50,126 nt of DNA from assembly GCA_902614915.1 (NCBI GenBank), contig CACMMX010000014.1:1-50126 (forward strand), written 5' to 3'. The position numbers and the translations under genes are program-made. Below, one piece after another: positions 1 to 50,126 of the stretch; position 1 is the stretch's first letter; every line of letters starts with the position of its first letter. The notes beneath the pieces were generated by a model that saw only the letters and a program-made list of their open reading frames with translations, ran no database searches and was not told where the DNA came from. The DNA is from an uncultured Cryomorphaceae bacterium (GTDB lineage Bacteria; Bacteroidota; Bacteroidia; Flavobacteriales; Schleiferiaceae).

Positions 1-1
1 G

Positions 2-28
2 AATAAAGATATGTTCGTAGAAAAATAG
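2..28 (+). CDS. Possible 3' end of an upstream gene (partial)
   Basis: One plus-strand frame is open from the window edge and ends in TAG two bases before the next start codon. It would give a C-terminus NKDMFVEK. Tight spacing to the next gene is normal for this locus, so this may be the tail of another polysaccharide gene. Eight codons are far too few to identify a family or to exclude chance. Confidence 0.25.
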   Translation, partial: NKDMFVEK

Positions 29-30
29 AT

Positions 31-924
31 ATGCTTCCTAATTTTTTTATCGCTGGGGTTTCAAGAAGTGGTACCACATCACTATATTATTATATGAGCC
101 AACACCCACAAATAGACTTTCCCGAACTCAAGGAACCACGATATTTTAGTCACGGCAGTGTTGTGCTTCCACAAAAAGGCCCGGGAGACCATACTGTTGA
201 TCAGAAATTAGTCGCCACATGGGATGAATATTGCGCTATTTACAAGGGACTCGAAAACACTTTTATTGGAGACGCTAGTTCAGAGTATCTGTATAACTAT
301 CAAAGTGTCATCCCAGAAACGTTAAAGAGACTTGGTGACATCCCAATAATACTCATGTTAAGAAATCCTGTGGACCGAAGCTATTCTGCATACAACAACC
401 TTGTTAGAGACGGTCGAGAAACACTAACTTTTGAGCAAGCTCTTCAAAAAGAAGAAGAAAGAAAAAGAGCTAATTTTGATGAAATGTGGCATTATACAAG
501 TGTCTCAAAATATTCAAAATCTGTAAATGCCTTTAAGACAAAATTCTCAAAAATTAAGGTTCTTATTTTTGAAGAGTTTATAGAAAATCCCGAAAAATAT
601 GTATCTGAAATTTTTGACTTCTTAGGTGTACCCCAGTTAGAGCACGTTAATACAACTACTGCATACAGTAGAAGTGGCAAACCAAAATCAAGATTTATCA
701 CGCTTTTTTTTGGCCGAAATAGTTCCTTAGGAAACACCATAAGGAATATTGTTTTCTCTATTCTTGGGAGAACAATCGTTGAAAAGCTCGGCACATATTT
801 AATAAGTAAAAATGAAGGTGTGCCTCAAGAATTAAGAAAAGCATTGAATCAATATTTTGCTAATGACATTAAAGACCTAGAAACAGTATTAGGAAGAGAT
901 TTAAACCTATGGAAAAACAGTTAA
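31..924 (+). CDS. Sulfotransferase (Sulfotransfer_1 type)
   Basis: Predicted cytosolic PAPS-dependent sulfotransferase of 297 aa, the usual size for bacterial single-domain enzymes. The N-terminal 5'-phosphosulfate loop reads GVSRSGTTSL (residues 9-18), with Arg where many members have Lys. A GDASSEY segment (about 80-86) and the 3'-phosphate motif LRNPVDRSYSAYNN (about 110-123) are both present. It is the first of three plus-strand genes and overlaps the following oxidoreductase by 16 bp. The setting, next to glycosyltransferases, Wzx, Wzy and Wzc, suggests a sugar acceptor in a surface polysaccharide. That acceptor is an inference; some relatives act on lipids or small molecules. It resembles the sulfotransferase at 7222-8133 more than the other four in the locus. 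Confidence 0.88.
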   Translation: MLPNFFIAGVSRSGTTSLYYYMSQHPQIDFPELKEPRYFSHGSVVLPQKGPGDHTVDQKLVATWDEYCAIYKGLENTFIGDASSEYLYNYQSVIPETLKRLGDIPIILMLRNPVDRSYSAYNNLVRDGRETLTFEQALQKEEERKRANFDEMWHYTSVSKYSKSVNAFKTKFSKIKVLIFEEFIENPEKYVSEIFDFLGVPQLEHVNTTTAYSRSGKPKSRFITLFFGRNSSLGNTIRNIVFSILGRTIVEKLGTYLISKNEGVPQELRKALNQYFANDIKDLETVLGRDLNLWKNS

Positions 925-1853
925 GAAATATATTATTGTATGGATTTGGTAGAATGGGCTTAACTCACTTTGCCATTTTAAACGGACTAAAATCTGACCT
1001 ACATTTTTCAGTTTTAGAGACTAATAAAAAAATCGTTGCGATTCTAAGGAAAAATTTCCCAAATGTATCGTTTTATACTGATGAAAATAAGCTTTCCTAT
1101 AAACCTTACGATTTAACTTTAATAACTACTCCCCCTTTTATTCATAAACAACTATTGTCTAAAGTGGTAGAGAGGGGTGATAAAAGGATTTTCGTGGAAA
1201 AGCCTTTTGGTGGACACTTAAATAATAGCATGGATACAATCCTTGAAAATGTATTTATAGGATATGTTTTACGTTTTAACCCTTGTATTCAGTGGGTTAA
1301 GAAAAATATTTCCCAAAAAGATATTGTCAAAGCGAAAGGCCAGTATCTGAGTTATACGCTAGATAAAAAGCCCAAAGGATGGCGTAATGGGGAATACTCC
1401 GGAGTGCTCAATGAAATGGGTTCCCACATTCTTGATTTACTCAATTATCTTATTAATCTTGATGGACATAAGGTTTTACACGCTTCAAAAAAATCAGTCG
1501 TTTCAGATGTAGATGACATAGTCGAAGCCAAACTACAAGTTCCGGGTAAGGAAGTCGAGCTTTATCTAAATTGGGTTAATAAAAATATCAGAAAACCCGT
1601 ATTCGGTTTAGAGTTAGAATTGAGAAATGGACAAAATATTTATATAGATCAACAAATAATTCGTATTTCTGAAAAGGGAAAAATCATAAAGCAAATTTCA
1701 GTGACCGATTTAGTTGCCACAGTTCCTTTCTATCTAAGGGGTGTGGATTTCACCAAACAAATGGAAGACTTAATGGATTCTGCAAACACAATGTGCACTA
1801 TGAATGAAGCGATAAAGGTTAATCAAATTATTAAAGACATCATAAAATCATGA
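909..1853 (+). CDS. Gfo/Idh/MocA-family oxidoreductase
   Basis: NAD(P)-dependent sugar or nucleotide-sugar oxidoreductase of 314 aa. The N-terminus has the Rossmann glycine motif GFGRMG (about 12-17). The family signature EKPFGG follows near residues 97-102, where the Lys of EKP is normally catalytic. The C-terminal half would be the alpha/beta substrate domain. In polysaccharide loci such enzymes usually oxidise or reduce a UDP-sugar or free sugar during building-block synthesis. The gene overlaps the sulfotransferase before it by 16 bp and the gene after it by 4 bp (ATGA), so the three are probably translated together. The exact substrate cannot be read from the sequence. Confidence 0.85.
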   Translation: MEKQLRNILLYGFGRMGLTHFAILNGLKSDLHFSVLETNKKIVAILRKNFPNVSFYTDENKLSYKPYDLTLITTPPFIHKQLLSKVVERGDKRIFVEKPFGGHLNNSMDTILENVFIGYVLRFNPCIQWVKKNISQKDIVKAKGQYLSYTLDKKPKGWRNGEYSGVLNEMGSHILDLLNYLINLDGHKVLHASKKSVVSDVDDIVEAKLQVPGKEVELYLNWVNKNIRKPVFGLELELRNGQNIYIDQQIIRISEKGKIIKQISVTDLVATVPFYLRGVDFTKQMEDLMDSANTMCTMNEAIKVNQIIKDIIKS

Positions 1854-2686
1854 AAATCATATTAGGCGATAATCAGTTTTTTGGTATCAACCATTTCGAT
1901 TTAGAGAAAGGAGCATCAATCAAAAAAAAGTTCGATTCTATTGAGAAAATATGTCGATTTATTCAAGATGCGCTTCAAGTGGGTATGGATGGGTTTATGA
2001 TAAATTCTAATGATGAAGGTTACAAATTAATTTCCAAGGAAAAGTTCCCAAGTTCAAAAGAGATTCACTACAGCATTCCATATGCGCACAAGTATGCCAA
2101 TTTAGTTAATGAAGAAGGTATGATGAGTTTACTTTCTCATATTATGAAAAACACTTCAATGATTTCTAACCTTAAGAGTGGAGCACGTCTTGTAACAAGT
2201 AGAAATCTAAAAAACCTAGTTCCATTAGCGGTAGATCTTGAAGTACCAAAACAACTCCCAAAAAGCAGCTATGTTTACCTTCAAAATATCATAACAGATT
2301 TAGTTTTAGGCCTTGGTAGATACGACCTATTAAAAGAATTTATAATTAGTGTGAGAAAAAATGGATATCAACCTGGAATAGTCACTCTGAATCCTATTAA
2401 ACTTCAAAAGGCATTGGAAATTATTGGAGAAAATTTACAAGATTTAATTATTTGCTTTAATGTGAATGATGTAGGTTTTAATGTTTTCCCTAATAAAGAA
2501 GAAGTTGAAAAATTTGCCAAAGAACAACATTCATTCAAAAAAATGGGAATGAGTGTTTTTGCTAGCGGTGCAGGGAACATACCAGCGTCGATAAATTACA
2601 TTAAGGGACTTAACCTAGATTATGTGGTTTTCGGCACATCTAGACTTGAAAATGTACATGCTAACCTATCAGGATTGAAATCCTAA
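1850..2686 (+). CDS. Unrecognised protein, probable TIM-barrel-like fold
   Basis: I do not recognise this 278-aa family. It begins MKIILGDNQFFGINHFD and shows regularly spaced short hydrophobic strands, for example GMDGFMINS, PGIVTLNP and LIICFNVNDVGF. It ends with FASGAGNIP and YVVFGTSR. That alternation resembles a (beta/alpha)8 barrel with a C-terminal phosphate- or ligand-binding turn, but this is a judgement by eye. No signal peptide or membrane segment is seen. The start codon overlaps the stop of the Gfo/Idh/MocA gene (ATGA), which suggests a shared pathway, perhaps modification of a sugar precursor. Its stop overlaps the stop of the convergent gene at 2683, with no terminator between them. 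Confidence 0.6.
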   Translation: MKIILGDNQFFGINHFDLEKGASIKKKFDSIEKICRFIQDALQVGMDGFMINSNDEGYKLISKEKFPSSKEIHYSIPYAHKYANLVNEEGMMSLLSHIMKNTSMISNLKSGARLVTSRNLKNLVPLAVDLEVPKQLPKSSYVYLQNIITDLVLGLGRYDLLKEFIISVRKNGYQPGIVTLNPIKLQKALEIIGENLQDLIICFNVNDVGFNVFPNKEEVEKFAKEQHSFKKMGMSVFASGAGNIPASINYIKGLNLDYVVFGTSRLENVHANLSGLKS

Positions 2687-3357
2687 AGATTTGATTGGTT
2701 TTTAAAATATTCGTAAAGTAGATAGTCTAATTTATTCTCTTTTTCAAGGCGATTTTTCAATTTTTCATCAAGAGTTAAATATTTGATATAATCTTTTCCT
2801 GTTGCTTTCCTGCGTACCAATACCTCATTCACAAGCTCGATTCCAACTTTCTTGTATACTATTGGAATTTCTTTATTAATATTTTCTGTCAAAATCACTC
2901 TATTAAATTGCTGATAACCCGCCAAAATTTGATTAAAGTGACCAGAATTTAAATTAATAGATTTCATCCATTTACCTAGAAATCTTCTTACAAAATGGGA
3001 TGCCTGAGGGTTTTTAGGAATTAGGAATCGATACCAAAACCAAAATGGGATTTTTCTGCCATACTTGTAATTTGTGTCATAGTTATACGCACTTACTATC
3101 TGTTCGGCAGGGCTTCTGAATAGTGTTATTAGCTCAATGTCTGCGGTTAGCGCGAGTAATCGCATCATCCGTTTTTGATTCAACCGGTGTCCACTAACAA
3201 AATCTAACGCACTAATTTGTGCATCAGATAGATGGTCAAAATCCTTCATATTTGGTTTGTTGACAATCATAACTTTTGATTCGCCCAATGACTCCTTGGC
3301 GTTAAATTCAACAGTTGAAGTACCCGTCTTGGGATTTGAATACATTATCAGTTTCAC
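2683..3357 (-). CDS. Sulfotransferase-like protein
   Basis: Short sulfotransferase-fold protein (224 aa). The 5'-phosphosulfate loop reads NPKTGTST at residues 8-15, with the canonical Lys at 10. A 3'-phosphate motif, LFRSPAEQIVSAYNYD, lies at about 79-94. The region between and after is divergent and rich in aromatic and basic residues, consistent with acceptor binding. It is the last gene of the minus-strand operon and overlaps the glycosyltransferase upstream by 4 bp. A PAPS-dependent role on the locus polysaccharide is inferred from context. It could not be assigned to a narrower family. Confidence 0.75.
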   Translation of the reverse strand: MKLIMYSNPKTGTSTVEFNAKESLGESKVMIVNKPNMKDFDHLSDAQISALDFVSGHRLNQKRMMRLLALTADIELITLFRSPAEQIVSAYNYDTNYKYGRKIPFWFWYRFLIPKNPQASHFVRRFLGKWMKSINLNSGHFNQILAGYQQFNRVILTENINKEIPIVYKKVGIELVNEVLVRRKATGKDYIKYLTLDEKLKNRLEKENKLDYLLYEYFKNQSNL

Positions 3358-4529
3358 GTTAAGATTCTTTTTAAACTTTTCGATAAAGCCTCTTGAGTAT
3401 ATTCTGTATTAACTACTTCATGAGCTGATACTGCCATCTGCCACAGTTCTTCGGGATTTTTAACCGATTCAATGAGATTCAACATCAACTCATCTAAATC
3501 CTTACTCTCATTAAAATGACTTTGTGGCTTCAAATTTGACTTCGTAATTGCGCCTTGTACAGAAAATATAGCTTTTTTGAACATACCAGCTTCTGCTACT
3601 TTTAATTTAAATCCACCACCCATAATTTCTGGAATCAAAGCTATAGAACACTTTGAGTAGAATTTTTCTAAGTCCACTACTTGTCCAGTTATGTATAGAT
3701 CAGGGCATATACGTTTTAATTGAATAGCCAAGTGATCTTCTATCCTACCTACCACATGAAGTTCAAATCCTTCTGAGACCATATGGTTTTCAACAAAGGA
3801 ACTTACGAGTGCTTTTATATTTTGAGCTTTAGGGCCCCAAGTAAAAGAGCCTACAACAATCATCTTCTTTATTTTTTCAAAAAAGTCTTCCTTAGAATTT
3901 AATTTTCCCTCAGCGCCTTTAAGCACTGGTCTCAATAGAGCTGATGAAACCATTTTAATTCCTTTTAAATATTGTAGGTCGTTTTCGCAAATCGCGGTAT
4001 ATCCATTGATATTTTTTAGCAGTTTTTGCTCGTATAATCGCGTGCGCATCGCATCCCATGCATAAACTAGTTTCTTAATCCCATTACTTTCGTTACGATA
4101 ATTGTTTAATGAAAGTAAATATTCTGCATTGTGAGAAACGTATATTTTTTTAACGCTGCTTGGTAATGCCTCAAGACAAAACCCCATTCGTAAATGATTA
4201 ATAATAGCAACATCATATTTTTTATTTCTAGTCCAATCTCTGATTTGTTTTAAATACGATGAGGTACGTCTACTAGTTACCATACCAGGATAACAAGAAA
4301 ACACCAGCTTCAAATTTGATTTTCGATTAAAATCTAAGGCTAAATGACGATTAAAAAATTTACTTTGTTGTTCAGGAATTAAAGGCTGCGACGGTTCAGA
4401 ATTATAATATAAAAGATCAATACTGTAGCCAAAATCAATAAGGCTCTTAAGGATATTCACAGTATAAATTCGATCTCCCGCAAGCAAGGTATATGGATTC
4501 ACATAAGTCAGGAAAAGTATTTTCTTCAT
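3354..4529 (-). CDS. Glycosyltransferase, GT4/GT-B type
   Basis: Predicted GT-B glycosyltransferase of 391 aa. The N-terminus MKKILFLTYVNPYTLLAGDR matches the first Rossmann strand and glycine-containing loop of GT4 enzymes. The second domain begins with a strand reading KKMIVVGSFTW near residue 222. The nucleotide-sugar region contains IPEIMGGGFKLKVAEAGMFKKAIF-like sequence, corresponding to the family E-x7-E area (about 296-320). It should add a sugar from a nucleotide donor to the lipid-linked repeat unit at the inner face of the membrane. It is coupled by 4-bp overlaps to genes on both sides. Donor and linkage cannot be predicted. Confidence 0.85.
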   Translation of the reverse strand: MKKILFLTYVNPYTLLAGDRIYTVNILKSLIDFGYSIDLLYYNSEPSQPLIPEQQSKFFNRHLALDFNRKSNLKLVFSCYPGMVTSRRTSSYLKQIRDWTRNKKYDVAIINHLRMGFCLEALPSSVKKIYVSHNAEYLLSLNNYRNESNGIKKLVYAWDAMRTRLYEQKLLKNINGYTAICENDLQYLKGIKMVSSALLRPVLKGAEGKLNSKEDFFEKIKKMIVVGSFTWGPKAQNIKALVSSFVENHMVSEGFELHVVGRIEDHLAIQLKRICPDLYITGQVVDLEKFYSKCSIALIPEIMGGGFKLKVAEAGMFKKAIFSVQGAITKSNLKPQSHFNESKDLDELMLNLIESVKNPEELWQMAVSAHEVVNTEYTQEALSKSLKRILT

Positions 4530-5269
4530 AACAGTAAACGCTTTATCTCGCGAAGGAGGCGACGCAAATAATTTGGAATATTTTTCAACACCTGTATTAT
4601 ACCAAACAGTTCTCGATGCAAACGTATACGTTCTAAAAAATTTTGTTTGGCATATTGCGCACTTAATCCCCCATCTAAGTAGAAAACTATCGCTGATTTA
4701 ATTAACTCTATGGAATCGGTTTTACATTTCATCGATGCTTTTATTACCCATTTATAATCAGCCAAAATTTTATAGCTTAAATCATACTCAGAAACTACAC
4801 TTCGGTGAATAAATACCGTTTGATGACAAGCAGAAAAATCTTTTCTTAGGTTTTTTATTGTACATGCTTTGGTTTCAATATAGTTTCCATTTACATCCCC
4901 TACTTCCTTAACGTTCATGAAATCTCCAGAGACTAGCCGTATTTTAGGAGTTATTGCTGAGTCAACCTTATTTAAAACAGTGTTATTAAATAATCTATCA
5001 CCCGCATTTAAGAAAAGGAGAAACTCACCCTTTGCTAAAAGAATACCCTTGTTCATTGCATCGTAAAGTCCCTCGTCTTTTTCACTGACTATAAGATCTA
5101 TTTGTTTTTTGTAATTTTTTAAAAGTTCATTTGTATTATCGGTTGAAGCACCATCTATGACGATATATTCAAAACTTTTGAAACTCTGGCTAATTACACT
5201 CTCAACAGTACCTTCTATAGAATCCTCAGCATTGTATGTTACCGTGATGATAGAAAATTTAGGTATCAT
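4526..5269 (-). CDS. Glycosyltransferase, GT2 family
   Basis: GT-A inverting glycosyltransferase of 247 aa. The opening FSIITVTYNAEDSIEGTVES is the standard GT2 N-terminus. IVIDGASTDNT (about 36-46) forms the nucleotide site, and SEKDEGLYDAMNKG (about 62-75) followed by FLNAGD (about 86-91) supplies the metal-binding DxD-equivalent. This SEKDxGxYDAMNKG pattern is typical of the WcaA-like GT2 subgroup in O-antigen and exopolysaccharide loci. No transmembrane segments are evident, so it should be a peripheral cytosolic enzyme. It overlaps the GT4 gene and a sulfotransferase by 4 bp each. The sugar transferred is unknown. Confidence 0.9.
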   Translation of the reverse strand: MIPKFSIITVTYNAEDSIEGTVESVISQSFKSFEYIVIDGASTDNTNELLKNYKKQIDLIVSEKDEGLYDAMNKGILLAKGEFLLFLNAGDRLFNNTVLNKVDSAITPKIRLVSGDFMNVKEVGDVNGNYIETKACTIKNLRKDFSACHQTVFIHRSVVSEYDLSYKILADYKWVIKASMKCKTDSIELIKSAIVFYLDGGLSAQYAKQNFLERIRLHRELFGIIQVLKNIPNYLRRLLREIKRLLL

Positions 5270-5946
5270 AAAGATTCATTTAATACCATTTCTCTATAAC
5301 CAAAGTGATTGAAATCATCCCTGAAATAGTCGTTAAATAAATTTAACACATCTTGAGATGTAAAATATTCTTGAAAATTTTTTCTTCTCTTCGATGAATT
5401 TGTATGAGATACGTTTGTGTAGTTAACACCGATTTTTTTACAAATTATTTTTAAATCTTTTTCTAATCGCTCAAACTTACCAACGAAAGTAACGACTTGT
5501 ACATCTCTCAAATACACAAAGTCAGTTTGCCTTTGGGGATGAGTGCTTAGATAATAACGGATGAATTCATTAAAACTCATCGTATTGGCATCGAAATGCA
5601 AGTAATGACCGCGAGACTGTCTAATATAATGGTATAAACTCACCATATGATCATATGGATTTCGAACAAAGCAAAAAGAGAATTTTCTCTGATAATTTTC
5701 AAGTCCCATACGTTCAATAATCTGTCCTGCTGTCGCATGTTTATGATAACCAGTGATAAACTCCTGACCTTGATTTTCGAGGTTAAAAATTCTAGCATAA
5801 ATACCTATTAATTTCTTTGTCAAGAAGTACTTATAAGTTACTTTTTCAATGAAGCGAGCATAGGGTAAAAATAAATTACTAACCGAGGTGCCCGCTGTCT
5901 TGAAAATGTGAACAAAAATAAAATTCTTTGAAGACGAAATAAGCAT
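5266..5946 (-). CDS. Sulfotransferase (Sulfotransfer_2 type)
   Basis: Sulfotransferase-fold protein of 226 aa. FVHIFKTAGTSVSNLF (residues 11-26) is a clear 5'-phosphosulfate loop of the type seen in carbohydrate sulfotransferases related to Sulfotransfer_2, with Lys at 16. The 3'-phosphate motif FCFVRNPYDHMVSLYHYI lies at about 91-108. This family includes enzymes that act on polysaccharides such as chondroitin, dermatan or heparan, so a sugar acceptor is the most natural guess. It sits between the GT2 gene (4-bp overlap) and the Wzy-like polymerase (2-bp gap). Confidence 0.85.
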   Translation of the reverse strand: MLISSSKNFIFVHIFKTAGTSVSNLFLPYARFIEKVTYKYFLTKKLIGIYARIFNLENQGQEFITGYHKHATAGQIIERMGLENYQRKFSFCFVRNPYDHMVSLYHYIRQSRGHYLHFDANTMSFNEFIRYYLSTHPQRQTDFVYLRDVQVVTFVGKFERLEKDLKIICKKIGVNYTNVSHTNSSKRRKNFQEYFTSQDVLNLFNDYFRDDFNHFGYREMVLNESL

Positions 5947-5948
5947 AC

Positions 5949-7214
5949 CTATCTTTTTTGCTTTTTAAAGATGAGACCAGAATACATGAAAGGCATAAAA
6001 AACATTAGCTCTAAAATGGGTGAAAATGAGGTACCTATGGCAATTATAATAAATAAAACTCCTTTAGAACTAGATCGAATTATTTGCTGTCTCGACAACC
6101 CTATAAAAAGAATCAATCCGAAAGGGATTCCATACTTCACCAAGTATCGAAGAAATGAATTAGAATACTTTACGTTATCCTTACTATTCAAATCTATACC
6201 TTCTGCAATGCCCTTTAATTGATATAAATTTTCATCCCCCGCAAGTGCATTTGAATAAGATTCTAAATTTGATCCCGTTCCTATGATGGGATTCTCACTT
6301 ATTGCAAACAACGCACCTGCAGTATCATAGAATCTCTGGGAAACTGAACCTAGTTTACGAGAATCATTTAAGGCCTCTGAGATATTAATGAATAAAAATG
6401 TAAGGATTATTGGGACACCAATTATTAACATTCCAAACCTCAATCTATTTAATCTTTTCTTAAGAATTTTTGAACCTTCTGAATTTGGTAAAAATGCAAA
6501 TAGTATAACAATTAACGCGGATAAAAGCATTCCTGTAGAAGACCATGCCATAATCATTGCCAAAAAACCAAGAATTATATTTTTAATATTGAATCGTAAG
6601 AAAATATTGATATACAAGAATATTGCAACATAATTCACAAATACACTCGGCTCCCAGAATATACCATGGGCACGCTCTAAGCCTAAACCAAGTACATTAG
6701 AAGCTATGGTATAACCGTTCATATCTGTACTGTTACGAACTGCAAATAAAATATTTGGACCTCTATAAAGTGCTGATCCATCACCTGAAGCATACACCAC
6801 ATTATCAGATCCGAATATTTTTACAACAAAGACGCTTATAATGGCATGAACAATAACAACGAATAAAGCAGAATTTACATTGCGAACAAAAGATAATTCA
6901 CGTGACAGAAATCGCTTAGATAATATGTAAGCAAGCAATACATCTACCAGAGAACGGAGGAACTGCGTACTCAATAAATTGTATTCAATCTGCGTAACCG
7001 AATGAACTAATTGTAAGGATACTAAAACCAACATAATAAGTCCTACTCTCAGAATTTCTTGAAGTTTAAAACCCTCTTTGTAGGTTAGTAAATAGGTTAC
7101 GGTAAGGACAAAAATTGTATAATACGTTTGTAGCCCTGATAACTTGATGAAGGTTCCTCCACCAAGAATCATCAAAATGACGAATAGACTATCCTTACTT
7201 ATTTTCTTTTCCAT
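5949..7214 (-). CDS. O-antigen/exopolysaccharide polymerase, Wzy-like membrane protein
   Basis: Polytopic membrane protein of 421 aa with about ten to twelve hydrophobic helices and one large polar loop at roughly 285-350. The loop contains ENPIIGTGSN and NSFLRYLVKYG, similar to the periplasmic loop of O-antigen ligase/polymerase proteins (Wzy_C type). Wzy proteins join lipid-linked repeat units at the periplasmic face and are very divergent, so topology and position matter most. It lies in an operon with Wzx and Wzc, which completes the inner-membrane part of a Wzx/Wzy pathway. A WaaL-type ligase is the alternative, but a Wzc in the same operon favours Wzy. Confidence 0.78.
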   Translation of the reverse strand: MEKKISKDSLFVILMILGGGTFIKLSGLQTYYTIFVLTVTYLLTYKEGFKLQEILRVGLIMLVLVSLQLVHSVTQIEYNLLSTQFLRSLVDVLLAYILSKRFLSRELSFVRNVNSALFVVIVHAIISVFVVKIFGSDNVVYASGDGSALYRGPNILFAVRNSTDMNGYTIASNVLGLGLERAHGIFWEPSVFVNYVAIFLYINIFLRFNIKNIILGFLAMIMAWSSTGMLLSALIVILFAFLPNSEGSKILKKRLNRLRFGMLIIGVPIILTFLFINISEALNDSRKLGSVSQRFYDTAGALFAISENPIIGTGSNLESYSNALAGDENLYQLKGIAEGIDLNSKDNVKYSNSFLRYLVKYGIPFGLILFIGLSRQQIIRSSSKGVLFIIIAIGTSFSPILELMFFMPFMYSGLIFKKQKR

Positions 7215-7221
7215 TTCTATG

Positions 7222-8133
7222 CTATGCTGTCCAAGGTAGTTTTCTTCCTAAAAGTCGCTCTAATTCCTTGTGATCTTCTTTATAGAAATCTTTTAGGCTT
7301 TGCCTCAAATCATCTGAAATTTCTATTACTGAGTTCTTTCTTTGATTCATTTCTCGCAGTCTATCCCTAATCAGCAGTAGTCTATCTTCACTCATGAAAG
7401 AGCGCATTGCTTTTGCAAAAGCCGAGCGTACCGGATTTTTTGTCATTAAAAAATGATGTAAACCTCGATTTCTTGGTATACCGCTTTTATTAAAGGTCAA
7501 ATCTTCAACGAATTCGCTAGAAGGAATTCCTAAAAATTGATACACCTTATTCATTTGACTGAATGGGTCAGCAATTAAGTCTTCAAAAAACATAATATGA
7601 ATATTTTCAAATGCCTCCATGAAAGCTTTGATACCATCTGCATACAATCCTTGCCGCTTGTATGCGAATATCGAGGACCAATTTTGTGATAAACGATAAT
7701 CTTCTAACTCTAAAGCATTTCTTAATTCTAGATTTTCAAAACCTAGCTCAATAATGTACTGATACTGCGATTTTAATCGGCTAATCGGTTCACGAAGAAC
7801 AAAGAGTATTTTAGTTTCTCTATTACAATACTTAAGAATATTCTTAATGGCATTTTCATATTGAAATAGATAGGATATAGAGCTGTCTCCAAGAATTTTA
7901 CAGTCTTTCCGGTCATAAAGCCGACTGTATTTTTGCTCATTTAAGACAAGATATTCAAGTTGTCTTTGATAATTCGGTGAATCTTTTGATAAGCCTTGAT
8001 AATACTCCTTAATCATAAAACCAGGTTCCTTTATTTTGGGAAAGAAAACATCATTATGCGGATTTAGATATCGAAACAAAGTCGTACTTCCGCATTTAGG
8101 TGCACCTGCAATGATAAAGTTTGGAACATTCAT
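7222..8133 (-). CDS. Sulfotransferase (Sulfotransfer_1 type)
   Basis: Sulfotransferase of 303 aa with a textbook 5'-phosphosulfate loop, NFIIAGAPKCGSTTLFRYL (residues 5-23, Lys 13). KEPGFM follows at about 35-40, LGDSSISYLF at about 81-90, and the 3'-phosphate motif FVLREPISRLKSQYQY at about 111-126. This order resembles NDST/heparan-type and deacetylase-type sulfotransferases. The gene lies between Wzy and another sulfotransferase with only 6-7 bp gaps. Its shared GDxS block suggests kinship with the gene at 31-924. The sugar acceptor is inferred from the locus. Confidence 0.9.
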   Translation of the reverse strand: MNVPNFIIAGAPKCGSTTLFRYLNPHNDVFFPKIKEPGFMIKEYYQGLSKDSPNYQRQLEYLVLNEQKYSRLYDRKDCKILGDSSISYLFQYENAIKNILKYCNRETKILFVLREPISRLKSQYQYIIELGFENLELRNALELEDYRLSQNWSSIFAYKRQGLYADGIKAFMEAFENIHIMFFEDLIADPFSQMNKVYQFLGIPSSEFVEDLTFNKSGIPRNRGLHHFLMTKNPVRSAFAKAMRSFMSEDRLLLIRDRLREMNQRKNSVIEISDDLRQSLKDFYKEDHKELERLLGRKLPWTA

Positions 8134-8139
8134 ATTTTA

Positions 8140-8871
8140 TTACAATTGGTGACCACGAATCCCTCGCCTAACGTATCTCCATGTGAAAATTCTTAGGATA
8201 TGCCACAGTTTATATTGAAGTCTATCCCAGTTGGATGGACTACAATTTCCCCAATCATCAGGAAAAGAATATTCAGAGTTTTCTAGAAATGGCCCCATTT
8301 TCTTGACTGCCAATTTTCTAGTTATTTCGGAATCGTAAAACTCTAAAAAATCTTTCTTTTGTTTTGTTGAATTGAATTTAGGAAGTTTTCTAACCAATGG
8401 AATACCTAATTGAGATAACACTTTTTCAAAATCGTTCTCCAAAGTCTCAAATTTCATCACATAATTCAACTTATGATGATCGAGAGAAGAGACTTCATCG
8501 TATACTTTAGAATGTTGAAGAAATTGTTCATAGTTCCACCCTTTTTTAACTCTTCTATATCTAACTCTATCTCGTATTTGAAAAATAGCTTTTCGCGGAT
8601 CTGCATTTAATTTTTGAGTAAAGCGGTCATTATGATTATTAATCATTTTTTGATAATTACTAACCATTTTATCTAAAGGATTCCTTATACCTGAAAACAC
8701 GAAATAGTTTCGTTGTTCTCTATTTGCATTTGCTAAAAATGTGGAATAAACAGCATGTTTTGATAATATAGCTCGGCCTTCGTAATTCTCTACCAATTCT
8801 TTCGCAACAGCGGAACTACCTGTCATCGGGGTTTGAATAAACACATATCTATGTGTATCAGAAATAATCAT
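8140..8871 (-). CDS. Sulfotransferase-like protein with altered PAPS loop
   Basis: Sulfotransferase-fold protein of 243 aa. The N-terminal strand and loop read YVFIQTPMTGSSAVAKELV (residues 9-27), aligning with the usual PKTG-type loop but with Met in place of the basic residue. The 3'-phosphate motif is intact at about 58-75: VFSGIRNPLDKMVSNYQK. The C-terminal part is rich in basic and aromatic residues. It overlaps the next sulfotransferase by 4 bp and follows the operon pattern. It may be an active variant using another base, or a protein that binds PAP/PAPS without transfer. Confidence 0.72.
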   Translation of the reverse strand: MIISDTHRYVFIQTPMTGSSAVAKELVENYEGRAILSKHAVYSTFLANANREQRNYFVFSGIRNPLDKMVSNYQKMINNHNDRFTQKLNADPRKAIFQIRDRVRYRRVKKGWNYEQFLQHSKVYDEVSSLDHHKLNYVMKFETLENDFEKVLSQLGIPLVRKLPKFNSTKQKKDFLEFYDSEITRKLAVKKMGPFLENSEYSFPDDWGNCSPSNWDRLQYKLWHILRIFTWRYVRRGIRGHQL

Positions 8872-9776
8872 TTTCTATTTTTCGTTAAATAAGACCTAAT
8901 TAGAGCAATAGTATCAATAGTACCTTGCCAAAAATTTAGGTATGCCCACCAACTTATTTTATTAAAGTCATTTTTTACCATAGATTTTGTTATTCCTGAA
9001 AAATGAAAGTAGTCATCCGGTGTTGCAGAAAAAATTTTTTTAAAAATCAAATACTTTATAGGACTATTAACCTTCTGGTACCAAAACGATTTTTTCGAAC
9101 GAATACCTTCATTATGAATCATAGCCTTCGGATCACCCATTACGCCATCTACCTCAATACTGCTTACATTCTGTGCATCAATATCATCAAGATTTAAAAA
9201 TGAATTGAGCTGCACAACACAATTAGTTTCTGAACAAATCAAATCATTATAATCAAGTTGAAAAATATTGTCATGTTGATTATGAAGACTATCGCTGATT
9301 TTTTTTACGCTTTGATACAAATCCATTTTGTATTTATAATAAGCGTGAAAGGTGTCATTATGTGCAGTCAATTTAGACGAAAGAATTTCCAATGGATTTC
9401 TAGTTAAAAATATGAATTTAGCATGTGGAAATAATTTTCTCAATTCCTCAACAATCAAATAGTACCTCGGCGTCTTGTCTAAAAAATAACCGCAGTCCGG
9501 CGCCAATAAAGCATAAACTTTCTGCACCATATTTACAATTTCATTATTTAAACTACTTCCTGTTTGCTTCTTAAAATATTTATCAAAATCATGGATTGCT
9601 TTTGAAGCAATTCTTTTATTGTAAGATTCATATCCTTGATCAGACTTATATTGAATTATAGGTAAAAGCCACCAAGGTTCTGCAGTCGTATTGATCTTCT
9701 CTGAAGTGACTAAAAGCTTTTGTAATATGGTGCTTCCACTCCTGGGTGCTGAAATCAAGAAGATTATTTGCTTCAT
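8868..9776 (-). CDS. Sulfotransferase (Sulfotransfer_3 type)
   Basis: Sulfotransferase of 302 aa. IIFLISAPRSGSTILQKLL (residues 4-22) is the 5'-phosphosulfate loop with Arg 12. FLDKTPRYY (about 98-106) is a block typical of Sulfotransfer_3-like bacterial enzymes, and FIFLTRNPLEILSSKL (about 121-136) is the 3'-phosphate motif. The EPWWLLP segment (about 33-39) is also common in this subgroup. It is the first sulfotransferase after the flippase gene in transcription order. Acceptor unknown; a position on the exported polysaccharide or its lipid-linked repeat is inferred. Confidence 0.85.
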   Translation of the reverse strand: MKQIIFLISAPRSGSTILQKLLVTSEKINTTAEPWWLLPIIQYKSDQGYESYNKRIASKAIHDFDKYFKKQTGSSLNNEIVNMVQKVYALLAPDCGYFLDKTPRYYLIVEELRKLFPHAKFIFLTRNPLEILSSKLTAHNDTFHAYYKYKMDLYQSVKKISDSLHNQHDNIFQLDYNDLICSETNCVVQLNSFLNLDDIDAQNVSSIEVDGVMGDPKAMIHNEGIRSKKSFWYQKVNSPIKYLIFKKIFSATPDDYFHFSGITKSMVKNDFNKISWWAYLNFWQGTIDTIALIRSYLTKNRK

Positions 9777-9788
9777 TTGTTCAAAAAA

Positions 9789-11096
9789 TTATGGTTGCAG
9801 AACTCTCTTATACATGAAGAATACCTTTGCAAGGTTTGATAATAGCATTATTATGGTGAAGGTAATTGCGGCGCCTATAATTCCATACTTAATTGTAAGT
9901 ATTAAACTTAATATGACCTGAAGAAGTACTGAAATTATATTGATAATAGAATGAATACTTTCTTGACCCGTCATCGCCAAAATAGGACCAGCTACCGATG
10001 TGGCAGCATTGATTAAAAAACCTAATGCCAAAATTAAAAGTGACAAATACACCTCATACTCTTCAATATTCCAAATTAAAAGAATATCCCGACCTAAAAT
10101 CAAGACAAGCAGAAAGAACAACAACCCAAGGACACCTGCAAATAGACCAATCTTCTGGAAGGCCTGCTCTAAATACTTAATATCACCATCAGCGTATTTC
10201 TTGGCAATTCTCGGCATCGAAGACCGCTGAAATGCAATTAATATAAATGCTATTGGTGTAGCAATTTTCATCAAAATATTAAAAACTCCTACATCTACTG
10301 GATTAGATGTAAAACCCAATATCAATGAATTTATTGTATTATAAGAATATGAAGTTAGAGCAATTAGTAAGAAACTTCTTCTGGATGCTTTTGAATCAAA
10401 ACCAGGTTGCTTGGTTATGTTCTCCAAGCCACGTTTATAAAAACTTATATCAAGATCAAGTCCTTTGGATAGGTAAAAAGAAAAAATAAAATACATTACA
10501 TATCTAGCGAGGACAAAGCATGTTACGACTGAATATAAATTCAGATTAAAACCAAATTGATTAAAGACTAATAAAAAAGTTAAAAGTAAAGCGCTTGTGA
10601 GAGTTTGCTCCGTTAGGTTCGCTTGCCAAACTTTTTTCATTCCTAGCAATACGCCCGAAAATATTCTAGAGACTGTTTGAGGAATCAAACCAACTGTTAA
10701 AATGATAAATGGAAATACAAATGAGGGGCTGTCAAAAAGAATATTAAATAAAGGATAAGCCGCAACAAATAAGAACAACATCATCAGTATAGATCTAGAA
10801 AAAATATAACGATGAAGCATGGAAGCGTAAAACTCCACTTTGGATCTATCTTCTCTTATTTTACTAATTTCACGGGTAGTTATTTGATTATAACCAGCAA
10901 GAATAAAAAGGAGGGAATAATTTAAGATTTGATTTCCTAATGAAATCAAGCCATATGCTCCCTTACCAATAACACGAGTAATATAGATACTTAATGCTAT
11001 GGTCATAACCGCACCAAGTACTTTAACTAAAATTACCATTAAAGCGTCCGAGCCCAAAGAACCCTTCTTGACCGCCTGCGTGATTTGACCCTTCAT
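9789..11096 (-). CDS. Polysaccharide flippase, Wzx/MATE-like
   Basis: Integral membrane protein of 435 aa with about twelve to fourteen predicted helices. The N-terminal pattern is typical of Wzx (Polysacc_synt) proteins: a first helix containing VKVLGAVMTIALSIYITRVIG, then GAYGLISLGNQIL and LAGYNQITTREISK. Wzx moves undecaprenyl-diphosphate-linked repeat units to the periplasmic face. It is the second gene of the operon, 15 bp after wzc, and comes before the transferases. With Wzy and Wzc this defines a Wzx/Wzy-dependent pathway rather than an ABC-transporter route. Other oligosaccharide exporters of this superfamily cannot be excluded. Confidence 0.88.
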   Translation of the reverse strand: MKGQITQAVKKGSLGSDALMVILVKVLGAVMTIALSIYITRVIGKGAYGLISLGNQILNYSLLFILAGYNQITTREISKIREDRSKVEFYASMLHRYIFSRSILMMLFLFVAAYPLFNILFDSPSFVFPFIILTVGLIPQTVSRIFSGVLLGMKKVWQANLTEQTLTSALLLTFLLVFNQFGFNLNLYSVVTCFVLARYVMYFIFSFYLSKGLDLDISFYKRGLENITKQPGFDSKASRRSFLLIALTSYSYNTINSLILGFTSNPVDVGVFNILMKIATPIAFILIAFQRSSMPRIAKKYADGDIKYLEQAFQKIGLFAGVLGLLFFLLVLILGRDILLIWNIEEYEVYLSLLILALGFLINAATSVAGPILAMTGQESIHSIINIISVLLQVILSLILTIKYGIIGAAITFTIIMLLSNLAKVFFMYKRVLQP

Positions 11097-11111
11097 TTTT
11101 ATTTTAACTAT

Positions 11112-13535
11112 CTAGTTCCCGTAGTCGCCATAACCATAGCCATAACCGTGGCCATAGCCGTAACCGTAACCGTAACCATAGCCATAGCCGTGAACCACTG
11201 CATTGAAAATTAAACCAACATTGCTCAATTCGCCTTGGCGATATTGATCATCCAAAAAAGCTATGCTTTCAAGGTTAGTATAATTAAATCGGGTAACATA
11301 TAATAGTCCATCAAAATAAGGCTCCATTTGTAAAGCGTCCGTGACAAGACCAATAGGCGGCGTGTCGACGATAATATATTCGTACTCTTTTCGCAGAATC
11401 TCAATGAGTAGTCCGAATTTTTTATTTTGAATCAACTCAGAAGGATTGGGTGGAAGTGGCCCAGCACTAAACACTGAGAGATTATCATATTTCGTTGGTA
11501 GTATACATTCTTTCCATTCAACCTGGTTGCTTAAATAAGAGGAAAAACCAATGCTATTGGACACTTCAAAATCCTGAAATATTTTCGGTTTTCTCATATC
11601 ACCGCCAATCAAAAGAACCTTATCGCCTCCTAAAGCAAGAACAGATGCGAGATTAATGGCTGTAAACGTCTTTCCTTCACCGCCAATGGATGAAGTAACA
11701 CCTATCGCCACGCCTATGCCATTTTCTGGCTCTCGCATTATGAATTTTATTTTTGTCCTAAGTGAACGGTATGACTCAGAAATCGAACTTTTCGGTCTAT
11801 CGAATACAACAAGACTCGTTTCGTGTTCTGAATAAGGTATCATTCCAGCCAAAGGTACTGTTGTAGCCTTTTCTAAATCTCTTTTACTTTTTAATTTATT
11901 ATCCAAAGCATTAATAATTAGAATTACTACTACGGGAATAAATAAACCAAAAAAGAGAGCTGTTAAGTAATTGAATGAACGATTGGGCGATATTTCTCTT
12001 TGTCCTCTATTGACCGCAGGATCAATAACTTTAGTATCAGGAACATTCGAGGCTCGTAATATCCCAGCTTCAGAACGTTTTTCCAATAATAATTGATATT
12101 GACCGCCTCGAACCTCATACTTTCTTTGGATATTTATCAACTGTTGTTCCGTTGACGGTAGTTTTGACATCTCCGCTTCAGCAGCTTTAATGCGTTGATT
12201 AACATCTTTCAGGACTATATAGGAAGAACTAAGTGCGTTATTAGTTGCATTTAAAAGTGCTTGTCTAGAATAAGCGACTTCATTTTCCAAATCTCTTCGT
12301 GCAGGATTATTTCTTTCTAGAGTAAGTTGAACGCGCTCCAAAGTAATGCTACTTGAAACTAATTGCTCGGCAAGCTGCATAACAATAGGATCATCAAAAG
12401 CCCCCATCGACGGTATAGAAAGACCTGAGTAATTCTGTTCATTCTGTAAAAAATCTATTACATATAGATAGAAAGACCTTTTTAATGTAAGAGCCGACTT
12501 TTCCTGCTCTAATGCTATGAAATATTCGAGCATTTGTTCCGACTTAGTATTCAAATCGATAATCAAGTTTTGTGAACGAAAATCCTCTAATGCTGTTTCA
12601 CTATCCTTGAGAGCAGATTCAAGAATCATTAATTGCTCATCAATAAACTCAATAGTATTTATGGCCATTTGATTTTTCTGTCTAAGCTCATAGGCTTGTA
12701 ACTCAGCTATACTCGCATTAAGATAATCTGCAAGTTTCTGTCGATTATAACCTCTCATTTCGACAGTTAACAATGAAGATTTGTCTCTCTCATCGCTGCG
12801 CATAGAGATATTTTTTATAGCCCATTGCGATACATTGTCGTATGATTTAAAAATGAACGACCGAGTCCGGTCATCTTCAATATTGAAACCTGTGCCTTTA
12901 AAAATTCTAAATCGGTAGTATTGGGATTCAACCCATTGTCCCCAAGAGACAAAACCAAGGTCAGCCTCTAAATCTAATGTCTTTGGAAGAGCGGTTTGGG
13001 TATTATTTGAATATTCAATACTCGATAAGCTTTTTGATTCTTGTTTTGTTGTGATATACAATCCATCTTCTGAGACGGACAAATCGAACCTTAATCCTCC
13101 AATTTGTGGATGATTTTTATCCCAATCTATTTGTATATAACTCTGACCATAAGCCTCCCTCCTGCCAAGTACACCACGCGAAGAAATCTGTAATTCCCAA
13201 CCCAGCTGCTTGGCTACTCTATTGTTATGGGCAAAAGAAGTGAGAATAGCTTTTCTAGTATCAACTACACCCGTTCCGCCAAGTGAAAATGCATATTCTA
13301 ACGAATTATCAGAAGCCAACGGATTTACAGATTCTTCAATCGCCGCAGTCATACTAACTTGATATGTGTTTTTTGTATATCTATTGATGCCAAAAGCTAA
13401 AATCAGCGAGATAAAAACACTCAAAACTATAATCGGCCATTTAGATATTAACAAATATCCGATACGCATAAAGTCACGCAAACCGACCTCATTATCTCTC
13501 TCTTTCTTCATTCCGAAATTATATTCCTCAGCCAT
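11112..13535 (-). CDS. Wzc-type polysaccharide co-polymerase and tyrosine autokinase
   Basis: Chain-length regulator fused to a BY-kinase, 807 aa. A first TM helix lies near residues 34-50 and a second near 524-545, enclosing a periplasmic Wzz-like domain with long coiled-coil helices (about 290-480). The cytosolic kinase has Walker A GGEGKTF (about 618-624), Walker A' GGDMRKP (about 644-650) and Walker B IIVDTPP (about 721-727). The C-terminus is a tail of Gly-Tyr repeats (from about 172 residues past the Walker A start) with ten tyrosines, the likely autophosphorylation cluster. It is the first gene of the polysaccharide operon. No outer-membrane Wza partner is visible. Confidence 0.93.
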   Translation of the reverse strand: MAEEYNFGMKKERDNEVGLRDFMRIGYLLISKWPIIVLSVFISLILAFGINRYTKNTYQVSMTAAIEESVNPLASDNSLEYAFSLGGTGVVDTRKAILTSFAHNNRVAKQLGWELQISSRGVLGRREAYGQSYIQIDWDKNHPQIGGLRFDLSVSEDGLYITTKQESKSLSSIEYSNNTQTALPKTLDLEADLGFVSWGQWVESQYYRFRIFKGTGFNIEDDRTRSFIFKSYDNVSQWAIKNISMRSDERDKSSLLTVEMRGYNRQKLADYLNASIAELQAYELRQKNQMAINTIEFIDEQLMILESALKDSETALEDFRSQNLIIDLNTKSEQMLEYFIALEQEKSALTLKRSFYLYVIDFLQNEQNYSGLSIPSMGAFDDPIVMQLAEQLVSSSITLERVQLTLERNNPARRDLENEVAYSRQALLNATNNALSSSYIVLKDVNQRIKAAEAEMSKLPSTEQQLINIQRKYEVRGGQYQLLLEKRSEAGILRASNVPDTKVIDPAVNRGQREISPNRSFNYLTALFFGLFIPVVVILIINALDNKLKSKRDLEKATTVPLAGMIPYSEHETSLVVFDRPKSSISESYRSLRTKIKFIMREPENGIGVAIGVTSSIGGEGKTFTAINLASVLALGGDKVLLIGGDMRKPKIFQDFEVSNSIGFSSYLSNQVEWKECILPTKYDNLSVFSAGPLPPNPSELIQNKKFGLLIEILRKEYEYIIVDTPPIGLVTDALQMEPYFDGLLYVTRFNYTNLESIAFLDDQYRQGELSNVGLIFNAVVHGYGYGYGYGYGYGHGYGYGYGDYGN
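11115..11189 (-). repeat. Hexanucleotide-type tandem repeat encoding a Gly-Tyr tail
   Basis: The 3' end of the wzc-like gene is made of near-identical 6-bp units (GGN TAY on the coding strand) encoding nine Gly-Tyr pairs interrupted by one Gly-His, then GDYGN. Third-position differences between units show it is not a perfect DNA repeat. Unit gain or loss would keep the frame and change the number of tyrosines available for phosphorylation. Confidence 0.85.
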
Positions 13536-13595
13536 AAATTTTTAATGAAAATTGGTCCTAGGAATTTGCTATTTCTTTAATGAAATTGATAAATC

Positions 13596-13626
13596 CAATA
13601 GTACCATGCAAGATTAAATTGTTCAA
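13596..13626 (-). promoter_or_regulatory. Possible promoter of the polysaccharide operon
   Basis: On the minus strand a TTG is followed after 20 bases by TACTATTG, close to the Bacteroidota TTG / TAnnTTTG arrangement. It lies about 60 bp before the wzc start and downstream of the terminator of the preceding gene, where an operon promoter is expected. The -7 element has one mismatch, so this is a weak call. Confidence 0.35.
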
Positions 13627-13712
13627 TGTATTTAAGTTTGATCTAAACAAGGTGATTTTAATTGATTCACAACGTAACTAGAAAAAACTATAAGCGGCGC
13701 AAAATAGCAAAT

Positions 13713-13749
13713 AAAAAGGCCGAATTCAATAATGACTTCGGCCTTTTTT
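13713..13749 (-). terminator. Intrinsic terminator, 12-bp stem
   Basis: AAAAAGGCCGAA pairs perfectly with TTCGGCCTTTTT across a 12-base loop, with T-tracts on both strands. It lies just after the stop of the SPFH gene at 13772, reading leftwards, and separates that gene from the polysaccharide operon. Confidence 0.88.
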
Positions 13750-13771
13750 AAATCAAAAAATTTAATATTCA

Positions 13772-14545
13772 TTAATTTCCATCTTCAGAAATCAGAACTG
13801 GTGCATTACCATCCGTAATAATAAGTTTCGAATTGGGCGAAGCACTCAGCTTTTCAAGGACTTCTAATGAACGCCACTTAATAATTTCTTCCGACAAACC
13901 TTCTGCTAATATTTGCTGTGCATCTCTTACACCCTGAGCCTCTATCTTTTTACGTTGAGCTTCAAGCCGTTCTTGTTGAAGTTCAAATTCCATTCTTTGT
14001 GCAATTTGCTCAGCCTCTAATTTACTCTCAATGGCCTCATATAAGCCCGAAGGAAGAGAAATTGACTTCATTAAAACAGATTCTATTACAAAACCTCTAT
14101 CCAAAATTAAGCTATCCATATGATTTTTTATTGCATTCTCTATTACAGATCTTTGACCGCTATGCATATCCTTAGCCATGTAACGAGAACAAACATCCGC
14201 CGCCGCCGAACGAAAAACGGATAGTATCATTACGTCTTCGTAACGTTCACCAACAGTTTGAATAACATCAGGTGCATCGGTGGATTCAATATGATAAAGA
14301 ATAGAAATTTCAGCTAGAACATTTAGACCTTCTTTCGAAGGTAAGTTCAACCTTACTTCGCGATTTACTGTACGAGTTGGCACTGCTACTACTCTTGTAA
14401 TAAGAGGATTTACGGTGATTAAACCAGGTTGATATACACGAGGTTTCAACTTTCCCAAAGTAGACTTTACCCCAACATAACCAGGATTAACAACGACACA
14501 GGAAGAAAGAACAACCAATCCTATTATTGGAAAAATTTTTCTCAT
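13772..14545 (-). CDS. SPFH/prohibitin-family lipoprotein
   Basis: SPFH (band 7/prohibitin) domain protein of 257 aa. The N-terminus MRKIFPIIGLVVLSSC is a lipoprotein signal with Cys 16 as the lipidated residue. The next stretch, VVVNPGYVGVKSTLGKL, is the standard prohibitin-like SPFH start. NREVRLNLPSKEGLNVLAEI (about 60-79) and the Glu/Arg/Gln-rich helix at about 170-215 (EAEQIAQRMEFELQQERLEA) are typical of the domain and its coiled coil. Such proteins form ring-like membrane scaffolds, often linked to proteases. Here the scaffold would face the periplasm if lipidated. The gene stands alone, ends at a strong terminator and is divergent from the lipoprotein/TonB cassette. Confidence 0.85.
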   Translation of the reverse strand: MRKIFPIIGLVVLSSCVVVNPGYVGVKSTLGKLKPRVYQPGLITVNPLITRVVAVPTRTVNREVRLNLPSKEGLNVLAEISILYHIESTDAPDVIQTVGERYEDVMILSVFRSAAADVCSRYMAKDMHSGQRSVIENAIKNHMDSLILDRGFVIESVLMKSISLPSGLYEAIESKLEAEQIAQRMEFELQQERLEAQRKKIEAQGVRDAQQILAEGLSEEIIKWRSLEVLEKLSASPNSKLIITDGNAPVLISEDGN

Positions 14546-14608
14546 TTTGTATTATTTACTAATTGATTTTCAAAAATCACGCCAAAATTACTGATTAGCA
14601 AAAACATA

Positions 14609-14627
14609 AATGCAACAATGTTGCATT
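14609..14627. promoter_or_regulatory. 19-bp palindrome resembling a Fur/Zur operator
   Basis: AATGCAACAATGTTGCATT is a perfect inverted repeat around a single central base. Its core TGCAACA-A-TGTTGCA has the 7-1-7 symmetry typical of Fur-family sites. It lies 48 bp before the lipoprotein ATG at 14675, and a Fur-family regulator is encoded two genes downstream. A role as zinc-responsive operator is inferred. Confidence 0.6.
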
Positions 14628-14630
14628 AAT

Positions 14631-14642
14631 AATGATATCATT
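14631..14642. promoter_or_regulatory. 12-bp palindrome next to the Zur-like box
   Basis: AATGATATCATT is a perfect palindrome three bases after the 19-bp inverted repeat. It may be a second half of a composite operator or simply AT-rich promoter sequence. Confidence 0.3.
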
Positions 14643-14674
14643 GTATATTTCACGTTTAAAATTAAAACTTGACT

Positions 14675-15220
14675 ATGAAAACCTTAAAAATTATTCCACT
14701 TGTTATTTTGGCAATGAGTTTATTCTCTTGTGAACCAAATGAGCCTGTTAACCCGAATGAAGAAGAACTAATAACAACATTCAACGTTAATCTCGAAGCT
14801 AACGGTTTAAGTTTAACACTTAATTATCAAGATTTAGATGGTGATGGCGGTAATGACCCTATTATCAGCGTTGATACGTTAAGTGCAAATACTACGTATT
14901 CCGGTTCGATAACATTATTTAATGAGAGTGTTACCCCTACTGAAGAGATTACCCCAGAGGTCTTCGATGAGGCTGACGAACACCAATTTTTCTTCAGCTC
15001 TGATGGTTCTTCCTCTTTTGCGTATAAAGACCAAGACAATAATGGCAATCCACTTGGGCTATCTTTTGAATTAACAACCGGAAATTCAGGAAGCGAAGTA
15101 CTTACATTTGTATTACGCCACGAACCAGATAAGTCAGCACCAGGTGTTAGTTCAGGTGATATTACAAACGCCGGAGGTGAAACAGACATTGAGGTTCCAT
15201 TTAATGTAGTTATTGAATAA
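14675..15220 (+). CDS. Lipoprotein of a probable zinc-uptake cassette
   Basis: Lipoprotein of 181 aa starting at the ATG of MKTLKIIPLVILAMSLFSC; an upstream TTG would add two residues. Cys 19 is the lipobox cysteine. The mature part is acidic and rich in Thr, Ser and Gly, with DLDGDGGNDP (about 50-59) and repeated beta-strand-like segments, suggesting a small all-beta surface or periplasmic domain. I do not recognise a named domain. The gene lies behind a Zur-like palindrome and overlaps the TonB-dependent receptor by 8 bp, so it probably assists that receptor, perhaps in metal capture. Confidence 0.75.
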   Translation: MKTLKIIPLVILAMSLFSCEPNEPVNPNEEELITTFNVNLEANGLSLTLNYQDLDGDGGNDPIISVDTLSANTTYSGSITLFNESVTPTEEITPEVFDEADEHQFFFSSDGSSSFAYKDQDNNGNPLGLSFELTTGNSGSEVLTFVLRHEPDKSAPGVSSGDITNAGGETDIEVPFNVVIE

Positions 15221-17501
15221 CTTACTTAAAATATTCATCTTCATTTTTGGGTGGTCGCATACAGTGGCTGCCCAAATTTGTTTTCTCGAAATACAAGGCA
15301 CTGTAAATAGTTTACACGATGAACGCCCTGTGCCAGGGGTAAATATATATCTATCAGAAATTGGAATAGAGCAATGGACAGATGCTCAAGGTCATTTTTC
15401 CTTCACTAATCTCTGTCCGGGTTCATATCACATAGTAATTCAGCATATAGGCTGCCCAACAAAGCGTATGTCTTTCGATTTACATGCAGATACCTTGATT
15501 AAAATCAACATCGAAAAACATATAAATATGTTGTACGAAGTGAATGTATATGATCACCACGAGAACGCAATGAATGAGCATGTTTTAGGTGTAGGTAAAA
15601 TAGAGAATAACACTCAAAAATCACTTGCCGCTTCATTAACTCAGATTCCTGGAGTAGATATGATTTCAAACGGTGCAGATATTGGTATCCCAGTTATTCA
15701 TGGGCTTACAGGAAATCGAATGACGATCATTAATAATGGTGTATTGCACTCGGGTCAACAATGGGGAATTGATCATAGTCCTGAAATTGATTTAAATAGT
15801 GTGGGAAAAATAACCATTGTCAATGGTGCTAATGCCATTCGTTATCCTGGCACCCATATGGGAGCAATAGTATTGCTCGCACCGGAAGAAATCCCGAGTG
15901 ACCCTCATCTTCACGGAAAAGTACGTTCTACTCTTGAATCTAACGGTCTTGGTGGAACCGTAAATACGCAATTTTTTAAAGAATCAAAAAATCTTAAGTG
16001 GAGATTCAATAGTACACTCAAATATTACGGCGATAGACATTCACCTAAATATTATCTCAAAAACACAGGAACAAGACAAGCACATGCAAACGTCGAGTTA
16101 AACAAACAATGGAAAAATCGTTTTTCGTGGGAAGGTTATTATAATCTTTTCAGTGCTAGATATGGGATTCTTCGGGGCAGTCATATTGGAAATTTAACCG
16201 ATCTAGAATCCGCATTTCAACGCGAAATACCTTTTTATACGGATTCGTTTTTTTCCAATTCTATTGAAGCCCCTAAGCAAACGGTACAGCATCACCAAAT
16301 TAAATCGACTTTAAGGAAAAATTGGAATTCAAAAACGCTTGAATGGAACCTCTCTGGACAGCGTAACCAACGACGTGAGTTTGACGTTAGGCGCAGCGGA
16401 AGAAGCGACATTCCTGCATTAAGCCTTTTACAGTATAGTCTACAGAATGATATAATATTCAAGCATGAAAAATTATTTGAAGCTGGATATCAGCTAATTG
16501 GGAAAAACAATACAAATATTCCTGAAACAGGGATATTGCCATTACTGCCCAATTTTATCGCTTTTACAAACGGTGTTTACGCTAGTTATGCAAGGCGCTT
16601 TTCAATCATTAATTTAGATGTTGGGGGACGTTACGACTTTACTTTCAGAAATATTGCTAAGCTGACCAATTCTGTTCCACGAGAAGTAGTCTATTTCATT
16701 AATCAATTCCATCACTTCAGCTTTATTAGTCGCGGTAGCGTCAATGCATCGCCTATATGGAAAATCCTCGGTGAGTTATCCTTTAAACAGCGGCCACCGG
16801 AGATTAATGAACTTTACTCTTTCGGATTACATCAGGGCGTTAGCGGTATAGAAGAAGGTAATGCGAATTTAAATGTGGAAAAAGGTTTTAAATATACTCT
16901 GCAATCGCGAGGCCGAATAGGGGAAAAAATACATATTGATTTGCGAGGATATATGCACCTTTTAAATGGCTATATATATCTTGAACCACAATCTGAATTT
17001 AGACTGACTATTCGAGGTGCCTTCCCTGTTTATACCTATGAGCAATGCAATGCACAACTTATCGGAGGGGATTTTATTTTGAAATACTTCATGACGAATA
17101 ACTGGAGTTTTGAAACGAATTGGAGTTATGTTCAAGGTACTAATCGTAGCGATCAACTACCTTTAGTCTTTATGCCACCATTAAATGGACAACACAAATT
17201 TTCATATCAAACACAAGAATGGAGAACTTGGCGTAATCTTAAAATTGAATTGGAACACAGGTATGTTGCTAAACAATGGCACTGGGACCCCTCCTTGGAT
17301 TTTATAGCGCCTCCAGAAAGCTACCATCTTTTTAATATGCAAATAAGCACCACCTTGAACCAATGGAAGTCTAAACCTCAGTTTAAAATTGGTTTGGAAA
17401 ACATTTCTAATACGATTTATCGTGATTATATGAATCGCCAACGCTATTTTGCAGATTACTTAGGAAGAAATATAACCCTAAGTTGGATACAAAACTTTTA
17501 A
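15213..17501 (+). CDS. TonB-dependent receptor, probable zinc/metal uptake
   Basis: Outer-membrane receptor of 762 aa. The start is a TTG inside the end of the lipoprotein gene; it gives a good signal peptide (NNLLKIFIFIFGWSHTVAAQ), and no in-frame ATG is near. A carboxypeptidase-regulatory-like domain (about 25-105) comes first. The plug follows (about 120-230) with SLAASLTQIPGVDMISNG and QWGIDHSPEIDLNSVGKI. The remainder is a 22-strand-type barrel ending in an aromatic C-terminus (LSWIQNF). His-rich patches such as YDHHENAMNEH near 113-123 fit metal binding. The downstream Zur-like regulator supports zinc, but iron or another metal is possible. Confidence 0.87.
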   Translation: MNNLLKIFIFIFGWSHTVAAQICFLEIQGTVNSLHDERPVPGVNIYLSEIGIEQWTDAQGHFSFTNLCPGSYHIVIQHIGCPTKRMSFDLHADTLIKINIEKHINMLYEVNVYDHHENAMNEHVLGVGKIENNTQKSLAASLTQIPGVDMISNGADIGIPVIHGLTGNRMTIINNGVLHSGQQWGIDHSPEIDLNSVGKITIVNGANAIRYPGTHMGAIVLLAPEEIPSDPHLHGKVRSTLESNGLGGTVNTQFFKESKNLKWRFNSTLKYYGDRHSPKYYLKNTGTRQAHANVELNKQWKNRFSWEGYYNLFSARYGILRGSHIGNLTDLESAFQREIPFYTDSFFSNSIEAPKQTVQHHQIKSTLRKNWNSKTLEWNLSGQRNQRREFDVRRSGRSDIPALSLLQYSLQNDIIFKHEKLFEAGYQLIGKNNTNIPETGILPLLPNFIAFTNGVYASYARRFSIINLDVGGRYDFTFRNIAKLTNSVPREVVYFINQFHHFSFISRGSVNASPIWKILGELSFKQRPPEINELYSFGLHQGVSGIEEGNANLNVEKGFKYTLQSRGRIGEKIHIDLRGYMHLLNGYIYLEPQSEFRLTIRGAFPVYTYEQCNAQLIGGDFILKYFMTNNWSFETNWSYVQGTNRSDQLPLVFMPPLNGQHKFSYQTQEWRTWRNLKIELEHRYVAKQWHWDPSLDFIAPPESYHLFNMQISTTLNQWKSKPQFKIGLENISNTIYRDYMNRQRYFADYLGRNITLSWIQNF

Positions 17502-17503
17502 GG

Positions 17504-17914
17504 ATGGACGCTGCTAAAATTTTAAAAAAACGAGGGTTAAGAATTACAAAAATTAGAGTAGCTATTTTAGAAACTTTGGCAGCCAACCTACAAGCACTTC
17601 CTTATAGCAAGCTACAAAAGGACCTTTCTAGATTTGACCGGACAACTTTGTACAGAACTCTTTTAATACTTAGAGACAAAGGCTTTATTCATAAAGCATT
17701 GGAAGAAAAGGGCGAGAGTTATTATGCACTTTGCTCTAACTGTACGTCAAGCATGCACAATCATAATCATGTGCATTTTAAGTGTAATAGGTGTAGTACT
17801 GTACAATGTCTTCATATTACCAATAAATTAGATTTGTCAATACCTAAAATTAGTATTAATAGTATTGAGATCATTGCAAAAGGAACATGTTCGGCTTGTC
17901 TTTTAGCCGATTAA
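17504..17914 (+). CDS. Fur-family transcriptional regulator, Zur-like
   Basis: Metal-responsive repressor of 136 aa counted from the ATG two bases after the receptor stop; a TTG 21 bp upstream is an alternative. The N-terminal winged helix contains KRGLRITKIRVAILE and RTTLYRTLLILRDKGFIHK, where the TLYRTL recognition helix is typical of Fur/Zur. The dimerisation domain has metal ligands in HNHNHVHFKCNRC and a second CxxC at the end (CSAC), the structural zinc site. The protein is His- and Cys-rich, close to Zur. It lies immediately after the TonB receptor, so it probably represses its own cassette through the palindrome at 14609-14627. Confidence 0.87.
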   Translation: MDAAKILKKRGLRITKIRVAILETLAANLQALPYSKLQKDLSRFDRTTLYRTLLILRDKGFIHKALEEKGESYYALCSNCTSSMHNHNHVHFKCNRCSTVQCLHITNKLDLSIPKISINSIEIIAKGTCSACLLAD

Positions 17915-17936
17915 TCAACAATTAATTACGCTATTT

Positions 17937-19565
17937 TCAGGGCCTAAAAAGTTTTGAAAACTTCTTGGTCGTTGTTCTTGGTCTTTGGAGAACTTTTTCC
18001 TCAAAATCTTCCATCGGAGTTTCACTTACAGTTTTATCAAACCCAACGACTTCTACAGTTATATTTTTAGTTTGAGCATTGATTTGAAATTGTTCAATAA
18101 TCTCATGAACATCAGGATGCATACGTAAAGTCTGCGATGCATCAAGTAAGACTTTTGAATTTGGAGGTATTGTGTTTAGAGTTTGCTGAATACTTGCTTT
18201 ATTGAGGAAACTAACTACTTCTGAAAATTCAATCTTAATGGGCTGACCTAATTCATAACTATTGATATCAAACTTATATGGAACTTTGAAATTATCCCAC
18301 AAAATAGACACAATTGCTACAACCAGACCAAAAGCAATTCCCATCAACAAATCAGTCAATACAATACCAATTACGGTGACAGCAAATGGAATAAATTCAG
18401 CTCTTCCTTTTTTCCACATTCCAATTATCATGCTAGGTTTGGCAAGCTTATAACCAACTACTAATAAGATTGCCGCTAGTGCTGCAAGCGGAATAAGATT
18501 CAAAAGCGCAGGAATGGCAAAAGCTGAAATAAGTAATAGTCCACCGTGTATGGTTGCCGAGGCCTTGGTTCTTCCTCCACTCTGAATATTCGCAGAAGAC
18601 CTCACAATAACTTGAGTAATAGGAAGACCTCCAATAAATCCACTAACTATGTTCCCAGCTCCTTGCGCGAGTAATTCTCTATTTGTCGGGGTAACTCGCT
18701 TGTACGGATCTAATTTATCCGTGGCTTCGACGCATAACAATGTTTCTAGAGACGCTACAACTGCCATAGTTATACCAATTGTGTATACAGCAGGATTCAA
18801 AAAGGCACTAAAATCCGGCGCTGTAAATTGACCTAAGAAACCGTTGAGGCCCTCAGTTACAGGGATCGATACTAAATGATCCCCTGTGAGTTCCCAGCCT
18901 ATTTTACCATCAAAATATATTTTCAATAAAATTCCTGTCACTACAGTGACTAGTGGGCCTTGAATTATCGTCGTGAATGACATTTTCTTCATCCAAGAAC
19001 GTTCCCACAGAATTAGAATAATTAAACCCAGTAATGAAATTAGAGTGGCTGAAGGACTAACCGCATCCAACATGTATTTAAGTTCCGAAAACGTATTGTG
19101 TCCGTCTTGTTGAATAAATGCCAAATCCCCTTCAGGATTCTTGTCATAACCAAATGCATGTGGGATTTGCTTTAAAAAAATAATAATTCCTATTCCACTA
19201 AGCATTCCCTTGATTACAGAGGATGGAAAATAATAACCAATGACTCCTGCTTTGAGCATCCCGAGTAGAACTTGAACAATCCCTGCTATAATCACGGCAG
19301 CTAGAAAAGTTGGATATGCGCCCAATTCCTCAATCGCACCATAAACAATCACTGCAAGTCCTGCCGCAGGTCCACTAACACCGAGAGGGCTTCCACTGAG
19401 CGGAGCTACAATCAAACCTCCAACAATTCCTGCAATTAGACCAGAAAACAATGGGGCACCGGAGGCTAGGGCAATTCCTAAACACAGCGGTAATGCAACT
19501 AAAAATACAACGAGAGCACTAGGTATATCTTGTTTGAAATTTGAAAAGGGATTATGATTAACCAT
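17937..19565 (-). CDS. SulP-family anion transporter (SLC26-like)
   Basis: Membrane transporter of 542 aa with about 12-14 helices. The N-terminus QDIPSALVVFLVALPLCLGI and the motif GVSGPAAGLAV (about 63-73) belong to the SulP Xan_ur_permease core. GFIGGLPITQVIVRSSANI (about 311-329) is another conserved SulP block. The last 90 residues (about 450-530) contain VVSFLNKASIQQTL and a following strand-helix pattern that fit a STAS-like domain. Substrates in the family include sulfate, bicarbonate and dicarboxylates; the sequence does not decide. Sulfate would suit a cell making sulfated polysaccharide, but this gene is not part of that operon. Confidence 0.9.
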   Translation of the reverse strand: MVNHNPFSNFKQDIPSALVVFLVALPLCLGIALASGAPLFSGLIAGIVGGLIVAPLSGSPLGVSGPAAGLAVIVYGAIEELGAYPTFLAAVIIAGIVQVLLGMLKAGVIGYYFPSSVIKGMLSGIGIIIFLKQIPHAFGYDKNPEGDLAFIQQDGHNTFSELKYMLDAVSPSATLISLLGLIILILWERSWMKKMSFTTIIQGPLVTVVTGILLKIYFDGKIGWELTGDHLVSIPVTEGLNGFLGQFTAPDFSAFLNPAVYTIGITMAVVASLETLLCVEATDKLDPYKRVTPTNRELLAQGAGNIVSGFIGGLPITQVIVRSSANIQSGGRTKASATIHGGLLLISAFAIPALLNLIPLAALAAILLVVGYKLAKPSMIIGMWKKGRAEFIPFAVTVIGIVLTDLLMGIAFGLVVAIVSILWDNFKVPYKFDINSYELGQPIKIEFSEVVSFLNKASIQQTLNTIPPNSKVLLDASQTLRMHPDVHEIIEQFQINAQTKNITVEVVGFDKTVSETPMEDFEEKVLQRPRTTTKKFSKLFRP

Positions 19566-19640
19566 ATGAATTTGACTGAATTTTTAAAATGTGAACTTAA
19601 TAAAACTAACTAACATGAACACCATTTAAATTTAAAGTGT

Positions 19641-19648
19641 TTCATTTG
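19641..19648 (+). promoter_or_regulatory. Promoter -7-like element of the alpha/beta hydrolase
   Basis: TTCATTTG differs from TAnnTTTG at one base and ends exactly four bases (CACA) before the ATG at 19653. A start site about five bases after the element would make the transcript begin at or near the ATG. No -33 TTG is evident at the usual spacing. Confidence 0.4.
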
Positions 19649-19652
19649 CACA

Positions 19653-20447
19653 ATGCTAAGTTTTAGTACTCATATAAAAGCTTCTGAATTTCGATGGGTG
19701 ACATTTATTCACGGTGCAGGCGGTTCAAGCACAATATGGTATAAACAGCTCAAAGCATTTTCTTCAAATTTTAATATTTTACTAATCGATCTTAGAGGCC
19801 ACGGTAGAAGTAAAGCCCCCATTTATAATCGTATTAAGAATTATAACTTTTCCACGATTGGAGATGAAGTTGTAGAGGTGCTTGACCACCTCAAAATAAA
19901 AAGCACTCATTGGATTGGAATTTCGCTAGGAACTATTATTATTCGAGAAATTACAGAGCGATTTCCTGAACGCGCCCTAAGTATGGTGATGGGTGGAGCT
20001 ATAATGAAGCTCAATAAGCGTGGTCAAGTCTTAATGAGAACTGGCGCCTTGCTTAAAAGTGTTTTACCATATATGATTCTTTATCAGTTTTTTGCTTGGG
20101 TCATCATGCCCAAAAAAAGACATAACGAGGCTCGTAATCTTTTCGTGCGCGAGGCAAGGAAACTCTACCAAAAAGAATTCAAAAGATGGTTCACTTTAGT
20201 TGCTGAAATCAATCCATTATTAAAGTATTTCAGATTCAAAGATTCTAATGTGCCTACTCTTTATATTATGGGAAGCGAAGATTATATGTTCCTGCCTTCA
20301 ATCAGAAAAATTGTATCTACACACCATAGCGCACTTTTGCGTGTGATAGAAAACTGTGGACATGTCGTGAACATTGAACAACCAGAGGTTTTTAATCAAG
20401 AAGCAATGCAATTTTTAAAGCAGATAGATAGCAACAAAAAAGCGTGA
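19653..20447 (+). CDS. Alpha/beta-fold hydrolase
   Basis: Cytosolic alpha/beta hydrolase of 264 aa. The oxyanion strand reads FIHGAGGSSTIWYKQL (about 19-34), followed by LIDLRGHGRS (about 45-54). The nucleophile elbow is GISLG (about 94-98, Ser 96). An acidic residue is expected near GSEDYMF (about 218-224), and the catalytic His lies in ENCGHVVNIEQP (about 241-252). A cap region with basic residues lies at about 130-180. It is a monocistronic gene divergent from the SulP transporter. Substrate is unknown; esterase, lipase-like or C-C hydrolase activities are all possible in this superfamily. Confidence 0.87.
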   Translation: MLSFSTHIKASEFRWVTFIHGAGGSSTIWYKQLKAFSSNFNILLIDLRGHGRSKAPIYNRIKNYNFSTIGDEVVEVLDHLKIKSTHWIGISLGTIIIREITERFPERALSMVMGGAIMKLNKRGQVLMRTGALLKSVLPYMILYQFFAWVIMPKKRHNEARNLFVREARKLYQKEFKRWFTLVAEINPLLKYFRFKDSNVPTLYIMGSEDYMFLPSIRKIVSTHHSALLRVIENCGHVVNIEQPEVFNQEAMQFLKQIDSNKKA

Positions 20448-20570
20448 ATTACTTTCGTACCATTCAAGTGTATTGCCCTCGAAAAGATGCCGATTAATTA
20501 GCAGGATTGAATTTATTGTCTCTATCTAACCTTTTTAGGCATACAAAAAATAGTTACGAGCCAGTAATCA

Positions 20571-20732
20571 TCATAGGTCATCAATTTGTTTAAGTAAATC
20601 TGCAGCTTCTGCTGCAATTTTATCACTTTCTGACCTATTCGTATGGCTTAATTGGTAGCTTTTTTTGATAAGATGGTCGTAGCGAGCCTCTAATTTCTCT
20701 TTCTCTGTTTTTTTTCTAAAAAATTTAAGCAT
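20571..20732 (-). CDS. Lacal_2735-like small protein (53 aa)
   Basis: A short complete gene with ATG and TGA. It encodes a lysine-rich, probably all-helical protein that starts MLKFFRKKTEKEKLEARYDH and later reads KSYQLSHTNRSESDKIAAEA. The pattern (short hydrophobic N-terminus, KxKLExxYxxLxKxxYxLSxTNRxxSD, helical C-terminus) matches my recollection of the Lacal_2735 family of uncharacterised Flavobacteria proteins. Function is unknown. It lies in the 459-bp stretch between the alpha/beta hydrolase and the acyltransferase. The flanks (20448-20570 and 20733-20906) contain no other feature I can support. Confidence 0.78.
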   Translation of the reverse strand: MLKFFRKKTEKEKLEARYDHLIKKSYQLSHTNRSESDKIAAEAADLLKQIDDL

Positions 20733-20906
20733 ATTGTTTTGTTTAAATCAATAACAAGAAATATGTATGTTGGGTTTGAATATAGCGGTCTCTCTTGAAG
20801 AACAATAGCTTATTAAAGACCAAAAAATAGGTGCATGACGAGATAGTTAATTTAAAAATCAGACATAAAGAAATAGATTATATTCGCTTAGCGCAAATTA
20901 CCTTAA

Positions 20907-21734
20907 ATGCAAAATTCTCCATCAAAATTTGTTGATGTAAATGGATTAATTAAGGAAAAGAATCCAACTGTTCACAAACTAATACCGAATTGGGTAATTC
21001 GCTATCTGAGTGAAAAGGTAATTCATGAGTCTTTACTCAATGAAATAATGTCCAAACATCAAGAATCTTACAATTTTGACTTCTGTCGCCTTCTTTGTCA
21101 AAAATTCGGTATCCAAGTAAAAATTGAAGGTGAAGAAAATATTCCTAAAAAAGGAGGAGTAATTTTTGCCGCAAACCATCCTCTTGGCGGTATGGATGCT
21201 ATTGCTGTAATGTCTGCAATTGATATTTACAGGAAAGATGTTAAGTTTTTAGTTAATGATCTTCTTCTAAACATACCACAATTACGAGGAATTTTTGTTG
21301 GCGTCAATAAATTTGGAAATACCGCAAGAGAGGGTATTAAAGCAGTTGACGAAGCCTTTTCAGGAGATTCGGCACTATTTATTTTTCCAGCAGGAATGGT
21401 GAGCAGAATGACTAGACACAGACTCATTCGTGATTTAGATTGGAAGAAGACATTCATTACTAAATCAAAAAAATACGATAAGCCCGTAGTTCCCGTTTAT
21501 ATTTCCGGTCGATTATCAAAACGTTTTTACTTTATTGCACGTTTGAGAAAATACTTAAGAATCAAAATGAATATTGAAATGCTTTTCCTTGCCCAAGAAA
21601 CTATAAAGCAAAAAGGAAACACTGTGGTCATTAAATATGGTCAACCCATTGATTCAAAAACATTTAACCAGACCAAAAAAGATCAGGATTGGGCTCACGA
21701 TATCAAATCCAAGGTTTACAAACTGAATGATTAA
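20907..21734 (+). CDS. glsA: PlsC-family O-acyltransferase, probable GlsA
   Basis: Lysophospholipid-acyltransferase (PlsC superfamily) protein of 275 aa. The catalytic HX4D motif is in FAANHPLGGMDAIA (about 90-103), where NHPLGGMD replaces the usual NHxxxxD spacing. FIFPAGMVSRM (about 155-165) is the second conserved block, followed by PVVPVYISG (about 196-204). It is followed after 15 bp by a GNAT-type N-acyltransferase. In Bacteroides the corresponding pair (GlsA, GlsB) makes glycine lipids: GlsB N-acylates glycine and GlsA adds the second acyl chain. A glycine- or ornithine-type aminolipid is therefore likely. The symbol is inferred from this pairing. Confidence 0.8.
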   Translation: MQNSPSKFVDVNGLIKEKNPTVHKLIPNWVIRYLSEKVIHESLLNEIMSKHQESYNFDFCRLLCQKFGIQVKIEGEENIPKKGGVIFAANHPLGGMDAIAVMSAIDIYRKDVKFLVNDLLLNIPQLRGIFVGVNKFGNTAREGIKAVDEAFSGDSALFIFPAGMVSRMTRHRLIRDLDWKKTFITKSKKYDKPVVPVYISGRLSKRFYFIARLRKYLRIKMNIEMLFLAQETIKQKGNTVVIKYGQPIDSKTFNQTKKDQDWAHDIKSKVYKLND

Positions 21735-21755
21735 ATCTACACTGAAGATGTGTGG

Positions 21756-21763
21756 TATATTTG
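21756..21763 (+). promoter_or_regulatory. Promoter -7-like element (TATATTTG) before glsB
   Basis: A perfect TAnnTTTG match ending four bases (CACC) before the ATG at 21768. It suggests that the second gene of the pair also has its own start site, giving a leaderless or near-leaderless transcript. No clear -33 TTG is seen. Confidence 0.5.
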
Positions 21764-21767
21764 CACC

Positions 21768-22709
21768 ATGGCAGATTTAAATTACATCGCCTCCCCTGTT
21801 GATGTTGCTTTGATAAAAAAAGAGCTAACTAAAGACGCATTTATCCGGGTCACTGGTAAGCTTAATAACGAAATTTATATAGTCAACTTTCACAATGCAC
21901 CAAACACTATTCGGGAAGTAGGGAGATTACGTGAGCTTACATTTGCTTCTGCTGATGGTGGAACAGGAAAGGAAGTTGATTTAGATAATCTTGATGTAAG
22001 TGAATATTGTTATCAACAGCTAATTGTTTGGAATCCTGAAGAACAAGAGATTGTAGGAGGATATAGATTTATTGACGGTGCAGATATTACCGAAAAAGGA
22101 GATTGGCAAAAAGATTTAAGCATGAGTCATTACTTCCAATTAAGTGAGAAGTTTATCTCTGAATATCTTCCCTTTAGTATAGAATTAGGAAGAAGCTGGG
22201 TGCAGCCCAAGTACCAACCAGTTAATGATCCCAGAAAGGGAATGTTCGCCTTGGATAATATATGGGATGGTTTAGGTGCAATTTGTCTCAAATACAAACA
22301 TATCAAGTATTTCTATGGAAAGGTTACTATGTATCCATCCTACAATGAGAATGCTCGGAATTATGTGCTCAACTTTCTTAAACACTATTTTCCAGATAAT
22401 CAAAACTTAATGACCCCTTTGGTTGAAGTTAAGGTACCTCAGCTGAAAATGAGTTCTGAATTATTCCCAATTGATTCCAACGATTTTGCTAAATCTTTCA
22501 GGATTGGGCAACGAAACCTTAGCAGGTTTTGCAATGAGTATGGTGAAAGTATCCCACCATTAATTAAGCAATACATGGCGCTTAGCCCAAGTATGATGAG
22601 CTTTGGAACGTTTAAAAACAATGACTTTGGTAATGTTGAAGAAACTGGTATCCTTATTCCAATTGACTCAATTTATGAAGATAAAAAAGAGCGTTATATT
22701 AAATTGTAA
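21768..22709 (+). CDS. glsB: GNAT-like N-acyltransferase, probable GlsB
   Basis: Acyltransferase of 313 aa from the ATG of MADLNYIASPVDVALIKKEL; a GTG 18 bp upstream is possible, but the ATG after TATATTTG is preferred. The N-terminal half resembles the OlsB/hemolysin-type acyl-ACP-dependent N-acyltransferases: REVGRLRELTFASADGGTGKEVDLD (about 47-71) and VGGYRFIDGAD (about 98-108), then LGRSWVQPKYQP (about 137-148). These enzymes N-acylate an amino acid with a 3-hydroxy fatty acid. With the adjacent PlsC-type gene this makes a glycine-lipid (or ornithine-lipid) pathway. The last third is family-specific and of unknown role. Confidence 0.82.
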   Translation: MADLNYIASPVDVALIKKELTKDAFIRVTGKLNNEIYIVNFHNAPNTIREVGRLRELTFASADGGTGKEVDLDNLDVSEYCYQQLIVWNPEEQEIVGGYRFIDGADITEKGDWQKDLSMSHYFQLSEKFISEYLPFSIELGRSWVQPKYQPVNDPRKGMFALDNIWDGLGAICLKYKHIKYFYGKVTMYPSYNENARNYVLNFLKHYFPDNQNLMTPLVEVKVPQLKMSSELFPIDSNDFAKSFRIGQRNLSRFCNEYGESIPPLIKQYMALSPSMMSFGTFKNNDFGNVEETGILIPIDSIYEDKKERYIKL

Positions 22710-22822
22710 AACTTTCCGAGCAGATAGATATTTTTACAAAACCTAAGAGTCTAAGAATTGATATAAAATAGAGTGGTTTTGTGGTAGTCAAGATTTCGCC
22801 TCAATGTTAAAAATAACGACTA

Positions 22823-23419
22823 ATGGATTTAGATAATCTTTTTAATCGAATTCCAAGTGAAGATAGAATACCAACATTGGAAGCTATAGCGCTATCTTTT
22901 TCAAAAGAAGATAACTTGAAGGTTAATTTTATCTGTACTCACAATAGCCGTCGAAGTCATTTTTGCGAAATTCTCTTTAGGACAGCCGCACACTACTACG
23001 GTCTAAAAAATGTTCAAACCTTTAGCGGAGGTACTGAAAGTACAAGCTTATATCCGGAGGTAGCCAAGAGTTTCGCTAGACATGGTTTTAAGGTCCTACC
23101 TATTAAAGCGTATGGTCAACAAGCGTATAAAATTTTCTTCAAAAATCTCGAAAGGAAAGAGACCACTCCAATTTTATTTTCAAAGAAATACAACACCGAA
23201 TATAACGCTCAAGACAATTATCATGCTGTCATGGTGTGCGATAGCGCAAATGAAACTTGTCCTGTAGTACATGGTTGTATAGAACGGCATTCTTTGATAT
23301 ATGAAGACCCTAAGAAAAGCGACGGAAAGCAAAACCAATGCAATGAATATGACAAAACACTCACCAAGATTGCCTCAGAGCTTGCTTTTATAATAAGAAG
23401 GTTTTCTCTGTTAACATAA
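22823..23419 (+). CDS. LMW protein-tyrosine-phosphatase/ArsC-like protein
   Basis: Protein of 198 aa with a CX5R-S active-site loop: NFICTHNSRRSHFCE (about 34-48), with Cys 37, Arg 43 and Ser 44. This is the signature of low-molecular-weight phosphatases and thioredoxin-type arsenate reductases. FSGGTESTSLYPEV (about 73-86) corresponds to the post-loop region. A later segment, VMVCDSANETCPVV (about 136-149), holds the Asp and extra Cys expected of ArsC-like relatives. It could dephosphorylate tyrosine or reduce arsenate; no ars genes are nearby. The gene stands alone, convergent with aroQ. Confidence 0.75.
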   Translation: MDLDNLFNRIPSEDRIPTLEAIALSFSKEDNLKVNFICTHNSRRSHFCEILFRTAAHYYGLKNVQTFSGGTESTSLYPEVAKSFARHGFKVLPIKAYGQQAYKIFFKNLERKETTPILFSKKYNTEYNAQDNYHAVMVCDSANETCPVVHGCIERHSLIYEDPKKSDGKQNQCNEYDKTLTKIASELAFIIRRFSLLT

Positions 23420-23452
23420 ACTCTGACCCAGCTTTACACGTTTATAAAAAAA

Positions 23453-23881
23453 TTAATTCATTTTTTCAATTAACGCTTCCACCGCAAGACGATAGGAGTC
23501 TAAACCAAAACCGCTAATGCTACCTATACATTTACTAGCAAGCAAGCTTTTATGTCGATACTCCTCTCGCGCAGCTGGTTGACTAATGTGTACCTCTACA
23601 ACAGGAACCCGTATTGCAGCTATACAATCAGCTAGTGCGACGGAAGTGTGCGTATATCCACCAGCATTAAATATTATCGCTTGATAATTTTCCGCGCTAG
23701 ACTGGAGAATATCAATCAATTCACCTTCAATATTACTTTGTTGGTAACCGAAATAAATTCGGTTTTTAAACATAGTATTAAGATTTTCAAAGAAATCCTG
23801 AAAATTAGAATTACCATAAATATCTGGTTCTCGCTTTCCAAGCAAGTTTAAATTTGGACCGTTAAGAATTAATATACGCAT
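23453..23881 (-). CDS. aroQ: 3-dehydroquinate dehydratase, type II
   Basis: Shikimate-pathway enzyme of 142 aa, the standard size. It converts 3-dehydroquinate to 3-dehydroshikimate as a cytosolic dodecamer. The N-terminus ILILNGPNLNLLGKREPDIYG is diagnostic and includes the catalytic Tyr and Arg loop. NAGGYTHTSVALADCI (about 72-87) and VVEVHISQPAAREEYRHKS (about 93-111) are the other conserved blocks. It is divergent from xerD, a pairing common in Bacteroidota. A TAACTTTG element ends four bases before its ATG. Confidence 0.96.
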   Translation of the reverse strand: MRILILNGPNLNLLGKREPDIYGNSNFQDFFENLNTMFKNRIYFGYQQSNIEGELIDILQSSAENYQAIIFNAGGYTHTSVALADCIAAIRVPVVEVHISQPAAREEYRHKSLLASKCIGSISGFGLDSYRLAVEALIEKMN

Positions 23882-23885
23882 GTTG

Positions 23886-23893
23886 CAAAGTTA
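23886..23893 (-). promoter_or_regulatory. Promoter -7-like element (TAACTTTG) before aroQ
   Basis: A perfect TAnnTTTG match on the minus strand that ends four bases (CAAC) before the aroQ ATG. An overlapping plus-strand TACCTTTTG (23892-23900), one T longer than the consensus, could serve xerD. The two together look like a compact divergent promoter. Confidence 0.5.
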
Positions 23894-23918
23894 CCTTTTG
23901 AAGACCGAAATTTAAGGA

Positions 23919-24812
23919 GTGAAAGACAACCATCTATTATCTGACTATTTTGAATACCTACAATTTGAACGTGGACTGAGCAAAAATACTATTGTAGCAT
24001 ATCAAAGAGACCTTCAAAAATTTCATAAAATTTGTAAGAAAAGTCCATTATTATCAGGAGGTGAAGAAATTTCTTTCCTCCTGTCAAATATGCATAATAC
24101 AGGTCAATCTGCGCGATCTCAAAGCAGGATGTTGAGCTCATTACGTGGGTTTTATACTTGGGCACAAGAGGAAAAACATATTAAACAAAACCCAATATTA
24201 CTATTTGAAAATCCAAGGCAATACAGCACTATTCCGGTTGTTCTGAGCGAAAAAGAAGTACAAAAAATTTTAGATATAATACCCGTTAACGAACAATTTG
24301 GCAAAAGAGATAAAACAATAATGGAATTACTTTATGCATGTGGGCTTAGAGTTAGCGAAACTTGTGAATTAAAACTCTCATTATTGCGTATCAAAGAGGG
24401 ATACATCATCGTTACTGGCAAAGGAAATAAACAGAGACTTGTTCCAATACACAAAGAGGCAATTAAGTCTATTGAACTTTATCTAAAATATGAAAGACCT
24501 AATACGAAGCCCAACTCCAAAAGCAGCGATACGTTATTCTTAAGCAACAGAGGCGGTAGTTTATCACGTCAAAGTATTTTCATTAAACTAAAGCGTTTTG
24601 CTGCTATGGCAGGAATAAAAAAGAATATATCACCTCATACAATGCGTCATAGCTTTGCGACTCATTTGATTGAGCGTGGAGCAGACTTGAGAGTGGTTCA
24701 ACAATTACTTGGGCACGAAAGTATTACTACAACGGAAATTTATACACATATTAGTGCAAAGCATCTAAGAGATAAAATAGCGCAGTATCACCCGCTAAAC
24801 AAACAGAAATAG
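23919..24812 (+). CDS. xerD: Tyrosine recombinase XerD-type
   Basis: Site-specific recombinase of 297 aa that resolves chromosome dimers at dif. It starts at GTG. The N-terminal SAM-like domain contains FERGLSKNTIVAYQRDL (about 16-32). The catalytic residues are all visible: Arg 144 (CGLRVSE), Lys 168 (TGKGNKQ), His 240 and Arg 243 (HTMRHSFATHL), His 266 (LLGHESI) and Tyr 275 (EIYTH). The size and the aroQ neighbour mark it as the chromosomal housekeeping enzyme rather than a phage or element integrase. XerC versus XerD is decided mainly by context. Confidence 0.92.
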   Translation: MKDNHLLSDYFEYLQFERGLSKNTIVAYQRDLQKFHKICKKSPLLSGGEEISFLLSNMHNTGQSARSQSRMLSSLRGFYTWAQEEKHIKQNPILLFENPRQYSTIPVVLSEKEVQKILDIIPVNEQFGKRDKTIMELLYACGLRVSETCELKLSLLRIKEGYIIVTGKGNKQRLVPIHKEAIKSIELYLKYERPNTKPNSKSSDTLFLSNRGGSLSRQSIFIKLKRFAAMAGIKKNISPHTMRHSFATHLIERGADLRVVQQLLGHESITTTEIYTHISAKHLRDKIAQYHPLNKQK

Positions 24813-24831
24813 TCATTTAATAAAACAGGAC

Positions 24832-25776
24832 CTATCCAATTTTAACCAATTGTACCTTAAAAATCAATGTGGCATTGGGAGGGATTACTCCTCCTGCCCC
24901 TGATGCACCGTAGCCCAATTCAGATGGAACCACTAAAGTAGCTTTTGAACCCTCTTTCAATAACATTATTCCTTCGTCCCAACCGGGTATAACCTGACCA
25001 ACTCCAATATTAATGGAAAGCGGTTGACCTCGCTGAAAAGAGCTGTCCACAACGACGCCACTTATCAGTTTTAGTTCGTAATGAACCTGCACACTATCAC
25101 CTTTATTTGGCTTGGAGCCTTGTCCCTCCTCTTCTATCAAATACATGAGGCCACTATCGGTTTTTTGTGCACCTTCCGTGTATTCTTTTAAGGCATCCGC
25201 CTCTGCAGCTTTTGCCGCCTCTAATGCTGCCTTTGCTGTCTTTTCAGCCTTGCTTCTGGATGTTGTGAAAATTTGGGATGCATCCCAAGATTTTGCATCT
25301 TGTCCTACACGAATAATATCTAACTTTTCTATGTTATCTCCTTCAACTACGGAATCAACTACATCCTGACCTTCAATGACGTAACCAAAAACAGTATGTT
25401 TCCCGTCTAACCAATTCGTTGGGCCATGTGTAATAAAAAACTGAGAACCATTCGTACCTGGACCGGCATTAGCCATAGATAATGTACCAGCTTTATCATG
25501 TTTTAGTTCAGGGTGAATTTCGTCATCAAATTGATATCCCGGGCCACCGGCACCAGTACCAGTTGGGTCACCACCCTGAATCATAAAATCAGCAATCACT
25601 CTATGAAAAGTCAAGCCATCGTAATAGGGTAAGCCGTTTTCTCTCGCGGTATTTTCTATTATACCCTCAGCTAGGCCTACAAAATTAGCAACTGTCATCG
25701 GGGTCCTTTCGTGCTCGAGTTTGATTTTTACGATCCCTTTTTGTGTTGAAATTTGGGCATATATACCATTTTCCAT
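24832..25776 (-). CDS. Cyclophilin-FKBP fusion peptidyl-prolyl isomerase (cytosolic)
   Basis: Dual-family immunophilin of 314 aa. Residues 1-155 are a cyclophilin: [14 protein letters not shown], then [38 protein letters not shown] and [11 protein letters not shown]. An Ala-rich helical linker (about 168-205) leads to an FKBP domain (about 212-314) with [32 protein letters not shown] and [19 protein letters not shown]. There is no signal peptide, so it should be cytosolic. Both domains keep their usual active-site residues. It follows a lipoprotein paralogue of the same architecture by 19 bp and was probably made by tandem duplication. Confidence 0.93.
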
Positions 25777-25795
25777 ATTATTTTCTGAAATACTT

Positions 25796-26905
25796 TTATT
25801 TGGCTAATTCTACTATTTCAATATCAAACACAAGTGGTGCATTTGGAGGAATTACGCCTCCAGCTCCACGTTCTCCATACCCAAGATATGGGGGAATGAT
25901 TAACTTGGCTTTACCACCAATATTTAGGAGCGTCAAACCTTCCTGCCATCCTTTAATCACTCTACCGCGTGGACCGATTTCAACAGGAATAGGCTCATAG
26001 GGCTCTCTTCGCGAATCATATACTCCATTTGTTTGCGCTAAATCTTTATCAGAGGTATCAAAGCATTTGCCATCGAGAAGGAAACCGGCATAATTTACGC
26101 GAACCACTTGGCCTAGAGCAGGCTTATCTCCACTGCCCATATCTTCAATTATATAGCGTAATCCTGAAGCTGTTTTCTGTGCTTCTGGGTACATCTTATC
26201 TATTTCAGTTTCAATAGCTGCTGCTGCTGCTTTGATACGTTCCTCTTCACCATTTACCCCAGACTCAAATAGAACGGGTGCATCAAATTTTTTAGCCTCC
26301 TTACCCACTCGAATAATTTCCACCTTTTGAAGAATTACATCTTCTTTTGGACGGTCTCTTTGATCGCGATCAACGCCTCCAATGGCATTTACAATTTCTT
26401 GACCGTGCAACACTTGTCCAAAAATATTATAACTACCATCTAAATGAGGAGTAGGATTATGGGTGATAAAAAATTGTGAACCATTGGTTCCAGGACCAGC
26501 GTTAGCCATACTTACAACCCCCGGCTTATCGTGTCGTAGTTCATTAGAAATTTCTTGAGGAAATTGATAACCTGGGCTTCCTGAGCCTGTTCCGGTTGGA
26601 TCGCCACATTGGATCATAAACTGCGGTATCACTCTGTGGAAGACAATACCATCAAAATAAGGTTTGGATGCATATTTCTGAGAAACCTTAGGATGGTTTC
26701 CTTCAGCCAATGCAATAAAATTTGCTGCTGTCATTGGAGCATACTCTTCATAGAAATCGATTAACATATCACCCATCGAAGTAGTTAACTTTGCATAAAT
26801 GCCATCGGTCAGTTCAACAGTTTCATTGTTGACTGTAACTTTAGTAGCACCGCAAGCCGATGCAATCGAACCAATCACAAAGATTGTAAGTATTTTTTTT
26901 AACAT
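25796..26905 (-). CDS. Cyclophilin-FKBP fusion peptidyl-prolyl isomerase (lipoprotein)
   Basis: Second dual-family immunophilin, 369 aa. It starts with a lipoprotein signal, [18 protein letters not shown] (Cys 18), so it should act in the periplasm, anchored to a membrane. The cyclophilin part (about 33-205) has [35 protein letters not shown] and [10 protein letters not shown]. The FKBP part (about 248-369) has [32 protein letters not shown] and [18 protein letters not shown] longer FKBP insertion (about 280-310) distinguishes it from the downstream copy. It is the first gene of the pair, behind a TACCTTTG promoter element. Confidence 0.93.
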
Positions 26906-26927
26906 CTCTTCATTTATTTATCGTCTG

Positions 26928-26935
26928 CAAAGGTA
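26928..26935 (-). promoter_or_regulatory. Promoter -7-like element (TACCTTTG) of the immunophilin pair
   Basis: A perfect TAnnTTTG match on the minus strand, 22 bp before the lipoprotein start at 26905, which leaves room for a short leader. No good TTG is seen at -33. Confidence 0.5.
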
Positions 26936-27000
26936 ATGGTTCTGGAACTAATTTTGGATGTTACGTATTGTATTTGAGATATCCCTAACTCTTTAATTTA

Positions 27001-27065
27001 TGTAAATTATTTGTAAATTTTTATACTATTATATGTAAATTTTATGTTAACTTTACTATGTAAAT
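27001..27065 (+). repeat. Four TGTAAAT repeats in a promoter region
   Basis: TGTAAAT occurs at 27001, 27012, 27034 and 27059, with a degenerate TGTTAAC near 27045. The first spacings are 11 and 22 bp, close to whole helix turns. The repeats lie just before a lipoprotein gene (27081), overlapping a TAACTTTA element (27048-27055) that resembles a -7 box. They may be binding sites for a regulator; AT-rich coincidence is the alternative. Confidence 0.45.
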
Positions 27066-27080
27066 ATTAAATAAAGGGAT

Positions 27081-27581
27081 ATGAAAAGGTTGTTTACTTT
27101 ACCTATATGTGGAATTTTATTGTGTTTTTCTTTTTCTTCTTGCGATGCTCCGATAGGAAGTATTGCAAATTCAAATACACTAGATGATTTAAATCGAAAA
27201 AGTTTTGAAGTCACCTCCTATGAGATGTACGACCATGATACTCAAGTGAGCTTTGATTTAGCTAGTACCAACGACCACGTCTACTTAACCTTTAAGGATA
27301 ATGAGCTTTTCCTAACAAAGGAAAATATAGAGGACGGAACCGCTCATTTCACATTTCAAGAATTTACTACAGATTACAAAGGAGGAGCGCTTCATGGCAT
27401 CTACTTAGATGAATACAACTTCATGAAAACTATTCACTTCTGCAAAACTACTGAACAGGTAGTTTTAGAATTAGAAGGAGTAGCATCTGACAATGACCAT
27501 TTCATCTCGCTTTTCATTGTAATGGATGAATTAGAGAGTCATCCAGAAGGCGCTGTGCAAATCAGCGGACTACCTGAATAA
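27081..27581 (+). CDS. Uncharacterised lipoprotein
   Basis: Lipoprotein of 166 aa. MKRLFTLPICGILLCFSFSSC is an SPII signal with Cys 21 lipidated. The mature part is acidic (many Asp and Glu) with alternating hydrophobic segments such as HVYLTFKDNELFLT and QVVLELEGVAS, suggesting a beta-sandwich or lipocalin-like fold. I do not recognise the family. It is monocistronic, convergent with the FKBP lipoprotein at 27562 (20-bp overlap at the stops), and lies behind repeated TGTAAAT elements, so it may be specifically regulated. Confidence 0.7.
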   Translation: MKRLFTLPICGILLCFSFSSCDAPIGSIANSNTLDDLNRKSFEVTSYEMYDHDTQVSFDLASTNDHVYLTFKDNELFLTKENIEDGTAHFTFQEFTTDYKGGALHGIYLDEYNFMKTIHFCKTTEQVVLELEGVASDNDHFISLFIVMDELESHPEGAVQISGLPE

Positions 27582-28059
27582 GGCGGATATCATAGCGCAA
27601 TGGACTTTGCGGTGGAACCCGGTCAAGATCACCAGCAATTCCGTGAGCCAAAAATGAAGGAATTAATACGAGTTTTTTTTCTCCCTCTTTCATTCCTTTC
27701 AAACTTTCATGGAGCCCCGTTTCCATTTCACTTCTCCCCAAATGCACTGTGTCCGTGTATTGCCCTATTCCACTATCATCGAGTAAATAAACCGTTGCAT
27801 TATAGATGATTTGATCTCCAAATTTCGCTTTCTTTCCTTTACCTTTTATCATGCTTAATTCAAACATGCCAAAACCATTTCGCTGAATGCCTTCCAATTC
27901 ATGAGTAATTATGTAGGCATCTAATTGCGCCCGCTCTTGCGCTAAATACAGCTTTTGACGTTCTATTGGATCGATCTTAATAATTGCCTCTTCTGACGAA
28001 CTATATTCGGCACAAGAGTTTAAGGCTAAGCATAATAAAACAAAAGTTCCTACCCTCAC
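27562..28059 (-). CDS. FKBP-type peptidyl-prolyl isomerase lipoprotein, GldI-like
   Basis: Lipoprotein of 165 aa. The start is taken as GTG at 28059, forming a GTGA overlap with the nrnA stop; a TTG one codon earlier is possible. FVLLCLALNSC carries the lipobox. After a helical segment (about 35-60), the FKBP domain has KFGDQIIYNATVYLLDDSG, GLHESLKGMKEGEKKLVLIP and LDRVPPQSPLRYDIRLI. Size, lipidation and the nrnA/ndk neighbourhood resemble GldI, the isomerase needed for gliding in Flavobacterium. No other gliding gene is in the window, so a general periplasmic folding role is equally possible. Confidence 0.82.
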   Translation of the reverse strand: MRVGTFVLLCLALNSCAEYSSSEEAIIKIDPIERQKLYLAQERAQLDAYIITHELEGIQRNGFGMFELSMIKGKGKKAKFGDQIIYNATVYLLDDSGIGQYTDTVHLGRSEMETGLHESLKGMKEGEKKLVLIPSFLAHGIAGDLDRVPPQSPLRYDIRLIQVVR

Positions 28060-29045
28060 CAATCTAGGTGTTTTTTAGCATGCTTAATGGCATTTGACAT
28101 ACTCATCTCAATTCTTCCACCTGCGGCATTTTTGTGCCCGCCGCCATTGAAATAGGACCGTGCCAATGCATTAACATCAAAATCGCCCTTACTTCGCAAG
28201 GATAACTTAACAGCACCATCTTCTTCACGCAGGAAAATTGTTAGAATAGCACCACTGATACTTAGGCCGTAATTCACGAATCCTTCTGTAATTCCTGTTT
28301 GGTAGCCCAATTGTAAACATTGTTCTGCTGTTAAATAGAGGAGAACTTTTGTTTTGTCTTGACTTACTTCCATTTGTTCAAGCATCGTACCCAGTAATCG
28401 TAAACGAGCTACTGGCTGAGAATCATAAATCTTATTGTGTAAATCCTGCGGCTCAACACCTATAATTAGTAGTTTAGAAGCGACTTCATGAGTTCTTGCA
28501 CTAGTCGAGCTGTACTTGAAACTTCCAGTGTCAGTTATGATTCCAGTATAAATGCACGTTGCGCTCTTTTTGTCTAACAAATGCTCCCATCCCATCATAG
28601 TGCAGAGTTCGTAAATCATTTGACAGGTAGAACTCATCATAGTATCGCTATAAATAAAATCTGGCCAATTTTCAGGTTGCTGATGATGATCAATCACAGT
28701 CTTCATAGCTTTTGCTCTGCGTAAAGCAGTTTCCATATCTGCACTTCTGTGATAGGCATTATAATCTAAGTGAAATATCATGTCTGCCGTTTCAATTTGA
28801 GCATTAGCCGCTAATTTTCCCTCCGAATAAATCATCACCTGATCATTACCGGATAAGTGCCAAAGGAATTTTGGATATGGATTTGGTACAATAACGCTCA
28901 CATTCTTATCCAATTTTTCTAAAATTATTTTCAATGCCAAAGCGCTACCCATGGCGTCTCCATCTGGATTCGAATGGTTCGTAATAACAATATTTTTGGC
29001 GGAATTAACCGCGCTTTTAAAACCGTCTAACCGTATTTCTTGCAT
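28056..29045 (-). CDS. nrnA: DHH-family oligoribonuclease/PAP phosphatase NrnA
   Basis: DHH/DHHA1 phosphoesterase of 329 aa, counted from the ATG of [20 protein letters not shown] (a TTG 21 bp upstream is less likely). It degrades short RNAs and often dephosphorylates pAp. Metal-binding motifs are NPDGDAMGS (about 26-34) and DHH (119-121). The DHHA1 motif [10 protein letters not shown] lies at about 301-310. It is cytosolic. It is transcribed with the FKBP lipoprotein (overlapping stop/start) and divergently from ndk. pAp is the by-product of sulfotransferases, so this enzyme could also recycle the PAP made by the sulfation locus, an inference only. Confidence 0.92.
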
Positions 29046-29057
29046 AATGAGTACAAT

Positions 29058-29075
29058 CTCGCACAAAGGTGCGAG
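29058..29075. promoter_or_regulatory. Inverted repeat in the nrnA-ndk divergent promoter
   Basis: CTCGCAC-AAAG-GTGCGAG is a perfect 7-bp inverted repeat, GC-rich against its surroundings. It sits 8-25 bp before the TACCTTTG element of ndk and overlaps a CACCTTTG on the other strand that could serve nrnA. It could be an operator or chance symmetry. Confidence 0.4.
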
Positions 29076-29082
29076 AAAAGTG

Positions 29083-29090
29083 TACCTTTG
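29083..29090 (+). promoter_or_regulatory. Promoter -7-like element (TACCTTTG) of ndk
   Basis: A perfect TAnnTTTG match 30 bp before the ndk ATG, with an AT-rich leader between, as usual for Bacteroidota genes. No strict -33 TTG was found. Confidence 0.6.
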
Positions 29091-29120
29091 CGGCGCAAAA
29101 TTTTAAAAAACTTAAATAAA

Positions 29121-29540
29121 ATGGCAGCAAATAAGACGTTAACCATGATTAAACCTGATGCTGTTCGTAATGGACATATTGGTGCAATTCTGAATCAGAT
29201 TACAGATGCAGGGTTTAAAATCTCAGCAATGAAGTTGACTCAGCTCTCACTAACAGATGCAGAAGAGTTTTACTCTATCCACAAGAAACGTCCATTCTTT
29301 GGCGAATTGGTAGAGTTTATGACATCAGGCCCCATAGTAGCAGCTATTTTAGAAAAAGAAAATGCTGTAGAAGACTTTAGAAAACTTATTGGTTCGACAA
29401 ACCCAAAAGAAGCTGCGGTTGGGACAATTCGTGCCCGTTTTGCAACAAGTATTGGTGAAAACGCGGTGCACGGTTCCGATAGTGATGAAAATGCTCAAAT
29501 TGAAGGTGATTTTCATTTTGCACGACGTGAGCAATTTTAA
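29121..29540 (+). CDS. ndk: Nucleoside-diphosphate kinase
   Basis: NDK of 139 aa, the usual bacterial length; it balances NTP pools by a phospho-His intermediate. The start at the ATG of [20 protein letters not shown] fits the family, and the frame open further upstream is not coding. FAVxR-type core regions are replaced by [20 protein letters not shown] (about 103-122), which includes the catalytic His in NAVHGSDS. The gene is divergent from nrnA and is followed by rplS. Confidence 0.96.
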
Positions 29541-29555
29541 AAAGGAATTTTTAAT

Positions 29556-29563
29556 TACTTTTG
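29556..29563 (+). promoter_or_regulatory. Promoter -7-like element (TACTTTTG) of rplS
   Basis: A TAnnTTTG match just after the ndk stop and 80 bp before the rplS ATG. It implies that rplS has its own promoter and a fairly long leader. Confidence 0.5.
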
Positions 29564-29643
29564 CCCACCTTAATGATACTGAGTGTTAACCTCTGGCAAA
29601 AGTTGTGTATGTTGGCCCACAGAAACAAAAAACAAATAGAAAG
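29564..29643 (+). ncRNA. Possible L19 autoregulatory leader
   Basis: The roughly 75-base leader before rplS can fold: TCTGGC (29592-29597) can pair with GCC (29615-29617) and AGA (29621-29623), with a small bulge. Ribosomal-protein genes often have such leaders, and I recall one reported for L19 in Flavobacteria. The pairing is short, and there is no alignment here to test covariation. Confidence 0.28.
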
Positions 29644-29991
29644 ATGGATTTAGTCCAGTTTGTTAACAACGAATATGCAACTAGAAAAGACTTACCAGAA
29701 TTTAGTGCAGGTGACACTATCACAGTATACACAAAAATTTCTGAGGGTGATAAAACGCGTACACAATTCTTCCGCGGTATAGTATTACAACGCAGAGGAT
29801 CAGGAGCCACAGAAACTTTTACTATTCGTAAAATGAGTGGAAATACTGGAGTTGAGCGTATTTTTCCAGTACATCTTCCGGCAATTGAAAAAATTGAAGT
29901 GAATAAACGTGGTAAAGTACGTCGTGCCCGCATCTACTACCAAAGAGAGCGAACAGGCAAAGCAGCTCGAATAAAAGAGCGTCGCTTTTAA
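29644..29991 (+). CDS. rplS: 50S ribosomal protein L19
   Basis: Ribosomal protein bL19 of 115 aa, located at the 30S/50S interface. The ATG of [20 protein letters not shown] is the family start; an upstream in-frame start would add a tail not seen in L19. [20 protein letters not shown] (about 44-63) and [18 protein letters not shown] (about 70-87) are conserved L19 blocks. The C-terminus is Arg/Lys-rich for rRNA binding. It has its own promoter-like element and ends at a strong hairpin terminator. Confidence 0.97.
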
Positions 29992-30011
29992 TTGTCTTTA
30001 AATGAACTATC

Positions 30012-30041
30012 AAAAACCCGGGTGAAGTACTCGGGTTTTTT
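30012..30041. terminator. Bidirectional intrinsic terminator
   Basis: AAAAACCCGGGT pairs with ACTCGGGTTTTT (one G.T pair) over a 5-base loop, with T-tracts on both strands. It lies between the convergent genes rplS and the OmpA-family gene and can end both transcripts. Confidence 0.9.
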
Positions 30042-30062
30042 CTTTAAAACTTTAAGAAGATT

Positions 30063-32048
30063 TTAGAGTTGGGTAACCACAAAAACCGTTCGTCTATTCT
30101 TTGCCCTACCCAATTCATTCTCATTACTAGCCACAGGCCTGGTTTCACCATATCCTTTATAGCTCAGTCGAGAAGCCTGAATTCCCATTCCATACAACGT
30201 ATTGGTTACTCGCTTTGCACGACGCGTGCTTAAATCTAGATTAGTTTTTGCATCTCCCACATTGTCTGTATGCCCTTGAATCTGAACCTTAAGGTGATTG
30301 TTATATACCAGAAATTCAGCAAATTCAGCAATAAGCATTTCGCTTAAATCATCTAAAAAATCCGAATTTGTTTCAAATAGAATATTAGGAATTGGATACG
30401 TCTCTCCTTCTGCCAAGTCTGCCTGTACCAATTCTATCTGTATCCGACTTACATTACAAGGGGGTCCAGATTCGGCTAATGCCAATCTTAATGGTGCTGC
30501 GCTAAATGCTGCTCTCTTTGCATCTAACTTTATGACCATACTTTTGGCATCTTCTTTTTTCACCACGGCAGAAAAGCCACCTGTTTCCTCATCTACCGTC
30601 AGCCTGGTACTTTCACCGGTTAGACTATTTTTCAATACAACCTTTGGCTCATCGTCGAATGCAAACATGTCTTTAGTTAAACTTCCATTAACTAAAACAA
30701 CCTCTTCAGGCTGCACTGCTTCGTGCAAATCAAAAAAGTATATATCCCAACCATTTGCTTTATTAATTTTATTTGAAGCAAAATAGGCTTGACGTCCATC
30801 TAAAGTGACCATGAGGCCTATTTCGTTATTTTCAGTATTAATGGGATAACCTAAGTTCTTAGGCTTTCCCCAGATTGAAGATTCCAAAGAACTCTTAAAT
30901 AGGTCGTAACCACCCATACCTGAGTGTCCATCACTAGCAAAATACATGCTTTCACTGTCCGGATGAATGAATGGACTCTTTTCGTTCTTGGACGTATTTA
31001 TGGTTGGCCCTAAGTTTTCCGGACTACTCCAACTGCCATCATCTTGACGCTCACTACGATAGATATCCAAACCACCAAAACCGCCCTCTCTATTGCTGGT
31101 AAAATACAATACATCACCATTTGGGGAAATAGACGGTTGACTCTCCCAGCTCCCCGGGAGATTGACACTAGGAAATGGTCGGATGCCGTTCCACACGCCA
31201 AAAGAATATGTCGTAAAATACAAATCACAATTCTGGTGCCCGGTCTTTTCGTCGCGTTCACAAATGGTGAAGACCATAAGGCGATTATCCGCGGTGATGG
31301 TTGGCCCACCTTCATTGTACTTTGAATTGAATGGCGCACTTAAAGCTGTTCCTTCCTCAAAAAGAAATTCATGAGCACTGCTCAGCGTATTGGCTAAACT
31401 GAACTCCTCAACACTTCGAAGAGGGGCCGCTGGACCTTCATATTTATTTCGCCTCTTGCTTCTACGAGTAAAATAAAATTGAGAACCGTCGGGTGTTAAG
31501 GCGCCCAAATATTCATCCCATCTTGTATTTATATTTCTCGCAGGTTTTGGATTATAGGGCACTGGATTGGCCAAAAAGGTTTCTTTGAGGTTAATTTCTT
31601 CAAGCATTCCTTTTACTTCTCGATCAAATGCCGTTTTGCGATCATCTCTTAGCAACCACTGTTTAAAATAGCCTTCTGCTTCATCATTGCGACCCGCCAC
31701 TAAACAAAGTGACCCAACTGCATACAGTAAATCAGGTTTGTAGCTTGGACAAAGCTTTACCAATTGTTTCCAGTTCACCTCTGCGAGATGAAATTTTTTA
31801 GTTCTAATACTCAGCTCGCCTTTTAAATAAAGTGCATGCTGATCATTATCGTCTTGACGCAAAGCCGCCCCGATATAAATTCCAGCATTGGGATAGTCGC
31901 GCTGGTTTAGGGCCCGCAGGCCCTTTTGAATTTGTTTTGGAAGACTGCGGTAATCGTCACTACAATGAGTACCTAATTCTACCAGTCCCATTTGCGCTTG
32001 CGCCGGGATACCTAATAAAACAGCAATTGCTACAAGGAGTTTACGCAT
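30063..32048 (-). CDS. TPR/PD40-propeller/OmpA-family outer-membrane protein
   Basis: Envelope protein of 661 aa. A signal peptide ends in PAQAQ (about 15-19). TPR-like helices follow (about 40-150), then PD40/WD40-like propeller blades (about 185-425) with SPNGDVLYFTSNREGGFGGLDIYRS as the clearest blade. A short beta domain like a carboxypeptidase regulatory module follows (about 445-520). The C-terminal OmpA domain (about 545-661) binds peptidoglycan through QIQGHTDNVGD and LSTRRAKRV. The order TPR-propeller-CRD-OmpA is that of PorE of the type IX secretion system, but PorE is a lipoprotein and this one looks SPI-cleaved. It is last in the aroC-symporter operon (TAATG junction). Confidence 0.88.
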   Translation of the reverse strand: MRKLLVAIAVLLGIPAQAQMGLVELGTHCSDDYRSLPKQIQKGLRALNQRDYPNAGIYIGAALRQDDNDQHALYLKGELSIRTKKFHLAEVNWKQLVKLCPSYKPDLLYAVGSLCLVAGRNDEAEGYFKQWLLRDDRKTAFDREVKGMLEEINLKETFLANPVPYNPKPARNINTRWDEYLGALTPDGSQFYFTRRSKRRNKYEGPAAPLRSVEEFSLANTLSSAHEFLFEEGTALSAPFNSKYNEGGPTITADNRLMVFTICERDEKTGHQNCDLYFTTYSFGVWNGIRPFPSVNLPGSWESQPSISPNGDVLYFTSNREGGFGGLDIYRSERQDDGSWSSPENLGPTINTSKNEKSPFIHPDSESMYFASDGHSGMGGYDLFKSSLESSIWGKPKNLGYPINTENNEIGLMVTLDGRQAYFASNKINKANGWDIYFFDLHEAVQPEEVVLVNGSLTKDMFAFDDEPKVVLKNSLTGESTRLTVDEETGGFSAVVKKEDAKSMVIKLDAKRAAFSAAPLRLALAESGPPCNVSRIQIELVQADLAEGETYPIPNILFETNSDFLDDLSEMLIAEFAEFLVYNNHLKVQIQGHTDNVGDAKTNLDLSTRRAKRVTNTLYGMGIQASRLSYKGYGETRPVASNENELGRAKNRRTVFVVTQL

Positions 32049-33479
32049 TAAAGTTCATCTTGATTGACTACGGAAAGTCTGTCCTCAGATAACGCAATAA
32101 TGGCGCTAACTGATGCATCACCGGTCAAATTCAATACGGTCCGCACCATATCAATGATTCGATCTACCGGGAAAATGATAGCAATCCAAGCAGGGTTAAG
32201 ACCCACGCTTTCAAGGATGGGTATTAACATAATCATCCCTGCAGAAGGAACAGAGGCCGCGCCAATGGAAGCTAATGTAGCTGTAAAAATGATCGTAGCT
32301 TGTTGGGCTAAAGTGAGATCTATCATGTGAAACTGAGCCATAAAAATAACCGCTACGGTTTGATACAAAGCGGTTCCGTCCATATTTATGGTTGCCCCAA
32401 CAGGCAATACAAACGAACCAATTTCTTCATCAATACCCAAATTATCACGAACACAATCCATAGTTACAGGTAAGGTTGCCGCTGTAGATGAAGTTGAAAA
32501 GGCCAACAATTGTGCAGGTCTAATTCCTTTCATAAAATAACCCCAGCTTTTCCCATAACCCATTTTAGTCTTTCGATTAATTAGAAACGCTAGAACTGCA
32601 GGGTAAATAATTAGAATCATTACTAAAAGTCCCAAAATAGTTGACCCTGTGTAGGCCCCGAGGGCTTTAAAAATTTCTACCAGCCATAGACGCCAGTTTA
32701 CCTGCCAAAAGCGCAAAAACAAAAAATGGAGCACCGCTCATAACTACATCCACCATCTTGATGAAAATATCGGAAAATCCGTTCATTAATTTTGATACGG
32801 ACTCCATACTATTTGTAGGCAACATGACCATCACAATCCCAAAGAAAATGGCAAAAAATATCACTTGCAGCATCAGGCTGTCGTTAAAGGATAAGAAGAT
32901 GTTCGAAGGCACCATGTCTACAAAAAACTGAAGCGGACCGTCCCTTTTCTGGCTTTTTACAGCATTGGCCTTTGCTACCTTTGCATTGAGTTCTTCATTA
33001 TTAAGTTGCTCGGCAAGTGCGGCCTGCGCCTCAGACATATACGCTTGCATTGAAGGATCTGCCAATAACCTAGTATTATCGAAGAACTCAACCCCTTCCA
33101 TATCGTTGACCCACAATTCATAAGCTACACGATTAATGTTTAATTGTTCCTCAGCAGTCTGTTTTCCAGGATTAAAAGTATTCGCAATTAACATCCCCAT
33201 GCATGCTGCAAGAACAGTGGACCCAATGTATAATATTAACGTTTTCAAGCCCATCCTACCTAAGGTCGCCACGTCGCTTAAGTTTCCTATTCCCGCAATT
33301 ATTGAAAATAGGACCAATGGAATGGCGATAAGTTTCAACAGATTGATAAATATAGTTCCAAAGGGTGCTATCCAATCTAAAGTGAATGCAGTCCAGCCCA
33401 TGGCAGAGCTTATAAGTGCCCATGCTATTCCTAAAACTAGTCCAATAATAATCTGTACGGGTAACGAAGGTTTTTTCAT
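32048..33479 (-). pseudogene. DAACS dicarboxylate/glutamate:cation symporter, frameshifted
   Basis: Two overlapping frames together make one DAACS (GltP/DctA-like) symporter. The first (33479-32667) has the N-terminal helices and reaches VFALLAGKLASMAG. The second resumes at VEIFKALGAYTGSTILG and contains the diagnostic STSSTAATLPVTMDCV, GATINMDGTALY and MIPILESVGLNPA motifs. Removing one base of the CC pair at 32680-32681 restores a 476-aa protein reading ASMAVEIFKALG. A polar insertion (about 105-195) is common in Bacteroidota members. It could be a real frameshift, an assembly error, or translational slippage. It starts inside the aroC stop (ATGA) and ends in TAATG with the OmpA gene. Confidence 0.87.
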
Positions 33480-34540
33480 GCGTTGTATTTCAAATTTCTT
33501 AAGTAGTGGTCAGCCAACACCAATTGTATCATGGCCTCAACTATGGGAATAGCGCGAGGTACCACACAGGGGTCATGACGACCCTTTACAGCAAGAATTG
33601 TTGATTCACCATCTCTATTCACTGTTTTTTGCGCTTTTCCGATAGTCGCAACAGGCTTAAAAGCAACGCGAACCTCAATAGGTGCCCCATTACTCAATCC
33701 ACCAACGATGCCTCCAGCATTATTCGTAGCCGTTGAAAAATCTTTGTTAATCGGGTCATTGTGCATGCTGCCTGTCATTTCTGAAGATAAAAAACCTGAA
33801 CCGATTTCAAATCCCTTAACTGCGTTGATACTCATGAGAGCTTTGGCTAAATCCGCTTGTAATTTATCAAAAACAGGCTCGCCTAATCCAACAGGAACAC
33901 CTGTTGCTAGGGCAGTTACAACACCACCAGTACTATCGTTTGCAGTTCGACATTGTTCTATGTAATCTTCCATTCGTTCAGCCGTCGCGGAATGAGGACA
34001 ACGCGTAGGATGGGTATCTATAGTGCTCAAATCAAGTTCTTCAGCAGAAACTACTAACTTAACGGGGCCTACAGCGCTTACCCAAGCCTTGACCTGAATG
34101 TTTGGGATTATTTGAGCCGCTAGAGCACCGCCGACGACTCGACAAGCCGTTTCACGTGCACTTGAGCGACCGCCTCCACGATAATCTCTATGACCGTATT
34201 TCGCTTCGTAAACAAAATCGGCATGTGAAGGGCGAAAAACATCCTTGATTTGACCGTAGTCTTCACTGCGATAATCTTTATTTACAATAGAAAAAGCAAT
34301 AGGCGTACCCGTTGTTTTTCCTTCAAATAAGCCACTATGAAATAGGACAGTATCCTCCTCGTTGCGCTCTGTAGTAAGGTGACTTTGGCCGGGACGACGA
34401 CGGTCTAAGGCTTTCTGAACCAAGTCTAGATTCATTTCTATTCCCGACGGTATCCCATCCAAAATCCCTCCTATTTGCGTGCCGTGGCTTTCACCATAAG
34501 TCGTGAGAACCAAAGATTTTCCTATTGTATTTCCAGGCAT
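33476..34540 (-). CDS. aroC: Chorismate synthase
   Basis: Chorismate synthase of 354 aa, the last step of the shikimate pathway, converting EPSP to chorismate with reduced FMN. The ATG of MPGNTIGKSLVLTTYGESHG is the family start; the frame stays open 105 bp further upstream, but that part is not conserved-looking. Signatures include GESHGTQIGGILDG, RRRPGQSHLTTERNEEDTV and the GGGRSSARETACRVVGGALA region. It is the first gene of an operon with the DAACS symporter and the OmpA protein and is divergent from hutI. Confidence 0.96.
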   Translation of the reverse strand: MPGNTIGKSLVLTTYGESHGTQIGGILDGIPSGIEMNLDLVQKALDRRRPGQSHLTTERNEEDTVLFHSGLFEGKTTGTPIAFSIVNKDYRSEDYGQIKDVFRPSHADFVYEAKYGHRDYRGGGRSSARETACRVVGGALAAQIIPNIQVKAWVSAVGPVKLVVSAEELDLSTIDTHPTRCPHSATAERMEDYIEQCRTANDSTGGVVTALATGVPVGLGEPVFDKLQADLAKALMSINAVKGFEIGSGFLSSEMTGSMHNDPINKDFSTATNNAGGIVGGLSNGAPIEVRVAFKPVATIGKAQKTVNRDGESTILAVKGRHDPCVVPRAIPIVEAMIQLVLADHYLRNLKYNA

Positions 34541-34574
34541 ACCACTAAAGTAGCAAACTAAAGCACATTCTCCG

Positions 34575-34582
34575 TAATATTG
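34575..34582 (+). promoter_or_regulatory. Promoter -7-like element (TAATATTG) before hutI
   Basis: TAATATTG differs from TAnnTTTG at one base and ends four bases (GGGT) before the hutI ATG. On the other strand TTAGTTTG (34554-34561) may serve aroC with a 13-base leader. Confidence 0.38.
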
Positions 34583-34586
34583 GGGT

Positions 34587-35828
34587 ATGAACCTGAAGCT
34601 AATTAACATAAAATCCTTGGGCGGGGTGCATAAGGAGGGTATCAAATGGTTACGAGGCGCGGACTTAGCTCATTTCCCATCTATTGAAAATGCCTATCTC
34701 ATCATTAAAGAGGGAAAAATTTCATCATTTGGCCCTATGAGTAATTGTCCTCAAGATGAATTACCTGTTTACAATTGTAGTGGACAACACGTTATACCCG
34801 CCTTTGTAGATTCTCATAGTCACCTTGTCTATGCCGGCACACGTGAAGAAGAATTCAACCTACGACTTTTAGGTGTGAGTTATGAGGAAATTGCAGCAGC
34901 TGGAGGAGGTATTCTAAACAGTGCAGTAAAAGTGAGTAGATCGGATATTAACGAGCTCGTAAGGCAAGCCCAATTTCGTTTACAAAATCTCATCGACTGC
35001 GGCACAGGGACACTTGAAGTGAAAAGCGGATATGGTTTAGACCCGGAAAACGAGTTAAAGCTCTTACGCGCTATCAGAGCGCTCAATAATCAAAGCAGCG
35101 CCACGCTCATTCCCACCTTTTTGGCGGCTCACGCACTGCCAACTTGGGCTAAAGAGCAGGGCATGAACGATGCTAGCTATACGAAACATATGTTAGTTCA
35201 GTGTCTTCCGACGGTGCAATCTGAAGGACTCGCTCTCTTCTTGGACGGCTTCATTGAGCGGGACTATTTCAAACTAAACGCATTGCAGTATTTGATTGAT
35301 GCCAGCGCCCAAAGCGGGCTGCCATTAAAGATTCACGTCAACCAGTTTTACGACATTGGCGGAATTGAAATGGCAGTAGCCGCTCAAGCATTAAGTGTTG
35401 ACCACCTTGAAGTTATGACCCCAGAGGCCATGAAGTCTCTACACGGGAGCAATACCATTGCAACGCTACTTCCTTTATGTAGCTACTTCCTTGGTATCAC
35501 CTTCGGCCCGGCCCGCGAACTCATAGAAAATGACACTATTGTCGCATTGGCCACAGATTATAATCCTGGCTCTTCCCCGGGAGGAAATATGCAGCTCGTT
35601 TGCAATATGGCCTGTACTCAAATGAAGATGACCCCAGCTGAGGCGCTGAATGCAGCCACCTTGAATGGTGCAGCTGCCTTGAACCTTAGCGACCGTAAAG
35701 GCTCTGTAGCCGCAGGTAAAGATGCCGATTTGGTAATCACCAAAAAGATACCTTCAATAGAATACCTATGCTATGATTTCGGAACTAATCACATTCAAAC
35801 CACTATTTTAAGTGGAGAAATACAATGA
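34587..35828 (+). CDS. hutI: Imidazolonepropionase
   Basis: Amidohydrolase-family imidazolonepropionase of 413 aa. It hydrolyses 4-imidazolone-5-propionate to N-formimino-L-glutamate, the third step of histidine degradation. The metal site begins with VIPAFVDSHSHLVYAGTREEE (about 69-89). KSGYGLD (about 147-153), KIHVNQF (about 248-254), SVDHLEV (about 269-275) and ATDYNPGSSP (about 326-335) supply the other ligands and substrate contacts. Its stop overlaps the hutG start (ATGA). hutH and hutU are not in this window. Confidence 0.95.
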   Translation: MNLKLINIKSLGGVHKEGIKWLRGADLAHFPSIENAYLIIKEGKISSFGPMSNCPQDELPVYNCSGQHVIPAFVDSHSHLVYAGTREEEFNLRLLGVSYEEIAAAGGGILNSAVKVSRSDINELVRQAQFRLQNLIDCGTGTLEVKSGYGLDPENELKLLRAIRALNNQSSATLIPTFLAAHALPTWAKEQGMNDASYTKHMLVQCLPTVQSEGLALFLDGFIERDYFKLNALQYLIDASAQSGLPLKIHVNQFYDIGGIEMAVAAQALSVDHLEVMTPEAMKSLHGSNTIATLLPLCSYFLGITFGPARELIENDTIVALATDYNPGSSPGGNMQLVCNMACTQMKMTPAEALNAATLNGAAALNLSDRKGSVAAGKDADLVITKKIPSIEYLCYDFGTNHIQTTILSGEIQ

Positions 35829-36811
35829 GTACAATACTTGAGCATTACACGAACAAAGATCTCCTTAGCCGTACACTTATTCGTCAAGGCGAAGAACGCT
35901 TAGGTCAACGCATTGCAGCCGTCAATGAGAGAGATTGGACCAGCGCCGATTCGCTACCGTACAAATTCATTATTATAGGAATTGAAGAAGATTTTGGCGT
36001 TAGAGCGAATCACGGTCGCGGCGGAGCAAATCGAGCTTTCCAAAGTTTTTTGAATTACTTCCTGAACATGCAGGCGAACCGATTTTTTCCTTCGGACGCC
36101 GTATCGATTTTAGGGGCAGTGGTGCCAACTACATCCGTCGAAGACGATAAAATCGGAGCCTTGCGCGAGGCTACTGCAGCAAACGATCATACGGTAAGCG
36201 CTATAGTACGTAGAATCACTGAATTAGGGGCCATTCCAGTAGTGATTGGCGGTGGCCATAACAATTCCTACGGATGTCTTAAAGGCATTAGCGAAATAAA
36301 AGGACTCGCGATAAACTGTCTGAATATTGATGCACACACAGATTTGAGAAGTAAAGAAGGCAGACACAGTGGTAACGGCTTTACCTATGCAGCAGAGGCG
36401 GGCTACTTAGCGAACTACTTTATGCTTGGGCTGCAAGAGAACCATACTCCTGAGTACGTATGGCAAACGATTGAGCACAACGACGCCTATAATGAGGTAA
36501 GCTTCGAAGATTTGCAATCGGGTGAATTGACCCAAGATGAAGCACTCCTTCATGTTGCAGAACATTTGGGGATGGAGTATGGATTGGAATTAGACGTGGA
36601 TGTTATTGCTAATTTCCCATCAAGCGCACAAAGCGTGAGTGGATTCTCCTTAGATCAAGTTCGTCAAATCATTTACGCGCTCGATATGCTTCCTCACTAC
36701 TTACATCTTTGTGAAGGCCGCGTTACCAGCGAAGAGGAAGGTGATGTTGTAGGAAGAGGATTAGCCCTTCTCGTGTCCGATTTTATAAAAGCGCACGTTT
36801 ACAGCGAGTAA
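35825..36811 (+). CDS. hutG: Formimidoylglutamase (arginase family)
   Basis: Ureohydrolase-family enzyme of 328 aa that splits N-formimino-glutamate to glutamate and formamide at a binuclear Mn site. VVIGGGHNNSYG (about 138-149) holds the first His ligand. LNIDAHTDLRSKEG (about 168-181) has the Asp/His cluster, and LELDVDVIANFPSSAQSVSG (about 256-275) the last Asp pair. Context decides against arginase or agmatinase: it lies between hutI (4-bp overlap) and ftcD (1-bp gap). Confidence 0.9.
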   Translation: MSTILEHYTNKDLLSRTLIRQGEERLGQRIAAVNERDWTSADSLPYKFIIIGIEEDFGVRANHGRGGANRAFQSFLNYFLNMQANRFFPSDAVSILGAVVPTTSVEDDKIGALREATAANDHTVSAIVRRITELGAIPVVIGGGHNNSYGCLKGISEIKGLAINCLNIDAHTDLRSKEGRHSGNGFTYAAEAGYLANYFMLGLQENHTPEYVWQTIEHNDAYNEVSFEDLQSGELTQDEALLHVAEHLGMEYGLELDVDVIANFPSSAQSVSGFSLDQVRQIIYALDMLPHYLHLCEGRVTSEEEGDVVGRGLALLVSDFIKAHVYSE

Positions 36812-36812
36812 T

Positions 36813-37724
36813 ATGAGCTACCGGATAGAATGCATACCTAACGTTAGCACCGCCGATTCGGCCATCTTGGACCGCATTGTTGCCGCAGTGAAAGCTTCGG
36901 ATGGCGTAACACTGCATTTTGTAGATTCCGGTAAAAGCGCCAACCGTACGGTATTTACATATCTCGGTCCCGTAAACCAAGTTTTAAAGGCCACTGAACA
37001 GCTCTTTGCCATTGCTCTAAGCGAGATAAATATGCGCGAGCACCAAGGTATTCACCCACGAATGGGCGCTGTGGACGTCTGTCCTTTCGTTTTACTCGAC
37101 AATGAATCCTATGCAGAAGACTTACTCCGGCGTGTAGGTGTATTCGCCCAAGAAATAAGTACGAAATACGATGTAGCTATTTATGGCTACGAGGATTTAG
37201 CGACCAAGCCAAGTCGAAAAAACCTCACAGCAGTCCGCCGAGGAGAATATGAAGGCCTAGCGAAAAGATTTCAAGGCGGTGACCTGCCAGACTTTGGACC
37301 ACAATCTTTCGACAGCAATATTGAACTTCATGGGGCTACAGCAATGAGCGTTCGCCCTTTGATGGTAGCGTATAACGTAAATCTTGAAGGTGGTGAATTG
37401 CAAAATCGACTTAAGGCAGCCAAAACCATCGCTGGAATAATTCGTGAGCGAGACGGTGGCATGCCTGGTGTAAAAGCCATTGGGTGGTATTTACCCGACC
37501 TAAATCTCGTGCAAGTAAGCTGCAACCTCACCAAGCCTCACGAGGCCGGTGTGTGTGAAGTGTTCAAGATAGTGCAGGAGTTGGCCGAAGGATTAGGGTT
37601 TGAGGTCCATTCTTCAGAATTGATAGGTTGTATTCCTCAAAGCCAATTCACTACGATGACTTGGAAAGAATTAGGATTTGGGCAGTACAAAATTTTCAAT
37701 GAGAAAAGAATACTACCTTTGTAA
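36813..37724 (+). CDS. ftcD: Glutamate formimidoyltransferase
   Basis: Formiminotransferase of 303 aa that moves the formimino group from formiminoglutamate to tetrahydrofolate. ECIPNVSTADSAILDRIV (about 5-22), REHQGIHPRMGAVDVCPFV (about 75-93) and GVKAIGWYLP (about 218-227) are conserved. It corresponds only to the N-terminal half of animal FTCD; the cyclodeaminase half is absent. It is the last gene of the hut operon. Together with hutG it gives two alternative fates for the same intermediate. Confidence 0.93.
   Translation: MSYRIECIPNVSTADSAILDRIVAAVKASDGVTLHFVDSGKSANRTVFTYLGPVNQVLKATEQLFAIALSEINMREHQGIHPRMGAVDVCPFVLLDNESYAEDLLRRVGVFAQEISTKYDVAIYGYEDLATKPSRKNLTAVRRGEYEGLAKRFQGGDLPDFGPQSFDSNIELHGATAMSVRPLMVAYNVNLEGGELQNRLKAAKTIAGIIRERDGGMPGVKAIGWYLPDLNLVQVSCNLTKPHEAGVCEVFKIVQELAEGLGFEVHSSELIGCIPQSQFTTMTWKELGFGQYKIFNEKRILPL
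37714..37721 (+). promoter_or_regulatory. Possible promoter -7 element (TACCTTTG) of the receptor/lipoprotein pair
   Basis: A perfect TAnnTTTG match overlapping the last codons of ftcD, 59 bp before the receptor ATG at 37781. No TTG at -33 was seen. Confidence 0.4.
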
Positions 37725-37780
37725 ATAATCTAAACAAATGGCATAGTTTTCATTCTTTGAAGCTTAATAATATATTATCT

Positions 37781-40156
37781 ATGAAAATCAGAATGGCGCT
37801 GGTTTTACTGCTGATATCAAACTCAATTTCGGCACAAAACCGCACCTTAAGTGGATATATCTATGACTTTCAGACTGGTGAGGCACTAATTGGTGTGAAT
37901 ATCTGGTCACCAGAGCTCAAGCTCGGTACCTCCTCAAATACATATGGATTTTATTCTTTCACACTACCAAAAGGAGTGCATGTGATTCGTCTTACCTCTT
38001 TTGGTTACGAAAACAAGCAATTCGAGATTGATCTTTCAGAAAACTTGGAATTCAACTTTCAACTCAAGACCTCGAATAATCTATTAAACGAAGTAGATGT
38101 AATAGCCTCTGGAGGTCAGACTATTCAAGAGCAAGTTCAAATGTCGAAAATGGAAGTCCCCATAAAACAACTCAAATCATTACCGGCAATTTTAGGTGAA
38201 GTGGACATAATGAAAACTTTACAACTTTTGCCGGGCATCCAAAGTGGCGGGGAAGGGACCTCTGGGCTCTATGTTCGAGGAGGTTCGCCAGATCAAAACC
38301 TTATTCTCTTGGATGGAGTGCCGTTATATAACGTAAATCACTTGTTTGGATTCTTCTCAGTTTTCAACGCCGATGCAATTTCAAACATAAGCCTCACAAA
38401 AGGCGGATTTCCAGCGCGTTATGGGGGACGCCTTTCATCAGTACTTGAAATAAATATGAAGGAAGGTAATATGAACGAATTTCACGGAGATGCCACTGCT
38501 TCGATTATCTCTTCAAAATTGACCTTAGAAGGCCCCATAATCAAGGACAAGGCGTCATTTATGATAAGCGGTAGACGGACATACCTAGACGTTATTGCAC
38601 GGCCTTTTATAACTTCTAGTAATAACAACAACCCAAATCAGCAAACTTCACCTAAATATTATTTCTACGATACTAACGGGAAAATCAATTACAAAATTGG
38701 TAAAAGAGATCGCGTTTACTTAAGTCATTTTCAGGGTCAAGACAACTTCGGAATAAAGGATAAATATTCTGATAGCTCGAGAACTGAGGAGTTCGATTTT
38801 GGTATCGATTGGATGAACAGTATCACTGCGCTTAGATGGAACCATCAATGGAGTCCAAAGCTATTCTCTAATGCAACCATAACCCGATCGCTCTACAAGT
38901 TTAACACTAGGGCTGTCTCTGAAACCTCTTTTCTACCCAATTTTCCGGACACCACTGGACAAGAAATTGAAAATATAGCGGCTCTATATTTATCTGGAAT
39001 CGAAGATTATGGAAGCCGAATAGATTTTGATTATGCACACAATCCGCTTCATTATGTAAGATTAGGAGCCGGATACACCAATCATAAGTTTACCCCAGGT
39101 GCCACCAATCTTAGATTCGCAAGTACAGGCTTTAATCTTGATACTTCCTTAGGTAGTCAAAGTATTTTATCGGACGAATTCTTTGCCTATGTAGAGGAAG
39201 AATGGAACATCGGAGAGAATTTCAAAGTGAATGTAGGTCTTCACTTTGCAGGATTAGCCGTGCAAAATGAGACCTATACATCTTTGCAACCAAGAATTGG
39301 TCTAAACTACACTTTACCCGGTGATGTCGCTCTCAAAGCCTCATACGCAGATATGATGCAATTTGTTAACTTATTGACTAATGAGGGAATTGGATTACCC
39401 ACAGACTTATGGGTACCCTCCACAGCAACCATCAAACCACAAACTTCTCGTCAATATGCGGCTGGATTAGCAAAAAATTTAGGTGCATTTGAAGTTAGTA
39501 TAGAAGGGTATTACAAGGACATGCAAAACCTCGTTAGTTACAAGGAAGGAGCCAATTTTATTTTCTCTCTCAACGAAGATTGGGAAAACAAAATCACTCA
39601 AGGGAACGGACAAAGTTTCGGTACAGAGCTTTTTGTACAGAAAAAAAAGGGCAAAACCTCCGGTTGGATAGGCTATACGCTTGCATGGAGCTATCGCCAA
39701 TTTGAAGAAATTAATGACGGTCAACGTTATTTCTTCACCTACGACAGGCGACACGATTTTTCCGCAGTACTTACCCATGAAATCACCGATAACATTCAAT
39801 TTAGCGGCGCTTGGGTTTATGGAACAGGACGCGCTATTACTCTTCCTGAATATGAATATGTGTCTTCCATACCTAATGGCCTAAGTTGGTACCAGCAACA
39901 GCAGGTTTTAATTCAAAGACCAACGGATAAAAATTCGTTCCGTATGAGTGCCTATCACAGATTGGATTTAAGTTTTAGTTTTCACAGAAAACGTGAACAT
40001 TATAATCGTTGGTGGATGATTAGTGCCTACAATACCTATAACAATCTTAATCCATTCTTTTTTGAAACAAGAACAGATGCAAGCGGAAATACTACACTGC
40101 GTGAATATGGCCTCTTCCCTATTATTCCGTCAATTGCCTACCGCATAAAATTTTAA
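37781..40156 (+). CDS. TonB-dependent receptor with carboxypeptidase-like domain
   Basis: Outer-membrane receptor of 791 aa from the ATG of MKIRMALVLLLISNSISAQ, a clear signal peptide; a TTG 24 bp upstream is less likely. A CarboxypepD-like beta domain (about 20-105, GYIYDFQTGEALIGVNIW) precedes the plug (about 120-235), with GEVDIMKTLQLLPGIQSGGE, LYVRGGSPDQNLILLDGVPL and GGFPARYGGRLSSVL. The rest is the barrel, ending in YRIKF. This is the SusC-like receptor type that pairs with DUF4249 lipoproteins, one of which follows after 3 bp. Substrate unknown; no polysaccharide-utilisation enzymes are nearby, so a peptide, siderophore or small molecule is possible. Confidence 0.93.
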   Translation: MKIRMALVLLLISNSISAQNRTLSGYIYDFQTGEALIGVNIWSPELKLGTSSNTYGFYSFTLPKGVHVIRLTSFGYENKQFEIDLSENLEFNFQLKTSNNLLNEVDVIASGGQTIQEQVQMSKMEVPIKQLKSLPAILGEVDIMKTLQLLPGIQSGGEGTSGLYVRGGSPDQNLILLDGVPLYNVNHLFGFFSVFNADAISNISLTKGGFPARYGGRLSSVLEINMKEGNMNEFHGDATASIISSKLTLEGPIIKDKASFMISGRRTYLDVIARPFITSSNNNNPNQQTSPKYYFYDTNGKINYKIGKRDRVYLSHFQGQDNFGIKDKYSDSSRTEEFDFGIDWMNSITALRWNHQWSPKLFSNATITRSLYKFNTRAVSETSFLPNFPDTTGQEIENIAALYLSGIEDYGSRIDFDYAHNPLHYVRLGAGYTNHKFTPGATNLRFASTGFNLDTSLGSQSILSDEFFAYVEEEWNIGENFKVNVGLHFAGLAVQNETYTSLQPRIGLNYTLPGDVALKASYADMMQFVNLLTNEGIGLPTDLWVPSTATIKPQTSRQYAAGLAKNLGAFEVSIEGYYKDMQNLVSYKEGANFIFSLNEDWENKITQGNGQSFGTELFVQKKKGKTSGWIGYTLAWSYRQFEEINDGQRYFFTYDRRHDFSAVLTHEITDNIQFSGAWVYGTGRAITLPEYEYVSSIPNGLSWYQQQQVLIQRPTDKNSFRMSAYHRLDLSFSFHRKREHYNRWWMISAYNTYNNLNPFFFETRTDASGNTTLREYGLFPIIPSIAYRIKF

Positions 40157-40159
40157 ACA

Positions 40160-41044
40160 ATGAAAAAGATTTTTATCCCTTTACTAGTATCAATAGCTTT
40201 ATTCTCATGCGAACGATGGGAAGAGGGAATTGCACGTGATATTGTTCTTCCACCTCACAACCCTCAGATTGCGGCATCTCTATTTATTGATTCAATGGAT
40301 AGCACATTGAACGCAACTATTAGTAAAACAGGTGGACTGTTTGATACCACGAGTACAAATGTCATTAAAAATGCTAAAGTCAAACTCTATAGAGATGGTG
40401 CCCTGCTGCATGATTTAAATGACTTTAGTAATAATCAGACGTACTACAAATTCCTCGCAGAACAAATTGGGATTGTAAATGGAGCATTGATTTTCGAGGT
40501 CCATCACCCTGATTTTGAAACAGTAAGTGCTACCCAAAGTTTTCCTGAAAAAGCAGTTTTTACAACTAAAGTCGATTACGGTGGAACTACTTTTTTTGAC
40601 GAAACCTCTGATGCGCTTACCATTTCATTTACAGATATACCTGAAGAAAATCAGCATTACCTTATAAACATCCATGCGCACTACAGAAGCGGAATTACGG
40701 GTCAGGATACTGCTGAGTATTTTCCACTCTATTTGGAAACTACTAATCAAAATGCAACCCGAATTAATGAATATGGAATCTTATTATCAGAAGAAGGAAT
40801 AAATCGAAATTTAGCTATTCGATTTGCCACTGGAATAAATTCCATCAACTACCTTTTTCAGTTGGAATATAGAATAACCGTAAGCACCTTAAGTAACGAG
40901 TTGTACAAATTCTATCAAAGCTATAGTGCTTTACAAAATTCTCAGGGTAATCCGTTTGCAGAACCTGTCATTCTCTACAGTAACATGAGTAATGATATAG
41001 GCTGCTTCGGGGTAAGTACCACACTAAAAAAATGGGATGGATAG
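40160..41044 (+). CDS. DUF4249-type lipoprotein
   Basis: Lipoprotein of 294 aa. MKKIFIPLLVSIALFSC is the SPII signal. The pattern CERWEEGIARDIVLPPHNPQ, an early beta domain with NAKVKLYRDGALLHDL (about 73-88) and a later LSISF/YLINIHAHY region matches the DUF4249 family that accompanies TonB-dependent receptors in Bacteroidota. It probably covers or assists the receptor at the cell surface, as SusD does for SusC, although DUF4249 function is not established. It is co-transcribed with the receptor (3-bp gap). Confidence 0.85.
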   Translation: MKKIFIPLLVSIALFSCERWEEGIARDIVLPPHNPQIAASLFIDSMDSTLNATISKTGGLFDTTSTNVIKNAKVKLYRDGALLHDLNDFSNNQTYYKFLAEQIGIVNGALIFEVHHPDFETVSATQSFPEKAVFTTKVDYGGTTFFDETSDALTISFTDIPEENQHYLINIHAHYRSGITGQDTAEYFPLYLETTNQNATRINEYGILLSEEGINRNLAIRFATGINSINYLFQLEYRITVSTLSNELYKFYQSYSALQNSQGNPFAEPVILYSNMSNDIGCFGVSTTLKKWDG

Positions 41045-41107
41045 AAATCATCTAATTTAACCAATAAACAACTCCCATTTTTTTTACTGAGAGAAGTAAA
41101 AGTAAAA

Positions 41108-41127
41108 ATGACACACTTGATTGTCAT
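41108..41127. promoter_or_regulatory. Inverted repeat ATGACA-N8-TGTCAT upstream of htpG
   Basis: A perfect 6-bp inverted repeat with an 8-base spacer, 29 bp before a sigma-54-like promoter. Another TGTCA follows at 41130-41134. It may be an activator site for that promoter. Confidence 0.38.
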
Positions 41128-41156
41128 CCTGTCAGTTGAATAGTAACTTAAACTAA

Positions 41157-41173
41157 TTGGCACAAGTGTTGAA
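41157..41173 (+). promoter_or_regulatory. Sigma-54-like promoter of htpG
   Basis: TTGGCACAAGTGTTGAA has the -24 block TGGCAC and, at exact sigma-54 spacing, TTGA in place of TTGC at -12. The expected start would be near 41184, giving a leader of about 19 bases before the htpG ATG. The A instead of C at -12 is a mismatch in an important position. Confidence 0.5.
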
Positions 41174-41202
41174 CTGTAAGGTGAAATTCAAACAATAACA
41201 AA

Positions 41203-43095
41203 ATGTCTAAAGGATCTATTAATGTTACAGCACAGAACATCTTTCCAATCATTAAGAAGTTCTTATACAGTGACCAAGAAATTTTCCTACGCGAACTCGT
41301 TTCTAATGCTGTAGATGCCACCCAAAAATTGAAAACGCTCACCAACTTAGGAGAAGCTAAGGGAGAATTGGGAGACTTGACCATTCATGTTAAAACGGAT
41401 AAAAAAGCTAAGACTCTAAGTATAATCGACCGAGGCATTGGCATGACCGCTGAAGAGATTGAAAAATACATCAATCAAGTAGCTTTTTCTGGAGCAGAAG
41501 AGTTCGTTAAAGAATACGAAGGTAAAATGGATGGAGCGGATTTAATTGGCCACTTCGGACTAGGATTTTATTCCGCATTTATGGTTGCTAAAAAAGTTGA
41601 AATCTTAACTAAATCTCACAAGGATGCACCAGCGGTTAAATGGAGCTGTAAAGGAAACCCAGAGTTTGAATTGACTGAAATAAAAAAAGAAGACAGAGGT
41701 ACGGAAATAAGATTACACATTGCCAAGGATAGCGAAGATTTTTTAGAAGAGAGTAAAATCAATGAGCTCTTATCTAAATACGCTAAGTTCATGCCCATAA
41801 GTATTCAATACGGTGACAAAGATGAGAGCTTTAATGCTGCTGCTGAGGGAGAGGAAGCTAAGTGGGAAACCAAAAAAGTTCCGAACGTTATAAACAATAC
41901 AAACCCAGCATGGGTGCGTAAACCAGGTGATCTGAAAGATGAAGACTATAAAGAATTCTATCGTGAGCTCTATCCCATGAGCTTTGAGCAACCTTTATTT
42001 AACATTCATTTGAATGTAGACTATCCTTTCAATTTGACAGGTGTTCTCTACTTTCCAAAAATAAAACCGAATGTTGAACCTCAACGAAATAAAATACAAC
42101 TGTTTCAAAAGCAAGTCTTTGTAACAGATAGCGTAGAAGGGATAGTCCCCGATTTTCTTACCCTACTCCATGGTGTCATTGACTCTCCTGATATTCCTTT
42201 GAATGTAAGTCGCTCTTATCTGCAAGCTGATGGAAATGTCAAGAAAATTTCTTCGCACATTACTAAAAAGGTCTCGGATAAGTTAGATGAAATGTTCCGC
42301 AAAGACCGCAAGGATTTTGAAGCCAAGTGGAACGACATGAAAATTATCATCGAATACGGAATGCTTACAGAAGATAAGTTCTTTAATAAAGCGAAAAAAT
42401 TTGCGCTTTATGAAGACACTGAAGGCAAATTACACACTTTTGATGCCTATTTAAAATTGATTAAGAAGAATCAAACGGATAAGGATGACAAAACAGTTGT
42501 ACTTTACGCGTCGCACAAAGACAGCCAACATAGCTATGTGGAAGCAGCCAAATCAAAAGGTTACCAAGTTCTTCTTCTAGACTCTCCGCTCACTTCACAC
42601 CTCATTCAGAAATTAGAAGGTGCCTACAGCGATACTACTTTTGCTCGTGTGGATTCGGACTTAATCGATAATCTAATCAAGAAAGACGAAACAAGAGTTG
42701 CTAAGCTCAGTGACAAACAGAAAGAAGAACTGAAGGCACGCCTTGAGTCCATCGTTCCTAAGGAGAAATTCACTCTTAAGTTAGAAGATATGGACTCAAC
42801 AGAGGCACCTCTGGTAATCACAGTCCCAGAATTCATGCGCCGTATGAAAGAAATGCAGATGACTGGTGGCGGCGGAATGATGGGAATGAGTGATTTTCCT
42901 GAGATGTACGATTTAGTTGTAAATGCCAATCATAATCTCGCATCTAAAATATTGGATACGGAGGACGAGGGCGTACGCGCTAGCGCAGTTAATCAAGCAC
43001 TAGATTTAGCTAAGTTGCAACAAAACTTGCTTCATGGTGAAGAATTGACTGCCTTTATTGCACGTTCATATGAAATGCTCGAAGAAAACAAGTAG
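41203..43095 (+). CDS. htpG: Hsp90-family chaperone HtpG
   Basis: Cytosolic ATP-dependent chaperone of 630 aa, full length. The GHKL ATPase domain has FLRELVSNAVDATQKL (about 29-44, with the catalytic Glu and Asn), IDRGIGMTAEEIE (about 74-86) and GHFGLGFYSAFMV (about 115-127). The middle domain includes PLFNIHLNVDYPFNLTGVLY and LNVSRSYLQAD. The C-terminal dimerisation part contains a Gly/Met-rich loop GGGGMMGMSD near 574-583. The gene is monocistronic with a strong terminator after it and a sigma-54-like promoter before it. Confidence 0.97.
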   Translation: MSKGSINVTAQNIFPIIKKFLYSDQEIFLRELVSNAVDATQKLKTLTNLGEAKGELGDLTIHVKTDKKAKTLSIIDRGIGMTAEEIEKYINQVAFSGAEEFVKEYEGKMDGADLIGHFGLGFYSAFMVAKKVEILTKSHKDAPAVKWSCKGNPEFELTEIKKEDRGTEIRLHIAKDSEDFLEESKINELLSKYAKFMPISIQYGDKDESFNAAAEGEEAKWETKKVPNVINNTNPAWVRKPGDLKDEDYKEFYRELYPMSFEQPLFNIHLNVDYPFNLTGVLYFPKIKPNVEPQRNKIQLFQKQVFVTDSVEGIVPDFLTLLHGVIDSPDIPLNVSRSYLQADGNVKKISSHITKKVSDKLDEMFRKDRKDFEAKWNDMKIIIEYGMLTEDKFFNKAKKFALYEDTEGKLHTFDAYLKLIKKNQTDKDDKTVVLYASHKDSQHSYVEAAKSKGYQVLLLDSPLTSHLIQKLEGAYSDTTFARVDSDLIDNLIKKDETRVAKLSDKQKEELKARLESIVPKEKFTLKLEDMDSTEAPLVITVPEFMRRMKEMQMTGGGGMMGMSDFPEMYDLVVNANHNLASKILDTEDEGVRASAVNQALDLAKLQQNLLHGEELTAFIARSYEMLEENK

Positions 43096-43139
43096 TATCT
43101 CTTTTTACTAAAAAGATTACGTTAAATCTTGAAATTCAA

Positions 43140-43164
43140 GGGGGCCAATGGCTCCCTTTTTTTT
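43140..43164 (+). terminator. Intrinsic terminator of htpG
   Basis: GGGGGCC pairs with GGCTCCC (one G.T pair) across a 3-base loop, followed by eight Ts. It lies 44 bp after the htpG stop and before the phosphohexomutase start, and it argues that the mutase start is the ATG at 43195 rather than an earlier TTG. Confidence 0.88.
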
Positions 43165-43194
43165 ATTTTCACTCCTTCTAAAATTACTCAATAC

Positions 43195-44919
43195 ATGGCA
43201 GAAGATTCATCCGTGCTGAAGATTGCTCAAACCAATGCATCACTTTGGACCACAGATATTTTTGATACAGAAACCAGAAAAGAAGCGCAAATTCTTTTAG
43301 ACAAGAAGGGCGATGCTCTCATTGAACCATTTTACAAGGACCTAGACTTTGGAACAGGTGGAATGCGAGGTATCATGGGTGTTGGAACCAATCGTATTAA
43401 TCCATATACCCTTGGTTTAGCGACACAAGGATTAGCAGATTATGCACAATCTTTTTTTGAAGGTAAGTCGCTTATTAAAGCTACCATTGCTTTTGACAGC
43501 CGCAACAACTCCAAATCTTTTGCTAGAAAGGTTGCAGAGGTGCTAAGTGCAAATGGCATACACACCTATCTTTTTGAGGACTTACGCCCTACACCAGAAT
43601 TAAGCTTCAGTGTCCGTGAACTTGGTTGTGATTTCGGTATTGTTTTAACTGCTTCACACAACCCTAAGGAGTATAATGGATACAAGGTATATTGGAACGA
43701 CGGTGGTCAATTGGTCCCGCCACATGATAAAGCCGTGATTGAAAAAGTACGTTCAACAGGATTTGAAGATATTTGTTGGGATGCCAATGAATCACTAATT
43801 GAAACAGTAGGTACAGAGCTTGATGAAAAATACACGGACATGATTGCAAGCTTGTCCTTGAGCAACGCCGGTAAAAACGATCTTAACATCGTATTTACCG
43901 CATTGCACGGCACCTCTATAGTCAGTGTCCCTCCTGCCCTTGCCAAGTCTGGATTTACAAACGTTCAGCTCGTAGAGGCACAAAGCACACCAGATGGAAA
44001 CTTCCCAACGGTGGCTAGTCCTAATCCTGAGGAAAGTGCTGCTCTTGCAATGGCCGTATCTCAAGCTGAAGCCACTGGAGCTGATTTGGTTATTGGGTGT
44101 GATCCGGATACAGACCGCGTGGGTATTGCTGTTAATGATGGTAAGGGAAATATGGAACTTCTCAACGGAAATGACACCGCAGCACTCCTTGTGCACTACA
44201 TCTTAGATACCAACAAGAATAATGGCACCATACCGACAAATGGGTTTACTGCTGCAACGGTAGTCACTACTGACCTGATTGCAGATATCTCAGCAGCCTA
44301 CGGTGTACCTTGCTACCGCTGTTTAACCGGATTCAAATGGATAGCCGACATCATTAATCACAAGCAACAGGAGCAATTCCTGGTAGGAGGTGAAGAAAGC
44401 TACGGATACCTTATAGGAGATTCCGTACGAGATAAAGATGCTGTTGCCTCTGCAGTGATGATTGCAGAGATGGCCGCTTATGCCAAAGCGCAAGGCCGAA
44501 CTGTATTGCAGCAATTAGAAGCTATCCACCGCGAGTTTGGTCAATACCAAGAGCGTCTGATATCCATTACCAAAAAAGGACGTTCAGGGGCTCAAGAAAT
44601 TGCAGATATGATGATTTCTCTGCGTAAGGATCCGCCTAAAACTTTGGCTGGTTCGCCAGTTATTATCACTACTGATCACAGCAACTCCACCCAAACAGAT
44701 CTGCGCACCGGAGTTACTTCCAATACCGGACTGCCAGCTTCAAATGTATTACAGTTCATTACTGACGCTGGGGATAAGGTGAGCGCTCGTCCTTCGGGAA
44801 CAGAGCCTAAAATCAAATTCTATTTCAGTGCGCGCGCGACCACTGGTGATAGCCATGCTGAAACCAAGGCAAAACTTGAAGCAAAGATTAATACCTTTAT
44901 AAGGGAATTGAATCTTTAA
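43195..44919 (+). CDS. Phosphoglucomutase/phosphomannomutase-family protein
   Basis: Alpha-D-phosphohexomutase of 574 aa from the ATG of MAEDSSVLKIAQTNASLWTT. Signatures are complete: FGTGGMRGIMGVGTNRIN (about 50-67), the phosphoserine loop LTASHNPKEYNGYKVY (about 151-166), the metal loop GCDPDTDRVGIAV (about 302-314), the sugar loop GGEESYGYL (about 397-405) and the phosphate loop RPSGTEPKIKFY (about 532-543). It probably converts glucose-1-P and glucose-6-P (PgcA-like size). It would feed nucleotide-sugar synthesis for surface glycans, among other uses. It is followed after 7 bp by a thioredoxin-fold lipoprotein. Confidence 0.93.
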   Translation: MAEDSSVLKIAQTNASLWTTDIFDTETRKEAQILLDKKGDALIEPFYKDLDFGTGGMRGIMGVGTNRINPYTLGLATQGLADYAQSFFEGKSLIKATIAFDSRNNSKSFARKVAEVLSANGIHTYLFEDLRPTPELSFSVRELGCDFGIVLTASHNPKEYNGYKVYWNDGGQLVPPHDKAVIEKVRSTGFEDICWDANESLIETVGTELDEKYTDMIASLSLSNAGKNDLNIVFTALHGTSIVSVPPALAKSGFTNVQLVEAQSTPDGNFPTVASPNPEESAALAMAVSQAEATGADLVIGCDPDTDRVGIAVNDGKGNMELLNGNDTAALLVHYILDTNKNNGTIPTNGFTAATVVTTDLIADISAAYGVPCYRCLTGFKWIADIINHKQQEQFLVGGEESYGYLIGDSVRDKDAVASAVMIAEMAAYAKAQGRTVLQQLEAIHREFGQYQERLISITKKGRSGAQEIADMMISLRKDPPKTLAGSPVIITTDHSNSTQTDLRTGVTSNTGLPASNVLQFITDAGDKVSARPSGTEPKIKFYFSARATTGDSHAETKAKLEAKINTFIRELNL

Positions 44920-44926
44920 TAAGTTT

Positions 44927-46117
44927 ATGAAAAACTACATCATGATAGGGGCCATTTCGATGGTCCTTTTTTCTTGCTCATCACCTGAGCAAGAAATGGC
45001 AAGAGTAGCTGGAAAAACCTTTAAAGGATCTATCATCCAAAACGATTCTACCCGTACGTCCTTCAACGTTCATCTTGAGGATAGTATTGTAACGTTTTAC
45101 AACGGTGTACAAGAATTTTTTGAAGTAGCATTAAGCGGTGAAGACACTCTCAAAGGTACTTTCCCCGTATTCGCCTCTGACCTTTGGCTGGTTGCCACCA
45201 AAGAGGGTTACAGTGGTGAATACTACCGTACCGATGCTGAGAATTATTCACTCCAGATAGAGCTTGTTCCAGGACGAATAACCTACGAGCAAAGCCCTGT
45301 AGAATTTTCCAGCCAATATGCCATTATCCGCTACATCGGCAATGAGAAAAAACCTGCATTGCTGCAACTTGGTAAAAAAGACGGTGTTCTTATCGGAACT
45401 ATTGCAACATCAACTGGTGACAATAGATTCTTAACAGGTTATAGTGTTGAAGGGGGCTTTGAACTTATGGGTTTCGACGGCCGATTCATTCACAAGGTCA
45501 GTGCGATGGTGAAAAATGATTCCATTGATGGCCATGTTTGGACAGGAATGACAGGATATTACTCATTCTCAGGAAAAGCAGATGACAGCGCAACATTAGA
45601 AAATCCAGAAGAAATGTCAAAGTTGCGTGAAGATTATACCCACATCGAATGGCATTTGCCGGATTTAGACGGGGATACTGTTCACTTTGATAGCCGGACC
45701 ATCACTAAACCAACCATATTGGCTATTCAAGCCTCTTGGTGTCCCAACTGTATGGACGAAAGCCTTGTTTTAGAGCAGTATTACCTTGAATTCGATGGAG
45801 CCATTGATGTCTTCGGATTGAGCTATGAATACAGTGGCACATTAGATAAAGCCACTGAAGCCGTAAAAAAGATGAAACGTGATTTGGGCACCTCCTTCCC
45901 CATGGTGATTGCTACTTTCAATTCTGACCAGGACCGCAACGCCATTCTCCCTTTAGAGCGCATTAGAAGCTACCCCACCTCCATTATGTTAGACCACGAG
46001 GGCAATATTGTAAAGATTTATACCGGATTCTACGGTCCTAGTACAAAAGAGTATGAAGGATATGTCAAGAATACCCGAGAGGAATTGAAAGCACTCGTTG
46101 CTCAAGCAAATGGCTAA
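44927..46117 (+). CDS. TlpA-like thioredoxin-fold lipoprotein
   Basis: Lipoprotein of 396 aa. MKNYIMIGAISMVLFSC is the SPII signal. An N-terminal beta-rich domain (about 25-215) of unknown type precedes a TlpA/AhpC-like thioredoxin domain (about 235-390). The redox site is CPNC in IQASWCPNCMDES (about 265-277). The cis-Pro region is SYPTSIMLD (about 347-355). It probably carries out thiol-disulfide exchange or cytochrome/envelope maturation in the periplasm. Its end overlaps an ATG of a frame that leads into the YkgJ-type gene. Confidence 0.87.
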   Translation: MKNYIMIGAISMVLFSCSSPEQEMARVAGKTFKGSIIQNDSTRTSFNVHLEDSIVTFYNGVQEFFEVALSGEDTLKGTFPVFASDLWLVATKEGYSGEYYRTDAENYSLQIELVPGRITYEQSPVEFSSQYAIIRYIGNEKKPALLQLGKKDGVLIGTIATSTGDNRFLTGYSVEGGFELMGFDGRFIHKVSAMVKNDSIDGHVWTGMTGYYSFSGKADDSATLENPEEMSKLREDYTHIEWHLPDLDGDTVHFDSRTITKPTILAIQASWCPNCMDESLVLEQYYLEFDGAIDVFGLSYEYSGTLDKATEAVKKMKRDLGTSFPMVIATFNSDQDRNAILPLERIRSYPTSIMLDHEGNIVKIYTGFYGPSTKEYEGYVKNTREELKALVAQANG

Positions 46118-46224
46118 TTACCTAGAACGCATATTTAAAAAATTTTAGAGAAATCTCCCGCTCCAAGCGGAAAGAGAACAAGAAGTTCTTTACCCACCTA
46201 AAAAGGAAAGATCCAAAACGTTTG
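46110..46224 (+). other. Out-of-frame N-terminal part of the YkgJ-type gene
   Basis: An ATG inside the preceding stop begins MANYLERIFKKF and hits TAG at 46146-46148, just after a run AAAAAATTTT (46137-46146). One base fewer in that run would join it to FREISRSKRKENKKFFTHLK and then directly to the cysteine-cluster protein. Those residues look like the normal N-terminus of this family as I remember it. The change is either a real +1 frameshift or a homopolymer sequencing error. Confidence 0.6.
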
Positions 46225-46614
46225 AATGAGCAATTCCATGCAATGCACAAGGCGGTATTTGCCGAAACGGATTGCTTACAATGTGCACGCTGCTGCCGAT
46301 CTACAGGGCCCCTCCTTACTAAGAAGGATATTCAACGTATTGCAAAAAAACAAGGAATTAAAACTGATGTTTTTGAAGAAAAATATTTACGCGTGGATGA
46401 GGATGGAGACTGGGTAATGAAAAGTTTACCGTGTCCATTTTTAGCATTGGACAATAACAAATGTACTATTTACGAATATGCTCCTAAGGCGTGTAGACAA
46501 TACCCACACACGGATCACCCTAACATAAAATCAATTCTAGGTTTAACAGAAACCAATGTCATGCATTGTCCCGCAGTTTTCGAAATGATAGAAAGAATGA
46601 AAAACAATAAATAG
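46222..46614 (+). CDS. YkgJ-family cysteine-cluster protein
   Basis: Zinc- or iron-sulfur-binding protein, 130 aa if started at the TTG here. Cysteines come in CLQCARCC (about 19-26), CPF (about 73-75), CTIY (about 84-87), ACRQYPH (about 94-100) and CPA (about 117-119), the pattern of YkgJ (CxxCxxCC...) proteins. Function is not firmly known; a metal-cluster or chaperone role is proposed for relatives. No ATG/GTG lies in this frame upstream, but the 69 bases before it are open and family-like, so the true start is probably the ATG at 46110 across a frameshift. Confidence 0.8.
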   Translation: MNEQFHAMHKAVFAETDCLQCARCCRSTGPLLTKKDIQRIAKKQGIKTDVFEEKYLRVDEDGDWVMKSLPCPFLALDNNKCTIYEYAPKACRQYPHTDHPNIKSILGLTETNVMHCPAVFEMIERMKNNK

Positions 46615-46630
46615 CTTATTGCTATTTATT
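46606..46630 (+). terminator. AT-rich hairpin at the end of the YkgJ-type gene
   Basis: AATAAATAGC pairs perfectly with GCTATTTATT around a 5-base loop and spans the stop codon. There is no strong T-tract after it, so it may be a weak terminator or an mRNA-end stabiliser between convergent genes. Confidence 0.45.
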
Positions 46631-46747
46631 AATATATGTGATAGCGGTCTATATTATCAGCGATTTTATTCATATTAATCTAAACGCATAACGCAATCGC
46701 AATAAATGAAGAAGTTTTACTTTTTAATTTAAGTGTTTGAATTCACC

Positions 46748-48385
46748 CTATTTATTGATCGAGGATAATACTAAGGAAATTGAAATCACAATTAATGTGG
46801 CTATTACATTATACCATAAAAAACCAAGGTTTATATAATCTTGAAAATTCAAGTAGTGACAGATAAAAATGACTGTTTGTGAAACAATACCGCCTGTAAA
46901 TACGTGACGGGCGCCTATATTCTTTGAGAATAATCCCACCAGAAAAATACCGAGTATAGTTCCATAAAAAAGGCTGCCTAAGACGTTCACTAATTGAATC
47001 AAGTTTTCATATAATGGGGCAGCTAGCGCAACAAATATGGCAGCAATTCCCCAAAATAAAACCAGGTAGCGAATGGTTCGTTTCTCATCGTGATTTCTAT
47101 GACCGAAGAATATTTTATAGTAGTCCACGTAAGTTGTGGTAGCCAAAGCCGAAACTTCACCGGCTGTCGAAGACATAGCTGCGCAAATTATGACTGCAAG
47201 TAGCATTCCTATTAGACCCTTAGGCAAATTGTTCAAAATGAAAGTAATAAAGACATAATCCATATCTTTCGTTTGGAAATTGTTCAAATTGCTATCAAGT
47301 AGACCTATATAGTCTACTCTTAACGCTTCTTGCTGGTCGTTGAGCCTATGCGCACTTTTCCAATCAGCACGTAACAATGCCTCCCTTTTATTGTCCCATA
47401 CTAATGCATGTTCAAATTCAATAGATTTTAATTGGTTTTGAATTTCAAGAGGCGCACGTTCTATTTCGCTTTGGTTAAAGAATACAGGAGGTTTAACAAA
47501 TTGGTAAAATACAAATAAGAAAACTCCAATAGAGAGAATTGCAAATTGCATAGGCACCTTAAATGTTGCATTAAACAGCAACCCAAACTTAGAACTTCTT
47601 TCATCCTCCGCCCCCAAATATCGCTGGACTTGACTTTGATCTGTTCCCAAATAACTCAATGAAAGAAATAGGCCGCCTGCTAAGCCAGACCAAATGGTAT
47701 ATCGTGTACCTGGATCAAATGAAGTGCTCACAATATTTAGCTTACCCATATTCCCGGCAATTTGATAAGCATCGTAAATGCTTACAGGAATAAGTTGAAT
47801 GAGGATGGTTGTGGCAATTGCCATACCTACCAAAATTACTGTCATCTGCCATTTTTGAGTAACTGCAACAGCAGCTGAACCTCCACTTACCGTGTAAATA
47901 ACTACGATTAAACCTATAATAATAATCATACTATTCAACGGAACATTAATTGCTGCAGAAAGGACAATCGCAGGGGCAAAAATGGTAATTCCTGCACTTA
48001 AACCTCTTGAGTTAAGAAACAAGGCGGCAGTGAATAATCTAGTTTTCCTATCAAAGCGTTTCTCAAGAAATTGATATGCTGTAATTGCCCGCATTTTTCG
48101 GTAGGCAGGAACAAAAAATGCACTGACAATAACCACAGCTAGGGGCATACCAAAGTAGAATTGAATGAAACCCATGTCGTTTGCAAAGGCCTGCCCAGGT
48201 GTCGATAAAAATGTAATGGCAGATGCTTGGGTTGCCATTATTCCTAAACCAATGGTCCAAGGACTTATCTTTTTTGAACCACTTAATAATTCACTCGCAG
48301 TAGCACTTTTTCTGGTTTTATAAACTCCATAACCAACAATTAAAGCAAGAGTTAAGCCCAGAACTAACCAATCTATTGGATGCAT
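46748..48385 (-). CDS. Sodium:solute symporter (SSS family)
   Basis: Membrane transporter of 545 aa with about 13-15 helices. The N-terminus IDWLVLGLTLALIVGYGVYK and the block GIMATQASAITFLSTPGQAF (about 48-67) are typical of SSS proteins of the SLC5-like group in Bacteroidota. STAGEVSALATTTYVDYYK (about 408-426) is the region that contributes Na2-site residues. A polar insertion lies at about 300-370. It probably imports a sugar, amino-sugar or similar solute with sodium. It is directly preceded by a 37-aa membrane peptide and a PIG-L-type deacetylase in one operon, so the solute may be related to an N-acetyl sugar. Confidence 0.92.
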   Translation of the reverse strand: MHPIDWLVLGLTLALIVGYGVYKTRKSATASELLSGSKKISPWTIGLGIMATQASAITFLSTPGQAFANDMGFIQFYFGMPLAVVIVSAFFVPAYRKMRAITAYQFLEKRFDRKTRLFTAALFLNSRGLSAGITIFAPAIVLSAAINVPLNSMIIIIGLIVVIYTVSGGSAAVAVTQKWQMTVILVGMAIATTILIQLIPVSIYDAYQIAGNMGKLNIVSTSFDPGTRYTIWSGLAGGLFLSLSYLGTDQSQVQRYLGAEDERSSKFGLLFNATFKVPMQFAILSIGVFLFVFYQFVKPPVFFNQSEIERAPLEIQNQLKSIEFEHALVWDNKREALLRADWKSAHRLNDQQEALRVDYIGLLDSNLNNFQTKDMDYVFITFILNNLPKGLIGMLLAVIICAAMSSTAGEVSALATTTYVDYYKIFFGHRNHDEKRTIRYLVLFWGIAAIFVALAAPLYENLIQLVNVLGSLFYGTILGIFLVGLFSKNIGARHVFTGGIVSQTVIFICHYLNFQDYINLGFLWYNVIATLIVISISLVLSSINK

Positions 48386-48499
48386 TTAAACGAAGTCGCG
48401 CGTGATGAAGTAAAACAAAACAATTTCTACTACCAATAGTACAATTACACCCACGTAATACTTTTTCCAATTCAATGTTTGAGATGTTTTAATAGTCAT
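48386..48499 (-). CDS. 37-aa single-TM small protein
   Basis: A short complete gene with ATG and TAA. It encodes MTIKTSQTLNWKKYYVGVIV followed by LLVVEIVLFYFITRDFV: a polar N-terminus, then one hydrophobic helix of about 20 residues (about 15-33) and a charged end. Its start overlaps the deacetylase gene by 11 bp and its stop is directly next to the symporter ATG (TAAATG), a tightly coupled arrangement. Small membrane partners exist for some SSS transporters (for example YhdT with PanF, DUF485 with ActP). A symporter subunit is therefore a reasonable guess, not a demonstrated role. Confidence 0.65.
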   Translation of the reverse strand: MTIKTSQTLNWKKYYVGVIVLLVVEIVLFYFITRDFV

Positions 48500-50126
48500 A
48501 ATGGAGTATGTTTTGTAATAATTTCATGGCACCTGGAACTCCCGCAGGCAACTCTCTGAATAAAGATAGTCCTGTGTAAATTACGGAACCTTTTCCATAA
48601 TGACCAACAATCGTGCTATTGGTATAGTTTATACCGGTACTTTCTTTTATGCTTAGCACCTCATCAAAACCTTTATAGTCTTTAGGAAAGTACAGACCAC
48701 GTTCCTGCACCCAAAAATCAAAATCGGAAAGTAGTATTTTGTTGGGTTCTTGAAGAACTAAGTGATTCATCATAGTAATTTGTGCATCTTCTTCTGTCAC
48801 CCTGTCTCTTCCAACGGTCAACGGAATGGGCGTTGGCAATTCTATACCACTTCTTCCCGCAGTCGTGTAAGTAATAACAAAGTTGCCACCTCCTTCAACG
48901 AAGGTCTTGATTCTATCCCCACTATTCATGAGCCATTTCACAGTATTGAAGGCACGAATCCCCACAAGTACAGCATCTACTTGGTTCCATAAATCAGGAG
49001 TGTCCTCGGTAATTCGAAGTACCTTATACCCCAAATTATCCAAGGTTTCATCCATGATATCACCGGCACCTTCGATGTAGCCTACTTTAATGCGTTTCTT
49101 ATTTAAATCCAATACGGTTAAGGTGGCATCTGCTGGATAAAACCTATAATGTGTTCCGATGTGCGGGTAGCTAATTGTGTATTTCTGACTTACCATTGAA
49201 GAAGGAAAAAATTCACTCGAGTCCCTAGGTTCTTTTGCTAGAAATAAGAAATACTTGCCCTCTGTCATTTTAGCAGGGATCACAGCTGTAAAGTGATTCC
49301 AACCAGACTGTAGCACTTTTTTCTCCTTGAATTCAAAACCTACTTCCGCGGAAAATAAATTTTCCGGACGTCGTGCAGCGCTCAAATACCATTTAAACTC
49401 ACCTCCATTCTTTGAGTAAATACTATAACCTATTAGCGACTTTTTTCCAGTGTTCCAATACACCGATTGATCAAATCTGGCATGAATTGCAGGTTCTACT
49501 GCGATGTCCTCACGGTATTCCCCTACGGCCCTATCCACCAACTTTGCGATGGGCTTAAAGTGTAACATTATTATTGATTTATTAGATTCGACTCGGACTC
49601 TAACAAAAGTCGATGAATCATGTAAACCCATCGGTAAATCCAACTGTTGGGTAAAGCCTTCATTAGAAACGACTTGAGGGGGATTAAAAGCTATGACGGA
49701 TGGCAAAGTTTTTTTCGTTGGTATTTTCACTGAAGCCACATGAACAATATTGTCCGGATTTAATGACTGTATCTTGAGTGTGGCTGGATAAGTAGAACTT
49801 TCCTGAATTGGATTCGTTTCTACGTATACCTCAGCATAGACCTCTAAAAGATGAAGCATAACGTTCTGCCACCTTTGGTATTTATCAGATTTTGGTGCTA
49901 TTTCATTAATTAAAATACTACCTAACTCCGCCCATTTAGAAACCGCCTGTGTTCTATCTCCAATCTCTAAGGCAAAGGCTGCTTCATTTGCCAATACCGA
50001 TGAAAATTCATTGTTTTCAGATTCTGTGTCTAAAAAAGATTCTAAATCTCCTAAACCCCATAGCTTTTTAAAATATTCATCTCTTGGGCCCCTGTTTATG
50101 GCGACACCAAAACCTTGACATTTGTG
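48489..50126 (-). CDS. PIG-L (LmbE)-family deacetylase, C-terminal part (cut by window edge)
   Basis: The frame is open from the right edge (residues HKCQGFGVAINRGPRDEYF) to the stop, 545 residues, so the 5' end is missing; the TTG near 49994 is not the true start. HKxQGFG...RGxxxEYF is the end of the PIG-L deacetylase domain of the long (about 830 aa) Bacteroidota form. Then follow a beta-rich NPCBM- or CBM-like middle region and a C-terminal class-I glutamine-amidotransferase/ThuA-like domain (about KVGYIEGAGDIMDETLDNLG and GGGNFVITYTTAG). Such enzymes may de-N-acetylate sugars, possibly outside the cytosol. It leads the operon with the small protein and the SSS symporter. Confidence 0.83.
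   Translation of the reverse strand, partial: HKCQGFGVAINRGPRDEYFKKLWGLGDLESFLDTESENNEFSSVLANEAAFALEIGDRTQAVSKWAELGSILINEIAPKSDKYQRWQNVMLHLLEVYAEVYVETNPIQESSTYPATLKIQSLNPDNIVHVASVKIPTKKTLPSVIAFNPPQVVSNEGFTQQLDLPMGLHDSSTFVRVRVESNKSIIMLHFKPIAKLVDRAVGEYREDIAVEPAIHARFDQSVYWNTGKKSLIGYSIYSKNGGEFKWYLSAARRPENLFSAEVGFEFKEKKVLQSGWNHFTAVIPAKMTEGKYFLFLAKEPRDSSEFFPSSMVSQKYTISYPHIGTHYRFYPADATLTVLDLNKKRIKVGYIEGAGDIMDETLDNLGYKVLRITEDTPDLWNQVDAVLVGIRAFNTVKWLMNSGDRIKTFVEGGGNFVITYTTAGRSGIELPTPIPLTVGRDRVTEEDAQITMMNHLVLQEPNKILLSDFDFWVQERGLYFPKDYKGFDEVLSIKESTGINYTNSTIVGHYGKGSVIYTGLSLFRELPAGVPGAMKLLQNILHYDY

Follow-up and report, generated by a model that had tools for sequence, protein, structure and literature searches.

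Sulfated polysaccharides have been called rare in described bacteria, also in the first-pass annotation of the DNA studied here, and this is right but ageing: a 2024 review, in the portion we drew on, counts six bacterial genera, and sulfated capsules have been published for Vibrio KMM 8419 (PMC11641403) and Cobetia marina KMM 1449 (PMC11766843). As in the genome analysed here, sulfotransferases (STs) and PAPS synthesis genes accompany polysaccharide genes in these two marine bacteria; their clusters differ, as far as the published excerpts tell, in relying on ABC-transporter export and in holding the PAPS genes within the cluster, and the Vibrio cluster has three STs, of which one is attributed to the O-antigen (PMC11641403). 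The synechan xss cluster of Synechocystis PCC 6803 encodes two STs and eight glycosyltransferases (GTs), with sugars and sulfate at 8:2 (PMC8205485, in part). The wps-1 cluster of Actinoplanes missouriensis, in the available part of its description, combines Wzx, Wzy and Wzz with two STs of different families, and its authors left sulfation unverified (PMC13390465). Closer in taxonomy, Bacteroidetes bacterium B6_G9, also of the Bacteroidota, has a locus (L120, QMPA01000014.1) in the order Wzx-ST-ST-ST-Wzy-GT-GT. In the accounts consulted, published bacterial sulfated-glycan clusters with a stated count carry one to three STs.

The locus described here resembles the xss cluster in having Wzx, Wzy and co-polymerase genes together with STs of different subfamilies, and it shares with wps-1 the Wzx/Wzy-type arrangement and the mixture of ST families. 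For synechan the sulfated product has been shown chemically; here it is predicted from genes. Unlike the cyanobacterial cluster with its two STs and eight GTs, and unlike wps-1 with two STs, our locus has six STs and two GTs (three with a WecG-type enzyme found in relatives); L120 differs in having three STs, all Sulfotransfer_1/_3. Wzx/Wzy clusters with STs are already known from synechan, but a conserved operon with six exceeds the one to three of the accounts cited above. The window, the whole 50,126-nucleotide stretch that we analysed, is contig C14 of assembly G000, which spans 1.65 Mb and is 86% complete. The contig start cuts the polysaccharide locus, which runs on in relatives, and the following features were assigned.

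31..924 (+): ST297, Sulfotransfer_3/_1; PSB VSRSGTT (Arg), 3'-PB RNPVDRSYS; from Pfam, PDB 3rnl and orthologs
909..1853 (+): oxidoreductase of the GFO/IDH/MocA type, perhaps a sugar-nucleotide dehydrogenase; from Pfam
1850..2686 (+): 278-aa protein without family assignment
2683..3357 (-): ST224, GTG start, divergent Sulfotransfer_2-like; PSB NPKTGTS (Lys), 3'-PB RSPAEQIVS
3354..4529 (-): glycosyltransferase Glyco_trans_1_4 (GT4); from Pfam; ortholog 73% in G066
4526..5269 (-): glycosyltransferase family 2 (GT2); from Pfam; ortholog 69% in G066
5266..5946 (-): ST226, Sulfotransfer_2; PSB IFKTAGT (Lys); from Pfam and PHROG 3347
5949..7214 (-): Wzy-type polymerase (Wzy_C); from Pfam; ortholog 78% in G066
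7222..8133 (-): ST303, Sulfotransfer_1/_3; PSB APKCGST (Lys); from Pfam and PDB 3rnl
8140..8871 (-): ST243, Sulfotransfer_2; TPMTGSS, Met replacing the PSB Lys, 3'-PB RNPLDKMVS kept; from Pfam
8868..9776 (-): ST302, Sulfotransfer_3; PSB APRSGST (Arg); from Pfam
9789..11096 (-): Wzx flippase (Polysacc_synt); from Pfam
11112..13535 (-): Wzc-type co-polymerase/tyrosine autokinase, GNVR and AAA_31 with a tyrosine/glycine-rich tail; from Pfam and NCBIfam TIGR01007, over cut-off
17937..19565 (-): permease of the SulP family (Sulfate_transp), 4.4 kb past Wzc; from Pfam

All six ST ORFs are present where the first-pass annotation had placed them. Ten genes form a minus-strand run (Wzc, Wzx, ST, ST, ST, Wzy, ST, GT2, GT4, ST) with gaps of -4 to +15 bp, and ST297 opens a module convergent to this run; the window contig ends before the module's next genes. 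By Pfam, Wzx, Wzy and a co-polymerase all lie in this one locus. The STs had been described as interleaved with Wzx, Wzy, Wzc and two GTs within 31-9776, which holds for Wzy and both GTs, whereas Wzx and Wzc sit just outside that interval. The ratio of STs to GTs would fall if GTs encoded elsewhere also contributed sugars. The oxidoreductase matches NCBIfam NF040723 at E 1.3e-14, far under its cut-off, and has a 69% ortholog in the relative G066. Searches of Pfam, PHROG, NCBIfam and PDB gave nothing useful for the 1850-2686 protein; its two ends align with the termini of contigs C18 and C20 in G066. As to an outer-membrane exporter (Wza/OPX), a 110-aa fragment bordering locus L084 looks Wza-like by eye and has no Pfam match. 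The SulP permease adjoins the locus in G066 also and is found on contig C170 in a further relative, G067; a tie to the locus is at most putative.

Five of the six ORFs pass curated Pfam ST cut-offs: ST297 (31; Sulfotransfer_3 58.7 bits against a cut-off of 27, Sulfotransfer_1 50.7 against 22), ST226 (5266; Sulfotransfer_2, 46 against 22), ST303 (7222; Sulfotransfer_1, 54.6 against 22), ST243 (8140; Sulfotransfer_2, 38.5 against 22) and ST302 (8868; Sulfotransfer_3, 85.6 against 27). ST297 further matches PDB 3rnl (E 1.2e-52), as does ST303 (E 1.8e-38), which also matches heparan 3-OSTs; ST226 matches PHROG 3347, Galactose-3-O-sulfotransferase (E 5.2e-17), and ST302 matches the CurM ST (E 2.6e-7) and NoeE (E 6.4e-13, under the NoeE cut-off). 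For ST224 (2683), none of Pfam, PHROGs and NCBIfam gave an ST family match. Profile-profile comparison joins it to the STs with 96.4% probability (E 1.1e-9) and both motifs in register, and distant homologs tie it to them as well; a phmmer search against PDB chains returned two weak sulfotransferases (E 0.15 and 0.85), which we do not take as proof. The same phmmer search gave nothing useful for ST226, ST243 or the DUF2334 protein found in relatives, and AlphaFold models for 2683 (mean pLDDT 35.9, two sequences tried) and 8140 (34.1, three sequences tried) were unusable. The claim of six sulfotransferase-fold genes thus survives, the HMM check proposed for it identifying five as Sulfotransfer_1, _2 or _3 and profile-profile comparison recovering the sixth, 2683, which lacks a Pfam match. 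When all window ORFs of at least 120 aa were searched with four ST profiles grown from the six, exactly these six matched, and the remaining 40 kb yielded no further ST.

PAPS-site motifs had been reported in all six. By inspection, the 3'-PB helix Ser is indeed present in every one, but the basic residue (Lys or Arg) of the 5'-PSB loop, a criterion taken from the part of PMC11625862 that we used, is kept in five, ST243 carrying Met. All three ST243 orthologs have Met at this catalytic Lys/Arg position, and every other aligned homolog differs. We rejected decay as an explanation because ST243 has no internal stops and dN/dS values of 0.05 and 0.11; the protein would let one see, in a natural case, what a sulfotransferase does once its catalytic lysine is missing. 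The six are also, as had been suggested, of at least three types and not simple duplicates: ST297 and ST303 are homologous at about 29% identity, ST226 and ST243 are weakly alike (23-26%), ST302 is a third type, and ST224 is a divergent Sulfotransfer_2-like fourth. With the detected homologous pairs this dissimilar, we rejected recent tandem duplication as their origin.

Comparison of locus content across relatives, which the first-pass annotation had called for, showed that gene set and order in G066 are colinear with the ten-gene run at 67-84% identity; in G067 the run is seen in part, as Wzx-ST-ST-ST. The ST297 ortholog is 77% identical in G066; in G067, where a contig end cuts it, it is 93% identical across 196 aa. 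The six STs have dN/dS of 0.05-0.17 against one or two orthologs each and no internal stop in the covered parts, and the ten-gene run is, judged from these alignments, under purifying selection. In both relatives the convergent module extends past ST297 into DUF2334 and WecG-type genes. Sulfotransfer_3 genes occur in all 25 genomes of the genus.

Within the window nothing matched the APS kinase, PAPS_reduct or sulfatase families, in keeping with the earlier remark that no sulfatase or PAPS-synthesis gene is adjacent. Elsewhere in the genome, on contig C6, cysN, cysD and cysC score over NCBIfam cut-offs beside polysaccharide genes: UDP-glucose-dehydrogenase-like (ugd-like), UDP-xylose-synthase-like (uxs-like), TviB-like, gmd, fcl-like and WecA-like. 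The clustering of cysNDC with the first five makes uronic acids, a pentose and fucose likely sugars. The WecA-like initiating transferase, which thus lies outside the locus, matches PF00953 at E 2.6e-26 and falls under the NCBIfam WecA cut-off. The cysNDC-ugd-uxs adjacency was not seen in relatives, and APS kinase was detected in 6 of the 25 genus genomes. In G063, G064 and G078, contig ends adjoin the permease or fall inside cysC, suggesting assembly gaps there. Gaps cannot explain every absence, because in G066 the place of the C6 hub, beside an isomerase and cysH, runs unbroken into a different polysaccharide locus. Neither G066 nor G067, both of which have the ST locus, gave a match to APS kinase or to CysD, the one ATP sulfurylase type that the search covered. 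Both have cysH, and since cysH requires APS or PAPS, some source should exist in them.

We consider it probable (about 0.74) that a Wzx/Wzy route here makes a surface or exported, heavily sulfated polysaccharide, with six STs against about three GTs. The WecA-like enzyme of C6 would start a short repeat unit on undecaprenyl phosphate in the cytoplasm, with GT2, GT4 and, in relatives, the WecG type as its probable extenders. The unit would be decorated by five or six PAPS-dependent STs, one position each, with PAPS supplied by cysNDC on C6; Wzx would flip the decorated unit, and Wzy with Wzc would polymerise it and help export. We infer the glycan substrate, sulfation before flipping and one position per enzyme, and likewise that this locus draws on the C6 genes and that sulfate density is high; sulfate on the glycan, and at more than one position, is itself a prediction. 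The earlier proposal, a surface glycan with sulfate at several positions, is supported as the best reading of the locus anatomy, with G066 keeping the gene set and order. Its alternative, a varying sulfation pattern, finds no support here, in an analysis of gene content, order and sequence.

It is possible, if doubtful, that the glycan carries little sulfate, with one or two STs acting on it and the rest being inactive or paralogs with other acceptors (lipid, protein or another glycan). The Met of ST243 in all three orthologs fits this, as do further ST genes of the same genome on contigs C13, C5, C4 and C6, which suggest that ST substrates may be diverse; in the synechan work, as far as we draw on it, neither bloom formation nor the amount of polysaccharide changed substantially in an xssE sulfotransferase mutant (PMC8205485). 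Light sulfation sits less well with the close packing of all six STs, which lie between Wzx, Wzy and GT genes or in the adjoining convergent module, and with their retained order in G066 under purifying selection. Somewhat less probable is that the product is an O-antigen-like chain on lipid A instead of a capsule or free exopolysaccharide. A WecA-like start and a WecG-type transferase resemble O-antigen/ECA routes, and O-antigen sulfation has been proposed for Vibrio KMM 8419 in the text available to us (PMC11641403); against this, the ligase-like gene (by eye) belongs to another ST locus, on C5, and our locus has a Wzc-type kinase with a GNVR domain. Such kinases are typical of capsule/EPS export.

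The opposite extreme, a heparin-density glycan with at least one sulfate per sugar, strikes us as a long shot. It would draw on the DUF2334 protein, whose gene neighbours ST297 in both G066 and G067 and which we take to be deacetylase-like by its motifs: this protein would free an amino group for N-sulfation by ST297, so that the two may be a two-protein equivalent of animal NDST, and ST243 would act as a non-catalytic recruiter or positioner of the other STs. Finally, the six might have the ST fold without using PAPS, most of the genus being without PAPS synthesis. The sparse detection of APS kinase and the locus replacing the hub in G066 lean that way, but cysNDC in the window's own genome, intact PSB and PB motifs in five of the six and contigs of three relatives that end beside the missing genes make this very improbable.

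Returning to the heavily sulfated polysaccharide, enzymes predicted to add sulfate outnumber sugar-linking enzymes in the locus, suggesting an unusually heavily sulfated coat. If this is true, the locus, carried by a genome of about 2 Mb, would supply a set of position-specific carbohydrate sulfotransferases, and small-genome Bacteroidota could make a highly sulfated polysaccharide of a kind usually credited to algae and animals.

The first-pass annotation had placed six sulfotransferase (ST)-fold ORFs of several types in one polysaccharide locus. All six are present where it put them, and the variety of types holds as well:

31, plus strand: ST297, homologous to ST303
2683-3357, minus strand: ST224, GTG start, 224 aa, divergent Sulfotransfer_2 (ST_2)-like
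5266, minus strand: ST226, Sulfotransfer_2
7222, minus strand: ST303, homologous to ST297
8140, minus strand: ST243, Sulfotransfer_2
8868, minus strand: ST302, NoeE/CurM-like

ST297 and ST303 (~29% identity) both match heparan 3-O-sulfotransferases as well as the solved protein 3rnl (E 1.2e-52 for ST297, 1.8e-38 for ST303). PHROG 3347, Galactose-3-O-sulfotransferase, is matched by both ST226 and ST243, and ST302 resembles the CurM sulfotransferase and, well under the NCBIfam cut-off, NoeE. Five of the six exceed curated Pfam ST cut-offs, but ST224 has no ST match in Pfam, PHROGs, or NCBIfam. Homologs of ST224 were matched in 5 of 88 family genomes, its own included; they comprise an ortholog in the relative G066 (72% identity) and three distant, nearly full-length matches (23–27% identity, E 1e-6 to 5e-5). 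Among five aligned ST224-group proteins (A1), three match Sulfotransfer_2 (E up to 1, best 1.2e-6); these exclude the window protein and are taken to be the three distant members. Comparing A1 with A3, which aligns the window's two ST_2-type proteins with relatives, gave 96.4% probability and an E of 1.1e-9, with the 5'-phosphosulfate-binding (PSB) and 3'-phosphate-binding (3'-PB) motifs in register. Because this signal owes partly to the distant members, ST224 is a probable, rather than proven, ST. Four ST profiles were seeded with the six and iterated across 766 ORFs of at least 120 aa from the window and 63 loci; in the window they matched exactly these six ORFs.

STs share a core of a Lys or Arg in the PSB loop and a Ser on the 3'-PB helix, according to the part of a 2024 review consulted (PMC11625862). 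By inspection, the Ser is kept in all six window STs and the Lys/Arg in five, with Met in ST243. K or R occupies the PSB position in 84/84 type-A, 10/13 type-B, 29/29 type-C, and 10/11 type-D sequences (overlapping sets of profile matches at E < 1e-6 only, with identical sequences counted once and four loci duplicating others removed beforehand), and only ST243 and its two orthologs depart from it. ST243 may be inactive. Neither it nor its orthologs show an internal stop in the parts covered, and its dN/dS against the two is 0.05 and 0.11, ratios that are rough because synonymous change is near saturation for G066.

The window is contig C14 (1-50126) of a 1.65 Mb assembly that comprises 54 contigs and is 86% complete. 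The locus lies right at the contig start, which truncates it on the left. Gaps between the ten minus-strand genes, from Wzc to ST224, are -4 to +15 bp, and the three convergent plus-strand genes (ST297, a MocA-type gene, and a 278-aa ORF) overlap one another by 4 to 16 bp. At its C-terminus the Wzc-like kinase (11112-13535) carries a long tail of YGYG repeats; a tyrosine cluster is expected at this place, but its form here looks unusual. Comparison of locus content across relatives found the ten genes colinear in G066 at 67–84% identity, and a 3.6 kb contig of G067 carries Wzx-ST-ST-ST. A Wzc search gave 85% identity in G066, a 54-residue N-terminal piece (65%) plus a different Wzc at 40% identity in G067, and short matches or none in the remaining genomes; on this basis the locus is visible in 3 of the 25 genus genomes, a set with many incomplete assemblies. 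G066 contig C20 begins with part of the 278-aa ORF, followed by the MocA gene, ST297, a DUF2334 protein, and a WecG-type glycosyltransferase; G067 contig C24 holds ST297 (cut by the contig end), the DUF2334 protein, and the WecG-type protein (93% identical). Because matches to the 278-aa ORF lie at the end of G066 C18 and again where C20 starts, the G066 arrangement looks the same as the window's. The WecG-type gene has no match in the window's own assembly (G000), as expected if the contig simply ends.

ST genes are general in the genus, with Sulfotransfer_3 genes in all 25 genomes and Sulfotransfer_2 genes in 22 (over the family cut-off in 18). A second G000 cluster (L007, G000:C13:8000-27999; 10557-16690) has three type-A STs with aminotransferase-like and flippase-like genes (by eye), and related clusters occur in other genus members. 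At L009 (G000:C4, 6020-8563), a 251-aa ST_2-like protein lies beside an oppositely oriented 598-aa ST_3 protein, a pair that recurs in other genus genomes. A third kind of locus (L087, L090, and L092, in G067, G000, and G066) combines an ST with a flippase-like gene, joined in L090 and L092 by chain-length-like and ligase-like genes (all by eye).

As the first-pass annotation had noted, no PAPS-synthesis gene adjoins the locus: G000 has a single APS kinase, located on contig C6, where cysN, cysD, and cysC all exceed NCBIfam cut-offs. Their neighbours are UDP-glucose-dehydrogenase-like, UDP-xylose-synthase-like, and TviB-like genes, a CitMHS/TrkA_C permease, a WecA-like enzyme, gmd, a GDP-fucose-synthase-like gene, and a mannose-6-phosphate isomerase cupin; four names fall under NCBIfam equivalog cut-offs (TviB 548.8 versus 592, TuaD 526.4 versus 700, Fcl 464.9 versus 500, WecA 138.6 versus 326), and the UDP-xylose synthase is named by resemblance. 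In G069, G076, and G081, cysNDC is grouped with the permease, WecA-like gene, isomerase, and an NDP-sugar dehydrogenase, and in G073 likewise without the WecA-like gene; the G064 contig begins inside cysC. Since the ugd-uxs pair is on other contigs in these relatives, its adjacency to cysNDC is particular to G000. A tyrosine-recombinase-like gene (by eye) adjoins cysNDC in two genomes (L103:3251-4504, L104:15562-16815).

One set of results counts against a sulfated product: an APS kinase turned up in no more than 6 of the 25 genus genomes. Neither an APS kinase nor a CysD-type protein was matched in G066 or G067; apart from its cysH, G067 shows a single weak PAPS_reduct match, below the cut-off. 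Beside the isomerase and cysH on G066 contig C16, the place of the cysNDC hub in G000, an unbroken run of genes follows; by eye they look like those of glycosyltransferases, deacetylases, sugar transferases, and flippases, and cysNDC, gmd, and the permease are not among them. This stretch (L136, G066:C16:1-15500) is a further polysaccharide locus. The G063 and G078 contigs, by contrast, stop inside the permease, beside the expected cysC place, and nine more stretches around cysH in other genomes, several on contigs of only 4–7 kb, lack cysNDC. Given the unbroken G066 run and the contig ends elsewhere, the reasons why most assemblies lack cysNDC are mixed or unknown. Since both G066 and G067 have cysH, APS or PAPS should be made there somehow. 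A search for PF00884 sulfatases was negative in G000 and G067 and gave a single sub-threshold match in G066, with strong matches (E below 1e-30) in 6 of 25 genus genomes; from incomplete assemblies, these are only hints that the cells may make rather than eat sulfated glycan.

Against the six STs here, the consulted parts of published accounts describe Wzx/Wzy clusters with two STs for synechan (PMC8205485) and Actinoplanes wps-1 (PMC13390465), ABC-type capsule clusters with up to three (in Vibrio), and a Pontiella cluster with one; six in one cluster are not described in those parts. The synechan paper, in the part consulted, reports STs in many cyanobacterial clusters. A genome_contigs scan with the ST303/ST297 alignment returned 24 loci. 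Multi-ST loci are not unique, as shown by Bacteroidetes B6_G9 (L120; Wzx-ST-ST-ST-Wzy-GT-GT by Pfam), a Chloroflexi MAG (L130; five ST matches within 16.5 kb, of which three were checked by Pfam), and a Coleofasciculus MAG (L134; six ST-matching ORFs in 5.5 kb, some fragments). Arrays in the latter MAG (L132-L134) hold two to six ST-matching ORFs, mostly type-A, on short contigs. Six STs of several families in a Wzx/Wzy locus conserved between species is the extreme case among the loci compared.

The simplest reading, by analogy with the general scheme in the consulted part of the synechan paper (PMC8205485), is that the repeat unit would be assembled by the Wzx/Wzy route and sulfated in the cytoplasm, ahead of flipping. 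Synechan, in the same part, serves as a calibration, its eight glycosyltransferases and two STs matching a near 8:2 sugar:sulfate ratio. Because further glycosyltransferases may contribute, and ST243 may lack activity, extending this to sulfate density here is our weakest claim; it is also the interesting one, as three locus glycosyltransferases, a WecA-type start, and six STs would yield a glycan with one or more sulfates per sugar.
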